DNA from: an uncultured Methanomicrobiales archaeon
Lineage (GTDB): Archaea > Halobacteriota > Methanomicrobia > Methanomicrobiales > Methanospirillaceae
Reading direction: 5' to 3'
Assembly: GCA_949320185.1 (NCBI GenBank)
Contig: CASGHK010000024.1
Coordinates: forward strand, 1-64,000
DNA: 64,000 nucleotides
Shown: piece by piece, positions 1 through 64,000 of the stretch
Numbering within the stretch: position 1 is the first letter of the stretch
How the letters are laid out: each line of letters begins with the position of its first letter
The notes under the pieces: generated by a model
The model's database searches: none
Told to the model about the DNA's origin: nothing
What the model saw: only the letters and a program-made list of their open reading frames with translations
Position numbers and translations under genes: made by a program

Positions 1-147
1 TTCGGAGAGATAAATTATTCCTGTATTTAGGTGAATATGTTTGGAGATATAATCACAGAAAGGAGAGCGACAAAATGAAAATGAAGCGCATCCTTGAGTT
101 ATTGGAGAAGGAGGTTAGGGGCTAGTTTGACACTATACCCAAATATT

Positions 148-546
148 TTAGAGCCTGAAGGTTCTCACGATCTCCTGCCGAATCGAGTCGATCGGGTACG
201 CCCCCGTGATCTGTCCGACAAGCATCCCGGAACTGAAGAGAAGGAGAGTCGGGATTGCCGAGATACGGTACTGGGCTGCTACCTGAGGGTTCTCGTCGGT
301 GTTCAGTTTTGCGAATGCTATCCTTCCGGCGAACTCGTCAGCGAGGGCCTCTATCACGGGCCCAACCCGCCGGCAGGGCCCGCACCAGGGAGCCCAGCAG
401 TCGATCACGAGGTATGGCCGGGTCGTGACAAGGTCGGAGAAGTTCACTCGTGTCGCAACCAGCACCCCCTCCCGTTGCGGCCTCTTTTGCGCGGCGGCCA
501 GCTCCTGAAGCCGCTTCTCTCGCAGGCGGAACAGTTCGTCGTCCAT
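148..546 (-). CDS. Thioredoxin family protein
   Basis: WAPWCGPCRRVGPVIEALADEF active-site motif and the cis-Pro region (SAIPTLLLF). Confidence 0.93.
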   Translation of the reverse strand: MDDELFRLREKRLQELAAAQKRPQREGVLVATRVNFSDLVTTRPYLVIDCWAPWCGPCRRVGPVIEALADEFAGRIAFAKLNTDENPQVAAQYRISAIPTLLLFSSGMLVGQITGAYPIDSIRQEIVRTFRL

Positions 547-659
547 GCACCAGAGGCTTGCAGAGGATCTATTTATCGTTGCTGGCCTCCCCTTGCCGAT
601 CGGCAGAACGGGGTGAGATAGTTATTAAATACGGGAGAGCTAACTATGTTATTCCCCGA

Positions 660-734
660 AGCGAGGTAGGGTAGTCAGGAGATCCCGACGGGCTCATAAC
701 CCGTAGACCGATGGTTCAAATCCATCCCTCGCTA
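660..734 (+). tRNA. tRNA-Met (CAT anticodon)
   Basis: 7-bp acceptor stem AGCGAGG/CCTCGCT, anticodon loop GGGCTCATAACCC, T-arm GATGGTTCAAATCCATC. Confidence 0.93.
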
Positions 735-920
735 CTGTTCTTCAACGTATCACCCCGAAGCCCCAGGCATTTCGTGCCCGGTTCACTCCAATCCATGCAA
801 TACCCCCGGTTAATGGCGGGCCATCCTGGTTGTCAGGAACCGGTGGGAAGGAGCGGCGGTGCCGCGCCGATCCTCTCACTGCGATGGGATTGGTTAATTA
901 TTCGTCAGTAGTGGGCACCG

Positions 921-2450
921 CTACCTTCCCTTGACACCAAGCCCGGTAAGGATCTCGCGGAACTGGCTGTCCGAACGGATCAGGTAGACGTAAAAGAGCA
1001 CACAGGCGGCGAGACCAACCGAGATATGGATGATCGGCGGCGTTCCAAGCAGTATGAGTCCCATCAGGAGTATCCCCAGCGGGATGAACTCGAGCACAGC
1101 ACGAAAGATGATGCGAAGGGTACGATGGGCTGGAATCCCCGAAAAGACCAGAAGGCGAACACAAAGGTATCCATACACCCCGATCCCCGCGAGTGCAAAG
1201 AAGAGTATCGCGAGTCGGGCAGACCCGATGACGCCGCCTGTGACGAGTGCGACGAGGCGACTCACGAAGTTTGCCAGGTTGATCTTGAGCCCGAAACCCT
1301 GGTTCTCCTGGATCATGTATATGGTCGAGAGCGGGGATGAGATAAACCAGAGAACAGCCCATACCGAAAGGAGCTGAGTATAAAAGCCCGCCTCAGCCCA
1401 TGCCGAGCCGAATACAAAGGCGAAGAGTTCTGAGCCGATCACCGAAATGGTGAGCATCGGGAAGAGAACAATCTTGAGGAGGATCGTGAAGACTGATTCG
1501 GTAAGATCGGCCAGATGCCCTTCTCGCTTCGCATTTGAGGCTCGCTGAAAGAAGACCTGTTGGATGGCGCTGCCCACCAGGTCCATCGGCATCATGATCA
1601 GGCGAAACGCGAGCGAGTAGAAACCCGCCTGGACCGGGGAGAAGAAAACCGGGAGGAGGAGGGACGGGAGCTGCCAGGAGGCGACATTCAACAGCCCCGA
1701 CCAGGACTCGTACAGAGGGAACTTCTTGTATCGAACGACCAGAGCTTTCATCCTATGGATCGAGACGAGACGAGTGAGCCGTCGTCGATCGTCACGGTAG
1801 ATCTGGGCGGCAAGGATCCCGGTTGCGACTCCCTGCCCCAGGGTGTTCGCTGCGATGAGAGCGCCACCCGTAGGAAAGCCACCCATACCCGCACCGAGCT
1901 GCCCCCCCGTCGTCGCGACAGCCGAGACGATACGTGCTACGGAGAGGCGACCGTACTGGCGTGATCGGGAGTTCCAGTAGTTCAGGGCAACGAAGAGACC
2001 GGAGATGAAGACAAAGGGCGAGACGAGCCAGAGATGACCAGCGAGTTCGGGTGCGTTCAATGCGGAGACGATTGCTGGTTCGAAGATGAGGAAGACCGGG
2101 AGACAGAGGACCGAGATCCCGGTCACGATGGTAATGCAGAGCGCAAGGAGGTTGACTGCGTCTCTCTCCTCCTCCGGGAGCATGATGGCGAACTCGTACC
2201 GGAGGCAGGAGACCGTACTGAGCACTTTCGTGATCGAGGTAAAGATCGCGAGCAACCCGAAGTCAGCAGGTGTGAACAGACGGGTCAACACCGGGGACGC
2301 GAGGACCACCAGTACCTGGGCAAAGGTCGTTCCGGTTACGAGTTTGAGGACGTCGCCGGTGAAGCCCCGGCGCCCGGAGGCACCGCCACTGGACGACGTC
2401 TCCTGTCGAGCCGGCACATCCGGCGCGGCAGAGGGCATTTCACCGGGCAC
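921..2450 (-). CDS. Oligosaccharide flippase / polysaccharide biosynthesis membrane protein (Wzx-like)
   Basis: Multi-TM protein with SPVLTRLFTPADFGLLAIFTS N-terminal motif typical of the MATE/Wzx superfamily. Confidence 0.88.
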   Translation of the reverse strand: MPGEMPSAAPDVPARQETSSSGGASGRRGFTGDVLKLVTGTTFAQVLVVLASPVLTRLFTPADFGLLAIFTSITKVLSTVSCLRYEFAIMLPEEERDAVNLLALCITIVTGISVLCLPVFLIFEPAIVSALNAPELAGHLWLVSPFVFISGLFVALNYWNSRSRQYGRLSVARIVSAVATTGGQLGAGMGGFPTGGALIAANTLGQGVATGILAAQIYRDDRRRLTRLVSIHRMKALVVRYKKFPLYESWSGLLNVASWQLPSLLLPVFFSPVQAGFYSLAFRLIMMPMDLVGSAIQQVFFQRASNAKREGHLADLTESVFTILLKIVLFPMLTISVIGSELFAFVFGSAWAEAGFYTQLLSVWAVLWFISSPLSTIYMIQENQGFGLKINLANFVSRLVALVTGGVIGSARLAILFFALAGIGVYGYLCVRLLVFSGIPAHRTLRIIFRAVLEFIPLGILLMGLILLGTPPIIHISVGLAACVLFYVYLIRSDSQFREILTGLGVKGR

Positions 2451-3120
2451 GGTCCTGCCCTACCATCTCCGAACCGCAGACCACGAGCCCGTCGGAGCCC
2501 CGCTCACCAATCTTTCGTGCTGGAGCGCCGGCGATGGTGATGAAGGGTTCCTTGAACGATGTGGTGACCACAGAGTTGGCGCCTATCGCAGCCCCATCCG
2601 CTATCCGGATCGGGCCGTAGAGGATGGCGCCGGGTCCGATATAGACATTGTCGCCGATCACCGGTGCATCTTCATCGGTACCCGCTGTACTCCCGATATT
2701 GACGCAGACATGCAGGCGACAGTTGGCACCAACTCGAGCACAGGAGTTCACGACGATCGTTCCCCGGTGTGCAATCGCCAGCCCTGGCCCGAAGACATTC
2801 GGTGGAATCGTGAACCCGAGCTGGACACTCATACGATGAAAACGTAATGAAAGCAGGCTCCGGTATGGTCGCCAGAGGGCGGATCGGCGACAGTTCAGGG
2901 TATATTCAAGAGTCCGAAGCAGGCGCTGGAACTTCCAGACCTCGTCGCCAAAGAGGCGCGGGCGCCGGCGGGTCTGCTCGAGCGAGATCCTGTCGGCCTC
3001 TAGGTAGAACTCGTACTCCTCTCGTGATCCGATCGGCACAACCGGCTCTCCACGACTCCTATTCATCAATATTCGCCAAAAACCGTAATAAATGCACACC
3101 CTATGAAGGCTGATTACCAT
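2440..3120 (-). CDS. Serine acetyltransferase-like hexapeptide-repeat acyltransferase
   Basis: C-terminal left-handed beta-helix repeats (HRGTIVVNSCARVGANCRLHVCVNIGS...VIGDNVYIGPGAILYGPIRIADGAAIGANSVVT). Confidence 0.85.
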   Translation of the reverse strand: MVISLHRVCIYYGFWRILMNRSRGEPVVPIGSREEYEFYLEADRISLEQTRRRPRLFGDEVWKFQRLLRTLEYTLNCRRSALWRPYRSLLSLRFHRMSVQLGFTIPPNVFGPGLAIAHRGTIVVNSCARVGANCRLHVCVNIGSTAGTDEDAPVIGDNVYIGPGAILYGPIRIADGAAIGANSVVTTSFKEPFITIAGAPARKIGERGSDGLVVCGSEMVGQDRAR

Positions 3121-3227
3121 AGATATTCATCCATCGTGAGCTTTATCGCGCTCACGCCCCAACATCAATGGTACGAGCGAAAACGACGCCGACAAAGGCG
3201 CCGGAGCCGCGAAGAGGATTTTTTCGC

Positions 3228-3839
3228 ATGAAAGTTCTTGCATTCGGTGCTCATCCAGACGATCTCGAGATCGGCATGGGGGGCACGATCTCCCGGTATA
3301 CAAGTAGAGGGCACGAGGTGCTGATGGTTATCGCGACCGTGCCGAACCGAAAGGAGAGTCGAGTCTGCGAAGCCGAAGAGGCGGCATCCGTGCTCGGTGC
3401 AAACCTGGTTGTGATGGATATCGTCCCCGACGAGCTTGTCTTTTCGAGGGAGATCGTCCGCCGCTTCGACGCGATCTTCAATAATTTTGGTCCTGACGTT
3501 GTGTACACTCATTCAAACAAAGATTCGCATCAGGACCATGCAGCTGTCACCAACGCAGTGATCGCCACCACTCGGAAGAACGACTGCTCGGTCTATATGT
3601 ACGAACAGACTATTCCGGGAGGGATCGCCCCCAATCCGTTTCACGGCCAGTACTACGTTGATATATCAGATACGATCGGCCCGAAACTCGATTCGATCAT
3701 GAAACACCGGACTCAGCTCGACACCTACGGCCCCTGGTGGCTCGAAGGAATCAAGGGGAGGGCGATGTACCACGGGTTCAGAATCAACGTGAAGTACGCG
3801 GAGGTCTTCGAGGTGATAAAGGATCTCGCGCGTTGGTAG
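3228..3839 (+). CDS. PIG-L family deacetylase (alternative upstream start 3168)
   Basis: AFGAHPDDLEIGMGGT and THSNKDSHQDHAAV metal-binding motifs of the PIG-L/LmbE family. Confidence 0.92.
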   Translation: MKVLAFGAHPDDLEIGMGGTISRYTSRGHEVLMVIATVPNRKESRVCEAEEAASVLGANLVVMDIVPDELVFSREIVRRFDAIFNNFGPDVVYTHSNKDSHQDHAAVTNAVIATTRKNDCSVYMYEQTIPGGIAPNPFHGQYYVDISDTIGPKLDSIMKHRTQLDTYGPWWLEGIKGRAMYHGFRINVKYAEVFEVIKDLARW

Positions 3840-3864
3840 GGCTCCGAGGGATAGGTTTATTTTT

Positions 3865-3876
3865 TTGAATATTCAA
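3865..3876. promoter_or_regulatory. 12-bp perfect palindrome TTGAATATTCAA upstream of the HTH regulator; TATA-like ataatatat follows at about 3889-3897
   Basis: Read directly; lies 32 nt 5' of the ATG at 3909. Confidence 0.4.
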
Positions 3877-3908
3877 GAATAAGTAGGATAATATATTGGA
3901 GAGAGATC

Positions 3909-4310
3909 ATGCGGCCCGAAAAGATCATGGTATTTACCCAGAAGGAGGAGGAGTTCGCAGGCCTCCTCATCAGCCTGGGAATTAAGAGAAACATCGCGAA
4001 GGTGCTCGTCTATCTCGCCTCGATCCCCGAGGCGACGTCGCGTGAGATCGAGCGGGGAACTGACCTGCGTCAGCCCGAAGTGTCGATCGCGATGCACCGC
4101 CTGATCAAGGAGAACTGGGTGGACAGCAGGGAGTCCAAGGCGGAGTCGAAGGGACGCCCCGTCAAGATCTACCGCCTCTCGCGTCCGATCAGCGAGATCG
4201 TCGATGCGATCGAGGAAGAGAAACGCCAGGAGGCGGAGAAGCAGCAGGACATCATGCAGCGTCTTCGCCTGATCACCACCGAGAGCGAAGACCTGGCAGT
4301 CAACGGGTGA
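3909..4310 (+). CDS. ArsR/TrmB-like winged-helix transcriptional regulator
   Basis: HTH segment (AKVLVYLASIPEATSREIERGTDLRQPEVSIAMHRLIKENWV) followed by a charged helical tail. Confidence 0.8.
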   Translation: MRPEKIMVFTQKEEEFAGLLISLGIKRNIAKVLVYLASIPEATSREIERGTDLRQPEVSIAMHRLIKENWVDSRESKAESKGRPVKIYRLSRPISEIVDAIEEEKRQEAEKQQDIMQRLRLITTESEDLAVNG

Positions 4311-4986
4311 GGACGCGGTATCCCGCGTCGCTCCCCACGATCACCTTTGTCTTTTTTTCGAATCCCGAGAAGATACCGGCGGCTACCACCCCCGGGATCC
4401 GCTCGATAGAGGTTTCGAGACCGGCCGGATCCTCGATCTGCCCGAAAGACCAGTCGATCACCAGCCCTCCATTGTCCGTTACCACTGGTCCATCCTTGGC
4501 CGTCCCTTCCCGTATCCGGCCCGAACCCCCCATCTGCGCCAGTCGATCCATCACCAGGGCGCAGGCGAACGGGAGAACTTCGATCGGGACCTTTTCTGAG
4601 AGTCTTTCGGTGAGTTTGTCCTCATCCACGACGATCACCAGTTGATCAGCGGCGGCAGCGACGCACTTTTCGCGCGTGAGCGCCGCCCCTCGACCCTTGA
4701 TGAGACGCAGTTCAGGATCGACCTGGTCAGCCCCGTCGATCGCGATCGCCAGGTGCGGCGCATCGTTCAGGGATGCCAACGGGATGCCAAGCGCACGGGC
4801 ACGTATGGCCGTCTGGTACGATGTCGGGACTCCCACGCAGGATAGTCCACCGCCCCGTATCCTCTCCGCGAGCCGTTCCATCGCAAATCGGACCGTCGAG
4901 CCGGTACCTAGTCCGACCAGTGTGCCCGGTTCCACCAGGTCGGCTGCTGCGTATCCTGCAGCCCGCTTAGGTGCCTCGTTTCCCAT
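4300..4986 (-). CDS. rpiA: Ribose-5-phosphate isomerase A
   Basis: VGLGTGSTVRFAMERL, AIDGADQVDPELRLIKGRGAALTREK motifs. Confidence 0.96.
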   Translation of the reverse strand: MGNEAPKRAAGYAAADLVEPGTLVGLGTGSTVRFAMERLAERIRGGGLSCVGVPTSYQTAIRARALGIPLASLNDAPHLAIAIDGADQVDPELRLIKGRGAALTREKCVAAAADQLVIVVDEDKLTERLSEKVPIEVLPFACALVMDRLAQMGGSGRIREGTAKDGPVVTDNGGLVIDWSFGQIEDPAGLETSIERIPGVVAAGIFSGFEKKTKVIVGSDAGYRVLTR

Positions 4987-5025
4987 GAACGAAGGTTCGT
5001 GCCGACAGGGGATAATCCTCTCCCG

Positions 5026-5808
5026 CTATGATTGAAAAAGGGCAGTGAGCGGATCGGCGCCTCCCGGGGCCGTGAGATCGAGCGTCAACGGAGTAACCGA
5101 GACGCGCCCTTCCCGGATCGCTGAGACATCGGTCCCGGGATCCGCAGAGTCGATGATCGGACCGTCGATCCAGAAATATGGCCGACCCCTTGGGTCGAGA
5201 CGGCGTTCTACCCCGGTTGCAAAGAGTTTGGGAGCGAGCCGTGTGATCTCGTACCCTCCCGTCCACCGGGCCGGGATATTAATATTGATCACATCCACCC
5301 CGTCGGGGTAACCACCTGAGAAGATCCGTTTACAGCTATCACTGACCACGCGCCCCGCCTCGGTGAATGACTGAACAGAACGACGCGGATCCCCGAACTT
5401 ATCCCCCTGGTCCACGACCTGGAGCGAGAAAGCAATCCCGGGGACTCCGTGGTTCGCTCCCTCAAGGGCGGCCCCAACGGTCCCCGACGTCATCACGGAC
5501 TCAAACGAGAGGTTCTCGCCGATATTGATCCCCGAGACGATGAGGTCCGGCTTGACCTGGAGCGCAAAGAGCCCTATGATCACCGCGTCCGTCGGTTTGC
5601 CGGCGACAGCGTGCGCCTCGACCCCATTGTGGAGGATCGCATCGACCCGCAATGGTTCGAAGATCGAGATCGATCGGCCGACCGCCGACTGCTGGGTTGC
5701 GGGTGCAACCACGGTCACGTCTGCGATCGGGGCAAGCGCCTCGTACGCAGCCCAAAGCCCGATCGAGTTGACGCCGTCATCGTTCGTCAGTAGGACGCGG
5801 GGCCTCAT
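5026..5808 (-). CDS. surE: 5'/3'-nucleotidase SurE
   Basis: LLTNDDGVNSIGL N-terminus and SGINIGENL...SGTVGAALEG motifs. Confidence 0.96.
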   Translation of the reverse strand: MRPRVLLTNDDGVNSIGLWAAYEALAPIADVTVVAPATQQSAVGRSISIFEPLRVDAILHNGVEAHAVAGKPTDAVIIGLFALQVKPDLIVSGINIGENLSFESVMTSGTVGAALEGANHGVPGIAFSLQVVDQGDKFGDPRRSVQSFTEAGRVVSDSCKRIFSGGYPDGVDVININIPARWTGGYEITRLAPKLFATGVERRLDPRGRPYFWIDGPIIDSADPGTDVSAIREGRVSVTPLTLDLTAPGGADPLTALFQS

Positions 5809-5894
5809 CGCACTACTGGTGGAACCTGTTCAGCAAAAAGGGATCGCTGCTCCAGGCGTGGGTTTCATCTACATTGACCGTTCACGGATGCTGC

Positions 5895-6785
5895 ATGAAG
5901 GCGTTCCTTGCAGAGTACGCGTCACTTGCAGGAGAGCCCGATGTTGCCACGGAAGGAGCAGCGATGCGGGATGTCCTGAAGAAGAGCTTCGAGGTCTGCG
6001 GATACGAGGTGGTACTGCCGACATCGCCCGACCTCGATGCGGAGATCCGACGTCTCGGCCCGACCTGCGATGTCGGGCTCGTCATCGCCCCGGACCATCT
6101 CCTGAGCAGGTTCACGCGGACCCTCGAGGAGGTCTGCCACAATATCGGCTGCGGAGCGATGAATGTCGCCGTGGCAGCTAACAAAAAACGTTCAGCCGCG
6201 ATCCTGTCCAGTCACGACCTACCGGTGCCGCCTGAGCAACAGAGCGGACAACGGGTTATCAAACCCATACGGGGGTATGGAGCGCTCGGGGTGCGCCTCT
6301 CCGACGGACCCGCAAGAGAGGGAGAGTTCGGCCAGGCGTTCATCGAGGGGGAGCACCTTTCGGTCTCCCTCGTCGGAAACCGGGTCGTGGGGGACGCATG
6401 CGAGTTCTGGACGGGGGAGCGTCCGCTCGCCCTCTCTCTGAACCTCCAGGAGATCGAGGTCGATGGCGATGGAGGATTTCATTATCTCGGAGGCGAGACG
6501 CCCATCGATCACCCCCGGAGGGCAGAATGCATCGAGGTGGCACGAAAGGCGGTCGAAGTGCTTGGTTGCCAGGGGTATGTTGGAGTTGACCTCGTGCTCG
6601 GAGACAGGCCGTACATCGTCGACGTGAACCCCAGGATCACCACCTCTCTCGTTGGTATCGCCGCCGTCATGCAGGAGGAGATCGCCGACGTCCTGGTCCG
6701 GGCGTCGAAGGGACAGGGACTAACCGAAGTCCATTTCAATGGCCGTGTCCGATACGACACCGACGGAACGGTGACCCGACTGTGA
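5895..6785 (+). CDS. mfnD: ATP-grasp protein, MfnD-like (tyramine-L-glutamate ligase)
   Basis: ATP-grasp elements (VIKPIRGYGALGVRL, GQAFIEGEHLSVSLVG, VDVNPRITTS); 4-nt overlap with an MfnF-like gene. Confidence 0.75.
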   Translation: MKAFLAEYASLAGEPDVATEGAAMRDVLKKSFEVCGYEVVLPTSPDLDAEIRRLGPTCDVGLVIAPDHLLSRFTRTLEEVCHNIGCGAMNVAVAANKKRSAAILSSHDLPVPPEQQSGQRVIKPIRGYGALGVRLSDGPAREGEFGQAFIEGEHLSVSLVGNRVVGDACEFWTGERPLALSLNLQEIEVDGDGGFHYLGGETPIDHPRRAECIEVARKAVEVLGCQGYVGVDLVLGDRPYIVDVNPRITTSLVGIAAVMQEEIADVLVRASKGQGLTEVHFNGRVRYDTDGTVTRL

Positions 6786-7705
6786 TCGGGATCGATGTCG
6801 GCGGCGCGAACCTGAAGGTTGTGACTGAAGCGGGCAGTGCGATCCATTACTGCCCGCTCTGGACGGGAGCCCCCATCGTTGACCTCCTCGCCCCCTACGC
6901 TGGCGAGGAGGCGGCAGTCGTAATGTCCGGGGAGCTCGCAGACTCGTTCTCTTCCAAGGACCAGGGGATCCGGTTCATCGTGGACCAGATCAGGGCTGTC
7001 TTTCCGGGAGCCCGGTTCTATGGGACCGACGGACGGTTCCATGCCGGTCCAACACCCACACTCGCAGCTGCCAACTGGCTCGCCTCTGCCGTTTGGCTCG
7101 GACGAATGCACCCGGATTCGGTCCTTCTCGACATCGGTTCGACAACGACCGATATCATACCGCTCGCCGATCTTCAGGGATTATTTGGACTGACCGATCT
7201 CGGTCGACTCCAGGAGGGATATCTCCTGTACACAGGTATGCTCCGGACGACAGTCCCGGCGATTGTCAGCGCAGTCGAGGTACACGGTCGGCGAACCCCG
7301 GTCGCATCCGAACACTTTGCGCAATCCGGCGATGTCCATCTGATCCTCAACCACATAGGGGCCGAAGAATACACCACCGAGACCCCTGACCATGGACCCG
7401 CGACACGACAGGGAGCTCTCAGAAGGCTCGCGCGAATTGTCTGCGCCGACCTCGAGGAGCTGGGAGAAGAGACGGTCGCCTTCCTCGCCGACCAGGTGTG
7501 GGAGGCACAGCGGACGCAGGTGATGACCGCAGTCGATGCCATCGTTCAGAAGAGCGGGAGTCGGAGGATCCTGGTGGCGGGGATCGGTGCCCCCACATTC
7601 GCACCGCTGTTCCGCGGAGAAGACCTCTCGATCCGCCTGGGCTCGCTGGCGGACACCCTTCCGGCCCACGCTGTGCGGGAGCTGGCACTCCAATCGCCAG
7701 GGTGA
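6782..7705 (+). CDS. mfnF: H4MPT-linked C1 transfer pathway protein, MfnF-like (hydantoinase/acetone carboxylase-type ASKHA fold)
   Basis: IGIDVGGANLKVVTEAG and LDIGSTTTDIIPL phosphate motifs; adjacent to mfnD-like gene. Confidence 0.75.
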   Translation: MIGIDVGGANLKVVTEAGSAIHYCPLWTGAPIVDLLAPYAGEEAAVVMSGELADSFSSKDQGIRFIVDQIRAVFPGARFYGTDGRFHAGPTPTLAAANWLASAVWLGRMHPDSVLLDIGSTTTDIIPLADLQGLFGLTDLGRLQEGYLLYTGMLRTTVPAIVSAVEVHGRRTPVASEHFAQSGDVHLILNHIGAEEYTTETPDHGPATRQGALRRLARIVCADLEELGEETVAFLADQVWEAQRTQVMTAVDAIVQKSGSRRILVAGIGAPTFAPLFRGEDLSIRLGSLADTLPAHAVRELALQSPG

Positions 7706-7842
7706 AGATACACTGGAACCTGGCGGTCGGGCAGTTCGCAGTATCGGTGTTGCTCGGTATGACCCTGAACCTGGTGGGGGTCCCCCTCTTCTTTGTCGTG
7801 TTCGCCCTACCTCTGGTTCCTCTGCTGGACCATCGTACCTGA
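7702..7842 (+). CDS. Small (46 aa) predicted membrane protein, GTG start
   Basis: GTGA overlap with the preceding stop; VKIHWNLAVGQFAVSVLLGMTLNLVGVPLFFVVFALPLVPLLDHRT is strongly hydrophobic. Confidence 0.5.
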   Translation: MKIHWNLAVGQFAVSVLLGMTLNLVGVPLFFVVFALPLVPLLDHRT

Positions 7843-8370
7843 TGGAGAGACCCCGGAGAGGGCCGCTGGGTCCAGCGCCGAGACGGCTACCGAACCTGCA
7901 TCGCTTGAGAGCCTGAGGATCGAAACAGGAACCGGGAGACCGAACAGGCGAAGTGTCGCGATTGGCGGAAGGGGAAGACGTGCATAAGACCGGATCGTAG
8001 CCCGGTCAAGAAGCAACCCGAGTCGAGCCAGAGTGCGGGAGACCTGGCCAGGAGGCATCTGTTCGGAGAGGGCGGCGGCGAGTTCGACCACTGGGGCACC
8101 GTGCCGGGTTCCGGGGTAGAACGGGGATTCAGCGTAGCAGAGCTGATCACAGGCGGAACAACGAAATCGCTTCACACGGACCCGAATATCACGCACCCCC
8201 CGTGAATCCCGGAGCTTGGCAAATCGCTTGTCACGAAAGTCGTATGGCCTGACAGAACCCCCGCACCCAGGACACCGATCGAGAGAGCTGTACACCGCCC
8301 CGTCCTGGGCACTGATCCCTGCGCGGACCATATCGACCATCATAGGTGCTACGGGGATCGGACGTGTCAT
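7807..8370 (-). CDS. Zinc-ribbon plus HTH protein resembling a transposase N-terminal region
   Basis: CPGCGG...CSACDQLC zinc-ribbon and a helical segment LSEQMPPGQVSRTLARLGLLLDRATIRSYAR. Confidence 0.6.
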   Translation of the reverse strand: MTRPIPVAPMMVDMVRAGISAQDGAVYSSLDRCPGCGGSVRPYDFRDKRFAKLRDSRGVRDIRVRVKRFRCSACDQLCYAESPFYPGTRHGAPVVELAAALSEQMPPGQVSRTLARLGLLLDRATIRSYARLPLPPIATLRLFGLPVPVSILRLSSDAGSVAVSALDPAALSGVSPSGTMVQQRNQR

Positions 8371-8491
8371 GCGGGCCTCTGCGCTTCAGAGCGTGGAGAT
8401 CATTTTGTATATAAACCTTGAGCAGATACCCAAAGTGCGCCCAACGACGTACCCACCGATAATAATCGATTTCGGAATGTTAAACCAGTAC

Positions 8492-8507
8492 GGTTAAATA
8501 GGTTAAC
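8492..8507 (+). promoter_or_regulatory. Putative fdh promoter region with repeated GGTTAA and TATA-like ttaaata
   Basis: ggttaaataggttaac located 30-45 nt upstream of the fdhA ATG in a locally AT-rich stretch. Confidence 0.35.
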
Positions 8508-8538
8508 TTCTAGATGTTCTCTCGTCCGAGGACTCTCT

Positions 8539-10599
8539 ATGGAGATGAAATACGTACCCACAACGTGCCCGTATTGCGGCACTGGATGCGGGTTCAACCT
8601 GGTCGTCAAGGACGGCAAGGTCGCAGGTGTCGCACCCTGGCACCGGAACCCGGTCAATGAAGGCAAGGTCTGCCCGAAGGGCAACTACGCCTGGGAGTTC
8701 GTCAACGCCGAAGACCGGCTCACGACTCCGCTGATCAAGAAGGACGGCAAGTTCGTCGAGGCAACCTGGGACGAGGCGCTCGAACTGGTCGCTTCGAAGT
8801 TGAAGCAATACCCGGGCGAGCAAAGCGCAGCTCTCTCATCGGCTCGTGTCTCGAACGAAGAGAACTACCTGATGCAGAAGTTCGCACGTGTGGTGATGAA
8901 GACACCGAACATCGACCACTGCGCCAGACTCTGCCATGCTTCGACCGTCGTCGGTCTCGCCGGCGCCTTCGGCTCCGGTGCAATGACCCAGTCGATCAAG
9001 GACATTGCTGATGCTGACGTCCTCTTCATCATCGGCACCAACACACTTGAGCAGCACCCTCTGATCGGCCGGCGGATCATGCAGGCCAAGAAGCGGGGTG
9101 CAAAGATCATCGCAGCCGACCCGAGGCTCACGCCGACGGCGAAGCTCGCCGACATCTACATGCCCTTCTACTCTGGCACCGATGTCGCGCTCTTCAACGC
9201 CTTCATGCAGTACATCATCGCGAACGACCTGCAGGACAAGGAGTTCGTCGAGAAGCGGACCAAGGACTTCGACAAGCTCAAAGAGGTTGTCATGAAGCCC
9301 GAGTACTCGTTCGAGAACGTCTCGAAGATCACGGGCGTCCCGGCTGAGACGATCAAAGCGGCAGCGGAACTCTACGCGAACGCGAATGCCGCGAACGTCC
9401 TCTACTCGATGGGCATCACCCAGCACACCACCGGTGTCGACAACGTCAAGTCGGTCGCGAACCTCCAGATGCTGACTGGCAACCTGGGGCGGCCCGGTAC
9501 GGGCGTCTGCGCCCTGCGTGGCCAGAACAACGTGCAGGGCGCCTGCGACATGGGCGCGCTCGCGAACGTCTACTCTGGCTACCAGTCGGTCATCGTCCCC
9601 GAGATGCGCAAGAAGATGCAGGACATGTGGGGGATCGAGGACATCGCCGAGGGCAAGGTCGGCCTCACGGTCACCAAGCTCATCAACGTGCTCGCAGATG
9701 AGCCCGGCAAGGTCAAGGCGCTCTACATCATGGGCGAAAACCCGATGCTCTCCGATCCCGACCTCCACCACGTGGAGAAGGGCCTCAGGAACCTCGAGTT
9801 CCTTGTTGTCCAGGACATCTTCATGACCGAGACGTCTGCGCTCGCTGACGTTGTGCTCCCCGCCGCCTGCTTCGCCGAGAAAGACGGGACCCAGACCAAC
9901 ACCGAGCGGCGCGTCCAGCTCTGGCGCAAAGCCCAGGAGCCCCCGGGACAGGCCAAGGCCGACTGGGAGATCATCACCGCCCTCGCCCAGAAGATGGGGT
10001 ACGCAGCCCAGTTCCCGTACACATCTGTAGAGGAGATCTTCACTGAGGTGTCGAAGGTGACCCCATCGTACGGCGGTATGACGTACGAGCGGCTCGGCAT
10101 CGAGGGGCTCTGCTGGCCCTGCCCGACGCCCGAACACCCCGGCACCCCGATCCTGCACAAGGAGAGGTTCGCCCACCCCGACGGGCTTGGCGTCTTCACG
10201 CCGATCGAGTGGAAGCCACCCGCGGAGGTCCCAGACGCGGAGTATCCACTGATCCTGACCACCGGTCGATGCCTCTGGCACTGGCACACGGGCACCATGA
10301 CCCGCCGCTCCGAGTCTCTCGAGCGCGAGGAGCCCACGGGCTGGATCGAGATCAATCCCGAGGACGCGAAGGCGCTCGGTATCAAGGACAAGGAGATGGT
10401 CCGGGCGAAGACGCGGCGAGGCGAAGTCACCGTCGGTGCCCGTGTCACCAGCGAGATCAAGAAGGGCGTGGTCTTCATGCCGTTCCACTTCATCGAGTGC
10501 GCTGCAAACATCCTGACCAATAACGCGCTTGATCCCTATGCGGCCATCCCCGAGTTCAAGGCGTGTGCTGTCAAGGTTGAGAAGATCACGGAGGCCTGA
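8539..10599 (+). CDS. fdhA: Formate dehydrogenase, alpha subunit (molybdopterin enzyme, Cys rather than Sec at the active site)
   Basis: CPYCGTGCGFNLVV 4Fe-4S motif, HCARLCHASTVVGLAGAFGSGAMT active-site region, C-terminal molydopterin dinucleotide-binding region. Confidence 0.96.
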   Translation: MEMKYVPTTCPYCGTGCGFNLVVKDGKVAGVAPWHRNPVNEGKVCPKGNYAWEFVNAEDRLTTPLIKKDGKFVEATWDEALELVASKLKQYPGEQSAALSSARVSNEENYLMQKFARVVMKTPNIDHCARLCHASTVVGLAGAFGSGAMTQSIKDIADADVLFIIGTNTLEQHPLIGRRIMQAKKRGAKIIAADPRLTPTAKLADIYMPFYSGTDVALFNAFMQYIIANDLQDKEFVEKRTKDFDKLKEVVMKPEYSFENVSKITGVPAETIKAAAELYANANAANVLYSMGITQHTTGVDNVKSVANLQMLTGNLGRPGTGVCALRGQNNVQGACDMGALANVYSGYQSVIVPEMRKKMQDMWGIEDIAEGKVGLTVTKLINVLADEPGKVKALYIMGENPMLSDPDLHHVEKGLRNLEFLVVQDIFMTETSALADVVLPAACFAEKDGTQTNTERRVQLWRKAQEPPGQAKADWEIITALAQKMGYAAQFPYTSVEEIFTEVSKVTPSYGGMTYERLGIEGLCWPCPTPEHPGTPILHKERFAHPDGLGVFTPIEWKPPAEVPDAEYPLILTTGRCLWHWHTGTMTRRSESLEREEPTGWIEINPEDAKALGIKDKEMVRAKTRRGEVTVGARVTSEIKKGVVFMPFHFIECAANILTNNALDPYAAIPEFKACAVKVEKITEA

Positions 10600-10602
10600 G
10601 TC

Positions 10603-11856
10603 ATGGCAGCAAAGGGAGAGATGGTCTACGCCTGGACGACTGACGCAGACCTTCAGCAGAAGGCGGAGTGCGGCGGTGCCGTTACGGCCCTCCTCAAGTA
10701 CGCCCTCGAAAGCAAGATGGTCGACGCAGTCTTCGCAGTCCAGAAGGGCATGGACATCTACGATGCCCAGCCCACCCTGATCACGGACCCGAAGGACCTC
10801 GACAAGACGGCGGGCTCGCTCCACTGCGGCACGCTCCTGATGTCGAAGCTGATCAAGAAGTATCTCGACGGCGCCAAGGACATGAAGATCGCAGTCACGG
10901 TCAAGGGCTGCGACATGATGGCGATGTACGAGCTGGCCAAGCGGGGCCAGATCAACCTCGACAACGTGGTCATGATCGGGGTCAACTGTGGCGGGTCGGT
11001 CTCGCCCACAGTGGCCCGGACGATGATCCGCGAGAAGTTCGAGACCGACCCCGATGCCGTGGTGAAGGAGGAGATCGACAAGGGCCAGTTCATCATCCAG
11101 ACGGCCGACGGTCAGCACAAGGGCATCTCCATCGATGAACTCGAGGAAGAGGGTTTCGGCCGTCGGTCGAACTGCCGCCGCTGCCTGCTCAAGGTCCCGC
11201 GCCAGGCCGACATCGCCGCCGGCAACTGGGGCGTTATCGGCGTCAAGGCGGGCAAGGCGACCTTCCTCGAGGTCTGCAGCCAGAAGGGCGCGGACCTCGT
11301 TACCAAGGCAGCCGCCGCCGGGGTCATCGCAACGGAACCCGCAAACCCGAAGGGGATCGAGATCCGGGGCAAGATCGAGGGCGCGATGCTGAAGCTCGGC
11401 AACAAGTGGCGTGCCAAGGACTTCGAAGCCCTCGGCGAGGGCGACGCGCGCCTGAAGAAGATCCTCGAGGAGACGAGCCGCTGCATCAAGTGCTACTCGT
11501 GTATCGAGGCCTGTCCGATCTGTTACTGCGTCGACTGCTCGACGAAGAATCCGGCTCTGGTCAAGCCAGGCCAGGTTCCTCCCGGCTTCATGTTCCACCT
11601 GATCCGGTTCTCGCACATCGCTGACTCGTGCGTCAACTGTGGCCAGTGTGAAGAACTCTGCGCAGCTGAGATCCCGAACGCGCTGTTCATGCACGCCCAG
11701 CAGGTCGAACTCGAGAAGCTCTTCGGCCACAAGCCCGGCGTTGACATGACGCTGCCGGTCCTGGCCCTCGTTGAGGAGCGGACCGAGCGCAAGCGTCTCG
11801 CGAACACGGGTGACGACCAGATCTACAAGAACGTCTTCAACCCGCTCCCGGAGTAG
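10603..11856 (+). CDS. fdhB: Formate dehydrogenase, beta subunit (F420-reducing FrhB/FdhB family)
   Basis: ECGGAVTALLKYAL, CNNCRRCLL-like NCRRCLLKVPRQADIAAGNWG, and two Fe-S clusters CIKCYSCIEACPICYC / CVNCGQCEELC. Confidence 0.96.
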   Translation: MAAKGEMVYAWTTDADLQQKAECGGAVTALLKYALESKMVDAVFAVQKGMDIYDAQPTLITDPKDLDKTAGSLHCGTLLMSKLIKKYLDGAKDMKIAVTVKGCDMMAMYELAKRGQINLDNVVMIGVNCGGSVSPTVARTMIREKFETDPDAVVKEEIDKGQFIIQTADGQHKGISIDELEEEGFGRRSNCRRCLLKVPRQADIAAGNWGVIGVKAGKATFLEVCSQKGADLVTKAAAAGVIATEPANPKGIEIRGKIEGAMLKLGNKWRAKDFEALGEGDARLKKILEETSRCIKCYSCIEACPICYCVDCSTKNPALVKPGQVPPGFMFHLIRFSHIADSCVNCGQCEELCAAEIPNALFMHAQQVELEKLFGHKPGVDMTLPVLALVEERTERKRLANTGDDQIYKNVFNPLPE

Positions 11857-11873
11857 GTGGACCACCCCCTCCG

Positions 11874-11881
11874 TCTTTTTT
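11874..11881 (+). terminator. T-rich archaeal-type terminator after fdhB
   Basis: ccgtctttttttaatg immediately 3' of the fdhB stop. Confidence 0.45.
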
Positions 11882-12915
11882 TAATGTTTAAGCACCGTAC
11901 GGGGCAGGCTGATCTCGGCTACATGGTTCGGATCGCCCGTGAATGATACGGAGATCCCGTCGAGTCCGATAACATCCAGTACAAGGAGGAGGATCGGCGC
12001 CATCTCGCGAGGCAGACCGTTCGCCTGGGGTTTCCACCGTCCATCCACGGTATCGTCCCCATACTGGATGACGAGCGGGTCGGTTCCTATCACGTCGAAG
12101 CGAATCACGGACGCAGCCGGTTCCACGGCGATTGAGAGGTGGACGAAGTGCTCGAGGAGACGGACGAGGAGTGTATCGGCACATACACCAATCTCGGGAA
12201 GATGAGTCTCGATCCGTATTCCGGCGATCTCAGCCTGCTCGGTCGCAGCGGCGACCAGCTCGATGAGAGGGCGTTCGACAGATTTGCGGGTCCCTAACTG
12301 CCGAAAATCCCGGCTCATCTCCATATGGTGCCGTATCGTTTCGGCAGCAGCAACCGCCCGGTCAAGGTCGGCGTTTGGCACAGGATCCTCGATGCCGTCC
12401 CTGGCGAGTTCGATGTACCCGAGCACGATCGTCAGCTGGTTCAGGACATCGTGACGGACAATGCCCATCAACCGGTCGAAGATACCAAGAGAGGCGAGAA
12501 TCCTCTCCTCAGAACAATCGGGTTGAACAATGACCTCGACAGCGCCCATGCACCTGTCACCGGCCTTAATCGAAGACGCCAGCACCCTGAGGTGCCTCGC
12601 TGGTTCCATGGTGACGGGCGTGAGCAGGGCGGTGCTGCTCAATCCGTCTCGCCTGAGCCCGACGAGGTGATCGGGGACAGGAAGGCTCGGGGCGAGGACC
12701 AGGTCTGCGAGCATCAGGCCTGGCTTCCCGATGAACGGGACTGCGTGGAGGCCGCCACCACGTCCGATCATCTCGTCGCGGCCCACTCCGAGCAGGCGCG
12801 AGAGTGGCTCGTTCCATGCGGCAACCCTTCCCTCGATGTCGAGGGCATACGCCGGCACAGGCAGGCGGTCGATCATCTCAGTCCACTCGAAGTGATCCTG
12901 CCTGGCGGAGCACAT
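11881..12915 (-). CDS. PAS-domain histidine kinase-like protein with degenerate ATPase domain
   Basis: N-terminal PAS (PVPAYALDIEGRVAAWNEPLSRLLGVGRDEMIG); H-box MGIVRHDVLNQLTIVLGYIEL; C-terminal HATPase-like region lacks clear N and G2 boxes. ORF extends to 13041 but M at 12915 fits better. Confidence 0.75.
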   Translation of the reverse strand: MCSARQDHFEWTEMIDRLPVPAYALDIEGRVAAWNEPLSRLLGVGRDEMIGRGGGLHAVPFIGKPGLMLADLVLAPSLPVPDHLVGLRRDGLSSTALLTPVTMEPARHLRVLASSIKAGDRCMGAVEVIVQPDCSEERILASLGIFDRLMGIVRHDVLNQLTIVLGYIELARDGIEDPVPNADLDRAVAAAETIRHHMEMSRDFRQLGTRKSVERPLIELVAAATEQAEIAGIRIETHLPEIGVCADTLLVRLLEHFVHLSIAVEPAASVIRFDVIGTDPLVIQYGDDTVDGRWKPQANGLPREMAPILLLVLDVIGLDGISVSFTGDPNHVAEISLPRTVLKH

Positions 12916-13028
12916 AGTGCGAATAGGTTGCCTCCGTTCCAAAGAAGCCTTTCGCTCAAAAAAGAATAGAAAAGGATTATCTGACCCCAACCCGAAAGCT
13001 CTAACACCACCGTCTGGTGCGGCATCCG

Positions 13029-13814
13029 ATGGCAACGCCAAAGAAGATCCTGGTCGTGGAAGACGATGAGATCATTGCGAGCCTGATCGAACGGATACTG
13101 CAGAAGAAGGACTACACGGTCGCCGGCAAGGTTCCCACCGGTGAAGATGCGATCCGTCGGGCTGCAGAGATCCAGCCCGATCTCGTCCTGATGGATATCG
13201 GCCTGAAAGGAGCGATCGACGGCATCTATGCAGCCCGGTACATCAACGGGGTCTTCAACATCCCCGTCATCTTTCTGACCGGGCACTACGATGATGAGAC
13301 GATAGAACGGGCGAAGGTGGCCGAACCCCTGGGTTTTATTACCAAACCCTTTAACGACAAGGACATCTACTCCTCGGTCGAGATCGCACTCTACAACGCC
13401 GCAATGATGCGGAGACTGCTCAAGTCCAGAGATACGAACTTGAAGAGCATCGTCACGATGCTCGATGCGGTTATCCTCACCGACATGAAGGGCCGAATCT
13501 TCTTCATGAATCCGTACGCTGAACAGCTCGTGAACGTCCCGTATCGTTCGGCGATCATGCATTCCATCAACCGGCTATTCTACCTGATCGACGTGAGGAC
13601 GAACCAGCCGATTGCAGATCCCATCATCGAGGTTGTCAAGGAGTCGATGGTTATCGGGATCGAGAATAACCTCGCGATGATCACCAACGACCAGAGGAAA
13701 CGGTACATCACCCTGGTCGCTCGGCCCCTGAAGGACAACACGGACGAAGTGATCGCCGCTCTCGTCGTTATCCACGTGATGAGTTCGACCGAACGTCGCC
13801 TCTTCTCCCAGTAG
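13029..13814 (+). CDS. Response regulator (REC) with C-terminal PAS domain
   Basis: ILVVEDDEIIASLIERIL, DLVLMDIGLKG, PLGFITKPF REC signature; then TMLDAVILTDMKGRIFFMNPYAEQL PAS. Confidence 0.9.
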   Translation: MATPKKILVVEDDEIIASLIERILQKKDYTVAGKVPTGEDAIRRAAEIQPDLVLMDIGLKGAIDGIYAARYINGVFNIPVIFLTGHYDDETIERAKVAEPLGFITKPFNDKDIYSSVEIALYNAAMMRRLLKSRDTNLKSIVTMLDAVILTDMKGRIFFMNPYAEQLVNVPYRSAIMHSINRLFYLIDVRTNQPIADPIIEVVKESMVIGIENNLAMITNDQRKRYITLVARPLKDNTDEVIAALVVIHVMSSTERRLFSQ

Positions 13815-13967
13815 GATCTTTCCGAATATCAGAATCGGACAATTCCTCCATACATTCACCACCAGGTGAGTGGGGGCTGATAACGATCTGCGATCAAGGA
13901 CTCCGTCTGATGCCGTAAGGATCGATCACCGGCACCTTATAGACCGGTCGCCTCCATTATTTCAGGC

Positions 13968-14969
13968 GTGAAGGGGAGGCTGGATGATAGAGTGGTTCGG
14001 TTGGGCCGGGACGGAACAACACTCTACGAACAGAGCGGATATGGACGGCCAGACCGTGAAGGGCTCTCCCTCTTGCCGGTTGAGGCACTCTATCTGGTTC
14101 ACCGCGGTCGGATCGAGATCCCCGGGCATTCATTCGAGAGCCTGCTGGACCTGTTCTCCGCAGACGGGCATTTCCTCCGGTCCTATCTAGTCTACCGTGA
14201 CCTGAGGGAGCGAGGATACGTGGTCCAGACGGGGCCCCACGACTTTCGGGTCTTTCGACGGGGCCAGAAACCGGGATCGGGGCAGTCGCAGTACATGGTC
14301 CGGGTCCTCTCGGAACGAGATCCGATAGAATTTGGAAAGCTCGTGGCGGAGGCGAAGTCAACAGCGAATATGCGTAAGACCCACCTTCTCGCAGTCGTCG
14401 ATGACGAGGACGAACTGACCTACTACGAGGTGAAACTTCCGGTGCTCCCCGTACGGGAGTCGGTCCCGGTGGAGGGCAGGGTTATTGGGCATCGTTTCGG
14501 ATGGGCGGTGATCGCAAGCGATGACAACGGCGTGGCTCTCGAAAAAGGCGGGTACGGCACCCGTGTCGATGAACGCCGGCTCAAACTTTCACCTGTCGAA
14601 GCCCTCTTTCTCCTCGAAAAAGGAGTGTTGCGTCTGGAGAAAGAAGACGGATCAATTGGCGACTATAAGGCCACCTTCCACGAGATCGATCCCGAGGCAC
14701 CTGAGAAAGGAGCGGTCTATACGCACCTACGCGACCTGGGTTATGTCCCACGGACCGGGTACAAGTTCGGGCACCATTACCGGGTGTACGTGATAGGAAA
14801 AACCCACTCGGAGATGCTTGTCCACGCACTTCCGAAAGATGCGGACCTGCCCATGTCGGTTATCTCGCGTTCGGTCCGGCTCGCCCATTCGGTGAAAAAG
14901 AAGATGCTGTTCGGCTGCCAACATAGTGAAGGCATCTTCTACGTGGAGTTTGCCCGCGTCAAGCTGTGA
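13968..14969 (+). CDS. endA: tRNA-splicing endonuclease EndA (two-repeat, homodimeric type)
   Basis: Two tandem repeats; VYRDLRERGYVVQTG and YTHLRDLGYVPRTGYKFGHHYRVYV catalytic-domain signature, C-terminal RLAHSVKKKMLFGC. Confidence 0.93.
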   Translation: MKGRLDDRVVRLGRDGTTLYEQSGYGRPDREGLSLLPVEALYLVHRGRIEIPGHSFESLLDLFSADGHFLRSYLVYRDLRERGYVVQTGPHDFRVFRRGQKPGSGQSQYMVRVLSERDPIEFGKLVAEAKSTANMRKTHLLAVVDDEDELTYYEVKLPVLPVRESVPVEGRVIGHRFGWAVIASDDNGVALEKGGYGTRVDERRLKLSPVEALFLLEKGVLRLEKEDGSIGDYKATFHEIDPEAPEKGAVYTHLRDLGYVPRTGYKFGHHYRVYVIGKTHSEMLVHALPKDADLPMSVISRSVRLAHSVKKKMLFGCQHSEGIFYVEFARVKL

Positions 14970-14970
14970 G

Positions 14971-16233
14971 ATGATCATGCCGGAAGCACTCAACCCCTGG
15001 TCCAGCAGCCAGGCGATTGATACCAGACGACTCTTCGAGAACTTCGGAATCGAACCGATCGACCCCCTGCTCGACCTGCTCCCAGAGGTGCCTGGGTTTA
15101 TGCGCCGAGGCATCATCGTAGGGCACCGGGACTACCGACCGATCGCCCTTGCGATCAGAGACCACCGTCCATTCCATGTTCTGACGGGATTCATGCCCTC
15201 TGGACACCCGCACCTTGGGCACCTGCTCGTGATGCGCGAAGTCGTCTGGCATGTATCTCAGGGGGGACGCGGCATGATCACGATCGCCGACCGGGAGGCA
15301 CATGCAGTCCGAGGACTGTCGTGGGAGGACTGCGATCGATTTGGACGCGAGTACCTGACAGTGCTTTTCGCGCTCGGGTATCGTGGAGAGGCCTACTTCC
15401 AGTCGAAGAACAACGCGCTCAAGGACCTCGCATTCGAGGCGGCGACGAGGGTCAACTTCTCCGAACTCCAGGCGATCTACGGTTTTGAGTCGGAGACGAC
15501 CCTTGCCCACGCCATGAGCGTCATCACTCAGGTGGCGGACATCCTTTACCCCCAGGTTGCCGGTGGGCCCGCACCCACGATCGTCCCCGTCGGGATTGAC
15601 CAGGACCCTCATATCCGCCTCACCCGGGACGTGGCCAACGGACTTCGGTACTTCCTGGTCGAGGACCGGGGAGACCACATCTCGGTCCGGGCGAAAAACG
15701 CCCCGGAAGGTGGGATCCGTGCTGTCACCCAGGCGCTCCCCGGGTCGCAAGCCTACGAGGGACATGTCGACGTCAGGGGAATGACGTATGGCGCCGTGAG
15801 CGAGATCGTTCGGGAGGTCGAGCGCGATCTCGGGGGTTTCGGGTTCTTTACACCATCGGCGACCTACCATACCTTCATGCCCGGCCTCATCGGCGGAAAG
15901 ATGTCATCCTCGATCCCGGACTCGTCGTTCGGCTTTTCCGAGCCGGTTGCATCAGTCCGGAAGAAGGTGATGAGGGCTGTGACGGGTGGGCGGACCACGC
16001 TCGAGGAGCAGCAGCGGTTGGGAGGGGACCCCGATCGGTGCACAGTGTATGAGTTGAACCGGTTCCATATGTGCGATAGCGATTCCGGGCTCGCCGAGAT
16101 CCGCCAGAAATGCCTGGCTGGCGAGATCACCTGCGGGGCCTGTAAGAAGGAGACGGCCGAACGGGTGCTCGCGTTCCTAGCCGAATTCAAGGAGAGGATG
16201 GATGAAGTCGAGCACCTGGCAGATGAGGTCTGA
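14971..16233 (+). CDS. trpS: Tryptophan-tRNA ligase
   Basis: PSGHPHLGHL (HIGH) and GGKMSSSIPDSS (KMSKS) motifs, archaeal TrpRS-like length. Confidence 0.95.
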   Translation: MIMPEALNPWSSSQAIDTRRLFENFGIEPIDPLLDLLPEVPGFMRRGIIVGHRDYRPIALAIRDHRPFHVLTGFMPSGHPHLGHLLVMREVVWHVSQGGRGMITIADREAHAVRGLSWEDCDRFGREYLTVLFALGYRGEAYFQSKNNALKDLAFEAATRVNFSELQAIYGFESETTLAHAMSVITQVADILYPQVAGGPAPTIVPVGIDQDPHIRLTRDVANGLRYFLVEDRGDHISVRAKNAPEGGIRAVTQALPGSQAYEGHVDVRGMTYGAVSEIVREVERDLGGFGFFTPSATYHTFMPGLIGGKMSSSIPDSSFGFSEPVASVRKKVMRAVTGGRTTLEEQQRLGGDPDRCTVYELNRFHMCDSDSGLAEIRQKCLAGEITCGACKKETAERVLAFLAEFKERMDEVEHLADEV

Positions 16234-16326
16234 ATGAGTCGAAGAGAAAGGGAACCAGGGGTGGGTCCAGGAACGGACAACCATCGTCCCGGGTATGGCG
16301 ACGACGGGACGGAGAGCACGAAAAGC

Positions 16327-17784
16327 ATGACCGGGGGCAGGTATGTCCTGTCCCTGAACGAACGCCGCCTGCTCGCCGCTCTCGCACCCCTCGGGAGGGC
16401 CGATGCCTCGACACTCGGACGTGAACTCGGTGCGACTGCCGATGCGGTCGTTCAATATGCAAGCCTGCTCGCCCAGAACGGCGGTCTTGCGGTCGTTGAA
16501 CGTTCGGTCGAGACGTCGTACGCCCTTACAGAGGAGGGACAGCGCTATGCCCTTGAAGGACTGCCTGAACGTCAGCTCCTCGACTCGTTCACCGAGAAGG
16601 CCACGATGGCGGAGCTGAAGAATCATCCCCTTGCCTCGATCGGAATCGGCTGGCTGCGGAGAAAGGGCTGGGTGACGATACGCGACGGCGTCGTTGAGAA
16701 GGCCGGCAATGCCCCGAAAGGCGAGGACGAGCAAACACTCACCAGCACCATCCTCGAGGATGGACCCGGCCTTGCCGAGCTCCTGAAGCGGGGACTTGCC
16801 GTCGAACGGGAGTCCGTCAGATACACAGTCTCCATCACCGAAGCTGGAGAAGCACTTGCCCGGGGCGGACTCGACCTTCGAGAAGAGGTCGGTCAGCTTA
16901 CGCACGAGATGATCCTCACCGGGAGCTGGCGTGAAACCCCGTTGCGGCGCTACAGGGTCGATCGGCTCCCCCGACGGCTTATTCCGGGAAAGGTTCATCC
17001 GTATCAGCGGCTGCTGGACGAGATGCGCACCATCCTTCAAGACATGGGTTTCGTCGAGATGGGAGGTGGACTGGTCCAGTCCGGGTTCTGGAACTTCGAT
17101 GCGCTCTTCCAGCCCCAGGACCATCCGGCCCGTGAGATGCAGGACACCTTCCACCTCGAGGGTGAGGCGATCCTCCCGCCGGGGTGGGAGCGTGTCAGGG
17201 CGATGCACGAGCATGGGGGCGAGACCACCTCGACAGGGTGGGGAGGAACCTGGCAGGAGGCGAAGGCCCGCCAGCAGGTGCTCCGGACCCACCTGACTGG
17301 ACTCTCGATCCAGTACCTTGCCTCCCATCCAACCCCCCCGGTCAAGGCCTTTGCAATCGGCCGAGTCTTCAGGCGCGAGGCGATCGACCCGACTCACCTG
17401 CCGGAGTTCGAGCAGCTCGAGGGGATCGTGATGGACGAAGGCGTCACCTTTTCACACCTCCTGGGATTCCTCCGGGAGTTCTACCGGCGCCTGGGATTCC
17501 CCCAGGTCCGTTTCCGCCCGGGGTACTTCCCGTACACCGAGCCCTCGGTTGAACCCGAGGTCTTCGTCGAGGGGCTCGGTTGGGTCGAGCTTGGCGGCGC
17601 AGGGGTCTTCCGGGAAGAGGTAACCGCGCCTTTCGGGATAGATCACCCGGTCCTTGCCTGGGGACTCGGCGCATCGCGCCTCGCGATGCTCCGACTTGGG
17701 CTCAAAGACCTGCGCCAGCTCTATCGGTCGGACATCGACTGGTGCCGCGAGACGTACATCTATCCCGGAAGAGGGGGACGGTAA
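16327..17784 (+). CDS. pheS: Phenylalanine-tRNA ligase alpha subunit
   Basis: [13 protein letters not shown]-terminus, class II motifs ([51 protein letters not shown]). ORF opens at 16234. Confidence 0.95.
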
Positions 17785-17785
17785 A

Positions 17786-19399
17786 ATGCCCGTTATCACA
17801 CTTCCCTACCAATACCTGGAACGGCTCGTGGGAATGGACAGAGAGACGATCGTCGAACGCCTGCCCATGTTCGGATCGGACATCGAGCGGCGGGAGGAAG
17901 ACCACGTCGACGTTGAGTTCTTCGCGAACCGCCCCGACCTCTTCTCGACCGAAGGAGCGGCGCGGGCCCTCAGGGGCTTCCTTGGCATCGAGCAGGGGGC
18001 GGTACGGTACGAGACGACGCCCTCCGGTATCTCCTTCACTGTGGACCCGGGATTGGCCACGATACGCCCATATCTCGGTTCGGCCGTCGTCAGGGGCCTT
18101 TCCCTCGATGAGGAGGCGATCATCTCGCTGATGGGCCTCCAAGAGTCACTCCATTGGGCAGTCGGCCGGGGAAGAAGAAAGGTGGCGATCGGCCTCCACG
18201 ACCTCGGTCGGATCACTCCACCGTTCCGCTACCTCGCCTCACCGCGGAATCGAGGGTTCGTTCCTCTCGATTACGACCAGGAGATGACGATGGAGGAGAT
18301 GCTCGTTGAGCATCCGAAGGGGCGAGCCTATGCCCACCTGGTCCGAGACGCGCCGCGCTTCCCTCTGATCGTGGACGCACAGGACCGGGTCCTTTCGTTC
18401 CCCCCGATCATCAATGGGGAACTGACCCGTGTCTCGACCACGACCACCGACGTCCTCCTCGATTGCACCGGAACAGACCGGCGGGCAGTAGAGACCGCAA
18501 CGACGATCCTCTGCGTGGCGCTGGCAGAGGATGGAGGTAGAATTGAGTCGGTCGAGATCGACGGTGTTCCAGGTCCTGACCTCGGCCCGTCGTTCCGCGA
18601 GGTCTCGGTCGACGAGTGCAACCGGCTCCTCGGACTCGACCTCGATGCTCCGACCATGGCATCCCTCCTCCAAAGGATGCGGTTCGGGGCGGAACCCATC
18701 GGGGAGGACCGCGTCCGGGTGGAGGTCCCCTGTTACCGGGCAGACATCATGCACGACTGGGACGTCTTCGAGGACGTCGCCATCGCGCACGGCTACGATA
18801 GGTTCGAGGCCGTACCCTCGAAAACCGCCACGATCGCCAAGGAGAGACCCGAGACCCGTTTGAAGATGGCCGTGCGGGAGGTCCTCTGCGGGCTCGGGCA
18901 CATGGAGACGATGCCGTTCGTCCTGACGAGCGAGGGCGTTCTCTTCTCGAAGATGCGACGGGAGCCCGACCCTCGGGCACTGCACGTCCTCCACCCCATC
19001 TCCGAGGAGCAGTCCGTCGCCCGGACCTCGCTCCTCCCCCTCCTGATGGAGCTCCTGGAGTTCAACCGGTTCCGGGAACTGCCCCAGCGCCTCTTCGCGG
19101 TCGGAGAGATTGTGACCGGTGTTGAAACGGGGCTCGGAGCTGCCGCGGTATCGTGCCACGGCACCGCCGACTTCTCCGAGGCGTATGGGATCGCGGATGC
19201 CCTCTGCCGGGAGCTCGGCCTTGCCTATACGGCAGTCGAGTCGGATGACCCTGCCTTTATCGATGGGAGGCGGGGGGCCCTCGTGCTAAACGGCACGACT
19301 CTCGGAGTCTTCGGGGAAGTGCACCCGGAGGTGCTCGAGATGTTCGGCCTCGAGCACCCCGTTGCCGCTGTCGAGGTCGACCTTTCGAGGCTCCTGTAA
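17786..19399 (+). CDS. pheT: Phenylalanine-tRNA ligase beta subunit
   Basis: [16 protein letters not shown] start directly after pheS; B5 domain and [15 protein letters not shown] motif. Confidence 0.95.
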
Positions 19400-19403
19400 C
19401 CGT

Positions 19404-20210
19404 TCAGAGTCGGACCGGGACACCCCGTCCGGCCAGGTACTCTTTTACGTCCCTGACAGTCAGTTCACCGTAGTGGAAGACCGACGCGGCTAGCGCTGCG
19501 TCGGCCTTTCCAGTGACGAGACCGTCAAAGAAATGTTCGAGCCGGCCGACCCCGCCGCTCGCGATCACCGGGATACCAACAGCGTCGGAGACAGCAGCAG
19601 TGATAGGCAGGTCGAACCCGTCCTTCGTCCCGTCGGTCTCCATGGAGGTGAGAAGAACCTCTCCGGCACCTCGTTCTTCGGCCTCACGGACCCAGGCGAT
19701 CGCGTCCAGGCCTGTTGGGCGGTGACCACCGTAGGTGACCACCTCGTACCAGCATGACCGTCCATCGGGAAGCGTGATAGCGGTCCCTTCGGAATTCAGT
19801 TCGAAGTTGCGGCGCACGTCGACGGCAGCGACGATGCACTGGGTCCCAAAGGCCTTCGCCCCCTCGGTGATGAGGGCTGGACGCTCCACCGCACTGGTAT
19901 TCATGCTGACCTTATCCGCGCCGGCACGAAGTATCTGGCGGATATCCTCAGTCGTACGGATTCCGCCGCCCACGGTCAACGGAAGAAAGAGCTGGTCGGC
20001 GGCTCGTTCGATCACCTCTATCATCGTCCCCCTCCCCTCTCGAGAGGCGGTGATGTCGAGGAAGACCACTTCGTCTGCCCCCTGTTCGTTGTACCGTGCG
20101 GCGAGTTCAACGGGATCGCCAGCGTCACGAAGCCCGAGGAAGTTCGTGCCCTTTACCACCCTGCCGTCCTTAATGTCCAGACAAGGGATGATCCGTCGCG
20201 TCAGCACCAT
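19404..20210 (-). CDS. hisF: Imidazole glycerol phosphate synthase subunit HisF
   Basis: [51 protein letters not shown]; canonical catalytic Asp in CLDI. Confidence 0.96.
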
Positions 20211-20284
20211 CGTACTAGAGAGATGGTTCGGTCCGATTATTGAGAGTTATGGATTAATGTAGTTCCCCGCCCACCACTAGGGAC

Positions 20285-21511
20285 ATGGATTCGGGGATGC
20301 GGAAGATCACCTGGGCGGCGCAGTACATGCCCGTCCTACGGGCGATCGAACGACGGTTTTCCGAGGAGCGGCCGCTCGAGGGAGAGCGGATCGCGATGGC
20401 CCTCCACGTCGAGGCAAAGACCGCGAACCTGGTCCGGACCCTCGCCGCCGGGGGAGCGACAGTCGAGATCACAGGGTGCAACCCGCTCTCGACCCAGGAC
20501 GATGTCGCCCTCTCCCTGGACGGGATCGAAGGCATCCGGTGCTATGCCCGCCACGCCTGCTCTGTCGAGGAGTACTATGCGGCTATCGACCGGGTGCTGG
20601 ATTCCCGTCCAACGGTTACGATCGACGACGGTATGGATCTCATCCACCGGCTCCACACGGCGCGGCAGGAGCTGCTGCCAGGGGTGATCGGGGGGTGCGA
20701 GGAGACGACGACGGGGATCCACCGGCTCCGGGCGATGGCCGCCGAGGGGCGGCTCGAGTTCCCGGTGGTCGCCGTGAACGACACGCCGATGAAGCGGTCG
20801 TTTGATAATGTCCATGGCACCGGTGAGTCCGCCCTCGCCTCGCTGATGATCACGACCAACGTCCTCATCGCCGGCAAGAGGCTGGTCGTTGCCGGATATG
20901 GGTACTGCGGACGGGGGCTGGCCCGGAAAGCGAGAGGGATGGGGGCACGGGTGTGCGTGACTGAGGTCGACCCGCGTCGCGCCCTCGAGGCGCACATGGA
21001 CGGGTTCGACGTGATGCCCATGGACCAGGCGGCACGGATTGGTGACATCTTTGTCACGACCACCGGGAACGCCAAGGTGGTCGATGAGCGGCACTTCGGA
21101 CTGCTCAAGGATGGGGCGATCCTCTCGAACGCCGGCCACTTCAACGTCGAGATCGACCTCGAGCGCCTCCACAAGATGGCTGGAGCTGTCGAACAGCGGG
21201 ACGGGATCGAGACATTCGTCCTGGGTGACCGCAGGATCCACGTCCTCGCTGAGGGGAGGCTGGTCAACCTGGCGACACCCAAGGGGATGGGCCACCCAAT
21301 CGAGGTGATGGACCTCTCGTTCGCCCTCCAGGCACTCTCGGCAGAGTATATCGTGAAGCATGGGCGAGATCTGCCGGGTGGGGTCTACGAGGTCCCGGCA
21401 GAGGTTGACGAGATGGTAGCGCGGGAGAAGCTCGCCTCGCTCGGCATCGAGATCGATGCGTTGACCGAGGAGCAGGCACGATACATGTCGGCCTGGGATG
21501 TAGGCACCTAG
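20285..21511 (+). CDS. ahcY: Adenosylhomocysteinase family protein (S-adenosyl-/S-inosylhomocysteine hydrolase)
   Basis: CNPLSTQDDVA, VAGYGYCGRGLARKARGMGARVCVTEVDP, VTTTGNAKVVDERHF motifs. Confidence 0.93.
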   Translation: MDSGMRKITWAAQYMPVLRAIERRFSEERPLEGERIAMALHVEAKTANLVRTLAAGGATVEITGCNPLSTQDDVALSLDGIEGIRCYARHACSVEEYYAAIDRVLDSRPTVTIDDGMDLIHRLHTARQELLPGVIGGCEETTTGIHRLRAMAAEGRLEFPVVAVNDTPMKRSFDNVHGTGESALASLMITTNVLIAGKRLVVAGYGYCGRGLARKARGMGARVCVTEVDPRRALEAHMDGFDVMPMDQAARIGDIFVTTTGNAKVVDERHFGLLKDGAILSNAGHFNVEIDLERLHKMAGAVEQRDGIETFVLGDRRIHVLAEGRLVNLATPKGMGHPIEVMDLSFALQALSAEYIVKHGRDLPGGVYEVPAEVDEMVAREKLASLGIEIDALTEEQARYMSAWDVGT

Positions 21512-21543
21512 GAGAAAAAGGCTATCGTCCCACGGGAGGAGAG

Positions 21544-22956
21544 ATGCTGATCAACGGGGAACGGATCGCCGCAATCGACGGCAGGACCTTTGCCGTGACG
21601 GACCCGGCGACGGGAGAGATGGTGGCGTCCCTCCCGCTCGGGTCCCTCGAGGAAGTACGTTCGGCTGTTGACGCGGCCGAATCGGTCCAGCCCGGGTGGG
21701 CGCGGGTGTCACCAAGGGACCGGGGCCATGTGCTCGGCAGTGCCGCTCGGCTTGTTCGTGAACGGGTCCCGGAACTCGCCCGAGTGCTGACTCTCGAGCA
21801 GGGCAAACCTCTCCGCGAAGCGATTGACGAGGTCCGCGGCGCGGCGAACGTCCTCGATTACTACGCCGGACTCGGTTCAGCCTTCCGCGACGAGTTTCAC
21901 CGGCTCTCTCCGGGCCTGGACGCCCAGGTGCTTCATGAGCCGATCGGGGTCTGCGCCGCCGTCATTCCCTGGAATATGCCGGCACTTCTCTTTGCATGGA
22001 AGGCTGCACCCGCCCTTCTCTGCGGCAACAGCATCGTGGTCAAACCGGCATCAACCGCTCCGTTGACCCCGCTTGCCCTCGCCGAGATCCTGCACGAGGC
22101 GGGTCTGCCCCGCGGACTGCTGAACATCGTAACCGGTTCCGGCGAGACGGTCGGCGAGGCCCTTGTGAGCGAACCGCGGGTCCGGAAGGTCTCCTTCACG
22201 GGATCGACCCCGACAGGGAGACGAGTGATGGCGCTTGCTGCAGCGCACATCAAACGCGTCACCCTAGAACTCGGCGGCTCGGACCCGATGATCGTGTGCG
22301 AGGATGCCGACCTCGAGAGGGCCGTCGCCGGGGCGGTCGCCGGCCGATATTACAACAGCGGCCAGGTCTGTACGGCAGTGAAACGCCTCTTCGTCCATGA
22401 GGCGGTCGCCGACGAGTTCACCCGCCGCCTGGTCGCGGCGGTGAAGGGGCTGACCCTGGGGAACGGATTGGACCCGAAGACTCGGATGGGACCGCTCAAC
22501 TCTGCCACCGGGCTCGAGAAGATCGCAGCCCTGGTCCACGAGACACGTGAAACCGACACCGGAACGGTGATCGCCGGCGGGAACGGACCCACGAGGACCG
22601 GTAACTTCTACGAGCCGACCGTTGTCGCGAACGTCGCTGAGGACTCGCGCCTCCTCACCGAGGAGGTCTTCGGCCCCGTCCTCCCCCTCGTGCGGTTCCA
22701 CGACCTTGACGAGGCGATCGTACGGGCGAACCGGAGCCCTTACGGCCTCGGGGCGTCTGTATGGACACGCAGCCCATCCTATATGCGGGAGGCGTCACGC
22801 CGCCTCGAGGCCGGCATCATCTGGGTAAACCTCCACCTCAAGGTGCCTCCCGAGGTCCCGTTCGGCGGAAGAAAGCAGAGCGGGATCGGGCGGGAGAACG
22901 GCGTGCAGGCTCTGGAAGCATGGAGCGAGACGAAGACGGTGCTGAACAGGCTCTGA
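21544..22956 (+). CDS. Aldehyde dehydrogenase family protein
   Basis: PWNMPALLFAWKAAPALLCGNSIVVKP, VTLELGGSDPMIV, YYNSGQVCTAVKR catalytic motifs. Confidence 0.95.
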   Translation: MLINGERIAAIDGRTFAVTDPATGEMVASLPLGSLEEVRSAVDAAESVQPGWARVSPRDRGHVLGSAARLVRERVPELARVLTLEQGKPLREAIDEVRGAANVLDYYAGLGSAFRDEFHRLSPGLDAQVLHEPIGVCAAVIPWNMPALLFAWKAAPALLCGNSIVVKPASTAPLTPLALAEILHEAGLPRGLLNIVTGSGETVGEALVSEPRVRKVSFTGSTPTGRRVMALAAAHIKRVTLELGGSDPMIVCEDADLERAVAGAVAGRYYNSGQVCTAVKRLFVHEAVADEFTRRLVAAVKGLTLGNGLDPKTRMGPLNSATGLEKIAALVHETRETDTGTVIAGGNGPTRTGNFYEPTVVANVAEDSRLLTEEVFGPVLPLVRFHDLDEAIVRANRSPYGLGASVWTRSPSYMREASRRLEAGIIWVNLHLKVPPEVPFGGRKQSGIGRENGVQALEAWSETKTVLNRL

Positions 22957-23305
22957 TATAAGGGGGCCGAATTTGTTAGAACGGGATCCGCCAGTCACAA
23001 TTCCCTCTGACTGGAAGTACTGTCAGTTCCTCGCCACCGGGAGGAGAGATTGGGCAGAAAAAAAAGCGTGGTATCTGTACAGCACTTGACTTTTCCTCTC
23101 TCTTGATCCCGGATTGGGACACCACGATTATCCTGTGAAAGGTACGACGAATCTGGACCCCGACACGACCGTGTTGAAGGGGATCTGTGCGAACCTGATC
23201 CCGAGACCCTGCATCTTCTGAACACTTGGGTTCGAGGACGCACGAACTCACATGGAAGACCAGTCGATCTCAAAGGATGCCAAGGAAGATATCCAGGCGG
23301 GGCAG

Positions 23306-24202
23306 TTACTCCTGAACACGATCCAAGATCTCGGTCCCGTCGCCCAGATTGTTAACTTCTCCGATCGAATCAGGATCAGGCAGATATTTATCTTCCGACG
23401 AGGCGGGATCTGCGGTATCCAGGCCTTTTTGAGGCCTATCGGGTCCCAGGAGACGGATCATGAGACGAACGGCCCGCTCCTTCTCTTCAATAGCAACGTG
23501 TTCCATCCTGCAGGGACGGCCGAGACCAGCAACAGTCATACATGCAAAGAGACTGCACGTCGGACACCCGATCATCGTGCAGATCTTGGGTGATGCCGAA
23601 CGGATGGTGGTGCATCCTTCTATGAGCCGGTATCCCGAGAATCTCACTATGACGAGGTCTGAGTCGAAGACGACCTCAACGGCATCCGCCAATTCAAGTG
23701 CCTCCTCGCCCACCTCTCGGATCGAGGTGCCGAGACCTTCATGGTCGGCCGGGACGACAAGACTATACTCACGGACCAGTCGGTCATAGAGAGCACGCCC
23801 GGTTGGAATTATGCAAACACCCCCTCCATTCTCCTCGGTAATATACGAATAATCATCGGACGGAAGAACCAGCGGGGAATCTTCCCCAACCGGTACCACC
23901 TGCATCGTCCCACCGCTCCCTGGAATGAAATGAGCGTTCCCCTGAACACCAAGGTCGGCACATAGACGTGCCAGGTCGATTACCGGTCCGGCTGCTGCGA
24001 GTCCGGCAACCCACACAAGGGTGGACTCGCCCCGTTGCTGCGACAGAAGAAGGACGCCTCCAATGAAACACCCGACTCCGACCAGGACCAGGGTTGCGCT
24101 AGTCACGTCACCTCTCCCAGTCAGGCCTCCCACGGCGAGGAGAAGCACAGCAGCACCTATCAAAGTCGCCCCAGAGATGAACCTTCCCTCAAGGTCTATC
24201 AC
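23306..24202 (-). CDS. Uncharacterised membrane protein with cysteine cluster (last gene of MoxR operon)
   Basis: Two N-terminal hydrophobic segments; soluble region ending in CTMIGCPTCSLFACMTVAGLGRPC; ATGA overlap with upstream gene. Confidence 0.75.
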   Translation of the reverse strand: MIDLEGRFISGATLIGAAVLLLAVGGLTGRGDVTSATLVLVGVGCFIGGVLLLSQQRGESTLVWVAGLAAAGPVIDLARLCADLGVQGNAHFIPGSGGTMQVVPVGEDSPLVLPSDDYSYITEENGGGVCIIPTGRALYDRLVREYSLVVPADHEGLGTSIREVGEEALELADAVEVVFDSDLVIVRFSGYRLIEGCTTIRSASPKICTMIGCPTCSLFACMTVAGLGRPCRMEHVAIEEKERAVRLMIRLLGPDRPQKGLDTADPASSEDKYLPDPDSIGEVNNLGDGTEILDRVQE

Positions 24203-24642
24203 GCGCTGTCACCCCCAGATAACCGGTGGTGGAGTCGGTTTTCGAACATTACCAGGCCGAAGATGACACTTGCCAGAACAACGATCAGGATGATCAGCGG
24301 GGTTATCATGTGTTTGAACAGGAGAACCCCGGCGGAAAAGACCACCATCATCACCGTTCCTAGACCAAACGCTCCACTATCCTCTCTGCAGACGATTCCA
24401 GCAATGACAGGTTGAAACGCGACACCAAGCGCGGGATAACTGGTCCCAAGGCCCATCGAGTAGGCTTCTCCAAGACATAGGAGAAGACATTGCCCGCCGT
24501 ATCCTGTCATGACGGCCCCTGCGACTCCGATACCGATGAGCAGTAGGATAATGAGCTCCACCGTGTCCCCTTCGGTGAGTAAGAGAGTTGCTCCACCTGC
24601 TGCGGCAACCGCACAGATAATGGCGTACCCGGACCTCTCCAT
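24199..24642 (-). CDS. Small multi-TM membrane protein (haloarchaeal DUF7519-like organisation)
   Basis: About four hydrophobic segments; coupled to both neighbours. Confidence 0.65.
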   Translation of the reverse strand: MERSGYAIICAVAAAGGATLLLTEGDTVELIILLLIGIGVAGAVMTGYGGQCLLLCLGEAYSMGLGTSYPALGVAFQPVIAGIVCREDSGAFGLGTVMMVVFSAGVLLFKHMITPLIILIVVLASVIFGLVMFENRLHHRLSGGDSA

Positions 24643-25883
24643 CAGATCAGCTCCACGACAGGATATGGACTCAACCAGGAGGCGAACCCACCCCGGGATC
24701 TGGGAATTCGAATCACAAGACGACTCTTTCGGCGACGCGCTGCCTCGGCGATGAGGTTCAGGTGGCTCACCTCGTCAAAGGAAGCGGTATAAACCACCAC
24801 GCCCCGATGCTCCGAACCGACCATGGCGAAGTCAACAAATAACTCAAATGGAGACCTTTTTTTTAAAGAGAGGTTAGTCCCCAGAGCAGATGCGTACCGT
24901 TTTGAATGGACCAGTTTGCCGTGCTCCGCCGTGTGGAGTATCGATCGGAGGACCACGGAGTCGCGGGTACGGTAGAGAGGCTGAAACGATTCGTGGACAT
25001 CAAGTCCGAGCAGGCGGAACAGGACCCGGGGATTTCTCTCATGACGGAGGAACTCTATCACATCCCCCCCGGAGATGACGAGAAGGTTGCACAGACCCCG
25101 CTCTCGGAGCATTCGTTCGATCTCTTCGCCTGCAGACGCAAGGACCTTGGCGCCGCCGGGAGTCCCGGGATCTGGCAGATCGACCACCAGAAGTGGCGAC
25201 CCGCTCACTGTCGCCGTGGGTTCCCTGACATACGTTTTGCCATGCTTCGCAGTGAGTTTCCAATCTATCAGGGACGGCTCGTCTCCCATTCGGAATGGAT
25301 GGAATCCCGATACTCCTTCTCCACGCGGGATCCCCAACCGGTCCAGCTCCTTCGTGCCCTGTAATCCTCCACGATTTGGTACCGACTCAGATTCTCCCCA
25401 GGGCCGTACGGGGATGTCGTCTCCGAGAAAACGCGAAGATGTGCAGATATACCTCGCCGAAAAGAACCGGTTTTTCAGCCCTATCTCCAGACCTCGAAAC
25501 CTCGCGATCCCCGGTGCGACGAACCGGACGGAGTAGGTGCCCCGTCCTTCATCCAGGACCACCTGGGTGGGGTTGTACGTACCTGATGCCGGAGGTATGT
25601 CGGTAATACTGACAAAGAGACCTTCCGTCCTGGGAGGAACCACCCTCACTGCCACTTCGACTGGAACCCCAACAACGATCGGATGCCTCTCTATGGTTCG
25701 TTCGACGGAGACGATATCGGTGTAACATGCAACGTGATAAAGAAACAGCGCGGCCTGGCCAATGAGAAGAGCTGTAAGACCGACAGCACCGACGGTGGCC
25801 GCTGGACTGTCAAGGTAGAGACCAATCAAGCCGAGAATGGAGGCGATAGTGGCACTCCCCACAGTCCACGGAGTCACCTGCAC
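24642..25883 (-). CDS. DUF58 domain-containing membrane protein (GTG start inferred)
   Basis: Two N-terminal TMs then FHPFRMGDEPSLIDWKLTAKHGKTYVREPT, the DUF58 signature; ORF extends to 25949 but GTG at 25883 sits just after the MoxR stop. Confidence 0.85.
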   Translation of the reverse strand: MQVTPWTVGSATIASILGLIGLYLDSPAATVGAVGLTALLIGQAALFLYHVACYTDIVSVERTIERHPIVVGVPVEVAVRVVPPRTEGLFVSITDIPPASGTYNPTQVVLDEGRGTYSVRFVAPGIARFRGLEIGLKNRFFSARYICTSSRFLGDDIPVRPWGESESVPNRGGLQGTKELDRLGIPRGEGVSGFHPFRMGDEPSLIDWKLTAKHGKTYVREPTATVSGSPLLVVDLPDPGTPGGAKVLASAGEEIERMLRERGLCNLLVISGGDVIEFLRHERNPRVLFRLLGLDVHESFQPLYRTRDSVVLRSILHTAEHGKLVHSKRYASALGTNLSLKKRSPFELFVDFAMVGSEHRGVVVYTASFDEVSHLNLIAEAARRRKSRLVIRIPRSRGGFASWLSPYPVVELI

Positions 25884-25887
25884 CAGA

Positions 25888-26877
25888 TTATGCCACCTCG
25901 ACAGATTCGAGAACCTCAGCGATGACACGATCGATCGAGGCCCTGTCAAATTCCGATTCTCGCTCCAGGATCAACCTGTGGCGAAGAACGGGGGCCGCCA
26001 TTCTCTTCACGTCGTCCGGGATCACGTACGTCCGACCCTCACACGCAGCAGCAGCCCGTGCACCCCTCAGAAAGGCGAGCGCGCCACGACTGCTGCAACC
26101 CAGACGGACCTCGTCGTGTTCCCTGCTGGCAACGACGATTTCGCTGATATATCTCAGAATCGTGTCATTGACGAGAACACTCATCACGTGATGACCTAGC
26201 GTGAGTACCTGATCGATCGAAAGGATCGGATTGATCCTCTTCCAGTATTCGTCCCATTCGAGCTCCCCGTCACGGTCACGCCGAAGGATCTCTATCTCGC
26301 TCTCTCTATCGAGATACTTGAGGACCACGCTGAAGGTGAACCGGTCGCGTTGAGCTTCGATCAGAGGGAATGTCCCTTCGAACTCCTGGGAGTTTTGAGT
26401 CGCGACCACGAAAAAGGGGTTCTGAAGAGGGTAATTGTAGCCGTCGATGGTAACTTGATGTTCTGCCATTGCCTCGATAAAAGCAGACTGCGTCTTGGGT
26501 GTCAGACGGTTGATCTCGTCGATCAACATAAAGTCGGTAAAAATTGGCCCTCTCTGGAGTTCGAATTGAGATGATTCGGCGTGATAGATGCGTACGCCTA
26601 GAATATCGGCAGGCTGGACGTCGACAACTCCCTGGACTCGATTGAACTGGAAGCCCATCAAACGTGCCACGATCTTGCTTATCGTAGTCTTGGCCGTACC
26701 GGGAGTTCCATCGATCAGGACATGACCCCCGATGAAAACGCCCATCGTCATCAGGTCGATCAGTTCCTGGTTTCCCACCACGTACTTACCCACCGCCTCG
26801 CGGATCATGCGGTGCGCTTCCCCAATCTTCTTGACTTCGGTTTGGAGGGCGTTCTCCTCCATCGTCACACCTGTCAT
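25888..26877 (-). CDS. MoxR family AAA+ ATPase
   Basis: GGHVLIDGTPGTAKTTISKIVARLMG Walker A, FMLIDEINRLTPKTQSAFIEAMAEHQVT Walker B/sensor, ATQNSQEFEGTFPLIEAQRDRF. Confidence 0.95.
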   Translation of the reverse strand: MTGVTMEENALQTEVKKIGEAHRMIREAVGKYVVGNQELIDLMTMGVFIGGHVLIDGTPGTAKTTISKIVARLMGFQFNRVQGVVDVQPADILGVRIYHAESSQFELQRGPIFTDFMLIDEINRLTPKTQSAFIEAMAEHQVTIDGYNYPLQNPFFVVATQNSQEFEGTFPLIEAQRDRFTFSVVLKYLDRESEIEILRRDRDGELEWDEYWKRINPILSIDQVLTLGHHVMSVLVNDTILRYISEIVVASREHDEVRLGCSSRGALAFLRGARAAAACEGRTYVIPDDVKRMAAPVLRHRLILERESEFDRASIDRVIAEVLESVEVA

Positions 26878-27758
26878 TTTCGCCTGTTGAACGACCATGC
26901 GAGTACACCAAGAATAATCGCCGTGACCACGACAACGAGTGATGATGTCTTCCTAATCCATAAAAAAGTACTGATCGGCCCTTCGGCGGTCGCGGTCCTG
27001 CTGAGCAGCTGGTCCACGAAGGTCGTCCTTTTGGCCAGTCGCTGGATAAAGAGATCGTTATCACAATGAGGAAGACCTTGCATGGCGTTGATGAAGAGAC
27101 TTGCATCCCCGATTACTATCACGTGACCCGTGCCCACATCCTCTTCTGCAGCGAGGGGATAGCGGGTCAGAGTCTCCGATCTATTAACCAATCGGTTTCC
27201 ATCTTTATCGATCCATGAAAGATATGTGGTATTCAAAATAGAGGTGCCTCCTGAAACAGCAACCGGGTGATTGAATACGATCTTAGAAAGGCCTGAGACC
27301 AGGTCTGTATCTGAAGCCGGATATCCAACGGGTGCATCGGCAACTTCAAACTCGCGGTCAAGGCTCAGAAGGTTGCCGCGTTCGAACCTGACAGATGAGC
27401 CGATTGCCAGGAGGATCTCATTTCCCGAGCCAAAATCATCGACAATTACCAGGGTATTACCGTCGGTGAGATAGTCCCGATACGCCTCTTTTTCCGGTTC
27501 GGTCGGTTTTCTACCAGGAGCGATAATGAGGAGCGTCGTGTCCCTTTTCCCTTCGACTTCGTCAAGATCTTCGATCATCCTTGCCCCACCGGTCTCAAGC
27601 CTGTCGAAAAACTGGGACGTTCCGTTCCATTGCTGATTGTACCTGCTAAATTCAGCATCGGTGGCGGAGAGATGGACGAAGAGTGTCACGGCCGCGATGA
27701 TCAGAAGCAGGCCAACTGCGGCATCGGCAACCCGGGAAGACGCTGAATCAGTTCTCAT
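26874..27758 (-). CDS. DUF4350 domain-containing membrane protein
   Basis: N- and C-terminal TM segments flanking a DGNTLVIVDDFGSGNEIL GATase-like core; ATGA overlap with moxR. Confidence 0.75.
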   Translation of the reverse strand: MRTDSASSRVADAAVGLLLIIAAVTLFVHLSATDAEFSRYNQQWNGTSQFFDRLETGGARMIEDLDEVEGKRDTTLLIIAPGRKPTEPEKEAYRDYLTDGNTLVIVDDFGSGNEILLAIGSSVRFERGNLLSLDREFEVADAPVGYPASDTDLVSGLSKIVFNHPVAVSGGTSILNTTYLSWIDKDGNRLVNRSETLTRYPLAAEEDVGTGHVIVIGDASLFINAMQGLPHCDNDLFIQRLAKRTTFVDQLLSRTATAEGPISTFLWIRKTSSLVVVVTAIILGVLAWSFNRRK

Positions 27759-28023
27759 TTCTACCCTGTATCTCCATCGCCGGATACCATACTACTTTCA
27801 TGATCGGCCAGTGCTGCTCCGGGGGAGAGAACCGGGGCTTGATGTATCCGTGGTCGTACTTCGATGCGGAGACTGCGTAATGGTTGGCCATCCACAAGAA
27901 AGGAACTGAGTCAGATGGAGGGCAGGATGAGGTGTCATACTTGTCAAAGCCGGCAAGGAGGATGCGATTATCCTCAATACCATCGAACACCCGGGTGATC
28001 CACCGGATCAAAGAACTTATCAC
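27748..28023 (-). CDS. Small protein of unknown function, 91 aa
   Basis: Overlaps both neighbouring genes (ATGA at 28020-28023, 11 nt at 27748-27758), consistent with translational coupling. Confidence 0.6.
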   Translation of the reverse strand: MISSLIRWITRVFDGIEDNRILLAGFDKYDTSSCPPSDSVPFLWMANHYAVSASKYDHGYIKPRFSPPEQHWPIMKVVWYPAMEIQGRNEN

Positions 28024-29828
28024 CCCTCATGCTCGGTTCCCTCCGTGAGCACAGTGATGAAAGACTCCCTTGCTACTTGAAGGTCATCCTCCGTCGGATT
28101 GTTCTCCGCATACTGGATCTTCTCATGGACTTCGACAAGCCGCTTGAGTTGGGGACCGTACGGCCATTTTGCGAACAGTTCAGAAAGGTCTCTGGGCGTT
28201 TCGGACCTGAGATGGAGGTCGGGGTGCCTTGCATCCATCTCGAAGACGAGTCGTCGATACGTCTCCTTAATCGTTGCACGTCCGTCGATGCGCCCATCGA
28301 CGGTCATGACAACCGTGTCCGCTATGGAATTCGCTTCCTCGAGAGACGGGAGAGGAGGAGGTTCGAAGGTGATCTCCGGCACATTAACCGTAATAACGGT
28401 GGCAACAGGCTCTTCTTCGGGCCGCTTCTTTCGCAGGAAAAAAATCGAGCCGATTATCGCACCTCCAAACCCAAACAGATAGACGATTGAAGTGAGCCAC
28501 TCCAGGTGCTGTGGGATGTCTACGGTGACGGAGGGGGATGTCGAGCCGGCGAGAGGAAGATCATCCGACTCGAACCACGCTGTCAGCGTCCTCGTTCCGG
28601 TGGGCAGAGGCCCAGTGGAGATCGAGAACTCCCCGTCATCCCCCGTGAAACCCGTCTCTAACGAGGTTCGACCGTCGACGTTGACATACACTCGTGCTCC
28701 CCGAACAGGGACACCAGTCTGAGTAACCAAGCGTCCGGATCCAATAGCGACCCACGTTCCGTTCAACGAGACAACCCTGGCATCAAGGGAGATGGAAGTA
28801 TTTGTCATGTCGACGGTGAAGTTCGTGACTTTTGACAACATCGTGTCGAGAGATGCGTACGCTGTATGGGTGCCGGCCCTCCCCTTCTCGATCCGGAATG
28901 GGATCGAGAAACGCCTATTTGCATCCGATAGAGCGCCCCCGATCAGGTGACCATCAACGAACACATCGACGCGAGTCCCTTCGGCTGCCAGGACAGTCCC
29001 ATTCAATCCCAGAGTGTCCCCGTATGTCCCATTTGATGGGAAGACACCCAGGATGAGCGCTGATGGAGGAAGGCAGAGGACAGATTGGGAAGCGCACCAT
29101 TCGTCTTGGATCTCCCGGATTTTTTCAGGGATCATCTTCTGACGCTGTTCCTGCTCCGTATCGATTTCATCCAGGATTTCCTTGAAATACCGTACCGATT
29201 GTTCAAACCGCTCTGTATCCAGTCCATAACTCCGGGAGATATTGATGATCTCGGAAGAGCGTGCGGCATACTCCTGGTAATTCCACCGGATGCTTGAGCG
29301 GAGCTCCTCTCCTCGAACTTCTACGGACTTTAGGCCGGATACATTCCCGTTTTTTAGGGATATCGCCTGCTCGGCCATCAGTTCGTCATAGGACCCTCGC
29401 TGTTCAACAAGCTCGCGAAGCGACCATAAGACAGCGTTGTTCTCGTCCTGAAACTTCCCGATTTGTGTATCCTTCAGGGCGAACTGAGCGACAAGATCGG
29501 AGAGTGACTGCCCGGACAGAGTAAACTGCTCAATACCGTCATCGGCTGATTCAAAGTCGCGATCCTTAATAGTCTGGACGATTGGGCCAGAGAGGTTCAG
29601 ACACATTGCCCATTCATTGAGAACGAGCGAGGCGTCGGTTCGGGTCAGGTTACCAGTCGCGAGTAGATCCTGATGGAATCCTGTCACCGATGAATCTCGA
29701 GCAGTGTACAGTACGGAGTCTTCCCCACTAGAAACAGAGACGATGAACGCGCCTGCGAGGACCCAGACCATCACCAGTAAGGCAATTCTGTCCACCAGGA
29801 CCTCACTTGATGTCGAACGAGATGTCAT
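28020..29828 (-). CDS. Membrane protein with extracytoplasmic coiled-coil/Ig-like repeats and C-terminal DUF4129-like domain
   Basis: N-terminal TM, TFTGDDGEFSISTGPLPTG Ig-like carboxypeptidase-regulatory-type repeat, TM, then ATIKETYRRLVFEMDARHPDLHLRSETPRDL (DUF4129-like). Confidence 0.8.
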   Translation of the reverse strand: MTSRSTSSEVLVDRIALLVMVWVLAGAFIVSVSSGEDSVLYTARDSSVTGFHQDLLATGNLTRTDASLVLNEWAMCLNLSGPIVQTIKDRDFESADDGIEQFTLSGQSLSDLVAQFALKDTQIGKFQDENNAVLWSLRELVEQRGSYDELMAEQAISLKNGNVSGLKSVEVRGEELRSSIRWNYQEYAARSSEIINISRSYGLDTERFEQSVRYFKEILDEIDTEQEQRQKMIPEKIREIQDEWCASQSVLCLPPSALILGVFPSNGTYGDTLGLNGTVLAAEGTRVDVFVDGHLIGGALSDANRRFSIPFRIEKGRAGTHTAYASLDTMLSKVTNFTVDMTNTSISLDARVVSLNGTWVAIGSGRLVTQTGVPVRGARVYVNVDGRTSLETGFTGDDGEFSISTGPLPTGTRTLTAWFESDDLPLAGSTSPSVTVDIPQHLEWLTSIVYLFGFGGAIIGSIFFLRKKRPEEEPVATVITVNVPEITFEPPPLPSLEEANSIADTVVMTVDGRIDGRATIKETYRRLVFEMDARHPDLHLRSETPRDLSELFAKWPYGPQLKRLVEVHEKIQYAENNPTEDDLQVARESFITVLTEGTEHEG

Positions 29829-30088
29829 TGAGAGAGCAACCCCATGATACGGTTTGCCACGATGTAGCCGAAGATAAGGATTCCTCCGGCAGCCAGGTAC
29901 TTCATTCGGCGAAGGTGGTCGGGCTGCAGCGATGAGGTGTCGATCAGGATGACAATGACCAGGAGACCGATCAAAGCCATCACGAAGAAGACCTCGAGGT
30001 CGAGCGTCCCCACAATCAGCATGAGCCCCACTATGACCATCATCCAGGTGATGAAGACCGCTGACGAGAGACCTCGCTTTCTGTTCAT
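29825..30088 (-). CDS. Small membrane protein, first gene of MoxR operon
   Basis: 87 aa, about three hydrophobic segments; ATGA overlap with the next gene. Confidence 0.65.
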   Translation of the reverse strand: MNRKRGLSSAVFITWMMVIVGLMLIVGTLDLEVFFVMALIGLLVIVILIDTSSLQPDHLRRMKYLAAGGILIFGYIVANRIMGLLSQ

Positions 30089-30398
30089 GTCTGACTCATA
30101 GATGCCCCCACGTATTCTTATCTATTGCTGTTGGAGTTCTGGACTGGACCCTGTGATAGCTGACTTGAGGCGTCACGGTCACGATCGGAGGATAATCGGT
30201 TGAGTGGATGCTCATTCACCTGCTCTGTTGTGTCTCGAAAATACGACTGTCAACGGATTCGGAACCAGCCAATCATTTGGGACAGATGATCATACCGGGC
30301 CAATGCCTGGCGAAGGGTCCTCTCATTCTCTGATCGGCTAGAAATGGATACTGCCTTGGTCCATTGCGCCGATTTCTCGATCATCGGTTGGGACGCGA

Positions 30399-31757
30399 TC
30401 ACTGGTCGCACATTCTTCGTTGAACACCGATTATTGCCCGGACGTTCAGGATATAACAGAGGACGTACATGAACGCCATCGTGAAAGAATAGACATAGAT
30501 GGTCGCGACAGCAGTCAATCCGAGAGTGTAGGAGATGTAAAACCCCCCGACGACGAGCAGGGTGCGACTCGCATCCCAGGCCAGTTCCCAGTTGTTGTAA
30601 CCGTATACTTCGAGCCGATTGGTCGAGGAGACCACGAACTGCGCGAGAACCATGACGCTCAGAGGAATGATGAAGATGCCGGCGTCTTTCCACGCACTCC
30701 CGAAGACGAGTGGGAAGATGACAGGGAACGCGATCGCGGCAACGGTGATCACAGGGGCACCGAATACGAAGAGCCTGCGGGTAGTCTTCCGGTACAGCCC
30801 GAGGATCTCCTGTGGTTTAGTTCGTAGCAGTTCGGAACTTTCCCCATAGAATACCTGTGCAATGGAGCTTGAGATTAGAGAGATGGGCATCACCAGCATT
30901 GAATAACTCAGGGAAAAATAACCCACAATCTGAAAACCGAACAGGGTCGATATCAGGAGCGTCGGGGCCTGTAATGATAACTCATTTATCAGACCGGATG
31001 GGACGGAGAAGATAGGAAACCGTTTATATTTCAGGGCGGTGTCGATCAGTCTCTGTCGTTGCAGTGTTCGGGCCCTTGATACGAGTCTCGGGGTGATCAA
31101 ACCACCCAGGACACCGATTCCGATTGCCAGCGCACAGAATTCCCCGAAGATCAACCCGAATGAACCGAGTCCGAGCAGCCCCAGGGCGATCTTACTGACC
31201 GATCCGGATACACTCTGGAAGACTCCGGCTCGCGCGATCTGTCCGTACCCTCTTTCACGAAGCACCCAGTGAGTTACAATCCCAAAGGAGGACAAGAATA
31301 GAAAATATACACCAAGCAACCAGAAGTGCGGAGTTAGAAAACCCAGGTTCAGGCTCGCGGAGATCGAATCACCGAACACAACCAGTACGAACAGGAGCAC
31401 GAGCGTCATCACCCCTGTGATCGTAACAGAAAGGATCATGAGGTGCTCCGCTTCTTCGTCTGTCTCCGCCATCGGCACCGGGGTGTCGTACCGCAACGTA
31501 CTCAGGACAATCAGGATCGACAGAACCGAGGAGAAAATCGCGAGAGTCCCGTATTCCGCCGGCGGATAGATGCGCGTGAGAATCGGAACAAAGATCACTT
31601 TGAGTACCTGGGAGAGGGCTGTGCCGCTGCCTATGATCAGGACTCCTCGAAGAATAGGATCAGACGAAAGAAACGCGACGATCCGTTCTTTCATGACCGA
31701 GTATCTCGAACCAGGTTGGATCATTTTACGTATCATGAATGAAGGATCCTTCGCCAC
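30399..31757 (-). CDS. Oligosaccharide flippase (Wzx-like)
   Basis: VPILTRIYPPAEYGTLAIFSSV motif; multi-TM; paralogous to 921-2450. Confidence 0.9.
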   Translation of the reverse strand: MAKDPSFMIRKMIQPGSRYSVMKERIVAFLSSDPILRGVLIIGSGTALSQVLKVIFVPILTRIYPPAEYGTLAIFSSVLSILIVLSTLRYDTPVPMAETDEEAEHLMILSVTITGVMTLVLLFVLVVFGDSISASLNLGFLTPHFWLLGVYFLFLSSFGIVTHWVLRERGYGQIARAGVFQSVSGSVSKIALGLLGLGSFGLIFGEFCALAIGIGVLGGLITPRLVSRARTLQRQRLIDTALKYKRFPIFSVPSGLINELSLQAPTLLISTLFGFQIVGYFSLSYSMLVMPISLISSSIAQVFYGESSELLRTKPQEILGLYRKTTRRLFVFGAPVITVAAIAFPVIFPLVFGSAWKDAGIFIIPLSVMVLAQFVVSSTNRLEVYGYNNWELAWDASRTLLVVGGFYISYTLGLTAVATIYVYSFTMAFMYVLCYILNVRAIIGVQRRMCDQ

Positions 31758-32487
31758 CGTTCACACTCCAAAGGTTAACTGTCGGTTTAATACATATTTC
31801 GAATACATTGTCTCGATTAAAAACGTCGTCCCTCGACTCGGCTTTCAGGGTTGTATCCAGGTCGCCAACCCATCAGGATCCTTCAGAGAGGTCTGATCTG
31901 CAGTATTGCATGGACGACGCTCAGCCCAGTTCAGTCCTTACTTTTTCGCCCACACTCCCATTCTCTTCCATATGCTTCATTTTCGGTAAAGAATCATCGG
32001 GTTATCACCGCTGCAGGTGGAAAAATAAACCGTGACCGGTTCCGACAGAAGTCGTCTTGATGGAGTCTCGCTCCGACGATGTGTCAGGTTTCAATTCATG
32101 GATTTCAGTCCTACACAGGGCTCTCACTGAAGACCGGGGATTTCCATCATCTACTGGTTTTTTTCATGACTTCTTGGCGGCAGGGACTGAGCGGAGATGA
32201 CCACACAAGAGGGGTTTTGCCCTTATCCCCACGGACAGAATGAATGGGTCACAACACTACGTTTGTTCAGACCCATCAGAACCCGGACTCTTTCGCAGAG
32301 AGTTATGACAGGACTACTTTCCTCCGATCAATTCAGAGGGTGCTCAGGCACGGGTCGAAGGATTGAATAACTCTGGGGGAGAAGGGAGGTATCTGGGACT
32401 CCGTTCGATACCAGGTCAATTCGTTCCTCGATATGGATAGCGCATGAATCCGTTAATCCTGACACCCGTCCTGAATCCGGAGGCCCG

Positions 32488-34455
32488 ATGAACCCGGTGC
32501 CATTCCTTCGTATTGCACTATCGAAGATCAGAGCTCTGCTGATTGATATATTTGCCACGAAATATCATCTCCTGTTATTCACTGGCACTGTTATTGGCAT
32601 CGTTGTTTCAGTTCTTATGAAACGGCCCGACTACACCGTCAGGGCGCTGATCTTTATTATCCCCGCAGCAGTCGTCTCCGTCCTTATATACTGGATCTAC
32701 AGAGGCAGGATACAGATCGAGGAGGCGCTTTTCACCAGAGAGGTGAAGAAAGAGACGCATTTGATAATTTTTTCCCTGATATTTAGTGTATCACTAATTT
32801 CTCTTCTTTTCGCTCCATACCGGCCCTGGTATTACCTTCTTCTCCTCGTTGTGCTCTATTGTCTCATCTTTCTTCAGATCGCCGGATCCAATCCAAACCC
32901 ATTCATCATCCTCTCTGAACTCAGCTGCGTCATGGGTAATCTGATCTTTGGATTGCATTTTAAATATCCTCTCTTTTTTGGATATACGGATATCATTCCA
33001 CACCTGTATCTCTCGAAGATCACATATCTATCGTCGCATATAATCCCCATCGATCTCGACAACACCTATGCAAACTTTCCGCTCTTTCATATAAATGTTG
33101 CAATCGGAAAGAGCATTCTTGGAGTTGACATCAGGATCGCATTCATCCTTCTCACATCGCTTGCATTTATCAGCCTGATCTGGTTAGTGTACCTTCTCGC
33201 CAATGAGATTCACCCGAATGTCCAGCTCTCATTGCTCATCAGTCTTGTCTTTGCATGCACACCCGCAGTGATAACGTATTCAACCTACGTGGTGACCCGT
33301 GTGATGGCCTTTATCGGGTTCGCATATCTCCTGTTCCTGGCGCAGAAGCGGATGAGAACCTCGATGAAAGCTCAATTCTCCGTGCTGATCATCATCATCT
33401 CGGTGTACATAATTCTCGTCCACCAGGTCTCCATTTTACAGATCATGCCATTGCTTCTCCTTTTGTTCGCCCTGGAACTCTTTGTCAATGACCTGGTCTC
33501 AATGCGACCTGACGTCCTGGCACTCATTACGGTTACGTTCTCCGCGTACTGGGTTTTTGTCTCCACCGTCATGTCAGAGATCATACTGACGAAGACCGAG
33601 TCCATCGGCACCGCCGAGATCACCCAGGTGCGGTCTTCGGTACAGGCAGGAAATGAATATATATTCCTATGGAATAATATCGACACGACGGTCACCGTCC
33701 TTTTAGTCCTCTTAGGTATCGGGTATCTTCTCTGGACGTACAGGGCGAAGTATGCCTCGGTGCTTGGGTTCTTTGCTCTTATCATGACCCCTCTCCGGTT
33801 CCCCAGTCCGTTGACCGCGTCGAGCCTCGCGATGATCACGTTTCGAACGGACCGGTTCGAACTCCTGCTAGCCCCATTCTATGCGATCGTCATTGGGGCA
33901 GGGTTCGTCTCGCTGTTTCATACCCTGAACAGAAACGCGGTGATGAGAAAGGTTGCACCTATCTGCTGCCTGCTCGTCTTCTCTTTCCTCTGTGCATCCG
34001 CACTCACCGGGGGCAATTCCTCGGACTGCGTGGACATCATTTCAAATGAGAGCAGGGTTTACTTCACGGATTCTGAGATGAAAGCCTTCGATTTTATCAC
34101 GAATAAGGTGACCTTCGGTTCCACGATCACGTCGGACCTGTACGCAGGTCGGATGTTCGAGAATCATCTGTTCAGTGGAACGCAAGCGTTGCAGCTCCCA
34201 TATTTTAATAAAAAAGATTCCCTATCGTCGCCGGAAAATTACACGTTCTCCGAGGGACTGCTCATCATGAGGAATCAGGAGTTCTTGAAGAACGGATTGC
34301 GATTCGATTCAGCGAGTGTGGATTACGGTGACACCATCTATCCCACTGAAAAAAATATCCAGAATTTTCGGCATATGGAAGAGGAATCGAACAAGGTTTA
34401 CGATAACAGGGACGTCTACATCCTCACGAATGAAAATTCTGTAATTCGCCGTTAA
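32488..34455 (+). CDS. Large multi-TM protein, GT-C-like/DUF2206-like membrane protein
   Basis: Many TM segments, then a C-terminal extracytoplasmic domain; sits in the glycan island. Confidence 0.65.
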   Translation: MNPVPFLRIALSKIRALLIDIFATKYHLLLFTGTVIGIVVSVLMKRPDYTVRALIFIIPAAVVSVLIYWIYRGRIQIEEALFTREVKKETHLIIFSLIFSVSLISLLFAPYRPWYYLLLLVVLYCLIFLQIAGSNPNPFIILSELSCVMGNLIFGLHFKYPLFFGYTDIIPHLYLSKITYLSSHIIPIDLDNTYANFPLFHINVAIGKSILGVDIRIAFILLTSLAFISLIWLVYLLANEIHPNVQLSLLISLVFACTPAVITYSTYVVTRVMAFIGFAYLLFLAQKRMRTSMKAQFSVLIIIISVYIILVHQVSILQIMPLLLLLFALELFVNDLVSMRPDVLALITVTFSAYWVFVSTVMSEIILTKTESIGTAEITQVRSSVQAGNEYIFLWNNIDTTVTVLLVLLGIGYLLWTYRAKYASVLGFFALIMTPLRFPSPLTASSLAMITFRTDRFELLLAPFYAIVIGAGFVSLFHTLNRNAVMRKVAPICCLLVFSFLCASALTGGNSSDCVDIISNESRVYFTDSEMKAFDFITNKVTFGSTITSDLYAGRMFENHLFSGTQALQLPYFNKKDSLSSPENYTFSEGLLIMRNQEFLKNGLRFDSASVDYGDTIYPTEKNIQNFRHMEEESNKVYDNRDVYILTNENSVIRR

Positions 34456-34780
34456 TTGAGGATAGAACACCATATATCAACAGATCCTTTGGGATATTCA
34501 AAAAGCGATCCGTGGGGGGAGGCACCAACATCTCATCGTTTCCTGGTTCAACGAGGAAACCGACAACAGCAGGTCCGCACCCCATAACCGGATCTTCTCC
34601 TTGAACTTGATGGCATAAATCACCCAACGACTGAATGAACCGCCAAGCCTCATGTAATCCGTAGCACTTGCAGGTACCTGGACTGGCAGTAATACCCGTT
34701 CCCGCTAATAACGACCAATTTCAATATTTCAAGGAGTCGATCAGGAGCTCTTTAATTATGTTCGTGTCGAGTCTCTTTGA

Positions 34781-35950
34781 ATGCTCAAGTACCTGATGGT
34801 AACCAGCAGTGGGCTCGAGAGTGGCGTTATAAAAAAAGCCTTTACTCAGGTGTCTGGGCTCAATTCTTTGGGGCTGCAATCGGAACTGGTCATCATCAGT
34901 GACCAAAACTTCCCGGATTTATCGGGGTCCGAATCATTCGTACGGATCGTTTCTTATGAAACACTGGACAGGCGCGACTTTTTCGGGAGACTGCGTCGTA
35001 TCGCCCGCCTCAGGAAAGAGATTCGGAGGATCATCCACACCCTGGGACCGTCCGATCTTTTATATCACCGTGGGCTCGAGCTGCATCTGTCGTACTATCC
35101 CTTCGCGTTCTTCAAACACCGAAATCGGTGCAAGATAATCTCGGAGCACCAGAGTATCGAGGTCCGACAGCGGTTGCTGTATGGCTCATACCTCTCTGCG
35201 ATTATTGCCCTGGTTGCAGGAGGAATCATTACGGGTCAGACAGATGGGATTATTGGCGTCACCGATGAGATCACATCGTACTGGAGCCGGAGGCTCTTCT
35301 GTCGCAAGATCCCCCATATTACCATACCCAATGGCTTCGATGTACGGTCTGTCCGCATTCGAACCCCCCCCAGCGGGGATTCGACAGATCTTCACCTCCT
35401 CTTCGTCGGGAATGTCAGCAGGTGGCACGGGCTCGATCGCCTCATCCGTGGGATCGCACGTTACCGGGGATCGATTCGCGTTCACCTTCATATCGTTGGC
35501 GATGGTGACGAACTTCAGAACCTTCAGGAATTAGCCAGGGTGATCGCCCCCGGGTCCCCTGTATATTTCCATGGAAATTACATCGGATCTCAGCTTGATC
35601 CGGTCTTTGATGAGTGCGATGTCGCGATCGGGAGTCTCGGAGTTCACCGGCAGGGACTCGCGCAAGCATCATCACTGAAGGTCAGGGAGTACTGCTCGCG
35701 AGGCATACCGTTCGTCCTCTCAAATCAGGACCCGGACTTTCCGGATTCCTTCGAATACTGTCTCCATCTTGAACCGACTGACGAACCGGTTGACGTGGTG
35801 GAGATTGTCACCTTCGCCTCCCGAATGCGGAACAGACCTTTGCATCCCGAGAAAATGCGATCCTTTGCCGAAAAGAACCTTGATTGGAGCGTGAAGACAG
35901 TAAAAACATTCACCTTCCTTGAAACGATGCATCCCCAGACCAGCCGATAG
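34781..35950 (+). CDS. Glycosyltransferase family 4 (GT-B)
   Basis: PHITIPNGFDVRSVR, LLFVGNVSRWHGLDRLIRGIARY, LHIVGDGDELQNLQEL motifs. Confidence 0.9.
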   Translation: MLKYLMVTSSGLESGVIKKAFTQVSGLNSLGLQSELVIISDQNFPDLSGSESFVRIVSYETLDRRDFFGRLRRIARLRKEIRRIIHTLGPSDLLYHRGLELHLSYYPFAFFKHRNRCKIISEHQSIEVRQRLLYGSYLSAIIALVAGGIITGQTDGIIGVTDEITSYWSRRLFCRKIPHITIPNGFDVRSVRIRTPPSGDSTDLHLLFVGNVSRWHGLDRLIRGIARYRGSIRVHLHIVGDGDELQNLQELARVIAPGSPVYFHGNYIGSQLDPVFDECDVAIGSLGVHRQGLAQASSLKVREYCSRGIPFVLSNQDPDFPDSFEYCLHLEPTDEPVDVVEIVTFASRMRNRPLHPEKMRSFAEKNLDWSVKTVKTFTFLETMHPQTSR

Positions 35951-36208
35951 GTGATCTCGTCGATACAGGATGGTCGGTAAAAAAACAGTGAACAATATGC
36001 AGCAACCTGATCCGAACGTGGAATCAATACAAGCCCGAAAGAACCCTGAGATTCGATTACCAGGACGGCGTTCCTCTGTGCGCCCCTCAAGAACCGGGAC
36101 CCATCTCTGGTTCGTCCGGTTTGGATGTACCGAGTGATGACGGTTATAAGCTCATGCAGGGACCGAAGTGAGTCTTCCCATTGACGATGATAAGTGGGAA
36201 CGGTCTCA

Positions 36209-37312
36209 TTATGAGACCTCCGATGGAGGTGCGTACCACTTGAGCATCTCGTTCTGGAATACCGATTCGTCCAGGCTTTCTGGATAGTGCTCGACGAACC
36301 ATATAAGAAAGCCGGTTACATTGATCTTATCACTCAACACCCGCTGGCGTTTGCGGCGCCATGCTTCCTTGCTGGTCTGATCGTTTAACAAACCAACTGC
36401 CATATCAAGGGCCATCTTACTGTCCGCGCTATTGTATAGCAGACCGTATTTCTCCTCGAGTTCGATAAAATTCCCCATATCCTCCTGTCCAACAAAGGAG
36501 TTGCACCGAACAGCGGGAGTCCCCAACAGCGCTGCCTCAGTGGACATCGTCTGCGAGTCACCAACGAAGAGTCGCGCGTAATAGAGCATGTGATGAATCT
36601 TTTCGGGGGAGATGGTGATCCGGTACGGTTCCAGTTCGGTGGGAAGAGGAGACTCGGAAGAGATGTACACGCGTGCATGCTGTTCGAGCCTGGAAACGAG
36701 CCGAACCTTCTCCTCGAGTGAGAAACCGCTCTTAGCCACATCGTGCATAGCCTGCCACGCGACGAATCGGCACAGCACGAAGGATGAGTCAACAGACTCT
36801 CCTAAATCATCGAGTACCGATGGATCGGGGGAAAAATATTCTGGATGAAGGTACGCAAGTTCGATATAGCCCTCGTATTTTTTGTGTTTATGTCCGAAGT
36901 CCTTGCGAAAACTGGTCGGAGTGAGAATGGCGTCTGCAAATGGGACGAACAGCATGTGTTCATAAGGAGAAGGTTCGCTATCGTCCAGGGCAAGATACGG
37001 TCTTCGCATGAGGGCGGAGACATGTGCCGCCCTTATCGAACCGAATCCCAGGAATATATCGGGCTTGAATTCACGTACCGCGAGGTACATCCTGAGATCG
37101 AGAATCGGTATTTTGATCATTTTCTCCGCGATAGAACGCCCGTAGTTTCCGATCTTCGTATACGAAAAACCATACAGGTCGAGCAACCGGTATGAGATGT
37201 CCTTCTCGCTCGCTGTGATCAACACTTCGTGTCCACGACTCTCCATCTCCCAGACAAAATGTTTGAAATAATGGACGTGAGCCGGATGATTGATGTCAAC
37301 AACAATCCTCAT
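36209..37312 (-). CDS. DUF354 domain-containing protein (UDP-GlcNAc 2-epimerase/GT-B-like)
   Basis: MRIVVDINHPAHVHYFKHFVWEMESRGHEVLITA and LFVGDSQTMSTEAALLGTPAVR. Confidence 0.9.
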   Translation of the reverse strand: MRIVVDINHPAHVHYFKHFVWEMESRGHEVLITASEKDISYRLLDLYGFSYTKIGNYGRSIAEKMIKIPILDLRMYLAVREFKPDIFLGFGSIRAAHVSALMRRPYLALDDSEPSPYEHMLFVPFADAILTPTSFRKDFGHKHKKYEGYIELAYLHPEYFSPDPSVLDDLGESVDSSFVLCRFVAWQAMHDVAKSGFSLEEKVRLVSRLEQHARVYISSESPLPTELEPYRITISPEKIHHMLYYARLFVGDSQTMSTEAALLGTPAVRCNSFVGQEDMGNFIELEEKYGLLYNSADSKMALDMAVGLLNDQTSKEAWRRKRQRVLSDKINVTGFLIWFVEHYPESLDESVFQNEMLKWYAPPSEVS

Positions 37313-38112
37313 AGCGAACCGGGTATCTCCATGAATAATGCTTCGAGTTCCGAACGGGTGGGATAACTGATTAATACTGCACGCTTTCTTCCGTGGTAGA
37401 CAAAGAGACTGCCGGCAGCAAGTGCCGAGGCATTTCCATCGTAATACCCGGTCCTGAAGTCCAGAAGGCGACCGGCGCCGCCGCAGGCGATGACCGGGAT
37501 ATCGACGAGATCGGCGATCATCCTGGTCAGTGGAACGTCATAACCGGTCATCAATCCGTCGTTATCGATGGAGGTGATCATGATCTCACCTGCGCCGAGC
37601 GCTTCCATCTCCTGAGCCAGCTGTGCGGGATTACGCCCCGTCGGCTGGCATCCACAGTGACTGAAGACCTCGTATCGCCCATCAGGCCTTCGTCGAGCAT
37701 CGATGGAAACGATGATGCTCTGGCTTCCGAATGTCTCACTTGCAGACCGTACGAGTTCGGGGTTAAGAACCGCGTCCGTGTTTATGGCAACCTTTTCGAC
37801 CCCTGCGTTGAAGAGCCGGTGAATATCATCGATTGATCGGATTCCTCCACCGTACGTCAATGGCATCAGACACTCTCGAGATATTCGGGCCACCATGTCG
37901 AACGGAATCGGGTTCTTTTTCAACCGACCGAATAAACCTCGCTTCCTGGAAGCCATGATATCGAGAAAAACGAGCTCGTCTGCCTCTTTGTCGTTGAATA
38001 TCCTTACGGCATTAATTGGATCTCCGATATATCTCGGGCTCTCGAACTCAGTCGTCTTCACCAGGCCGTCGTCCCTCAGAAGGAGACATGGGATTACACG
38101 GGGTCGAAACAT
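37309..38112 (-). CDS. HisF-like ammonia-synthase subunit of a sugar amidotransferase (WbuZ/HisF2)
   Basis: HisF fold, but the N-terminal catalytic CLD motif reads PCLLLRDDGLVKTTEF; adjacent to HisH-like and WbpG-like genes. Confidence 0.9.
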   Translation of the reverse strand: MFRPRVIPCLLLRDDGLVKTTEFESPRYIGDPINAVRIFNDKEADELVFLDIMASRKRGLFGRLKKNPIPFDMVARISRECLMPLTYGGGIRSIDDIHRLFNAGVEKVAINTDAVLNPELVRSASETFGSQSIIVSIDARRRPDGRYEVFSHCGCQPTGRNPAQLAQEMEALGAGEIMITSIDNDGLMTGYDVPLTRMIADLVDIPVIACGGAGRLLDFRTGYYDGNASALAAGSLFVYHGRKRAVLISYPTRSELEALFMEIPGSL

Positions 38113-38113
38113 A

Positions 38114-38767
38114 CTACTGAAGAGATACGAAATTTTTCATGATACGGATTCCACTCGAATGGCTCCGTTCCGGGTGACACTGGATTCCGATGATGTTGTC
38201 CTGCCGGACGACTGAGGGGAACGCGTAACCATAGGTCGTAGTTCCGATCACGCTCGTCTCCTCGACTCCCGTTAGATGATACGAATGAACGAAGTAAAAC
38301 CTGTCATCGAGAGAGATGCCGGTAAGAACTGGGTCATCTGAAGGTTTTACAGCATTCCAGCCCATATGGGGGATCTTTAACCGGTTCCCGTTCGGGCCAA
38401 ATCGGAACCGTACCGTTTCGGCATCGATCCAACCAAGCCCATTCACACCACCTTCCTCGCTCGTCCTGGAGAAGAGCTGCATTCCGAGGCAGATCCCGAG
38501 GATTGGTTTTTTCTTCTCCACGACCTCTTCTTCAAGTACCTGGATCAGGCCGGAAGCCTTCAGGTTTTCAATACCCTTTTTGAATGATCCTACCCCAGGA
38601 AGGATCAGCTTCTGTGCATTCTGGATCTCCTCAGGGTTCGAGGAGATCGTGGCGGTCACCCCAATCCGTCGAAAGGTATTTAGGATACTCCCAAGGTTTC
38701 CCATTCCGTAATCGATGACAGTAATCATCCAGTCATCCCCAGGGGTAGAACCCGTCCTTCCAATCAC
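38114..38767 (-). CDS. HisH-like glutaminase subunit of a sugar amidotransferase (HisH2)
   Basis: LPGVGSFKKGIENL, GICLGMQLF nucleophile, QCHPERS triad. Confidence 0.92.
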   Translation of the reverse strand: MIGRTGSTPGDDWMITVIDYGMGNLGSILNTFRRIGVTATISSNPEEIQNAQKLILPGVGSFKKGIENLKASGLIQVLEEEVVEKKKPILGICLGMQLFSRTSEEGGVNGLGWIDAETVRFRFGPNGNRLKIPHMGWNAVKPSDDPVLTGISLDDRFYFVHSYHLTGVEETSVIGTTTYGYAFPSVVRQDNIIGIQCHPERSHSSGIRIMKNFVSLQ

Positions 38768-39918
38768 TCACCCAGATATTTCTCATAGAAGACATGCGGT
38801 AGAAGGTTCAGGTTGCAGGCGATCTTTATCGGCAACCTGCACGCCCTGATTGCAGGATAATAACTCGGATAGTCCATATAACTTTTACGTGGGGCGTCCA
38901 TGATCTGCTGGAACTCCTCGGCAGAAAGGCCGAGTTTGGTGATCGTGTAATCGACGATCTCCGGATCAGAGTGATACGGCTTCTTAAGTTCCTCGAGGGC
39001 TTCTTCGCGACTCATCTGACCCGACCGAATCAGAGCAGAATACTCAAGTTTCCGCTTGTCGACGTTGAATTTCTTCGGCAGGTAGTACGATTGGAAGAAC
39101 TCGGTGTAGACCGATTCGTGGTGATGGCCACCGTAATACTTCCATCCGAGTTCAGTCTCGAGGACTCGATTGACCGTTGCGTGTTCGTACGGGACGAACT
39201 CTGGAACGTTTATGACCTGGATCCGCTTGATGAGCGTATTGAATACAAGTTCAGAAAGGCTCATGATCGGGAAACTGGTGATCTTCCGGGTCCCGAACCT
39301 CTCCTGAATTGCTCGGATGTAACGCCCGTCCATGTACGTCCACCCAATAGGAGCCACACCCTCCGTCCTGAATGAGTGGCCATTCAGGATATATCGGACG
39401 CCGTGCTCCTTCGCTGCTCGGTACAGAACCGAGAGGATTACATAGTCTGTGGGGACTTCGGCGTCGGAGACTGAAGCTCGGAGAAAAGACTTCTGCAGGT
39501 CTTTGAACTCCTCCCAGTCAGCGACATGGGTCTGGAGGTCAACATCAAGTGTATCAGTCGCTCTCTTGATATTGCTCACTGCAGTATCTGAATTCCAACC
39601 ATTATCAAAATGGACGGCAAGAGGTCGGAGGCCCATCGTCACGGCATAATACAGCGTATAGGTGCTGTCACGGCCACCACTCACCCCGACAATGCAATCG
39701 TACTCCCGTTTTCGTCCATCATGTTTGATCCGATCGATGATGGACTGGAATCGTCTCCTCCCGGATTCATCAAGGGGATGTTTCTTTTCTAACTCGTCAT
39801 GAATTCTGCAGAAGGTACAGATCCTGTTATCATCGAACTGGATTCCGGGTACTGTTGTATCCATGATACAGCGCGTACAGACCCTAACTGGAGGGGGATC
39901 GTGCATCGGATGCCACAT
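38764..39918 (-). CDS. N-acetyl sugar amidotransferase (WbpG/PseA-like)
   Basis: CTRCIMDTTVPGIQFD...CTFC zinc site and PP-loop CIVGVSGGRDSTYTLY. Confidence 0.94.
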   Translation of the reverse strand: MWHPMHDPPPVRVCTRCIMDTTVPGIQFDDNRICTFCRIHDELEKKHPLDESGRRRFQSIIDRIKHDGRKREYDCIVGVSGGRDSTYTLYYAVTMGLRPLAVHFDNGWNSDTAVSNIKRATDTLDVDLQTHVADWEEFKDLQKSFLRASVSDAEVPTDYVILSVLYRAAKEHGVRYILNGHSFRTEGVAPIGWTYMDGRYIRAIQERFGTRKITSFPIMSLSELVFNTLIKRIQVINVPEFVPYEHATVNRVLETELGWKYYGGHHHESVYTEFFQSYYLPKKFNVDKRKLEYSALIRSGQMSREEALEELKKPYHSDPEIVDYTITKLGLSAEEFQQIMDAPRKSYMDYPSYYPAIRACRLPIKIACNLNLLPHVFYEKYLGE

Positions 39919-40228
39919 CCAGTACCGGCTATTGCTTCGGGATTTAATAAAGAGACTGCTTCGTTTCTTCTCAAGGAACAGTTCGATCGCATTGGGAATA
40001 CCCGGACAGTTTCATTCATATCCGATTACCACGATTCCCTGCGTATTACGTATTCATCCTGTGGAAGGAGAGCACATGAGCGCGCGTGACCCGCACCCAT
40101 TCCAGTCGCCTCCGGGAATATTGCGATCCTCGTAGAACACCCTGCGGAGTCATCACGGGTGGTTGGGAAAAAGTACTGAAGGATCTCATTTTTTGCTGAC
40201 ATCCGATGAGACCGGGTGCAGGCAGACG

Positions 40229-41132
40229 CTGACTGCCGATGATCGCGAGACGATCGATGCATCTCATCATTGCGGCGACACAGTCTCGTCCATACATACA
40301 CGCTACCATATCAGTCGCGAGCGGGTCTTCCCGGTCCTTCGCTTCGCCCTGGTTCATGAAGCCCCTCAGGTCCTTCATTCAGCGTACCGGGCGAGGACCG
40401 TGCCCGCTGCTGTGGTATGTGCTTTTCCCGGCGCAAGTCTTATGCCGGATCTCCCAGCTCGGACCATGACCACTCTTTCGTCATTCCACCACCGGAAATG
40501 GCCGAATGATTCCGAAGACGAAGCGCATACGAAGGTTTATCGGATTCTGCGGAAAATTTACCCGACAGAACGTGCAAACAACAATTACCACGACCGATAT
40601 CGATCCGTTTCGAGCGGACTCATGTGATGAGTCGATGATAGGGTGACTGGAAACAGGTGACCATCGCCGGCCGAACGCAGTGGAAGATCGCGTTCCTCGA
40701 AGATGCTGACCGGTTCATCACCTGCTGCGGGCACAGTCTATCGCCGACGACGGAGGCGACCCTCATGGGTCTCGATACCGGGTTTCCGCGTCATGCTGCC
40801 GACCGAGATACTGATGGATCAAGGCTCGCAGTTCATCGCTACCCAGACGACCAAAACAGCGCATCACGCCTTTGGACGGTACCTGGAACACTATGCTATT
40901 CGACACATCGTCCCCAAGGAACTATCCGCAGACAGATGGTAAGACCCAAAGTTGTTTCAGGGAGATCGATCGGTTGATTGCAGCCGGATTCACCAGGGAT
41001 GAACTTGTCGACTGGCAGAAAAAAATCAAACCTCGTGCCAATGTAGACCACAGGATGCCCGAAACGGCCTTTGTTTATAATCTACCAACCGAACGGTTCC
41101 TCGGGTACGCACGGAAGTGGTTGTGTGAGTGA
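40229..41132 (+). pseudogene. Degenerate transposase with integrase-core (rve) domain
   Basis: Homologous pieces in several frames: LTADDRETIDASHHCGDTVSSIHTRYHISRERVF (HTH), QWKIAFLEDADRFITCCG, REILMDQGSQFIAT-like EILMDQGSQFIATQT, DWQKKIKPRANVDHRMPETAFVYNLPTERF; interrupted by stops and frameshifts. Confidence 0.85.
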
Positions 41133-41313
41133 AATGAATTCGGGGCTGAATAGAGGGGATCACCGGTTTAAGGTATTTGTCGATGGGCGAGGCACCATGA
41201 GAACAGAAAACACGGCTCACCGGAATACAGGACGTCCGAGATGCTATGTCGGACCCATGAAACGATATAATGCTTAGAGAGAGGATAGAAATATTGACAC
41301 CAAAGCAGGAGAT

Positions 41314-41329
41314 CAGCGCACGTGCGCTG
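41314..41329. promoter_or_regulatory. 16-bp perfect palindrome CAGCGCACGTGCGCTG upstream of FemAB-like gene
   Basis: Read directly; ends 20 nt before the ATG at 41350. Confidence 0.4.
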
Positions 41330-41349
41330 CGTCATACAAGGGCGTCTTG

Positions 41350-42333
41350 ATGAAAGAGATAATCGTCAGGAATCTTGAACCTGCAGATTACCAGGAATGG
41401 GACAGTTTCGTCGATCGTATTCCGCAGGGAACTGTCTTTCATAAAAGTACGTGGGTGTCCGCAATCTCTCAGGCGTTGAATCAACGGTTTTCAATCTTCG
41501 GCTGTTTCGAGAACGAACGATTGGTCGGGGGCTACGTTCTCTACCACACCAGATACATGGGTTTCTTCAGATCAACGAAGTCGACTGCCATGATGAGTAG
41601 TTTTGGTGGATTGATCGTGGATGGCGGAAGCAACATGAATTGCTTCAAACGAGAGAAGCAACACTGTGCGATCATCGGTGCCGTCCTCAGAGACCTTCGG
41701 TCCAGGAGGTTTCACTACGTCCTGTTCGAGCTCTCTCCATCATATCTGGACATCCGGCCGTTCATCTGGAACGGATGGCGGACCAACACCCGTTATTCAT
41801 ACGTTATATCGCCCGGGAAGGCGTTCTTCTCCAAGAGCGCACGGCGGCACATCCGACGCGCGGTGGAAGGAGACGTTTTCATCGAACAGACAACAGATAG
41901 CGAGTCGTATTACGAGCTCTTTTGTAACACCTATGCCCGTCAGGGGATATCGCCACCCCTGACACACGGTCAATTCGTACGACTCTATCATACGATTGAG
42001 GGAGCCGGACTCAGTCGCATGTGGGCGGCACGGACATCAGAGGGAGAATGGGCGGCAGCGGAGATACACCTGAAGGATGAAAAACGGACCTATGCCTGGT
42101 CCGCAGCTTCTGACATCGAGTTACGAAAGAGCGGGGCGAATTACCTGCTGCAGGAGACGATCTTTTCACAGGAAGCATCGGACGGGTTCGAGGAGAGCTA
42201 TCTCTTTACCGCAAACACTCCCAACCTGGCGAACTTTATGAAACAGTTCGGACCGGAACTCGCTCTATACCATCAGGTGTCGTATTCTCAAATACGCATG
42301 AACCGTTTCAATCATCCACAGCGTTCTGGATAG
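41350..42333 (+). CDS. FemAB/GNAT-like acyl- or aminoacyl-transferase
   Basis: VGGYVLYHTRYMGF, FSKSARRHIRRAVEG, GEWAAAEIHLKDEKRTYAWSAASDIELRKSGANYLLQE: FemAB/peptidoglycan-interpeptide-type double GNAT layout. Confidence 0.8.
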   Translation: MKEIIVRNLEPADYQEWDSFVDRIPQGTVFHKSTWVSAISQALNQRFSIFGCFENERLVGGYVLYHTRYMGFFRSTKSTAMMSSFGGLIVDGGSNMNCFKREKQHCAIIGAVLRDLRSRRFHYVLFELSPSYLDIRPFIWNGWRTNTRYSYVISPGKAFFSKSARRHIRRAVEGDVFIEQTTDSESYYELFCNTYARQGISPPLTHGQFVRLYHTIEGAGLSRMWAARTSEGEWAAAEIHLKDEKRTYAWSAASDIELRKSGANYLLQETIFSQEASDGFEESYLFTANTPNLANFMKQFGPELALYHQVSYSQIRMNRFNHPQRSG

Positions 42334-42459
42334 AGAAGCCATCCGAAATGAACCCTGAACCGAGAAGAACAGACAGTGATTGACCTTTTAACCTCGAGAT
42401 AGAGTCCGGGCAAGTCACTCGCCTTGATATCTGATCAGATCTATTCATTCGGGTTGTTC

Positions 42460-43446
42460 TTACGATATCAGGTTTCGGACACACTGGTTGAACCAGCACC
42501 GTTTTGACAGGAGCTCCAAATGAAAATATGGGACGAGATCGGGATTGAACTTGGCAGTGAACTCGGCAAGCTCCGGGACGTTTGCAGTCATCATAAAGAA
42601 CTCTGGGATTGAACGTGACCGGAGCGATTCGATGATCGTTGCGAGTAAGAGGAACACAGCGCCATTCAATTTTCTCTCAGGACGACTCGCAGCACTCCAG
42701 CGGTATGCCCGTTTTGCGTCACAGATGATCAGATCGGCTGCGAGGACCACCCCGTTGGAATCCCGGGCAACCCAGAGTTCTCCATCTCCTGTCCGCACCA
42801 GATCCTCGAATAGCGGCCTGAGCCGGTCAATATCGAAGAAAGGTATCAGTCCCTTCGATGCATACATCGCCTTCAAGAGTGCGGAGAAGAGGTCGATGTC
42901 CCGGGATCGCTCGACCTGGATGCCAAGGCGGGTGGCCAGCGAGATATGTTTTCGGGCCGTCCTAGAAAAATTTGGTTCCGAGGTCTGCAGTCGATACGTG
43001 TATTGAACACGACATTTCCAACCATTCCAGGTGAAGATACGAATATCATTGAGACCCGGAGGGGCCTGGATGACAATTTGATCGAACGCATCACGGTTGA
43101 ACTCTTCGCAGAGTGCTGTACCGAGAGCATGCAGCAGCCTTTCCCTCAGGAGCGAGGACGGTACACCGGACTGATCGACAACAAGGCCGCCATGCGGGCT
43201 GCATTCGTTAACGGAGGATGCCAACACCATGCCGGGCCACAGGCATTCAAGATACAACGAGCAGCCGCCGACCAGGGAGGTATCGTTAAAATATCCGTAA
43301 ATTCTTGGTTTTACGCCCATAATTCGACTGGTTTTCTCTAGCCAGTCCGATCGGTGAAAGTACGTCGCGTGTGCGACAGTGTCCACCAGATCGTCCCAGA
43401 GATGATACTCGTCCTGATTCAGAACCCTCATATCAGAAGAATGCAT
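42460..43446 (-). CDS. FemAB/GNAT-like acyl- or aminoacyl-transferase, paralog of the previous gene
   Basis: Parallel motifs: LVGGCSLY, FSRTARKHISLATRLG, AADLIICDAKRAYRWSAASRPERKLNGAVFLL, MMTANVPELAEFTAKFNPDLVPYF. Confidence 0.8.
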   Translation of the reverse strand: MHSSDMRVLNQDEYHLWDDLVDTVAHATYFHRSDWLEKTSRIMGVKPRIYGYFNDTSLVGGCSLYLECLWPGMVLASSVNECSPHGGLVVDQSGVPSSLLRERLLHALGTALCEEFNRDAFDQIVIQAPPGLNDIRIFTWNGWKCRVQYTYRLQTSEPNFSRTARKHISLATRLGIQVERSRDIDLFSALLKAMYASKGLIPFFDIDRLRPLFEDLVRTGDGELWVARDSNGVVLAADLIICDAKRAYRWSAASRPERKLNGAVFLLLATIIESLRSRSIPEFFMMTANVPELAEFTAKFNPDLVPYFHLELLSKRCWFNQCVRNLIS

Positions 43447-44310
43447 GCGGAACCTTCGAGGTCAAGCGAGTACTGTTAGGCCATCTCATCTCTGTTGATG
43501 ACATGTGTCGAATGCCTGGATGCCCCAGTATCTTTCCTTGGAACACATCCCTCATGAGTCGACACAGGCTTGTACGGATGATGAATAGACAACGAGAAAA
43601 GAGACCGAATGACCAGCATTGGAGCCGAATTGTGACCATGAGGACGACCATGGCGGGACACCACGAGCTGAGGAGAACCAGATAGGGGTAATGAAGCGAT
43701 GCGGAAGGGTAGTCCGTCAACCGGATGGTGTTCCGGAAAAACATGTGGGAATTTTCCCGAAAAGGGAGTTCTGAGGGATCATTCGTTGGACCATCAGTTC
43801 CACTCGTCTCCTGAAGAGTGGATGCAATCCACATTGACAATTCCTCGAATCCTGTTAGAGTCTATGATGTTAATAAAGCTTCTCCGCGGTTCGAGAGAGA
43901 AGAGTTCGGACGGTCAAGGTACCTGCTTCTTTTGACAAGGGTAGTAAGTACTCAATCTTGTTGGCCGGGATGACCAGAACCCCTCGTAGAGGGAGAGTAA
44001 ACTTCCATGAAAGGAGAAAATGATAGAGTAGAGGTACAATTGGTCCAAACGTTGAGCCGAGTGGTACATGACATCGAAACAATACTTTTCAAAACAAGGG
44101 CATTCATCGACTGGACGAGAGTCCCTCGTCTTCATTGGTCTTCCCGACGAGAGGGAGTGCCGGCATCAAGAATACTCAGGCGTGACTTGGTTCACCAGGC
44201 GACCCGATCTCTCGATAAGAGGGCGTGAATTATCCGATCTCCCAGGATAGAAGAGATATGGGACGGGGAACGGAGTTGGAGGTTGATACGTTCCATTCAC
44301 ACATGAATGA

Positions 44311-45900
44311 TCAATACCACGAGCTCTCCTTGTTCTCCTGTTGCATGTCGAAGAGCAGGGCAAAAAGAAGGCACTGAATTCCGAGGGCAAACAGGATGAG
44401 GGAGCTGATGCCCGGGACGAACATGGATTGACCGTTAATGATTGAAAAATAAAGCGCGTACATGGCGCCGATCATTCCGATTAATATGAATCCCAATCCG
44501 ATGAAGAAGAAGAAGACGAGGGGGTGAAAACTCAGAACTATATACTTCATCTCGAGCCTCCGGAGGAAGTCCTTGAGGAGCAGACCTGAGACTCGGATAA
44601 TATAGGTGTGGTACTTGATCTTGCTCTTTTCGAGTCCGTATCGAGCGGGATGAGGGATGTTCATGATACGGAAACCGTAAATGTTCAGCCACACAAGCAG
44701 GTCATTGCAATACCCATATCGCGGATAGACGTGATCGAGGTCAATCCGCTCGAGAGCCCGTGCGGAGATAGCCGTATATCCGTTCTGGGGATCAACCATC
44801 TGCCAGTAGCCGGATGCGATCTTGGTGAGCAGAGTGAGGATCACATTTCCGCCGAACCTCCACAGGCTCATACTCTTCCTGTATTCCGGGTTGATAAGAC
44901 GGTTGCCCATCGTGTAGTCGCATCGTCCGTTTACGATCGGATCCAGGAGGTCCGGCAAGAACCTGGGGTCCATCTGGTTGTCGCCAGCCATGACCGCAAT
45001 TACCTGCATGTCGTCAGCCAGCGCGACCTTGTACCCCGAAACGATGGCGGCCCCGACGCCCCTATTGGTATCATGATGAATTGGAACAATGGAAGGATCC
45101 TGCGAGGCATAGTAATCGATGATCTCACCGGTCCGGTCGTTCGAACAATCGTTCACGACATAGACGTTTGTAACGAAGTCAGGGATACTCGACAGCGTCT
45201 CCCCGATCAGAAGTTCCTCGTTATAAGCCGGCACGACAACTGCGACCCGTTGATCCCGGTATAACGGGATGAATCCTCCCCCTCGCCGTGGTCGCTCGTA
45301 CTTGAGTGGAACAGGGACCTCTCGTATAGTGAGGCCGCGATTGGAGAAGAGGGTGATCATCGTGGACTCGAACAGGTCAGAGTCCGGAAGAAGGTCAAGA
45401 TGACTAATGGCCTGTACACTGAGGGCCCGAAACCGCGAATCCGGATCGGTGCTTCGGAAGACATAGTCGTCGCTCAGAATTTCTTCACGCTCGATGCCTC
45501 CATCCGGAGAGAATGGAGGAATGGTCTTCCTGCCAAAAAATTCCCGGGAGCCGATGACCAGATCGGCCTTTCCAGAGAGTACTGGGGACGCCACCCGGAA
45601 GATATCTTGGACCAGGGGGCCGCTCTGGCTATCGATCAGGACGACAGATCGGCATCCCCGCTCCAGAGCCCGTCTGCAACCAACGAGGATCGAATAGACC
45701 CGGCCGTTCCCTCCATACGAATCGACAGAGAGGACGTCGGCTCCAGCATGCCGCGCTATTTCAGCTGTCCTGTCCTGAGAAACGTCATCGACGACGATCA
45801 CGGTATTTACCATCTGCCGAGTCAGGAGGACAAGGCTACCGATGGTGCTCTCATCGTTCTTCGTCGGAATGACGACAGCGAGCTCAGATTCTGGGTTCAT
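44311..45900 (-). CDS. Tandem-domain glycosyltransferase family 2 protein with C-terminal TM segments
   Basis: Two GT2 starts in one chain: LAVVIPTKNDESTIGSLV...VDDVSQDRT and VAVVVPAYNEELLIGETL...VNDCSNDRT; C-terminal two TMs. Confidence 0.9.
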   Translation of the reverse strand: MNPESELAVVIPTKNDESTIGSLVLLTRQMVNTVIVVDDVSQDRTAEIARHAGADVLSVDSYGGNGRVYSILVGCRRALERGCRSVVLIDSQSGPLVQDIFRVASPVLSGKADLVIGSREFFGRKTIPPFSPDGGIEREEILSDDYVFRSTDPDSRFRALSVQAISHLDLLPDSDLFESTMITLFSNRGLTIREVPVPLKYERPRRGGGFIPLYRDQRVAVVVPAYNEELLIGETLSSIPDFVTNVYVVNDCSNDRTGEIIDYYASQDPSIVPIHHDTNRGVGAAIVSGYKVALADDMQVIAVMAGDNQMDPRFLPDLLDPIVNGRCDYTMGNRLINPEYRKSMSLWRFGGNVILTLLTKIASGYWQMVDPQNGYTAISARALERIDLDHVYPRYGYCNDLLVWLNIYGFRIMNIPHPARYGLEKSKIKYHTYIIRVSGLLLKDFLRRLEMKYIVLSFHPLVFFFFIGLGFILIGMIGAMYALYFSIINGQSMFVPGISSLILFALGIQCLLFALLFDMQQENKESSWY

Positions 45901-46405
45901 GTCAGTTAATACAGGCTATGATTCAGGAATCAGGAAGAACAACTGGAATGGACTGCAGAGCCCGGCGTCCGTTCAGGCACTCGAATCTCAGACCGTTAGC
46001 CGTACTCAGCTCGATCCCTTTGGTTGAAGACGGCGTAAGAAATCCTCCAGGCAAGAATCGTTTAACCCCAGTCTCCCTCTATTCTTACTACCATTTCGAG
46101 GTATGATGAACGCGATCGTCATAGTTCTCCCTGCCTGTATATTTGTTTGTCGAGTCATGGTAGGTTTTTATAATAATTATAAGCATATGTTTTTATTCTT
46201 CCTTCGATCTGGTCGTCATCCATACATCGGAAAGTGATTGAACGCGGTTTTGCTGGAATAATTGATACTGTGACTCTTTCGAAACCACGGAATTTCCAAC
46301 ACCGCTCAACAATCCTCCCGGTTTAAGATACAGCAGGTATCGGGCGCGACTTCAACGCTGGATTAAATAAATAAATTTAAATAATATCGATCCATCCGAT
46401 GGTGC

Positions 46406-47374
46406 ATGGATATCGGTGTATTCGGAACCGGCCAGATGGGCCAAAATCATGTTCGATTATACTCCATGATGAAAGAGATCGATTCTGTTCGTGTTTTTGA
46501 CCTCGACCGGAATGCCGCTCAAAGGGTTGCAGAGCAGAACGGAGCAAGCATCTCTGACACGCCTGATGATCTTCTGAACAGGGTTGACGCGGTCAGTATC
46601 TGTGTTCCAACGCTGTACCATCTCGAGATCGCGAAGCAAGCGATTGAACACCACGTTCCAATGCTCATCGAAAAGCCCATCTGCAATAATGTTCGGGATG
46701 CCCGAAAACTTTGTTCCATCGCACCCCCGGAGCTCATCATTGGAGTTGGACATATTGAACGTTTCAATCCGATCGTCACCGAACTGAAAAAGATCATCCA
46801 GAAGCCCCTGTTTATTGAAGCCCGCCGTCATAACCCCTCCTCAAAGCGGATAATCGGCACATCCGTCGTGGAAGATCTGATGATCCACGACGTCGATGTG
46901 ATGACGTATCTTTTTGACTCGTTTGATTGCGAGATCTCCAGTCTAGGCACCCCCGACATATGCTCTGCCCTGCTCTCTTTCAAAGGAGTCCCGGTATCAC
47001 TATCAGCCAGTAGAAAGTCATCAAAAAAGATCCGTTCGATCTACATCGAAGAGGACGAACTGACAATAGAAGGAGATTTTATGAAGCAGGAGGTGACCGT
47101 ATACCGACGACCGGAGACGTATGAATCGATTAATGAGCGATACGTGCAGGAAAACGTGATCGAGAAAGTGCTTGTCAACCACATCGAGCCGCTTCAGAGA
47201 GAGCTCGCTGTCTTTATCCGTTGCGTCCGAGAGGGACACCCCTTCCCAATTAGTAAACAGGAAGGTTTACGCAACCTTGAAATCTGTGAAAGGATTGCAC
47301 AATGCTTCATCGGTAGTCGCTCACGAAGAGGAGGTTCGAGGACTTCGAAACCGGTTGCCAGCTCGACGTCATGA
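46406..47374 (+). CDS. Gfo/Idh/MocA family oxidoreductase
   Basis: IGVFGTGQMGQNHVRLY Rossmann motif, IEKPICNNVRDARKL, VGHIERFNPIV. Confidence 0.93.
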   Translation: MDIGVFGTGQMGQNHVRLYSMMKEIDSVRVFDLDRNAAQRVAEQNGASISDTPDDLLNRVDAVSICVPTLYHLEIAKQAIEHHVPMLIEKPICNNVRDARKLCSIAPPELIIGVGHIERFNPIVTELKKIIQKPLFIEARRHNPSSKRIIGTSVVEDLMIHDVDVMTYLFDSFDCEISSLGTPDICSALLSFKGVPVSLSASRKSSKKIRSIYIEEDELTIEGDFMKQEVTVYRRPETYESINERYVQENVIEKVLVNHIEPLQRELAVFIRCVREGHPFPISKQEGLRNLEICERIAQCFIGSRSRRGGSRTSKPVASSTS

Positions 47375-47795
47375 TCCTGTTGACCGATGTATTAACCCAT
47401 TCACCCTCCAGAAACCTTTAGAGTTGAGGAGACGGGCGAAGGGGGAGGTGATCAAGGGTCAGATCGCTGTCCAAGATCTGGTTATCATCATCTTTACTCA
47501 ACGTATAAACACGGATGACACCCCTCTGGGATTGCGCCTCCGATACTGGTTTCATCTTCAACGCAATCAGGCGGATCGTCAATATCTATGGCAGCAAAAG
47601 TCACAACCCCCACGCGGCATGCAGGGGCGTGGGTCTGGCATGGCTGGGCAACATGCAGCATGTCGTCGATAGATAGCATTAATATTTGTTGTTCACCATT
47701 ACTTTCCATCTTTTAACGCCCAACTGTATGCTTCCAGAAAATTTGGAATAGCCAGGGATAGGACTGCGGGGTTAACAAGAGAGTAGGAGTGAAGC

Positions 47796-48194
47796 ATGAG
47801 CGAGGAGAACATGCAGGCGTTCAGTCGAGCCTGTGCCAGGCAGAACAGCGTCGAGGAGATACTGGACGGACTCGAAAGAGGCCCTGAAGGGGAGTTCATC
47901 TACTTTCTGAATGAGGCCAGCCTGGCCGACTGCATTGACTGGGACCTCACTCCTCTCGAATGGGTCCGGGGCCTCAACCTGGCGCTTCTGTATAAACTCG
48001 CAGAGCCGGCGCGGGACTGGGAGGAGGCGGATTCAACGGCAAAGGCCCTCAGGAGGTTCGAAATAGCCGTGGACACCCGGGAGGACAAGGACGGGTTCTT
48101 CCACTTCAGCGTTCTCAGAGGGCGAACCATCCTTGAGCAGATGACCCATGCTCACCCTCGTGTCCGTCTTCCCGAAACCGAAGAGACGGAGTAG
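47796..48194 (+). CDS. Hypothetical protein
   Basis: 132-aa ORF with good local codon usage and no competing ORF; no recognised domain. Confidence 0.6.
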   Translation: MSEENMQAFSRACARQNSVEEILDGLERGPEGEFIYFLNEASLADCIDWDLTPLEWVRGLNLALLYKLAEPARDWEEADSTAKALRRFEIAVDTREDKDGFFHFSVLRGRTILEQMTHAHPRVRLPETEETE

Positions 48195-48324
48195 CCATTA
48201 TCCGAAAACCGGAATGGACCTGGGCCTGGAAAAATTCCGATCTCTCCCCTTATGAGCCAGCGATACGGGGATAACCAGGAGATGTTCCTCCACCGATCGG
48301 ATCACTGAGGTCTCCCGTGCCACA

Positions 48325-49188
48325 TCAGGGACAGAGACGATGCCGGGCCCCAAACAGATACTCCTGCGCATACCCCGCGAATCGCCCGAAATGCCCCTTG
48401 CCGAATGACCGGAATTCCTCGTAATGAGCCGGACTGTCCGACCTCGTCTCGAGGGCAGGGAGATAGTGCCGGCAGACGATCCGCCGTACCCAGACATCGA
48501 CTGGGAACGCCTCGTACTGCTCGAGCGCGAAGAGACAGATACAGTCCGCCGCCTTTGGGCCAATACCCGAGAGGGTCATCAACTCGCCCCTCGCCTCGTC
48601 ATGCGGCAGGATGGAGAGCCGGAGGAACCAATCGGGTTCGGCGATGATGGTTGAGAGGGTTCGTGTGGCGAAGGCAGCCCGGTACCCAAGGCGACAAGCC
48701 CGTAGCCCCTCGTCAGTAACGTGTGATAGGGAGGAAAGATCGGGGAACGCATGGCTCTGCCCACCATCGGACTCGATCCGCTCGCCATAATGCCGGGCGA
48801 TCGCCTCAACCCGCCTCTGGACTGCCTGGATATTCGTGTTCGTCGCGCAGAGGTACGAGATCAGACACTCAAAGAGAGGTTGCCGCAGGATCCGCAGGCC
48901 GTATACCTCTTCGATTGCGGCGTGGACCACAGGGTCGCGGTCAATGGATGAGATGACCGCTTCGAGGTCGAGGTCGAGCGAGAGATAGTGCCTGACGAAG
49001 GACTCGTCTGCTCCCCGGACCTCGAGTCGGCGACCGTCCTGGCGGAGGCGGATCGCCTGGCGTCCGACCACACCCTCCCACCAGCCGTCACGCCTGACCC
49101 AGCGAAACGCCTGCCCGCACCCGAGGGTCGCATCCAGGTCGAGCGGCTCATCGACCTCGAGCAGGATCGTCTCAGGCATCGTCTTCAT
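48325..49188 (-). CDS. ogg: 8-oxoguanine DNA glycosylase / HhH-GPD family
   Basis: LGCGQAFRWVRRDGWWEGVV, HhH LSGIGPKAADCICLFALEQYEAFPVDVWVRRI with catalytic K/D. Confidence 0.93.
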   Translation of the reverse strand: MKTMPETILLEVDEPLDLDATLGCGQAFRWVRRDGWWEGVVGRQAIRLRQDGRRLEVRGADESFVRHYLSLDLDLEAVISSIDRDPVVHAAIEEVYGLRILRQPLFECLISYLCATNTNIQAVQRRVEAIARHYGERIESDGGQSHAFPDLSSLSHVTDEGLRACRLGYRAAFATRTLSTIIAEPDWFLRLSILPHDEARGELMTLSGIGPKAADCICLFALEQYEAFPVDVWVRRIVCRHYLPALETRSDSPAHYEEFRSFGKGHFGRFAGYAQEYLFGARHRLCP

Positions 49189-49744
49189 CCCGGACGAATC
49201 GGAGCACGACGAGGCGTTCCCCCTCGGTCAGGCACTCCTGGACAAAGCTCGTGGAGAACCCGCTCGTTCGGGCAAGGGCCAGCACCTCTTCGATGCCCGT
49301 CAGGGCCGATACCAGGAGGAGGACCCTCCCTGCCGGTGCCAGGACCCGGTAAAGCTCCGCCAGAAAGACACTGATCGTCCGTCGGCCATCCGGCCCGCCG
49401 TCGAGGGCAAACTCGAGCCAGTCATCCAGTCTCTCATCCGGGGACGTCGGGAGATAGGGTGGGTTGAAGAGAACCAGGTCGAACTCCCCCCGGAGGCCGT
49501 CCAGGAGGTCGGTCCGAACCACGTCGACACCTCTCGCCCGAGCTGCAGCAGCGGCATGGGGGTTGATGTCGACCGCAAGAACACTCTCGACCCGACCCAA
49601 GAGAGAGGATGCGATGTACCCGGACCCGGTCCCAACCTCGAGGACCCGGTCCTCCGTCCTGCACTCTGCGAGCGCCGCCTTCAGCAGCAGGAGTGTGTCC
49701 TCCTCGACCGGATAGACCTGGGGATGAGTGGGATGGTAGGTCAT
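49172..49744 (-). CDS. HemK2/MTQ2-type class I SAM-dependent methyltransferase
   Basis: VLEVGTGSGYIASSLLG and LVLFNPPYLPTSPDE (NPPY). Confidence 0.92.
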   Translation of the reverse strand: MTYHPTHPQVYPVEEDTLLLLKAALAECRTEDRVLEVGTGSGYIASSLLGRVESVLAVDINPHAAAAARARGVDVVRTDLLDGLRGEFDLVLFNPPYLPTSPDERLDDWLEFALDGGPDGRRTISVFLAELYRVLAPAGRVLLLVSALTGIEEVLALARTSGFSTSFVQECLTEGERLVVLRFVRDEDDA

Positions 49745-50526
49745 GGCCGGACCGCGACCACCTGGAGTCGCACCATGGGAACCGAGACGATGCCGACATC
49801 GTCTGGCGGGTGGAGAGCGAGGTACCGATCAACGATCGCCTGGACGAAGGTCTCCCGAAGGTGCTGGGGAACGGACTCCGTGTAGAGGAGCCAGGTGGTC
49901 CGGATCCACCCAGCGAGCCCTTCGGCCCCCTGCTGGCGCATCGTCTTCGGCAGGAGGGTGACCTCGACCGGCTCGAGGCCCGACCCCTCCAGCAGACCCG
50001 CGTACACATGGTCGTCCAGGAAGCTGTACCTCTCTTTCCGGTCCGGGAAGAAGGGCGCCCAGGGGTCCGAGACGATCAGCCCTTCGAGTACCCGGAGGAT
50101 CGGCGCGGCATTTCCGGCGCCGCCCATCTGAAGAACGGCGCGACCCCCAGGGACAAGGGCGCGGGCGATCCCTGCGACGACCTGCGAATGGTCGGGAGCC
50201 CAGTGGATCGCCGCGTTCGAGAAGACCCGGTCAAAGGCGTCCACGAACGGAATTGACTGCATGTCCCCCTGGACGAACGCCAGGTTCGAGCGGGACAGAC
50301 CGTGCTCAGTCCTCGCATGCCTCACCATCTGCTCCGAGGAATCCAGGCCCACAACATGACCGATCGGTACCCGGTCGGCGATCGATGCGGTCACCCGCCC
50401 GTCGCCTGATCCGAGATCCAGGACCGCTTCGTCACCGCGAAGTTTGAGCAGACTCGCGAGCTCGTCGGCCCAGATCGCCTGCGCACGGGCATTCTGCGAA
50501 TAGTCCCTCGGATCCCAGCGGGGCAT
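49741..50526 (-). CDS. Class I SAM-dependent methyltransferase (trans-aconitate methyltransferase-like)
   Basis: AVLDLGSGDGRVTASIADRVPIGHVVGLDSSEQM, FDRVFSNAAIHWAPDHSQV. Confidence 0.9.
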   Translation of the reverse strand: MPRWDPRDYSQNARAQAIWADELASLLKLRGDEAVLDLGSGDGRVTASIADRVPIGHVVGLDSSEQMVRHARTEHGLSRSNLAFVQGDMQSIPFVDAFDRVFSNAAIHWAPDHSQVVAGIARALVPGGRAVLQMGGAGNAAPILRVLEGLIVSDPWAPFFPDRKERYSFLDDHVYAGLLEGSGLEPVEVTLLPKTMRQQGAEGLAGWIRTTWLLYTESVPQHLRETFVQAIVDRYLALHPPDDVGIVSVPMVRLQVVAVRP

Positions 50527-50678
50527 GGAAGAAGGTCCGCACGGCCACCTGATAAGGCTCGCGATCACCAACCAGGGGCATGAAGAGATCATCCCCGAGT
50601 GGTCACCTACCGGGGCCCATTTGGTGCCGGTCCGTCGCCTGTAGAACCGAGACCGACAGACGCCGGGGGGTGGTTGGC

Positions 50679-51473
50679 TCACCCCGAGATGGCGCTGACG
50701 AGGTTCGTGATTGTTGCGTAGTCCTCCAGATAGAGGGCCTCCGGCCGACTTGAGAGGACCTCGTCGGGGAGCGCGTCGAGAAGGTGGCACACCACGGACG
50801 CACCCAGGACCCCGGAAGCGCCTTTCAAACCGTTTCGGACTGTCTTTCGCCGCTGCGAAAAGAGTGCACGGACAACCTGGCCATAGACCTCCCGGTCCTC
50901 GATGGGAAAGAGGGGATCCCGGGGGGTGATACGGACCACCATCGAGTCCACCTCGGGTGGGGGTGAGAACGATGAGGGGGGGAGGACGAAGCAGGCTTCG
51001 ACCCGGGCGAAGGTCTGGACCATCACCGAGAGCCGGCCACAGTCCGGTGTCCCGACGTAGGCACGCATCCTCTCGGCGAACTCGCGCTGAAACATCAGGA
51101 CGGCCGCCTCGTAGGGCGTGTCGAGGAGGCGGAAGACGACCGGCGAGGAGATCGAGTAGGGCAGGTTCGAGACCATCACCTGGAAAGGGGGCCAGGGATG
51201 CCGGGCGGCATCCCCCTGGTGAAGGACGAGCCGCTCCTCGGATATCTCTCGGGAGAACCGGCCGCTCAGGTGATCGATCAGCCGGTGATCGAACTCGATC
51301 GCTTCAACAAGGGCGCCCGCGTCCAGGAGTGCGGTCGTCAGGACACCCAGACCAGGACCGATCTCCAGGACACGACGACCCTCGAGCGGCCAGGCCTCGA
51401 CGATCCGACTGACTGCGTCGGAGTCATTCAGGAAGTGCTGACCGTGTCTGACTCCCAGGTAAATCCCTCCCAC
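50679..51473 (-). CDS. rsmA: 16S rRNA (adenine-N6,N6)-dimethyltransferase RsmA/KsgA
   Basis: GQHFLNDSDAVSRIVEA, VLEIGPGLGVLTTALL, VSNLPYSISSPVVFRLL. Confidence 0.95.
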   Translation of the reverse strand: MGGIYLGVRHGQHFLNDSDAVSRIVEAWPLEGRRVLEIGPGLGVLTTALLDAGALVEAIEFDHRLIDHLSGRFSREISEERLVLHQGDAARHPWPPFQVMVSNLPYSISSPVVFRLLDTPYEAAVLMFQREFAERMRAYVGTPDCGRLSVMVQTFARVEACFVLPPSSFSPPPEVDSMVVRITPRDPLFPIEDREVYGQVVRALFSQRRKTVRNGLKGASGVLGASVVCHLLDALPDEVLSSRPEALYLEDYATITNLVSAISG

Positions 51474-51636
51474 ATCATCTCATCTCCAAGACCGATCGAT
51501 CCTGCGGCATACGTTGCCGTGGATCGATTATCAACATACGGGATATTCCGAACCTGCCTCCTCCCCTGAAGAACCGGATTGAGGAGGGCGAAAGAAGGTA
51601 TTTCCTCTACAACAGGCCCGAACGACAGGCACGTTA

Positions 51637-52149
51637 ATGCGGCGCCAGCGACCACGGATCCCGTGCGATATGATGACAGGGGAAGATAAAACATCGGAGG
51701 AGCAGGCAGACGCACTCCAGCGGTTCTTTGTCCGTCCGTTCTTTCTCTCCCTCACAATCGGCATCCCGTTCTGCATTTACAAGTTCCTCTTTGGTCTCTC
51801 TGCGATCAGGACGGGCGCGGCCCTCCTCGTCTCACTCGGAGTCCTCGTCGTGGCATGGGCGACCGTGGACCTCATCATGAATGCAGCCCGCTCTGCACTG
51901 GACCTTGCCGGCCGGTCCGCCCCGTTCGAGTACTGCACCATCGCCCAGGTAGGGCGTCTTATCAGGCGCCCCATGGTCTTTCTCGCGGTGGATACCCTAC
52001 TCTCGTTTGGCGCCATCTGTATTATGCTCTGGTCCGGGTGGATCGGGGGGCTGACACCAGGAGAGACGGCACTCTGGAACGGCGCCACCACCCTGAACCT
52101 GATAAGCTTATCGATCGTCTCTCTGTATAACGAGATGAAAAAGATCTGA
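51637..52149 (+). CDS. Hypothetical membrane protein
   Basis: 170 aa, several hydrophobic segments. Confidence 0.6.
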   Translation: MRRQRPRIPCDMMTGEDKTSEEQADALQRFFVRPFFLSLTIGIPFCIYKFLFGLSAIRTGAALLVSLGVLVVAWATVDLIMNAARSALDLAGRSAPFEYCTIAQVGRLIRRPMVFLAVDTLLSFGAICIMLWSGWIGGLTPGETALWNGATTLNLISLSIVSLYNEMKKI

Positions 52150-52246
52150 GTACTGGCTCGAACCCGTTGGTTCATTGAACGGCCAAGGAACGAATGAGGC
52201 ACAGCAGTTGGGACGGCCCAATGAATAGTTGGAGGGGGACAGAACC

Positions 52247-52265
52247 TCCCCCCCCCAAAAAAAAG
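52247..52265 (-). terminator. Homopolymer C9-A8 (T8 on the minus strand) between convergent genes
   Basis: cccccccccaaaaaaaa just beyond the DUF655 stop; on the minus strand this gives an oligo-T tract. Confidence 0.35.
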
Positions 52266-52275
52266 AAGGAGTCTC

Positions 52276-52836
52276 TCACCTCGACGTGAAGAGGTGGTAC
52301 TTCACGTCAGGATCCTGGAGTTCCTCAAGGATCCGGTCGATTATCATCCGCTCAGGATGCGGGATTCCCTTGATCCGGCCCGAGATGTCAGCGAAGGACT
52401 CGAACGGTCTCTTCTCCCGTGCCTCCAGTACCTCCCACATCAGTTTCTTGCCGATGCCGGGGAGGAGGTGGAGCATGTGCAACTTCGGACTGATCGAGAT
52501 CGCCCTGTTGAAGAACTGGACGAAGTTCGCCTCGTTCTCATGGACCAGCTGGTCGATGACGTATGGGAGTTCGAGCTTCGCCACCTGGGTCAGATCCTGG
52601 TAAAAGATACGCCGCTTGACGCGTTCGACCTTCTCGCGTTCGCCATCCCCGATGTACACGCGCTCGTGGATCTTGATCTCAATCTTCTTCGGGACGAGCT
52701 CGAGCAGTTTGAACTGATCGGTCCCAACCGCCTGGACGACCGGCTCCCGCCGGAAGCCAGAGCGAAGGTCGTCGTGGTTCCCCTTCATGAGGACATCCAG
52801 GACGACGGCGTGCAGCTCCTTCTTATCGGACTTCAT
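52276..52836 (-). CDS. DUF655 family protein
   Basis: LHAVVLDVLMKGN...VQAVGTDQFKLLELVPKK and HhH-like LHLLPGIGKKLMWEVLEAREK. Confidence 0.9.
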   Translation of the reverse strand: MKSDKKELHAVVLDVLMKGNHDDLRSGFRREPVVQAVGTDQFKLLELVPKKIEIKIHERVYIGDGEREKVERVKRRIFYQDLTQVAKLELPYVIDQLVHENEANFVQFFNRAISISPKLHMLHLLPGIGKKLMWEVLEAREKRPFESFADISGRIKGIPHPERMIIDRILEELQDPDVKYHLFTSR

Positions 52837-52845
52837 CGGACACCC

Positions 52846-53202
52846 TCAGAAGTGGGTGAGCACTATCTCGAGGATCTGGTCCAGTTCCTCGCCCGACAGC
52901 GTGAACCGCTCCTTCGCGTAGATCGCCCGGAGTTCGTCGCGTGAACGCGGCATCAGGTTCGCTATCCGATACGCGATCTCGGGTCGCATCTTCTCGAGGC
53001 CCGATAGAGCTTCAACAAGGGCCCTCGACTTCTCCGGCGTCGTCTTGGAGAGCAGGTTTGCATGCTCGATCGAACGCCGTAGCTCGTACGACATCTCCCT
53101 CTCCAGGCCGAGCCGATCGGCCTCGACACGGAGCAGGATCTCCCTTACTTCAGGGAGGGTTACCTTCTCCTCGAACTGCACTGCCTTGACCTTCATGGAC
53201 AA
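52846..53202 (-). CDS. rpoF: RNA polymerase subunit Rpo4/Rpb4 (RpoF)
   Basis: VTLPEVREILLRVEADR...RELSYE-like helical protein adjacent to DUF655 and L21e. Confidence 0.88.
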   Translation of the reverse strand: MSMKVKAVQFEEKVTLPEVREILLRVEADRLGLEREMSYELRRSIEHANLLSKTTPEKSRALVEALSGLEKMRPEIAYRIANLMPRSRDELRAIYAKERFTLSGEELDQILEIVLTHF

Positions 53203-53260
53203 CCTGCCGTGGGCTTGTATTCTCCCGCGCGGAAGTTAGTTGTTGTGATTCGCGCCGCAC

Positions 53261-53554
53261 TCAGAGCCGCTGGGCCTTGAGGTGCTGCGGGCGGGCAATG
53301 ACGATCTTCTCGGCATCTCCGTCCTTGATCGTGAGCATCCAGGCGCGTCCGCGCTGACCGATAACTTTCCCCGTCTTGCCGTGGAACCGGCGGTGGGGCA
53401 TTCCCTTCTGGACCGAGGGCTCGCAGACGATATGGACCGCCTGACCGGGCTCGAACCGCTGGATCAGGGCCGTAACGGGCTGAATGCCACGCTTCCGGAG
53501 ATCCTTTTTGAACTTATACCGCGTCTTCTTCCGCGGACCGTTGTGATGTGCCAT
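53261..53554 (-). CDS. rpl21e: 50S ribosomal protein L21e
   Basis: HNGPRKKTRYKFKKDLRKRG and MPHRRFHGKTGKVIGQRGRAW. Confidence 0.96.
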   Translation of the reverse strand: MAHHNGPRKKTRYKFKKDLRKRGIQPVTALIQRFEPGQAVHIVCEPSVQKGMPHRRFHGKTGKVIGQRGRAWMLTIKDGDAEKIVIARPQHLKAQRL

Positions 53555-54788
53555 GGTTCTCTTCCTCCGTCGGGTCTTGTACCAGGACGACGTCGAGGCG
53601 GGTGACCCGCGCGGGCATTCCGACCTCCTGAGCGAAACTTGGACGGGTTCGTCCCCCGTCGCCGGAGATCAGCTCCTTGATGTAAAGTCCGGCCTCACCG
53701 AGGACCTCGACCAGAACACCAGCCCCCTCCCGTCCCAGATACTGAATATCCAGGACGGTCCGATCCCGCACCTTGTCCGCCCGACGATGAGCTACCCGAG
53801 CTGGGGTGCGCTGCTGTATCGTGACCCCCCTGAGGGCCGAAAGGGCGGATTCGATAGCGTCATCGGAGAGTACGCCGTCTACCTCGACCAGAATCCTGTA
53901 TTTTTTATGCGATCGGCTCGACTTAAGGGTTTCCACCTCGGAGCGTGCCGCCGGGCGAACGAGGTTCACCTCGACCCGCCCCGCGGCGGATTCGTTGACC
54001 GCCCTTTCGAGAGCGGGGATGTCGATGGTGCGCTTCCGAGGTCCGACCACCTCGAGGATGAAGGGACGCCCGGTGCCGATCATACGGGCATCAATATCCT
54101 CGCGTCCGGACCCGTGAAGCACCGCTCCGTCAGCGCGGAGTGTTGTCGAGATCGGGAGGCCGATCAGCTCCTCGACCGAGTCGGGATATTGCTTGCCCGT
54201 GAAGTTACACCGCTCACAACCGGCCCCCCGACAGGCACGACAGTCCCAGTGAGTCTGCGGGATCCCGCGCTCGAGTTTGCGGTACCGACCAAAGATAAAG
54301 AGAGGTGACCGCTGGACATCGACTGCCCTGTTGGCGATGTCGAGCACCACGACGATCTCCGGCTGCTTGAAATCCACCACCCGGCCGGTCTTCGCCGAGA
54401 CGCGTTTCCCGATCTCGCGGTTCATCTCCGACTTCATGGGCTCCGCGTGCGAGAGAGAGAGGTCGGACCAGATCATCTCCTCGTTCTCCGCGAGGAGGGG
54501 CGGCACCCGTGTGCCGACCAGGAACGTCACGTACTCGAGCTCTTCCAGGGCAGTGACGACCCGATCAGCCCACTCGTCGAGCGAGTCGAAGAGGCCCCCG
54601 CAGATGCAGCAGTCGCCGGCGGGTGGAACGTACGGCTCATGCCGTTCGATCACCCGGGCAATCCTGAGTGCGCGGCCCCTCTCCTCGTTCGTAAGACCAT
54701 GCGAACGTTTGCCGAAGAATCTCCCGAGGCAGGCATCGCAGCAATCGCCATAGGAGAGGATCGCATCCACATCCTCCAAGACAGTCAT
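53514..54788 (-). CDS. pus10: tRNA pseudouridine(54/55) synthase Pus10
   Basis: N-terminal CDACLGRFFG...CCICGG zinc motifs, QTHWDCRACRGAGCERCNFTGKQYPDSVEELIG, GSGREDIDARMIGTGRPF. Confidence 0.95.
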   Translation of the reverse strand: MTVLEDVDAILSYGDCCDACLGRFFGKRSHGLTNEERGRALRIARVIERHEPYVPPAGDCCICGGLFDSLDEWADRVVTALEELEYVTFLVGTRVPPLLAENEEMIWSDLSLSHAEPMKSEMNREIGKRVSAKTGRVVDFKQPEIVVVLDIANRAVDVQRSPLFIFGRYRKLERGIPQTHWDCRACRGAGCERCNFTGKQYPDSVEELIGLPISTTLRADGAVLHGSGREDIDARMIGTGRPFILEVVGPRKRTIDIPALERAVNESAAGRVEVNLVRPAARSEVETLKSSRSHKKYRILVEVDGVLSDDAIESALSALRGVTIQQRTPARVAHRRADKVRDRTVLDIQYLGREGAGVLVEVLGEAGLYIKELISGDGGRTRPSFAQEVGMPARVTRLDVVLVQDPTEEENHGTSQRSAEEDAV

Positions 54789-55354
54789 GATTCCCTCCGG
54801 TCGAGTTCGTTCAGGAGGACGGTGACAGTGTGGTCTCCATGCAGCGAGCGCGGACCCACCGAGTACCTCGGTAGCTCGCCGACGAGTGACATCTCCGCCC
54901 CGTCTAGGTTCAGATGGTCCGAGAGAAGGAAGGCCTCCGGGAGGCGTTCGGCAGCCCGAATGTCCTCTCCGCCCTCCTCGAGAAGCACGAACGAGTGCTC
55001 GGTGAGAAGCCGATCCAGCCCCCCCACCCGTACTGAGACACCCTTCGTCGATTCCCTGAACTCATGGCCCGCGTCCAGCTCGAGAGCCTTTTTTATCAGC
55101 GAGCCAGCGGAGCGCTCGTCGGGATTCAGATATCGAACTCGATCGCCCAGGAACCGGACCGTCTTATCCGGCCCCGGTTCGCCTCGGAGAACAAGGTAAC
55201 AGACGACGTCGCGCCGCAGGTCATGCGAGAGGAAGAAAGAGGTGTTGACCACCCGGCAGAGCACGTCCATCCGCCCTGCACCTCCGGGCATGTCGTTGAG
55301 AGACCAGCTCGCGTCGGTGCGAGCCCGGTGGCCGATCACGGCAAAAACAGTCAT
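54785..55354 (-). CDS. trmY: tRNA (pseudouridine(54)-N1)-methyltransferase TrmY
   Basis: SPOUT fold; DMPGGAGRMDVLCRVVNTSFFLSHDLRRDV and SVGPRSLHGDHTVTVLLNELDR. Confidence 0.94.
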   Translation of the reverse strand: MTVFAVIGHRARTDASWSLNDMPGGAGRMDVLCRVVNTSFFLSHDLRRDVVCYLVLRGEPGPDKTVRFLGDRVRYLNPDERSAGSLIKKALELDAGHEFRESTKGVSVRVGGLDRLLTEHSFVLLEEGGEDIRAAERLPEAFLLSDHLNLDGAEMSLVGELPRYSVGPRSLHGDHTVTVLLNELDRRES

Positions 55355-55355
55355 C

Positions 55356-56687
55356 TTACTGCTTTCCCGAGAACCGCTTCATGATCCGCTGCATGTCAAG
55401 ACGGCCGCCGCCCGCGCCCCGCATGCCTTTTAGCGCTCGCTGCATGGTCTTGTGGTACCGGAGCAGTTCCCGTACCTCCTCTACCTGTGCCCCCGCCCCG
55501 ACAGCGATCCGGTGCGTGCGCGAGGAGTTGATGGTGGACGGGTCGTCCAGCTCCTCGTGGGTCATCGAGTCCATGATGATACGGTACCGGACCATCTTGG
55601 TGCCGGTCACCTCGTACACTCCGTCCGGGATCTCCATGGAGCCCAGGGGGAGCATCGACATGATCTGTTTCAGGGGGCCCATTCGATTGACGGCCTCGAG
55701 CTGCTTGTACATATCGCGGAGAGTGAACTTGCCGCGCAGGACTGCGTTAACGTCGAGCTCTTCCGAACCGGCGAGCGCCTCCTCGGCCCGCTCAACGAGG
55801 GACTTCAGGTCCCCCATCCCGAGGAGGCGAGAGATGAAACCGTCCGGATCGAACCGTTCCAGGTCATCGCTCGTCTCGCCCGAGCCGATGAAGACGATAC
55901 CGGCCCCAGTCTCGGCGACAGCCGAGAGGGCACCACCCCCCTTCGCAGTCCCGTCCATCTTCGTGATGATGACGCCGTCGATCCCAATCGCCTCATGGAA
56001 CCGACGGGCCTGCTCCTGGGCCTGCTGACCGAGGGCAGCGTCGATCACGAGCCAGCGGTGGTCCGCCTTCGAGAGCTCATTCAGGTCGATGATCTCCTGG
56101 ATCAGGTCGTCTTCGAGCCCGTGCCGCCCCTGGGTGTCTATGATGACGACTTCGACTCCCTGTGTCTTCCGGAGACCGTCGCGCACGATCCTCCGTGCAT
56201 CCTTCTCCTGCGGATCTCCGATGCAGGGGACATTGATCCGCTGGCAGAGGGTCGAGAGCTGTTCGAACGCACCCGGGCGGAAGGTGTCAGCCCCGATGAC
56301 CGCGACGCGCAGACCCTTCCGCTGGAAGAAACGGGCGAGCTTGGCAGTGGTCGTCGTCTTGCCCGACCCCTGGAGCCCCGCCATCAGGATCGTCTGCTTC
56401 CCGAGGGCCACCTCTGTCGGGGGGCCCATCAGTCGAACAAGTTCCTGGTAGACGATGCGAAGCACGTGCTCCCTGACGCTCATCCCCTTCGCCGGCTCTT
56501 CATCGAGCGAGCGGGCCTTGATCGCCTGCGAGAGGCGCATCACGAGCTTGACGTTGACGTCAGCCTGGATCAGGGCCCGCTGGAGGTCCTTCACCAGTTC
56601 CTCAACCGCAACACGGTCGACGACGGTCTTTCCGGCCAGTTTCTTGAGCGCGTCCTTCAACGAGCTACCGAGTCGATCGAGGACCAC
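55356..56687 (-). CDS. srp54: Signal recognition particle 54 kDa protein
   Basis: NG domain [51 protein letters not shown]-terminal M domain. Confidence 0.97.
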
Positions 56688-56688
56688 C

Positions 56689-57966
56689 TCATACCTCCGC
56701 TGTGTCGAGTAGGTCCGCCACCATCCCCGCAGGGGTGAACGGGGCCAGGTCGTCGTACCCCTGCCCGGTCCCGAGGAAGACGAGCGGCTTTCCGATCGTA
56801 TGCGCGATCGAGATGGCGGCGCCGCCCTTCGGGTCCATATCGGCCTTGGTCAGGACAATGCCGTCCGCTCCAACGGTCCTGTCGAACTCCTCGGCGCGGA
56901 CCACCGCATCGTTGCCGGCAACCGCCTCGTCGACGTAGAAGACGAGGTCGGGCTTCATCACGCGCCGGATCTTACCGAGCTGGTTCATCAGGTTCTGCTT
57001 ATTGTGGAAACGGCCCGCCGTATCGGCGAGCACCACGTCGATCCCATGAGCCCTGGCGTACTCGATTGCGTCGTAGATGACCGCTGAAGGATCACCACCC
57101 TGCTTGTGCTGGATCACCCGGATCCCGAGCCGTTCCGCGTGTATGTCGATCTGTTCGATCGCCCCCGCACGAAAGGTATCGCCCGCCGCGATCACGACCG
57201 AGAAGCCCTGCCCTTTCAAGTAGGCGCCGACTTTGGCCACGGTCGTTGTCTTACCGGTCCCGTTCACCCCGGTGAAGAGGATCCGGACCGGCCGTTCGTG
57301 GTCCCGAATATACCCGAGCAGGTCGAAGCCCTCGCCGAGGACGTCGAGGAGCGCCCCACGAAGCGTCTCGATGACGATCTCATCGGGAGATTCGCGAAAC
57401 TTGCGGTGACGGCCGACGAGGTCCCGTCGGACGTGTTCTAAGATCTCCTCGGTCACCGGGAGCGCGACATCGGACTCGAGGAGGACGATCTCGAGTTCGT
57501 CGAGGACCTCTCGAACATCGTCCTCGGAGAGGATCAGTTCCCGCTCGGTGACGAGCACCTTCAATTTGGTAAAAAGGCCTGCCTTCTTCCCCTCTGCCGA
57601 TGAGGTTTCCTCCTCGGGTGCAGGTACTGAGACAGGTTCGGGAGCCAGCGGCTCTTCTACGCGGGAGCGGTTGAAGATGGCCGACCACGGCCGTTTTTCA
57701 GGCTCGGGCTGGCCTGGAACGGGGCCGGGTTCAACCGGGGTTTCGGTCGTTTCAAGGACGGGCGCTGCATCGGGCTCGACAGAAGAAGAAAATGATCGAA
57801 CGTTCGGTTCAACCAGTGGTTCCGGTTCGGCCAGGGGGCCGCGGGTGCTCGTCGGGGAGACCGCCTCGACCTCGGGGTCCGGTGCCCCCTCCTCGACACT
57901 GGCGGTGATGATCCCTCCCAGTCGTGAACGCACGCCGGCGAGCTTGCCCTTGAGCCCCTCGAACAT
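56689..57966 (-). CDS. ftsY: Signal recognition particle receptor FtsY
   Basis: [53 protein letters not shown]; acidic N-terminal extension. Confidence 0.97.
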
Positions 57967-57969
57967 GGG

Positions 57970-58446
57970 TTACCCGGTCCGCGTCGCGGACGCCTGGCCC
58001 TGCTGCTGCTGGACCATCCGGTAGATCTGGTCGAGTCGCTGCGCGACCTCGTTCGCCTGGCCCTGGAGTTTTCCGAGCGTCTCTGCGAGCCGTTTGGACG
58101 ACGCCTCCATCTCGGTCATGCGGTCCTCCAGGAACTCACGGGCTTCGGAGTTCTGACGTTCGATGACCACCTCGGCCCCGAGATTGAGCAGAACCTGGTC
58201 GGCATCGAGCACTTTCACGCGCAGCGATGCCCCCCCGCCGACAGGCAACAGCACGGTCCCTTCCGGCGATGCAACCAGCGCTGCCAGCGTCTCGACGGCG
58301 GCAGCTGCTTCAGCACGTCCGCTCTCGATCATCTGAAGCTGCTGGCTGAGCATCTCTATCTGCTGGCCGTACTCGTTCAGGTAGTGCTGGAGCACCTGGA
58401 CTTCCCGCTCCACCTTATTCACCACTGACCAGCGTGATACCGTCAA
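57970..58446 (-). CDS. pfdA: Prefoldin alpha subunit
   Basis: Coiled-coil termini and LLPVGGGASLRVKVLDADQVLLNLGAEVVIE core; GTG start at 58425 also possible. Confidence 0.9.
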   Translation of the reverse strand: MTVSRWSVVNKVEREVQVLQHYLNEYGQQIEMLSQQLQMIESGRAEAAAAVETLAALVASPEGTVLLPVGGGASLRVKVLDADQVLLNLGAEVVIERQNSEAREFLEDRMTEMEASSKRLAETLGKLQGQANEVAQRLDQIYRMVQQQQGQASATRTG

Positions 58447-58600
58447 CTGTAATATACATTCGCTTCAGGCGGTGCTTCGAACCGATCGCCGTCAGGATAC
58501 GCTCCTTTGCCTGCGCCTCGTTGGGCGCATCGACCGTCTTCGAATACGGTCGCCACTCATCGCCGCACCGGAAGGTGCCGCTGACCTCATACTGCTGCAT
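58415..58600 (-). CDS. 50S ribosomal protein L18a/LX
   Basis: MQQYEVSGTFRCGDEWRPYSKTVDAPNEAQAKERILTAIGSKHRLKRMYITVDGI; start set at internal ATG rather than the longer ORF. Confidence 0.9.
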   Translation of the reverse strand: MQQYEVSGTFRCGDEWRPYSKTVDAPNEAQAKERILTAIGSKHRLKRMYITVDGITLVSGE

Positions 58601-58601
58601 A

Positions 58602-59276
58602 TTATATACCTTCAATAAATCCGAATACGTCCGCGACCCGGCCGAGCTCGAACCCGCTCGTCGCATTTCCAGCGATATAGCCGTGGGAGTTCGCGAGGAG
58701 CCCGGTCCCGACAAGGCCGGAACCCATGTTCACAGAACCGGTGCCAATCGGGAGTTCGGTCACACCCTCGAGGCGACCAATCTCCTTCGGCGTCGCCCGG
58801 GGATGAAGGAGGACGCCCCGGTTCATCGCATAGCCGGCCATGCCGACGGTCTTCACTCCACCGAGCGTGAGGCGGACAACTTCGACACCCAGATGGGAGC
58901 CGATCGCCTCGACCACCTCTGGTTCCATCTCCGGGTGAACCGCGGCAAAGTGGTCGTTTGCAAGGATCACGTTCCCTGCCGCATTCATCGATCCCTCGAG
59001 GCGGTAGACTTCCCTGTAGTCCTCGAGTGCCCGGACCTCGTCTGGCGTGGCGAGGCCGCTGACGACGACGGCACGGCTATTGCCGGCCAGGAGCGAGCCG
59101 ACGATGCTGCTGCCCTGGATCGTCGTCCTGACGAATTCCACGTCGAGAGCTGCCCTGAGCGCCTCGCAGAACTCATCGGGCGCCTCGGGCGGGACCACCG
59201 CGATCTCCTCGAGGACCCGGCAGAAGATCCCGATGTGTGGATCTCCACCGAAGGCCGTCGTCCGGTTCATGCTCAC
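58602..59276 (-). CDS. eif6: Translation initiation factor 6
   Basis: [57 protein letters not shown] repeats. Confidence 0.96.
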
Positions 59277-59536
59277 TCCGGAGCGAGTTCAGCCTGGACC
59301 TGTCCGTCGTCGAACTTCATCGCGCGGACACGGATCCGGCGCGGGGGCTTCTCCGATCCGCGCTCCCAGACCTTCTCGTTGATCGAGGCGTCGAGCTTGA
59401 CGTCCTCGCTCTTCATGTGACGGGCAAGGAATGCACGGATGTCCTTGATGGCGGTGTTGGTGCGGCGCCACCGGGGCGCGCGCTTCACATCGCGCAGCGG
59501 GATCACGTAGATCTGCTCGTTCATCTTCTCGACCAT
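59273..59536 (-). CDS. rpl31e: 50S ribosomal protein L31e
   Basis: [34 protein letters not shown]. Confidence 0.95.
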
Positions 59537-59540
59537 AGTT

Positions 59541-59693
59541 CTACACCTTCAGGGAACTGCGGCGCCAGTTGCGCCGCTTGGGGTGACTGACCACGTTCCT
59601 CTTGGTCCGGACCATCACCCAGGCCGGAACGCGGCGGTTCTGCTGCGTCGCCTTCGCAAGGCGAATCTTGAATCCTTTTGTTGATCTCGACAT
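59541..59693 (-). CDS. rpl39e: 50S ribosomal protein L39e (50 aa, absent from the supplied ORF track)
   Basis: Manual translation: [50 protein letters not shown], full L39e signature. Confidence 0.95.
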
Positions 59694-59709
59694 CTCTCTA
59701 CCTCGGGGA

Positions 59710-60300
59710 TTACCCCAATCGACCCCTTACCAGGGTCTGCTCGTGGACGGGGGGGAAGAACGAGGCCGGATCGATGCCCCTTCTTCGCAGTCCCGCCCGC
59801 AGTTCGTCTTCGTAGTCGCCGTTGGGCATTCGACCGGTCTCACCTCGCTCGATCTCGAGGTGCCGTTCTGCCAGGCGGTCCACCTCGGCCCGGGGAAACC
59901 CGAGCAGGGGTCGGACATACGAGCACCCGCACCGATCCATCAGGGAGCGAGCCTCGCCTGGATCGAGCATTGGAACCCGGTCATCAAACCTGGTTCCATC
60001 GCCCAGGACCCCATATGTCCTCGCGAGATCCTCCAGGGCCGCACGATGCACCAGGTTGATTGCACCATTCGGATAGCCATCGGCAATGAGCCGATCGAGC
60101 GCGGCCTCAAGGACTCTGTTGGGAAAGGTTCGTCGCTTCCAGGGGAGCCCGAGCACCGCGCCGGCCGTTTCGACCGCCCCGAGATCGCGTTCTTCGCTGA
60201 AAGCGAAGGTGTTGAGTTCGACCTCGTAATGGGGGGCGAGCAGGAGTGCGGCGATCGCGGAGTCCTTTCCCCCGCTGAACAACACTCCCACCTTCATCAC
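59710..60300 (-). CDS. PP-loop ATPase / asparagine-synthase-like (alpha hydrolase) protein
   Basis: [20 protein letters not shown]-loop; ATGA overlap with PDCD5 gene. Confidence 0.85.
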
Positions 60301-60635
60301 TTGCGGACGATATTAAAGTCCCGCTTCGCTGGGACCAGTTGCGCAAGGAGCCCTTTCAGCTGATCATCCGTGATCTTCTGCCGGATCCGGCCCTGTCGGG
60401 CGAGCATGATCAGCTGCTGCTCGACACCGCCGGCAAAGTCCGGCCGGGTCAGGCGGATCGTATTGAGTCGTTCACGGGCCTCAGGTGTCAGGATCTCCAT
60501 GAGCGCCATCTGCACCGCGGCACGTGCCCGCTCCCTCTCCTCCTCGGCGGCCTGCTGGCTCATCGCCTGGCCCTGCAGCTCTGCAGCCCGCCTCTGCCGG
60601 AGTTCAGCCAGCTCGTCGTCGGCCATCGGCGCCAC
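60297..60635 (-). CDS. DNA-binding protein, PDCD5 family
   Basis: [17 protein letters not shown]-terminus and [36 protein letters not shown]. Confidence 0.95.
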
Positions 60636-60642
60636 CTGGGTC

Positions 60643-61077
60643 CTACGCGTCCTGGGCCGGGTTGGCCGTCTTCAGCTGGTGTGCAATCCCGTCGAGGAAC
60701 TTCATTCCGGCAGGAGAGGCACGACGCCCACCCTTCTCCTTCACGACGAGCCCCGCGTTCTCGAGCTGCTGGAGCAGTTCGCGGATCACGGATCCACTCC
60801 CCTTCTTGAAGCGGTTGGGCTTCGACCCGCGGTTCTTGCGTCCACCGTAGAAGGTCCGCATGCGCTCGACCCCGACGGGGCCGTCGATGTACACCCGCCG
60901 GAGGACTGCGGCCCCCCGCGTGAACCACCAGTCGGGGTCCTCGGGCGGCATCTCCTTGTGCACTCCTGTCTTTGCGAACTCGGCCCAGGCAGGAGGTGCG
61001 AGCTCCGGCCGGCCCTTCAGCTCCGCCGCGACGAGCGGGACGAGCTTGTCTGCCGGAACGTCATATACTGTTGTCAT
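60643..61077 (-). CDS. rps19e: 30S ribosomal protein S19e
   Basis: [49 protein letters not shown]. Confidence 0.96.
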
Positions 61078-61161
61078 CTGGTCTCCTCACTGTCAACATC
61101 TGTACGCAACAGTCTTTACGTATTTGCGAGAAGGGTTCTTATGCATTTCGAGCTCGGCAGG

Positions 61162-61398
61162 TCATCGTCGCCGCTCGCGCAGCACCATCGTGTGACCTCT
61201 CACCTCGACGAGCTCGGTCCTGGTCGCCTCGGCCAGGGATGCTGGATCGACATCAACATGGCGCAACCACTTGACTTTGATCGCTTTCCTGTCCTTGACC
61301 TGGCGAACGATCTCCTCGATCGTCCCCTCGGTCACACCTCGCTTGCCGATCCAGCAGGTCGGCTTCAGGTCCTGCATTCTCCGGTCTCTTTCGTTCAT
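61162..61398 (-). CDS. YhbY/CRM-domain RNA-binding protein
   Basis: PTCWIGKRGVTEGTIEEIVRQVKDRKAIKVKWLRH (CRM GxxG region); alternative start 61377. Confidence 0.88.
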   Translation of the reverse strand: MNERDRRMQDLKPTCWIGKRGVTEGTIEEIVRQVKDRKAIKVKWLRHVDVDPASLAEATRTELVEVRGHTMVLRERRR

Positions 61399-61708
61399 GC
61401 CGTTTCATTCCATACCGCATCCGGTTACCGCAGACGAGACACGTCACGGTGACGTGCCCATCGCGGACGCGGAACCGCGCGTTCGAACCAAACCGGAGAT
61501 AGGTGTGGCAGGTGTGGCAGAAGCGACGCCGCTCGCCATGGGAGAGACGAAGACGCTGACGCATCGCGATCGCCAGTGCCAGTGCCACGCAGCGGTTGCT
61601 CCATGATGGGTCTATCGGGTAGAACCGCTCAGCCATCTCGAAGAGGTGGCGTATCCGCTCCCCGGCGATCCGCTTCGCCACCCGCTGCTGTCCACCTCGC
61701 CCCTTCAT
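61253..61708 (-). CDS. rnp4: Ribonuclease P protein component 4
   Basis: AGERIRHLFEMAERFYPIDPSWSNRCVALALAIAMRQRL, zinc site CHTCHTYLRFGSNARFR...CLVCGNRMRYG. Confidence 0.9.
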   Translation of the reverse strand: MKGRGGQQRVAKRIAGERIRHLFEMAERFYPIDPSWSNRCVALALAIAMRQRLRLSHGERRRFCHTCHTYLRFGSNARFRVRDGHVTVTCLVCGNRMRYGMKRHERKRPENAGPEADLLDRQARCDRGDDRGDRSPGQGQESDQSQVVAPC

Positions 61709-61747
61709 GGCTGCCGGCCGTCCTGTTCTATGGTCATTACACGGTCT

Positions 61748-62371
61748 TCAGCCTGTCGACGCTGGCAGGTGCCGCACGCGCCGGCCTTCGCAGCGGAGCC
61801 GGCCCTCGGCATAGAGACGAATCGCCTCGGGGAGGATCCGGTGCTCCTCGACGAGGATCCGGGCTGCAAGGGACTCCCCGTCATCGTCGTCCAGCACAGG
61901 TACACAGGCCTGTATGATGATAGGGCCTGAATCCATCTCCTCCGTGACGAAGTGAACCGTGCAGCCGGCCACACGGACTCCGTGCCCGACGGCCTGCTCC
62001 GGAGCCCGGAGCCCGGGGAAAGACGGGAGGAGGGAAGGGTGAATGTTGATCATCCTGCCCCTGAAGGCCATGACGGTCTCCCGTGAAAGGAGGCGCATAT
62101 ATCCGGCGAGGACGAAGAGATCGGCCGACGAAGCGGTCATGGCCTCCCGAAGCGCCGCCTCGTAAGCTTCCCGTTCAGTGAACGCGGCACGATCGAGGAT
62201 AGTTACGGGGATACCTGCCCGATCCGCCCGGCCGATCGCCTGCGCCGACGGGTTGTCGGTGATCAGGCGGACGAGCTCGACCGGGCAGGCTCCTTCTGCC
62301 ACGGCGTCGATCACGGCCTGGAAATCTGAGCCGCGCCCCGAGGCGAGCACCGCGCACCGCATCATGCCCAT
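61748..62371 (-). CDS. purN: Phosphoribosylglycinamide formyltransferase
   Basis: AVLASGRGSDFQAVIDAV, FVLAGYMRLLSRETV, NIHPSLLPSFPG, GCTVHFVTEEMDSGPII. Confidence 0.95.
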   Translation of the reverse strand: MGMMRCAVLASGRGSDFQAVIDAVAEGACPVELVRLITDNPSAQAIGRADRAGIPVTILDRAAFTEREAYEAALREAMTASSADLFVLAGYMRLLSRETVMAFRGRMINIHPSLLPSFPGLRAPEQAVGHGVRVAGCTVHFVTEEMDSGPIIIQACVPVLDDDDGESLAARILVEEHRILPEAIRLYAEGRLRCEGRRVRHLPASTG

Positions 62372-62390
62372 GTACTTGAACCGGGGCGGC

Positions 62391-63671
62391 TTAACGGTTC
62401 TCGTCCCTATCGTCCGGAGGTGGGATCAGCATCTTGATCCGAACGATCCTCTTACCCCGCATCTGAACCACGACAAGGGTGATACCGCTCTCGGGGAGGA
62501 CCACGGTCTCGCCGGGATGGGGAATATGGCCGACCCGATCGATCAGCAGACCCCCGATCGTCTCGAATCCGTCGCCCAGGGGGAGAAAGATGCCCAGACG
62601 CTCATTGAGGTCCTCGATCCACGCCGAGGCATCGACCAGGAAAACACCCTCCCCTGCAGGCTCGACCTGCGGTTCCTCATCGTCGAACTCGTCCAGGATG
62701 TCTCCGACCAGCTCCTCGAGGATGTCTTCAATCGTGACGACTCCGACGAATCCGCCGTACTCGTCCATGACCATCGCCATAGGAACCTTCCTTACCTGGA
62801 GCTCTCGCAGCAGGTCATCGATCTTCTTAGTCTCGGGTACGAAGTACGGGTCATAGCTGAGATCGGTGATCCTCACACCAGGCGTGTGGGTGACGACGGC
62901 GGAGTAGACGTCCTTGATATTCAGGACCCCGACGATGTTGTCAACTCGCTCGTGGTAGACCGGCAGGCGGGAGAATCCGGTCTCGTGAAAGACCGTGAGG
63001 GCGGAATTGAGCGAGGCGGTATCCTCGACCATGGTGACGTCCATGCGGGGCGTCATCACTTCGCGGGCCGTCGTCTCGTCAAAGGCGAGGACGTTCAGAA
63101 GCATCCGCTGCTCCCCCTGCTCTATGGTCCCCTCCTCCTTGCCAACATCGATCCACTCTCGGATCTCGTCCTCGGTCACGGACGGCTCGCCGTTGGTCTC
63201 CGCGCCCAGAGTCCTGGAGAGCCTGTTGAAGACGAAGATGACCGGTGAGACCAGGCGGGAGAGGAATAGGATTGGGCCGGCGGAGCGGAGGGCGACCCTA
63301 TCAAGGTATCGGGCCGCTACGAGCATGGGCCCAACCTGGCCGACCACGAGGATGACCAGAAGCGTCCCGAGGATCGCAAGGGGCACCCCGGACGGACCGA
63401 ACTCGATCAGTGATACCTCGGTAGCGAGCGCGGCGGCAATAACGCAGGCCAGGGTGTTGCCGATCAGGGTCGTAATCAAAATTCGGTCGGGATCGGCCCG
63501 AAGCTCGGCAAGGGCAGTGGATCCGGGGCGAGCTTCGTTCGCGAGCGTTCGGACGCGCGCCCTGGAGACGGAGATGAGTGCCACCTCGGCGCTTGAGAAG
63601 AACGCAGAGAGAAGGATGCAGACACAGAATATTGCGGCTGATAACAGGTCGTACTGAAGCATCGATTTCAC
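62391..63671 (-). CDS. Hemolysin family / CNNM plus CBS-pair membrane protein
   Basis: FFSSAEVALISVSRARVR DUF21 domain, REVMTPRMDVTMVE CBS pair, DEYGGFVGVVTIEDILEELVGDILDE. Confidence 0.95.
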   Translation of the reverse strand: MKSMLQYDLLSAAIFCVCILLSAFFSSAEVALISVSRARVRTLANEARPGSTALAELRADPDRILITTLIGNTLACVIAAALATEVSLIEFGPSGVPLAILGTLLVILVVGQVGPMLVAARYLDRVALRSAGPILFLSRLVSPVIFVFNRLSRTLGAETNGEPSVTEDEIREWIDVGKEEGTIEQGEQRMLLNVLAFDETTAREVMTPRMDVTMVEDTASLNSALTVFHETGFSRLPVYHERVDNIVGVLNIKDVYSAVVTHTPGVRITDLSYDPYFVPETKKIDDLLRELQVRKVPMAMVMDEYGGFVGVVTIEDILEELVGDILDEFDDEEPQVEPAGEGVFLVDASAWIEDLNERLGIFLPLGDGFETIGGLLIDRVGHIPHPGETVVLPESGITLVVVQMRGKRIVRIKMLIPPPDDRDENR

Positions 63672-63763
63672 GCCGGAAAGGCCGGCCCAGGAACGCCCAG
63701 GTCTGGAAGGGCGATGCAGTACCTAATCGGGGCGGCTCTGTATAAATATAGCGGAATCGTCCC

Positions 63764-64000
63764 TCAACCCACGACCGAACGAATAAACGCCGTCTCGGAG
63801 GCGACCAGCGCCACCTTCTCCTCGATCGAGTAGGCATGATCGAGACGGAGATCCTCGATCTCCAGGGTGACCGGCCCCTGGTAGCGAAGGTCTTTGAGGA
63901 GTTCCAGGACATATCTGCCATAGGGATGACCCGAAAGGGAGAGGTGCATCATCCCGTCGGAGGCGCGGGAAAGATGGACATTCGCGATCCGATCGCCGCA
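63764..64000 (-). CDS. C-terminal part of a sugar phosphate isomerase/epimerase-like TIM-barrel protein, truncated by the window edge
   Basis: Open frame to the edge: CGDRIANVHLSRASDGMMHLSLSGHPYGRYVLELLKDLRYQGPVTLEIEDL, typical AP-endonuclease-2-like C-terminus. Confidence 0.65.
   Translation of the reverse strand, partial: CGDRIANVHLSRASDGMMHLSLSGHPYGRYVLELLKDLRYQGPVTLEIEDLRLDHAYSIEEKVALVASETAFIRSVVG

Follow-up and report, generated by a model that had tools for sequence, protein, structure and literature searches.

A conserved seven-gene MoxR/DUF58/DUF4350/DUF4129 membrane module in Methanomicrobiales and related archaea with a separable A-H gene pair

What kind of machinery is encoded by a tightly packed cluster of membrane protein genes around a MoxR AAA+ ATPase? 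This question is raised by a minus-strand locus in a 64,000-nt stretch of DNA from an uncultured Methanomicrobiales archaeon (GenBank assembly GCA_949320185.1, contig CASGHK010000024.1), which is referred to here as the window. MoxR/DUF58/DUF4350/DUF4129 clusters are widespread, and an initial annotation of the window considered the function of such modules in archaea as largely undefined. The literature on DUF4350 and DUF4129 likewise yielded no work on what such a module does, but a role had already been predicted: Makarova, Galperin and Koonin proposed in 2015 that the DUF4350/MoxR/vWA neighbourhood encodes a secretion or membrane-remodelling complex (PMC5898192). For archaeal MoxR/DUF58/DUF4350/DUF4129 clusters, the literature provided only this type of model, which is based on gene order.

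Eight ORFs are located on the minus strand between positions 23306 and 30088 in the order A-B-C-D-E-F-G-H, and re-reading their positions from the sequence placed them as in the initial annotation:

A, 29825..30088, minus strand: 87-amino-acid protein with three apparent transmembrane (TM) helices; a conserved module member whose paralogues are fusions with H
B, 28020..29828, minus strand: protein with an N-terminal TM helix or signal, a helical region, two Ig-like stretches, a TM helix and a C-terminal DUF4129
C, 27748..28023, minus strand: 91-amino-acid, window-specific ORF; probably not a module gene
D, 26874..27758, minus strand: DUF4350 protein (arCOG01314-type), membrane-anchored and extracytoplasmic
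E, 25888..26877, minus strand: MoxR AAA+ ATPase (AAA_3 and AAA_lid_2)
F, 24642..25883, minus strand: DUF58 protein with two TM helices, an Ig-like sandwich and a vWA-like domain without MIDAS
G, 24199..24642, minus strand: 147-amino-acid multi-TM protein without a Pfam match
H, 23306..24202, minus strand: protein with two TM helices, a V4R/TRAPP/H-NOX-like soluble domain as judged from its model, and a Cys cluster

The junctions between these ORFs are very tight. Four of them had been described as ATGA overlaps, which is correct for A/B (29825-29828) and, provided that MoxR starts at 26877, for D/E (26874-26877), whereas B/C (28020-28023) and G/H (24199-24202) both read GTGA. The 11-nt overlap of C and D (27748-27758) and the GTG start of F at 25883, right after the moxR stop that ends at 25888, were found as annotated, and a further junction missing from the original list is formed by F and G, which share the single base 24642 (TGATG).

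E matches AAA_3 (PF07726) with 170 bits, above the Pfam cut-off, and contains a Walker A motif (GTPGTAKT) and a Walker B motif (LIDEINR); an alignment of 40 MoxR sequences showed that GxPGTAKT and DEiNR are maintained throughout. D matches DUF4350 (PF14258) with 86 bits against a cut-off of 30, and the DUF58 match of F (25.7 bits) also exceeds the Pfam cut-off. The two matches in B are slightly below their Pfam cut-offs, i.e., DUF4129 with 23.3 versus 24.8, which is backed by relatives, and the Ig-like match with 28.9 versus 35.5, which is kept in relatives. For A, G and H, no credible match was present in Pfam or NCBIfam.

Comparison with related genomes defined the cluster as a unit. Relatives of the DUF4350 protein D were detected in 110 of the 199 genomes of the order, and 40 Methanomicrobiales loci were fetched for profile searches with each gene. 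D was recovered in all 40 of them; for E, F and H the number was 39 each, for G 37, for B 34 and for A 32. The order A-B-(B2)-D-E-F-G-H is repeated in most of these loci, a recurrence far above chance, and where genes are missing, the locus either runs into the end of a contig or is one of five from a single genus. In these five loci (L065-L067, L076 and L101), the module copy begins at D and is not preceded by A and B. In the set of 199 genomes, 108 of the 110 with D also gave a strong F hit, and the reverse comparison likewise gave 108 of 110; H accompanies D in 105 of the 110, the five exceptions being fragmented assemblies of 190-400 contigs, and H without D mostly belongs to a free A-H pair type. 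Several genomes, e.g., G003, G009 and G069, contain two module copies, and in one locus (L078, genome G171) the DUF4350 gene is tandemly duplicated behind the DUF4129 gene.

The cluster, a predicted operon, is real, but it comprises seven conserved genes (A, B and D-H) rather than the eight initially annotated. ORF C has no homologue in any syntenic locus among the 40; its matches in 108 family genomes are at noise level (E 0.008 at best), and its coding signal is weaker than that of any other ORF in the set (0.10 versus 0.18-0.49). Because neither the syntenic loci nor the family genomes contain a relative, C should be dropped from the module; it is probably a non-conserved ORF within a 261-nt gap, although it may be an orphan gene. 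Short ORFs of other genomes with matches at E 0.008-0.09 were considered as evidence for a conserved small protein, but they are scattered in unrelated places. Three loci from close relatives (L062:8352-9314, L064:3261-4742 and L004:3135-4937) and L095 contain a second Ig/DUF4129 gene, B2, which separates B from D and is absent from the window. The idea that C is a remnant of B2 found no support, as its score of 17.3 bits equals the mean of shuffled sequences (17.3).

Beyond the order, the H profile matched in 89 of 394 genomes of the phylum. In twelve loci outside Methanomicrobiales (L144-L155), H accompanies MoxR, DUF58, DUF4350, DUF4129 and usually A; gene order and strand are often rearranged, but the gene set survives. 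These include two loci that we take to be Methanocella-like (L144, L145), six loci (L149-L153, L155) termed haloarchaea-like because their proteins are acid-rich and their GC content is mostly high, and loci from another three lineages (L146; L147 and L148; L154). The initial annotation had envisaged one membrane complex with MoxR as a remodelling chaperone. The conserved order, the co-occurrence of D and F and the persistence of the gene set after reshuffling support well a co-functional module with MoxR as its cytosolic motor, while a physical complex with remodelling activity is what we infer beyond this.

How could a cytosolic ATPase be connected to these membrane proteins? In the structural model of F, the two TM helices are accompanied by an Ig-like sandwich and by an α/β vWA-like part, the fold of which was not confirmed by fold search because the sandwich dominates the PDB matches of F. 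The loop between the TM helices is acidic and the 20 residues following TM2 contain on average 3.5 Lys/Arg. The C-terminal domains of F are therefore predicted to be cytosolic, i.e., on the same side as MoxR. The MIDAS motif DxSxS is missing in all F sequences analyzed (35/35), which have D-x-P at this site. Its loss is not a peculiarity of this family and not striking by itself, because several bacterial DUF58 proteins encoded next to MoxR are also degenerate there (DAGRM, DSGRR).

The arrangement of a MoxR-type ATPase (E) with an adjoining vWA-type partner (F) resembles NorQ/NorD (PMC9976466). By analogy, E and F could be chaperones dedicated to the maturation of a single membrane enzyme or cofactor site, for which B, D, G and H would serve as adaptors, and the Cys cluster of H could then mark cofactor handling. 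However, NorD is described as a cytosolic, soluble protein with a MIDAS that is essential for target activation (PMC9976466), while F is a membrane protein lacking this motif, and the module shows no constant linkage to any enzyme gene. We therefore consider a dedicated maturation system improbable.

The predicted topology of F also bears on the secretion model of 2015, in which DUF4350 and Ig-like proteins would constitute a MoxR-energised export conduit. This model was published for the same neighbourhood, points to a similarity between DUF4350 and GldG (PMC5898192), and agrees with the mostly membrane or extracytoplasmic location of the parts. On the other hand, none of the seven proteins was recognised as a channel-like or transporter subunit, and the vWA protein, likely secreted according to the 2015 account, corresponds here to a predicted cytosolic domain without MIDAS. 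A dedicated protein secretion system thus appears unlikely.

Genes A and H form a separable pair. In addition to their place in the module, they are present without MoxR in six glycan loci (L138-L143) and fused in L136 and L137, where the A part is recognised with i-E values of 3e-15 and 6e-13. Both fusions adjoin HTH/PAS regulators with purine-biosynthesis genes close by (L136:9840-12225 on contig C29 of the window's own genome; L137:8642-11037). Within the Cys cluster of H, C197, C208 and C213 are invariant and C216 is near-invariant; these cysteines are retained in L136-L148 and L154, whereas the six haloarchaea-like loci lack the cluster, perhaps as a result of a single loss. The model of H (pLDDT 85) suggests a soluble domain of the V4R/TRAPP/H-NOX type, the nearest PDB folds being YslB, BcsD, H-NOX, Bet3/Trs31 and the PoxR sensor domain, with E values of 0.016-0.26, an rmsd of about 5 Å, a target TM-score of about 0.44 and unrelated hits among the matches. 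At the sequence level, H does not qualify as a V4R member: HHalign against archaeal V4R proteins was not significant (E 0.46) and V4R was not among the families listed for 36 H members. H also differs from this superfamily in its Cys pattern and in being mounted on two TM helices, for which charge analysis gave an ambiguous topology.

A sensor function of A-H would be compatible with these features. The sensor-like modelled fold of H and the regulators beside the A-H fusion could even indicate a stress or regulatory membrane module, where A-H would detect a signal and MoxR would tune membrane proteins in general, with no role in surface assembly. The sizeable extracytoplasmic portions, both Ig-like and DUF4350, and the linkage to DUF1616 point instead to the cell surface, and we regard a purely regulatory module as improbable.

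This linkage is seen in the surroundings of the module. DUF1616 genes are present in 29 of 36 core loci versus 0 of 20 control regions, and for one relative's protein the match to PF07760 reached E 1.6e-109; in the window, no DUF1616 gene adjoins the operon, but two matches exist elsewhere in the genome. Recognisable glycan genes lie close to 18 of the 36 core loci and to all six A-H pair loci, versus none of the 20 control regions of relatives, and in a matched set of 20 genomes in 7 versus 0 cases (p 0.004), an enrichment that may be overstated because most glycan queries were taken from the window or from glycan-bearing loci. In the window, flippases, glycosyltransferases and sugar-modifying genes flank the operon on both sides. 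These surface-glycan type genes (921-3120 and 30399-47374) include two Wzx-type flippases, a hexapeptide transferase, GT4, GT2, DUF354, Gfo/Idh, FemAB/GNAT-like proteins, and HisF/HisH-like and amidotransferase-like genes.

Considering these data, we give an even chance to the proposal that the seven genes encode a machine for envelope assembly that is driven by ATP and controlled by a sensor-like A-H unit. A MoxR hexamer would dock on the cytosolic vWA-like domain of F and use ATP to remodel a transmembrane assembly of B and D, with the presumably cytosolic DUF4129 tail of B coupling the motor to this assembly. The extracytoplasmic Ig-like domains of B and the GldG/flavodoxin-like domain of D could serve to handle or assemble a component of the cell surface, most probably an S-layer or glycoprotein, for which neighbouring DUF1616 proteins may serve as partners or clients. 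A and H would form a membrane-embedded unit that gates the machine, and the V4R/TRAPP-like domain of H with its Cys cluster might bind a metal or sense a redox or ligand state. Beyond the gene set and topology, these steps are what we infer. That A-H represents a new kind of membrane sensor, whose V4R/TRAPP-like domain holds a metal or Fe-S cluster in anaerobic archaea and gates an ATP-driven machine for surface assembly, and which is re-used alone in glycan and regulatory loci, is a rather unlikely extension. The seven-gene set, the predicted location of the vWA-like domain on the same side as MoxR, and the separable A-H pair lead to specific, testable predictions, some of which can be addressed in haloarchaea, for which genetics is available.

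Among bacterial MoxR loci, the E-F pair is frequent and DUF4350 is also present in three cases (L005-L007). Two of these additionally contain DUF4129 in the same gene order as the archaeal core, while in L007, which is cut off, DUF4129 was not seen. Different from the archaeal module, none of the bacterial clusters examined contains homologues of A, G or H. The arCOG01314 system, as described in the 2015 survey (PMC5898192), shares with the present module DUF4350, a MoxR-family ATPase, Ig-like surface proteins and small membrane proteins within a single neighbourhood. It also includes a vWA-type protein, to which F with its predicted cytosolic vWA-like domain may correspond, and DUF1616 (pfam07760) proteins, which accompany the module in most relatives' loci but are not adjacent to it in the window. 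Table 2 of that survey names no Cys-cluster or V4R-like protein, whereas H is a constant member here, and A-H is separable, unlike in the survey's description of the system; H may be one of its unnamed families with 2-3 TM helices. No earlier description was found for the A-H submodule, nor a study of the Cys-cluster protein H. We regard the module as the form that the predicted arCOG01314/MoxR system takes in Halobacteriota. This system counts as known because its core was predicted by Makarova et al. (PMC5898192), and to this published picture our analysis adds mainly the A-H submodule, together with the predicted cytosolic location of an F protein devoid of MIDAS and a corrected gene list.
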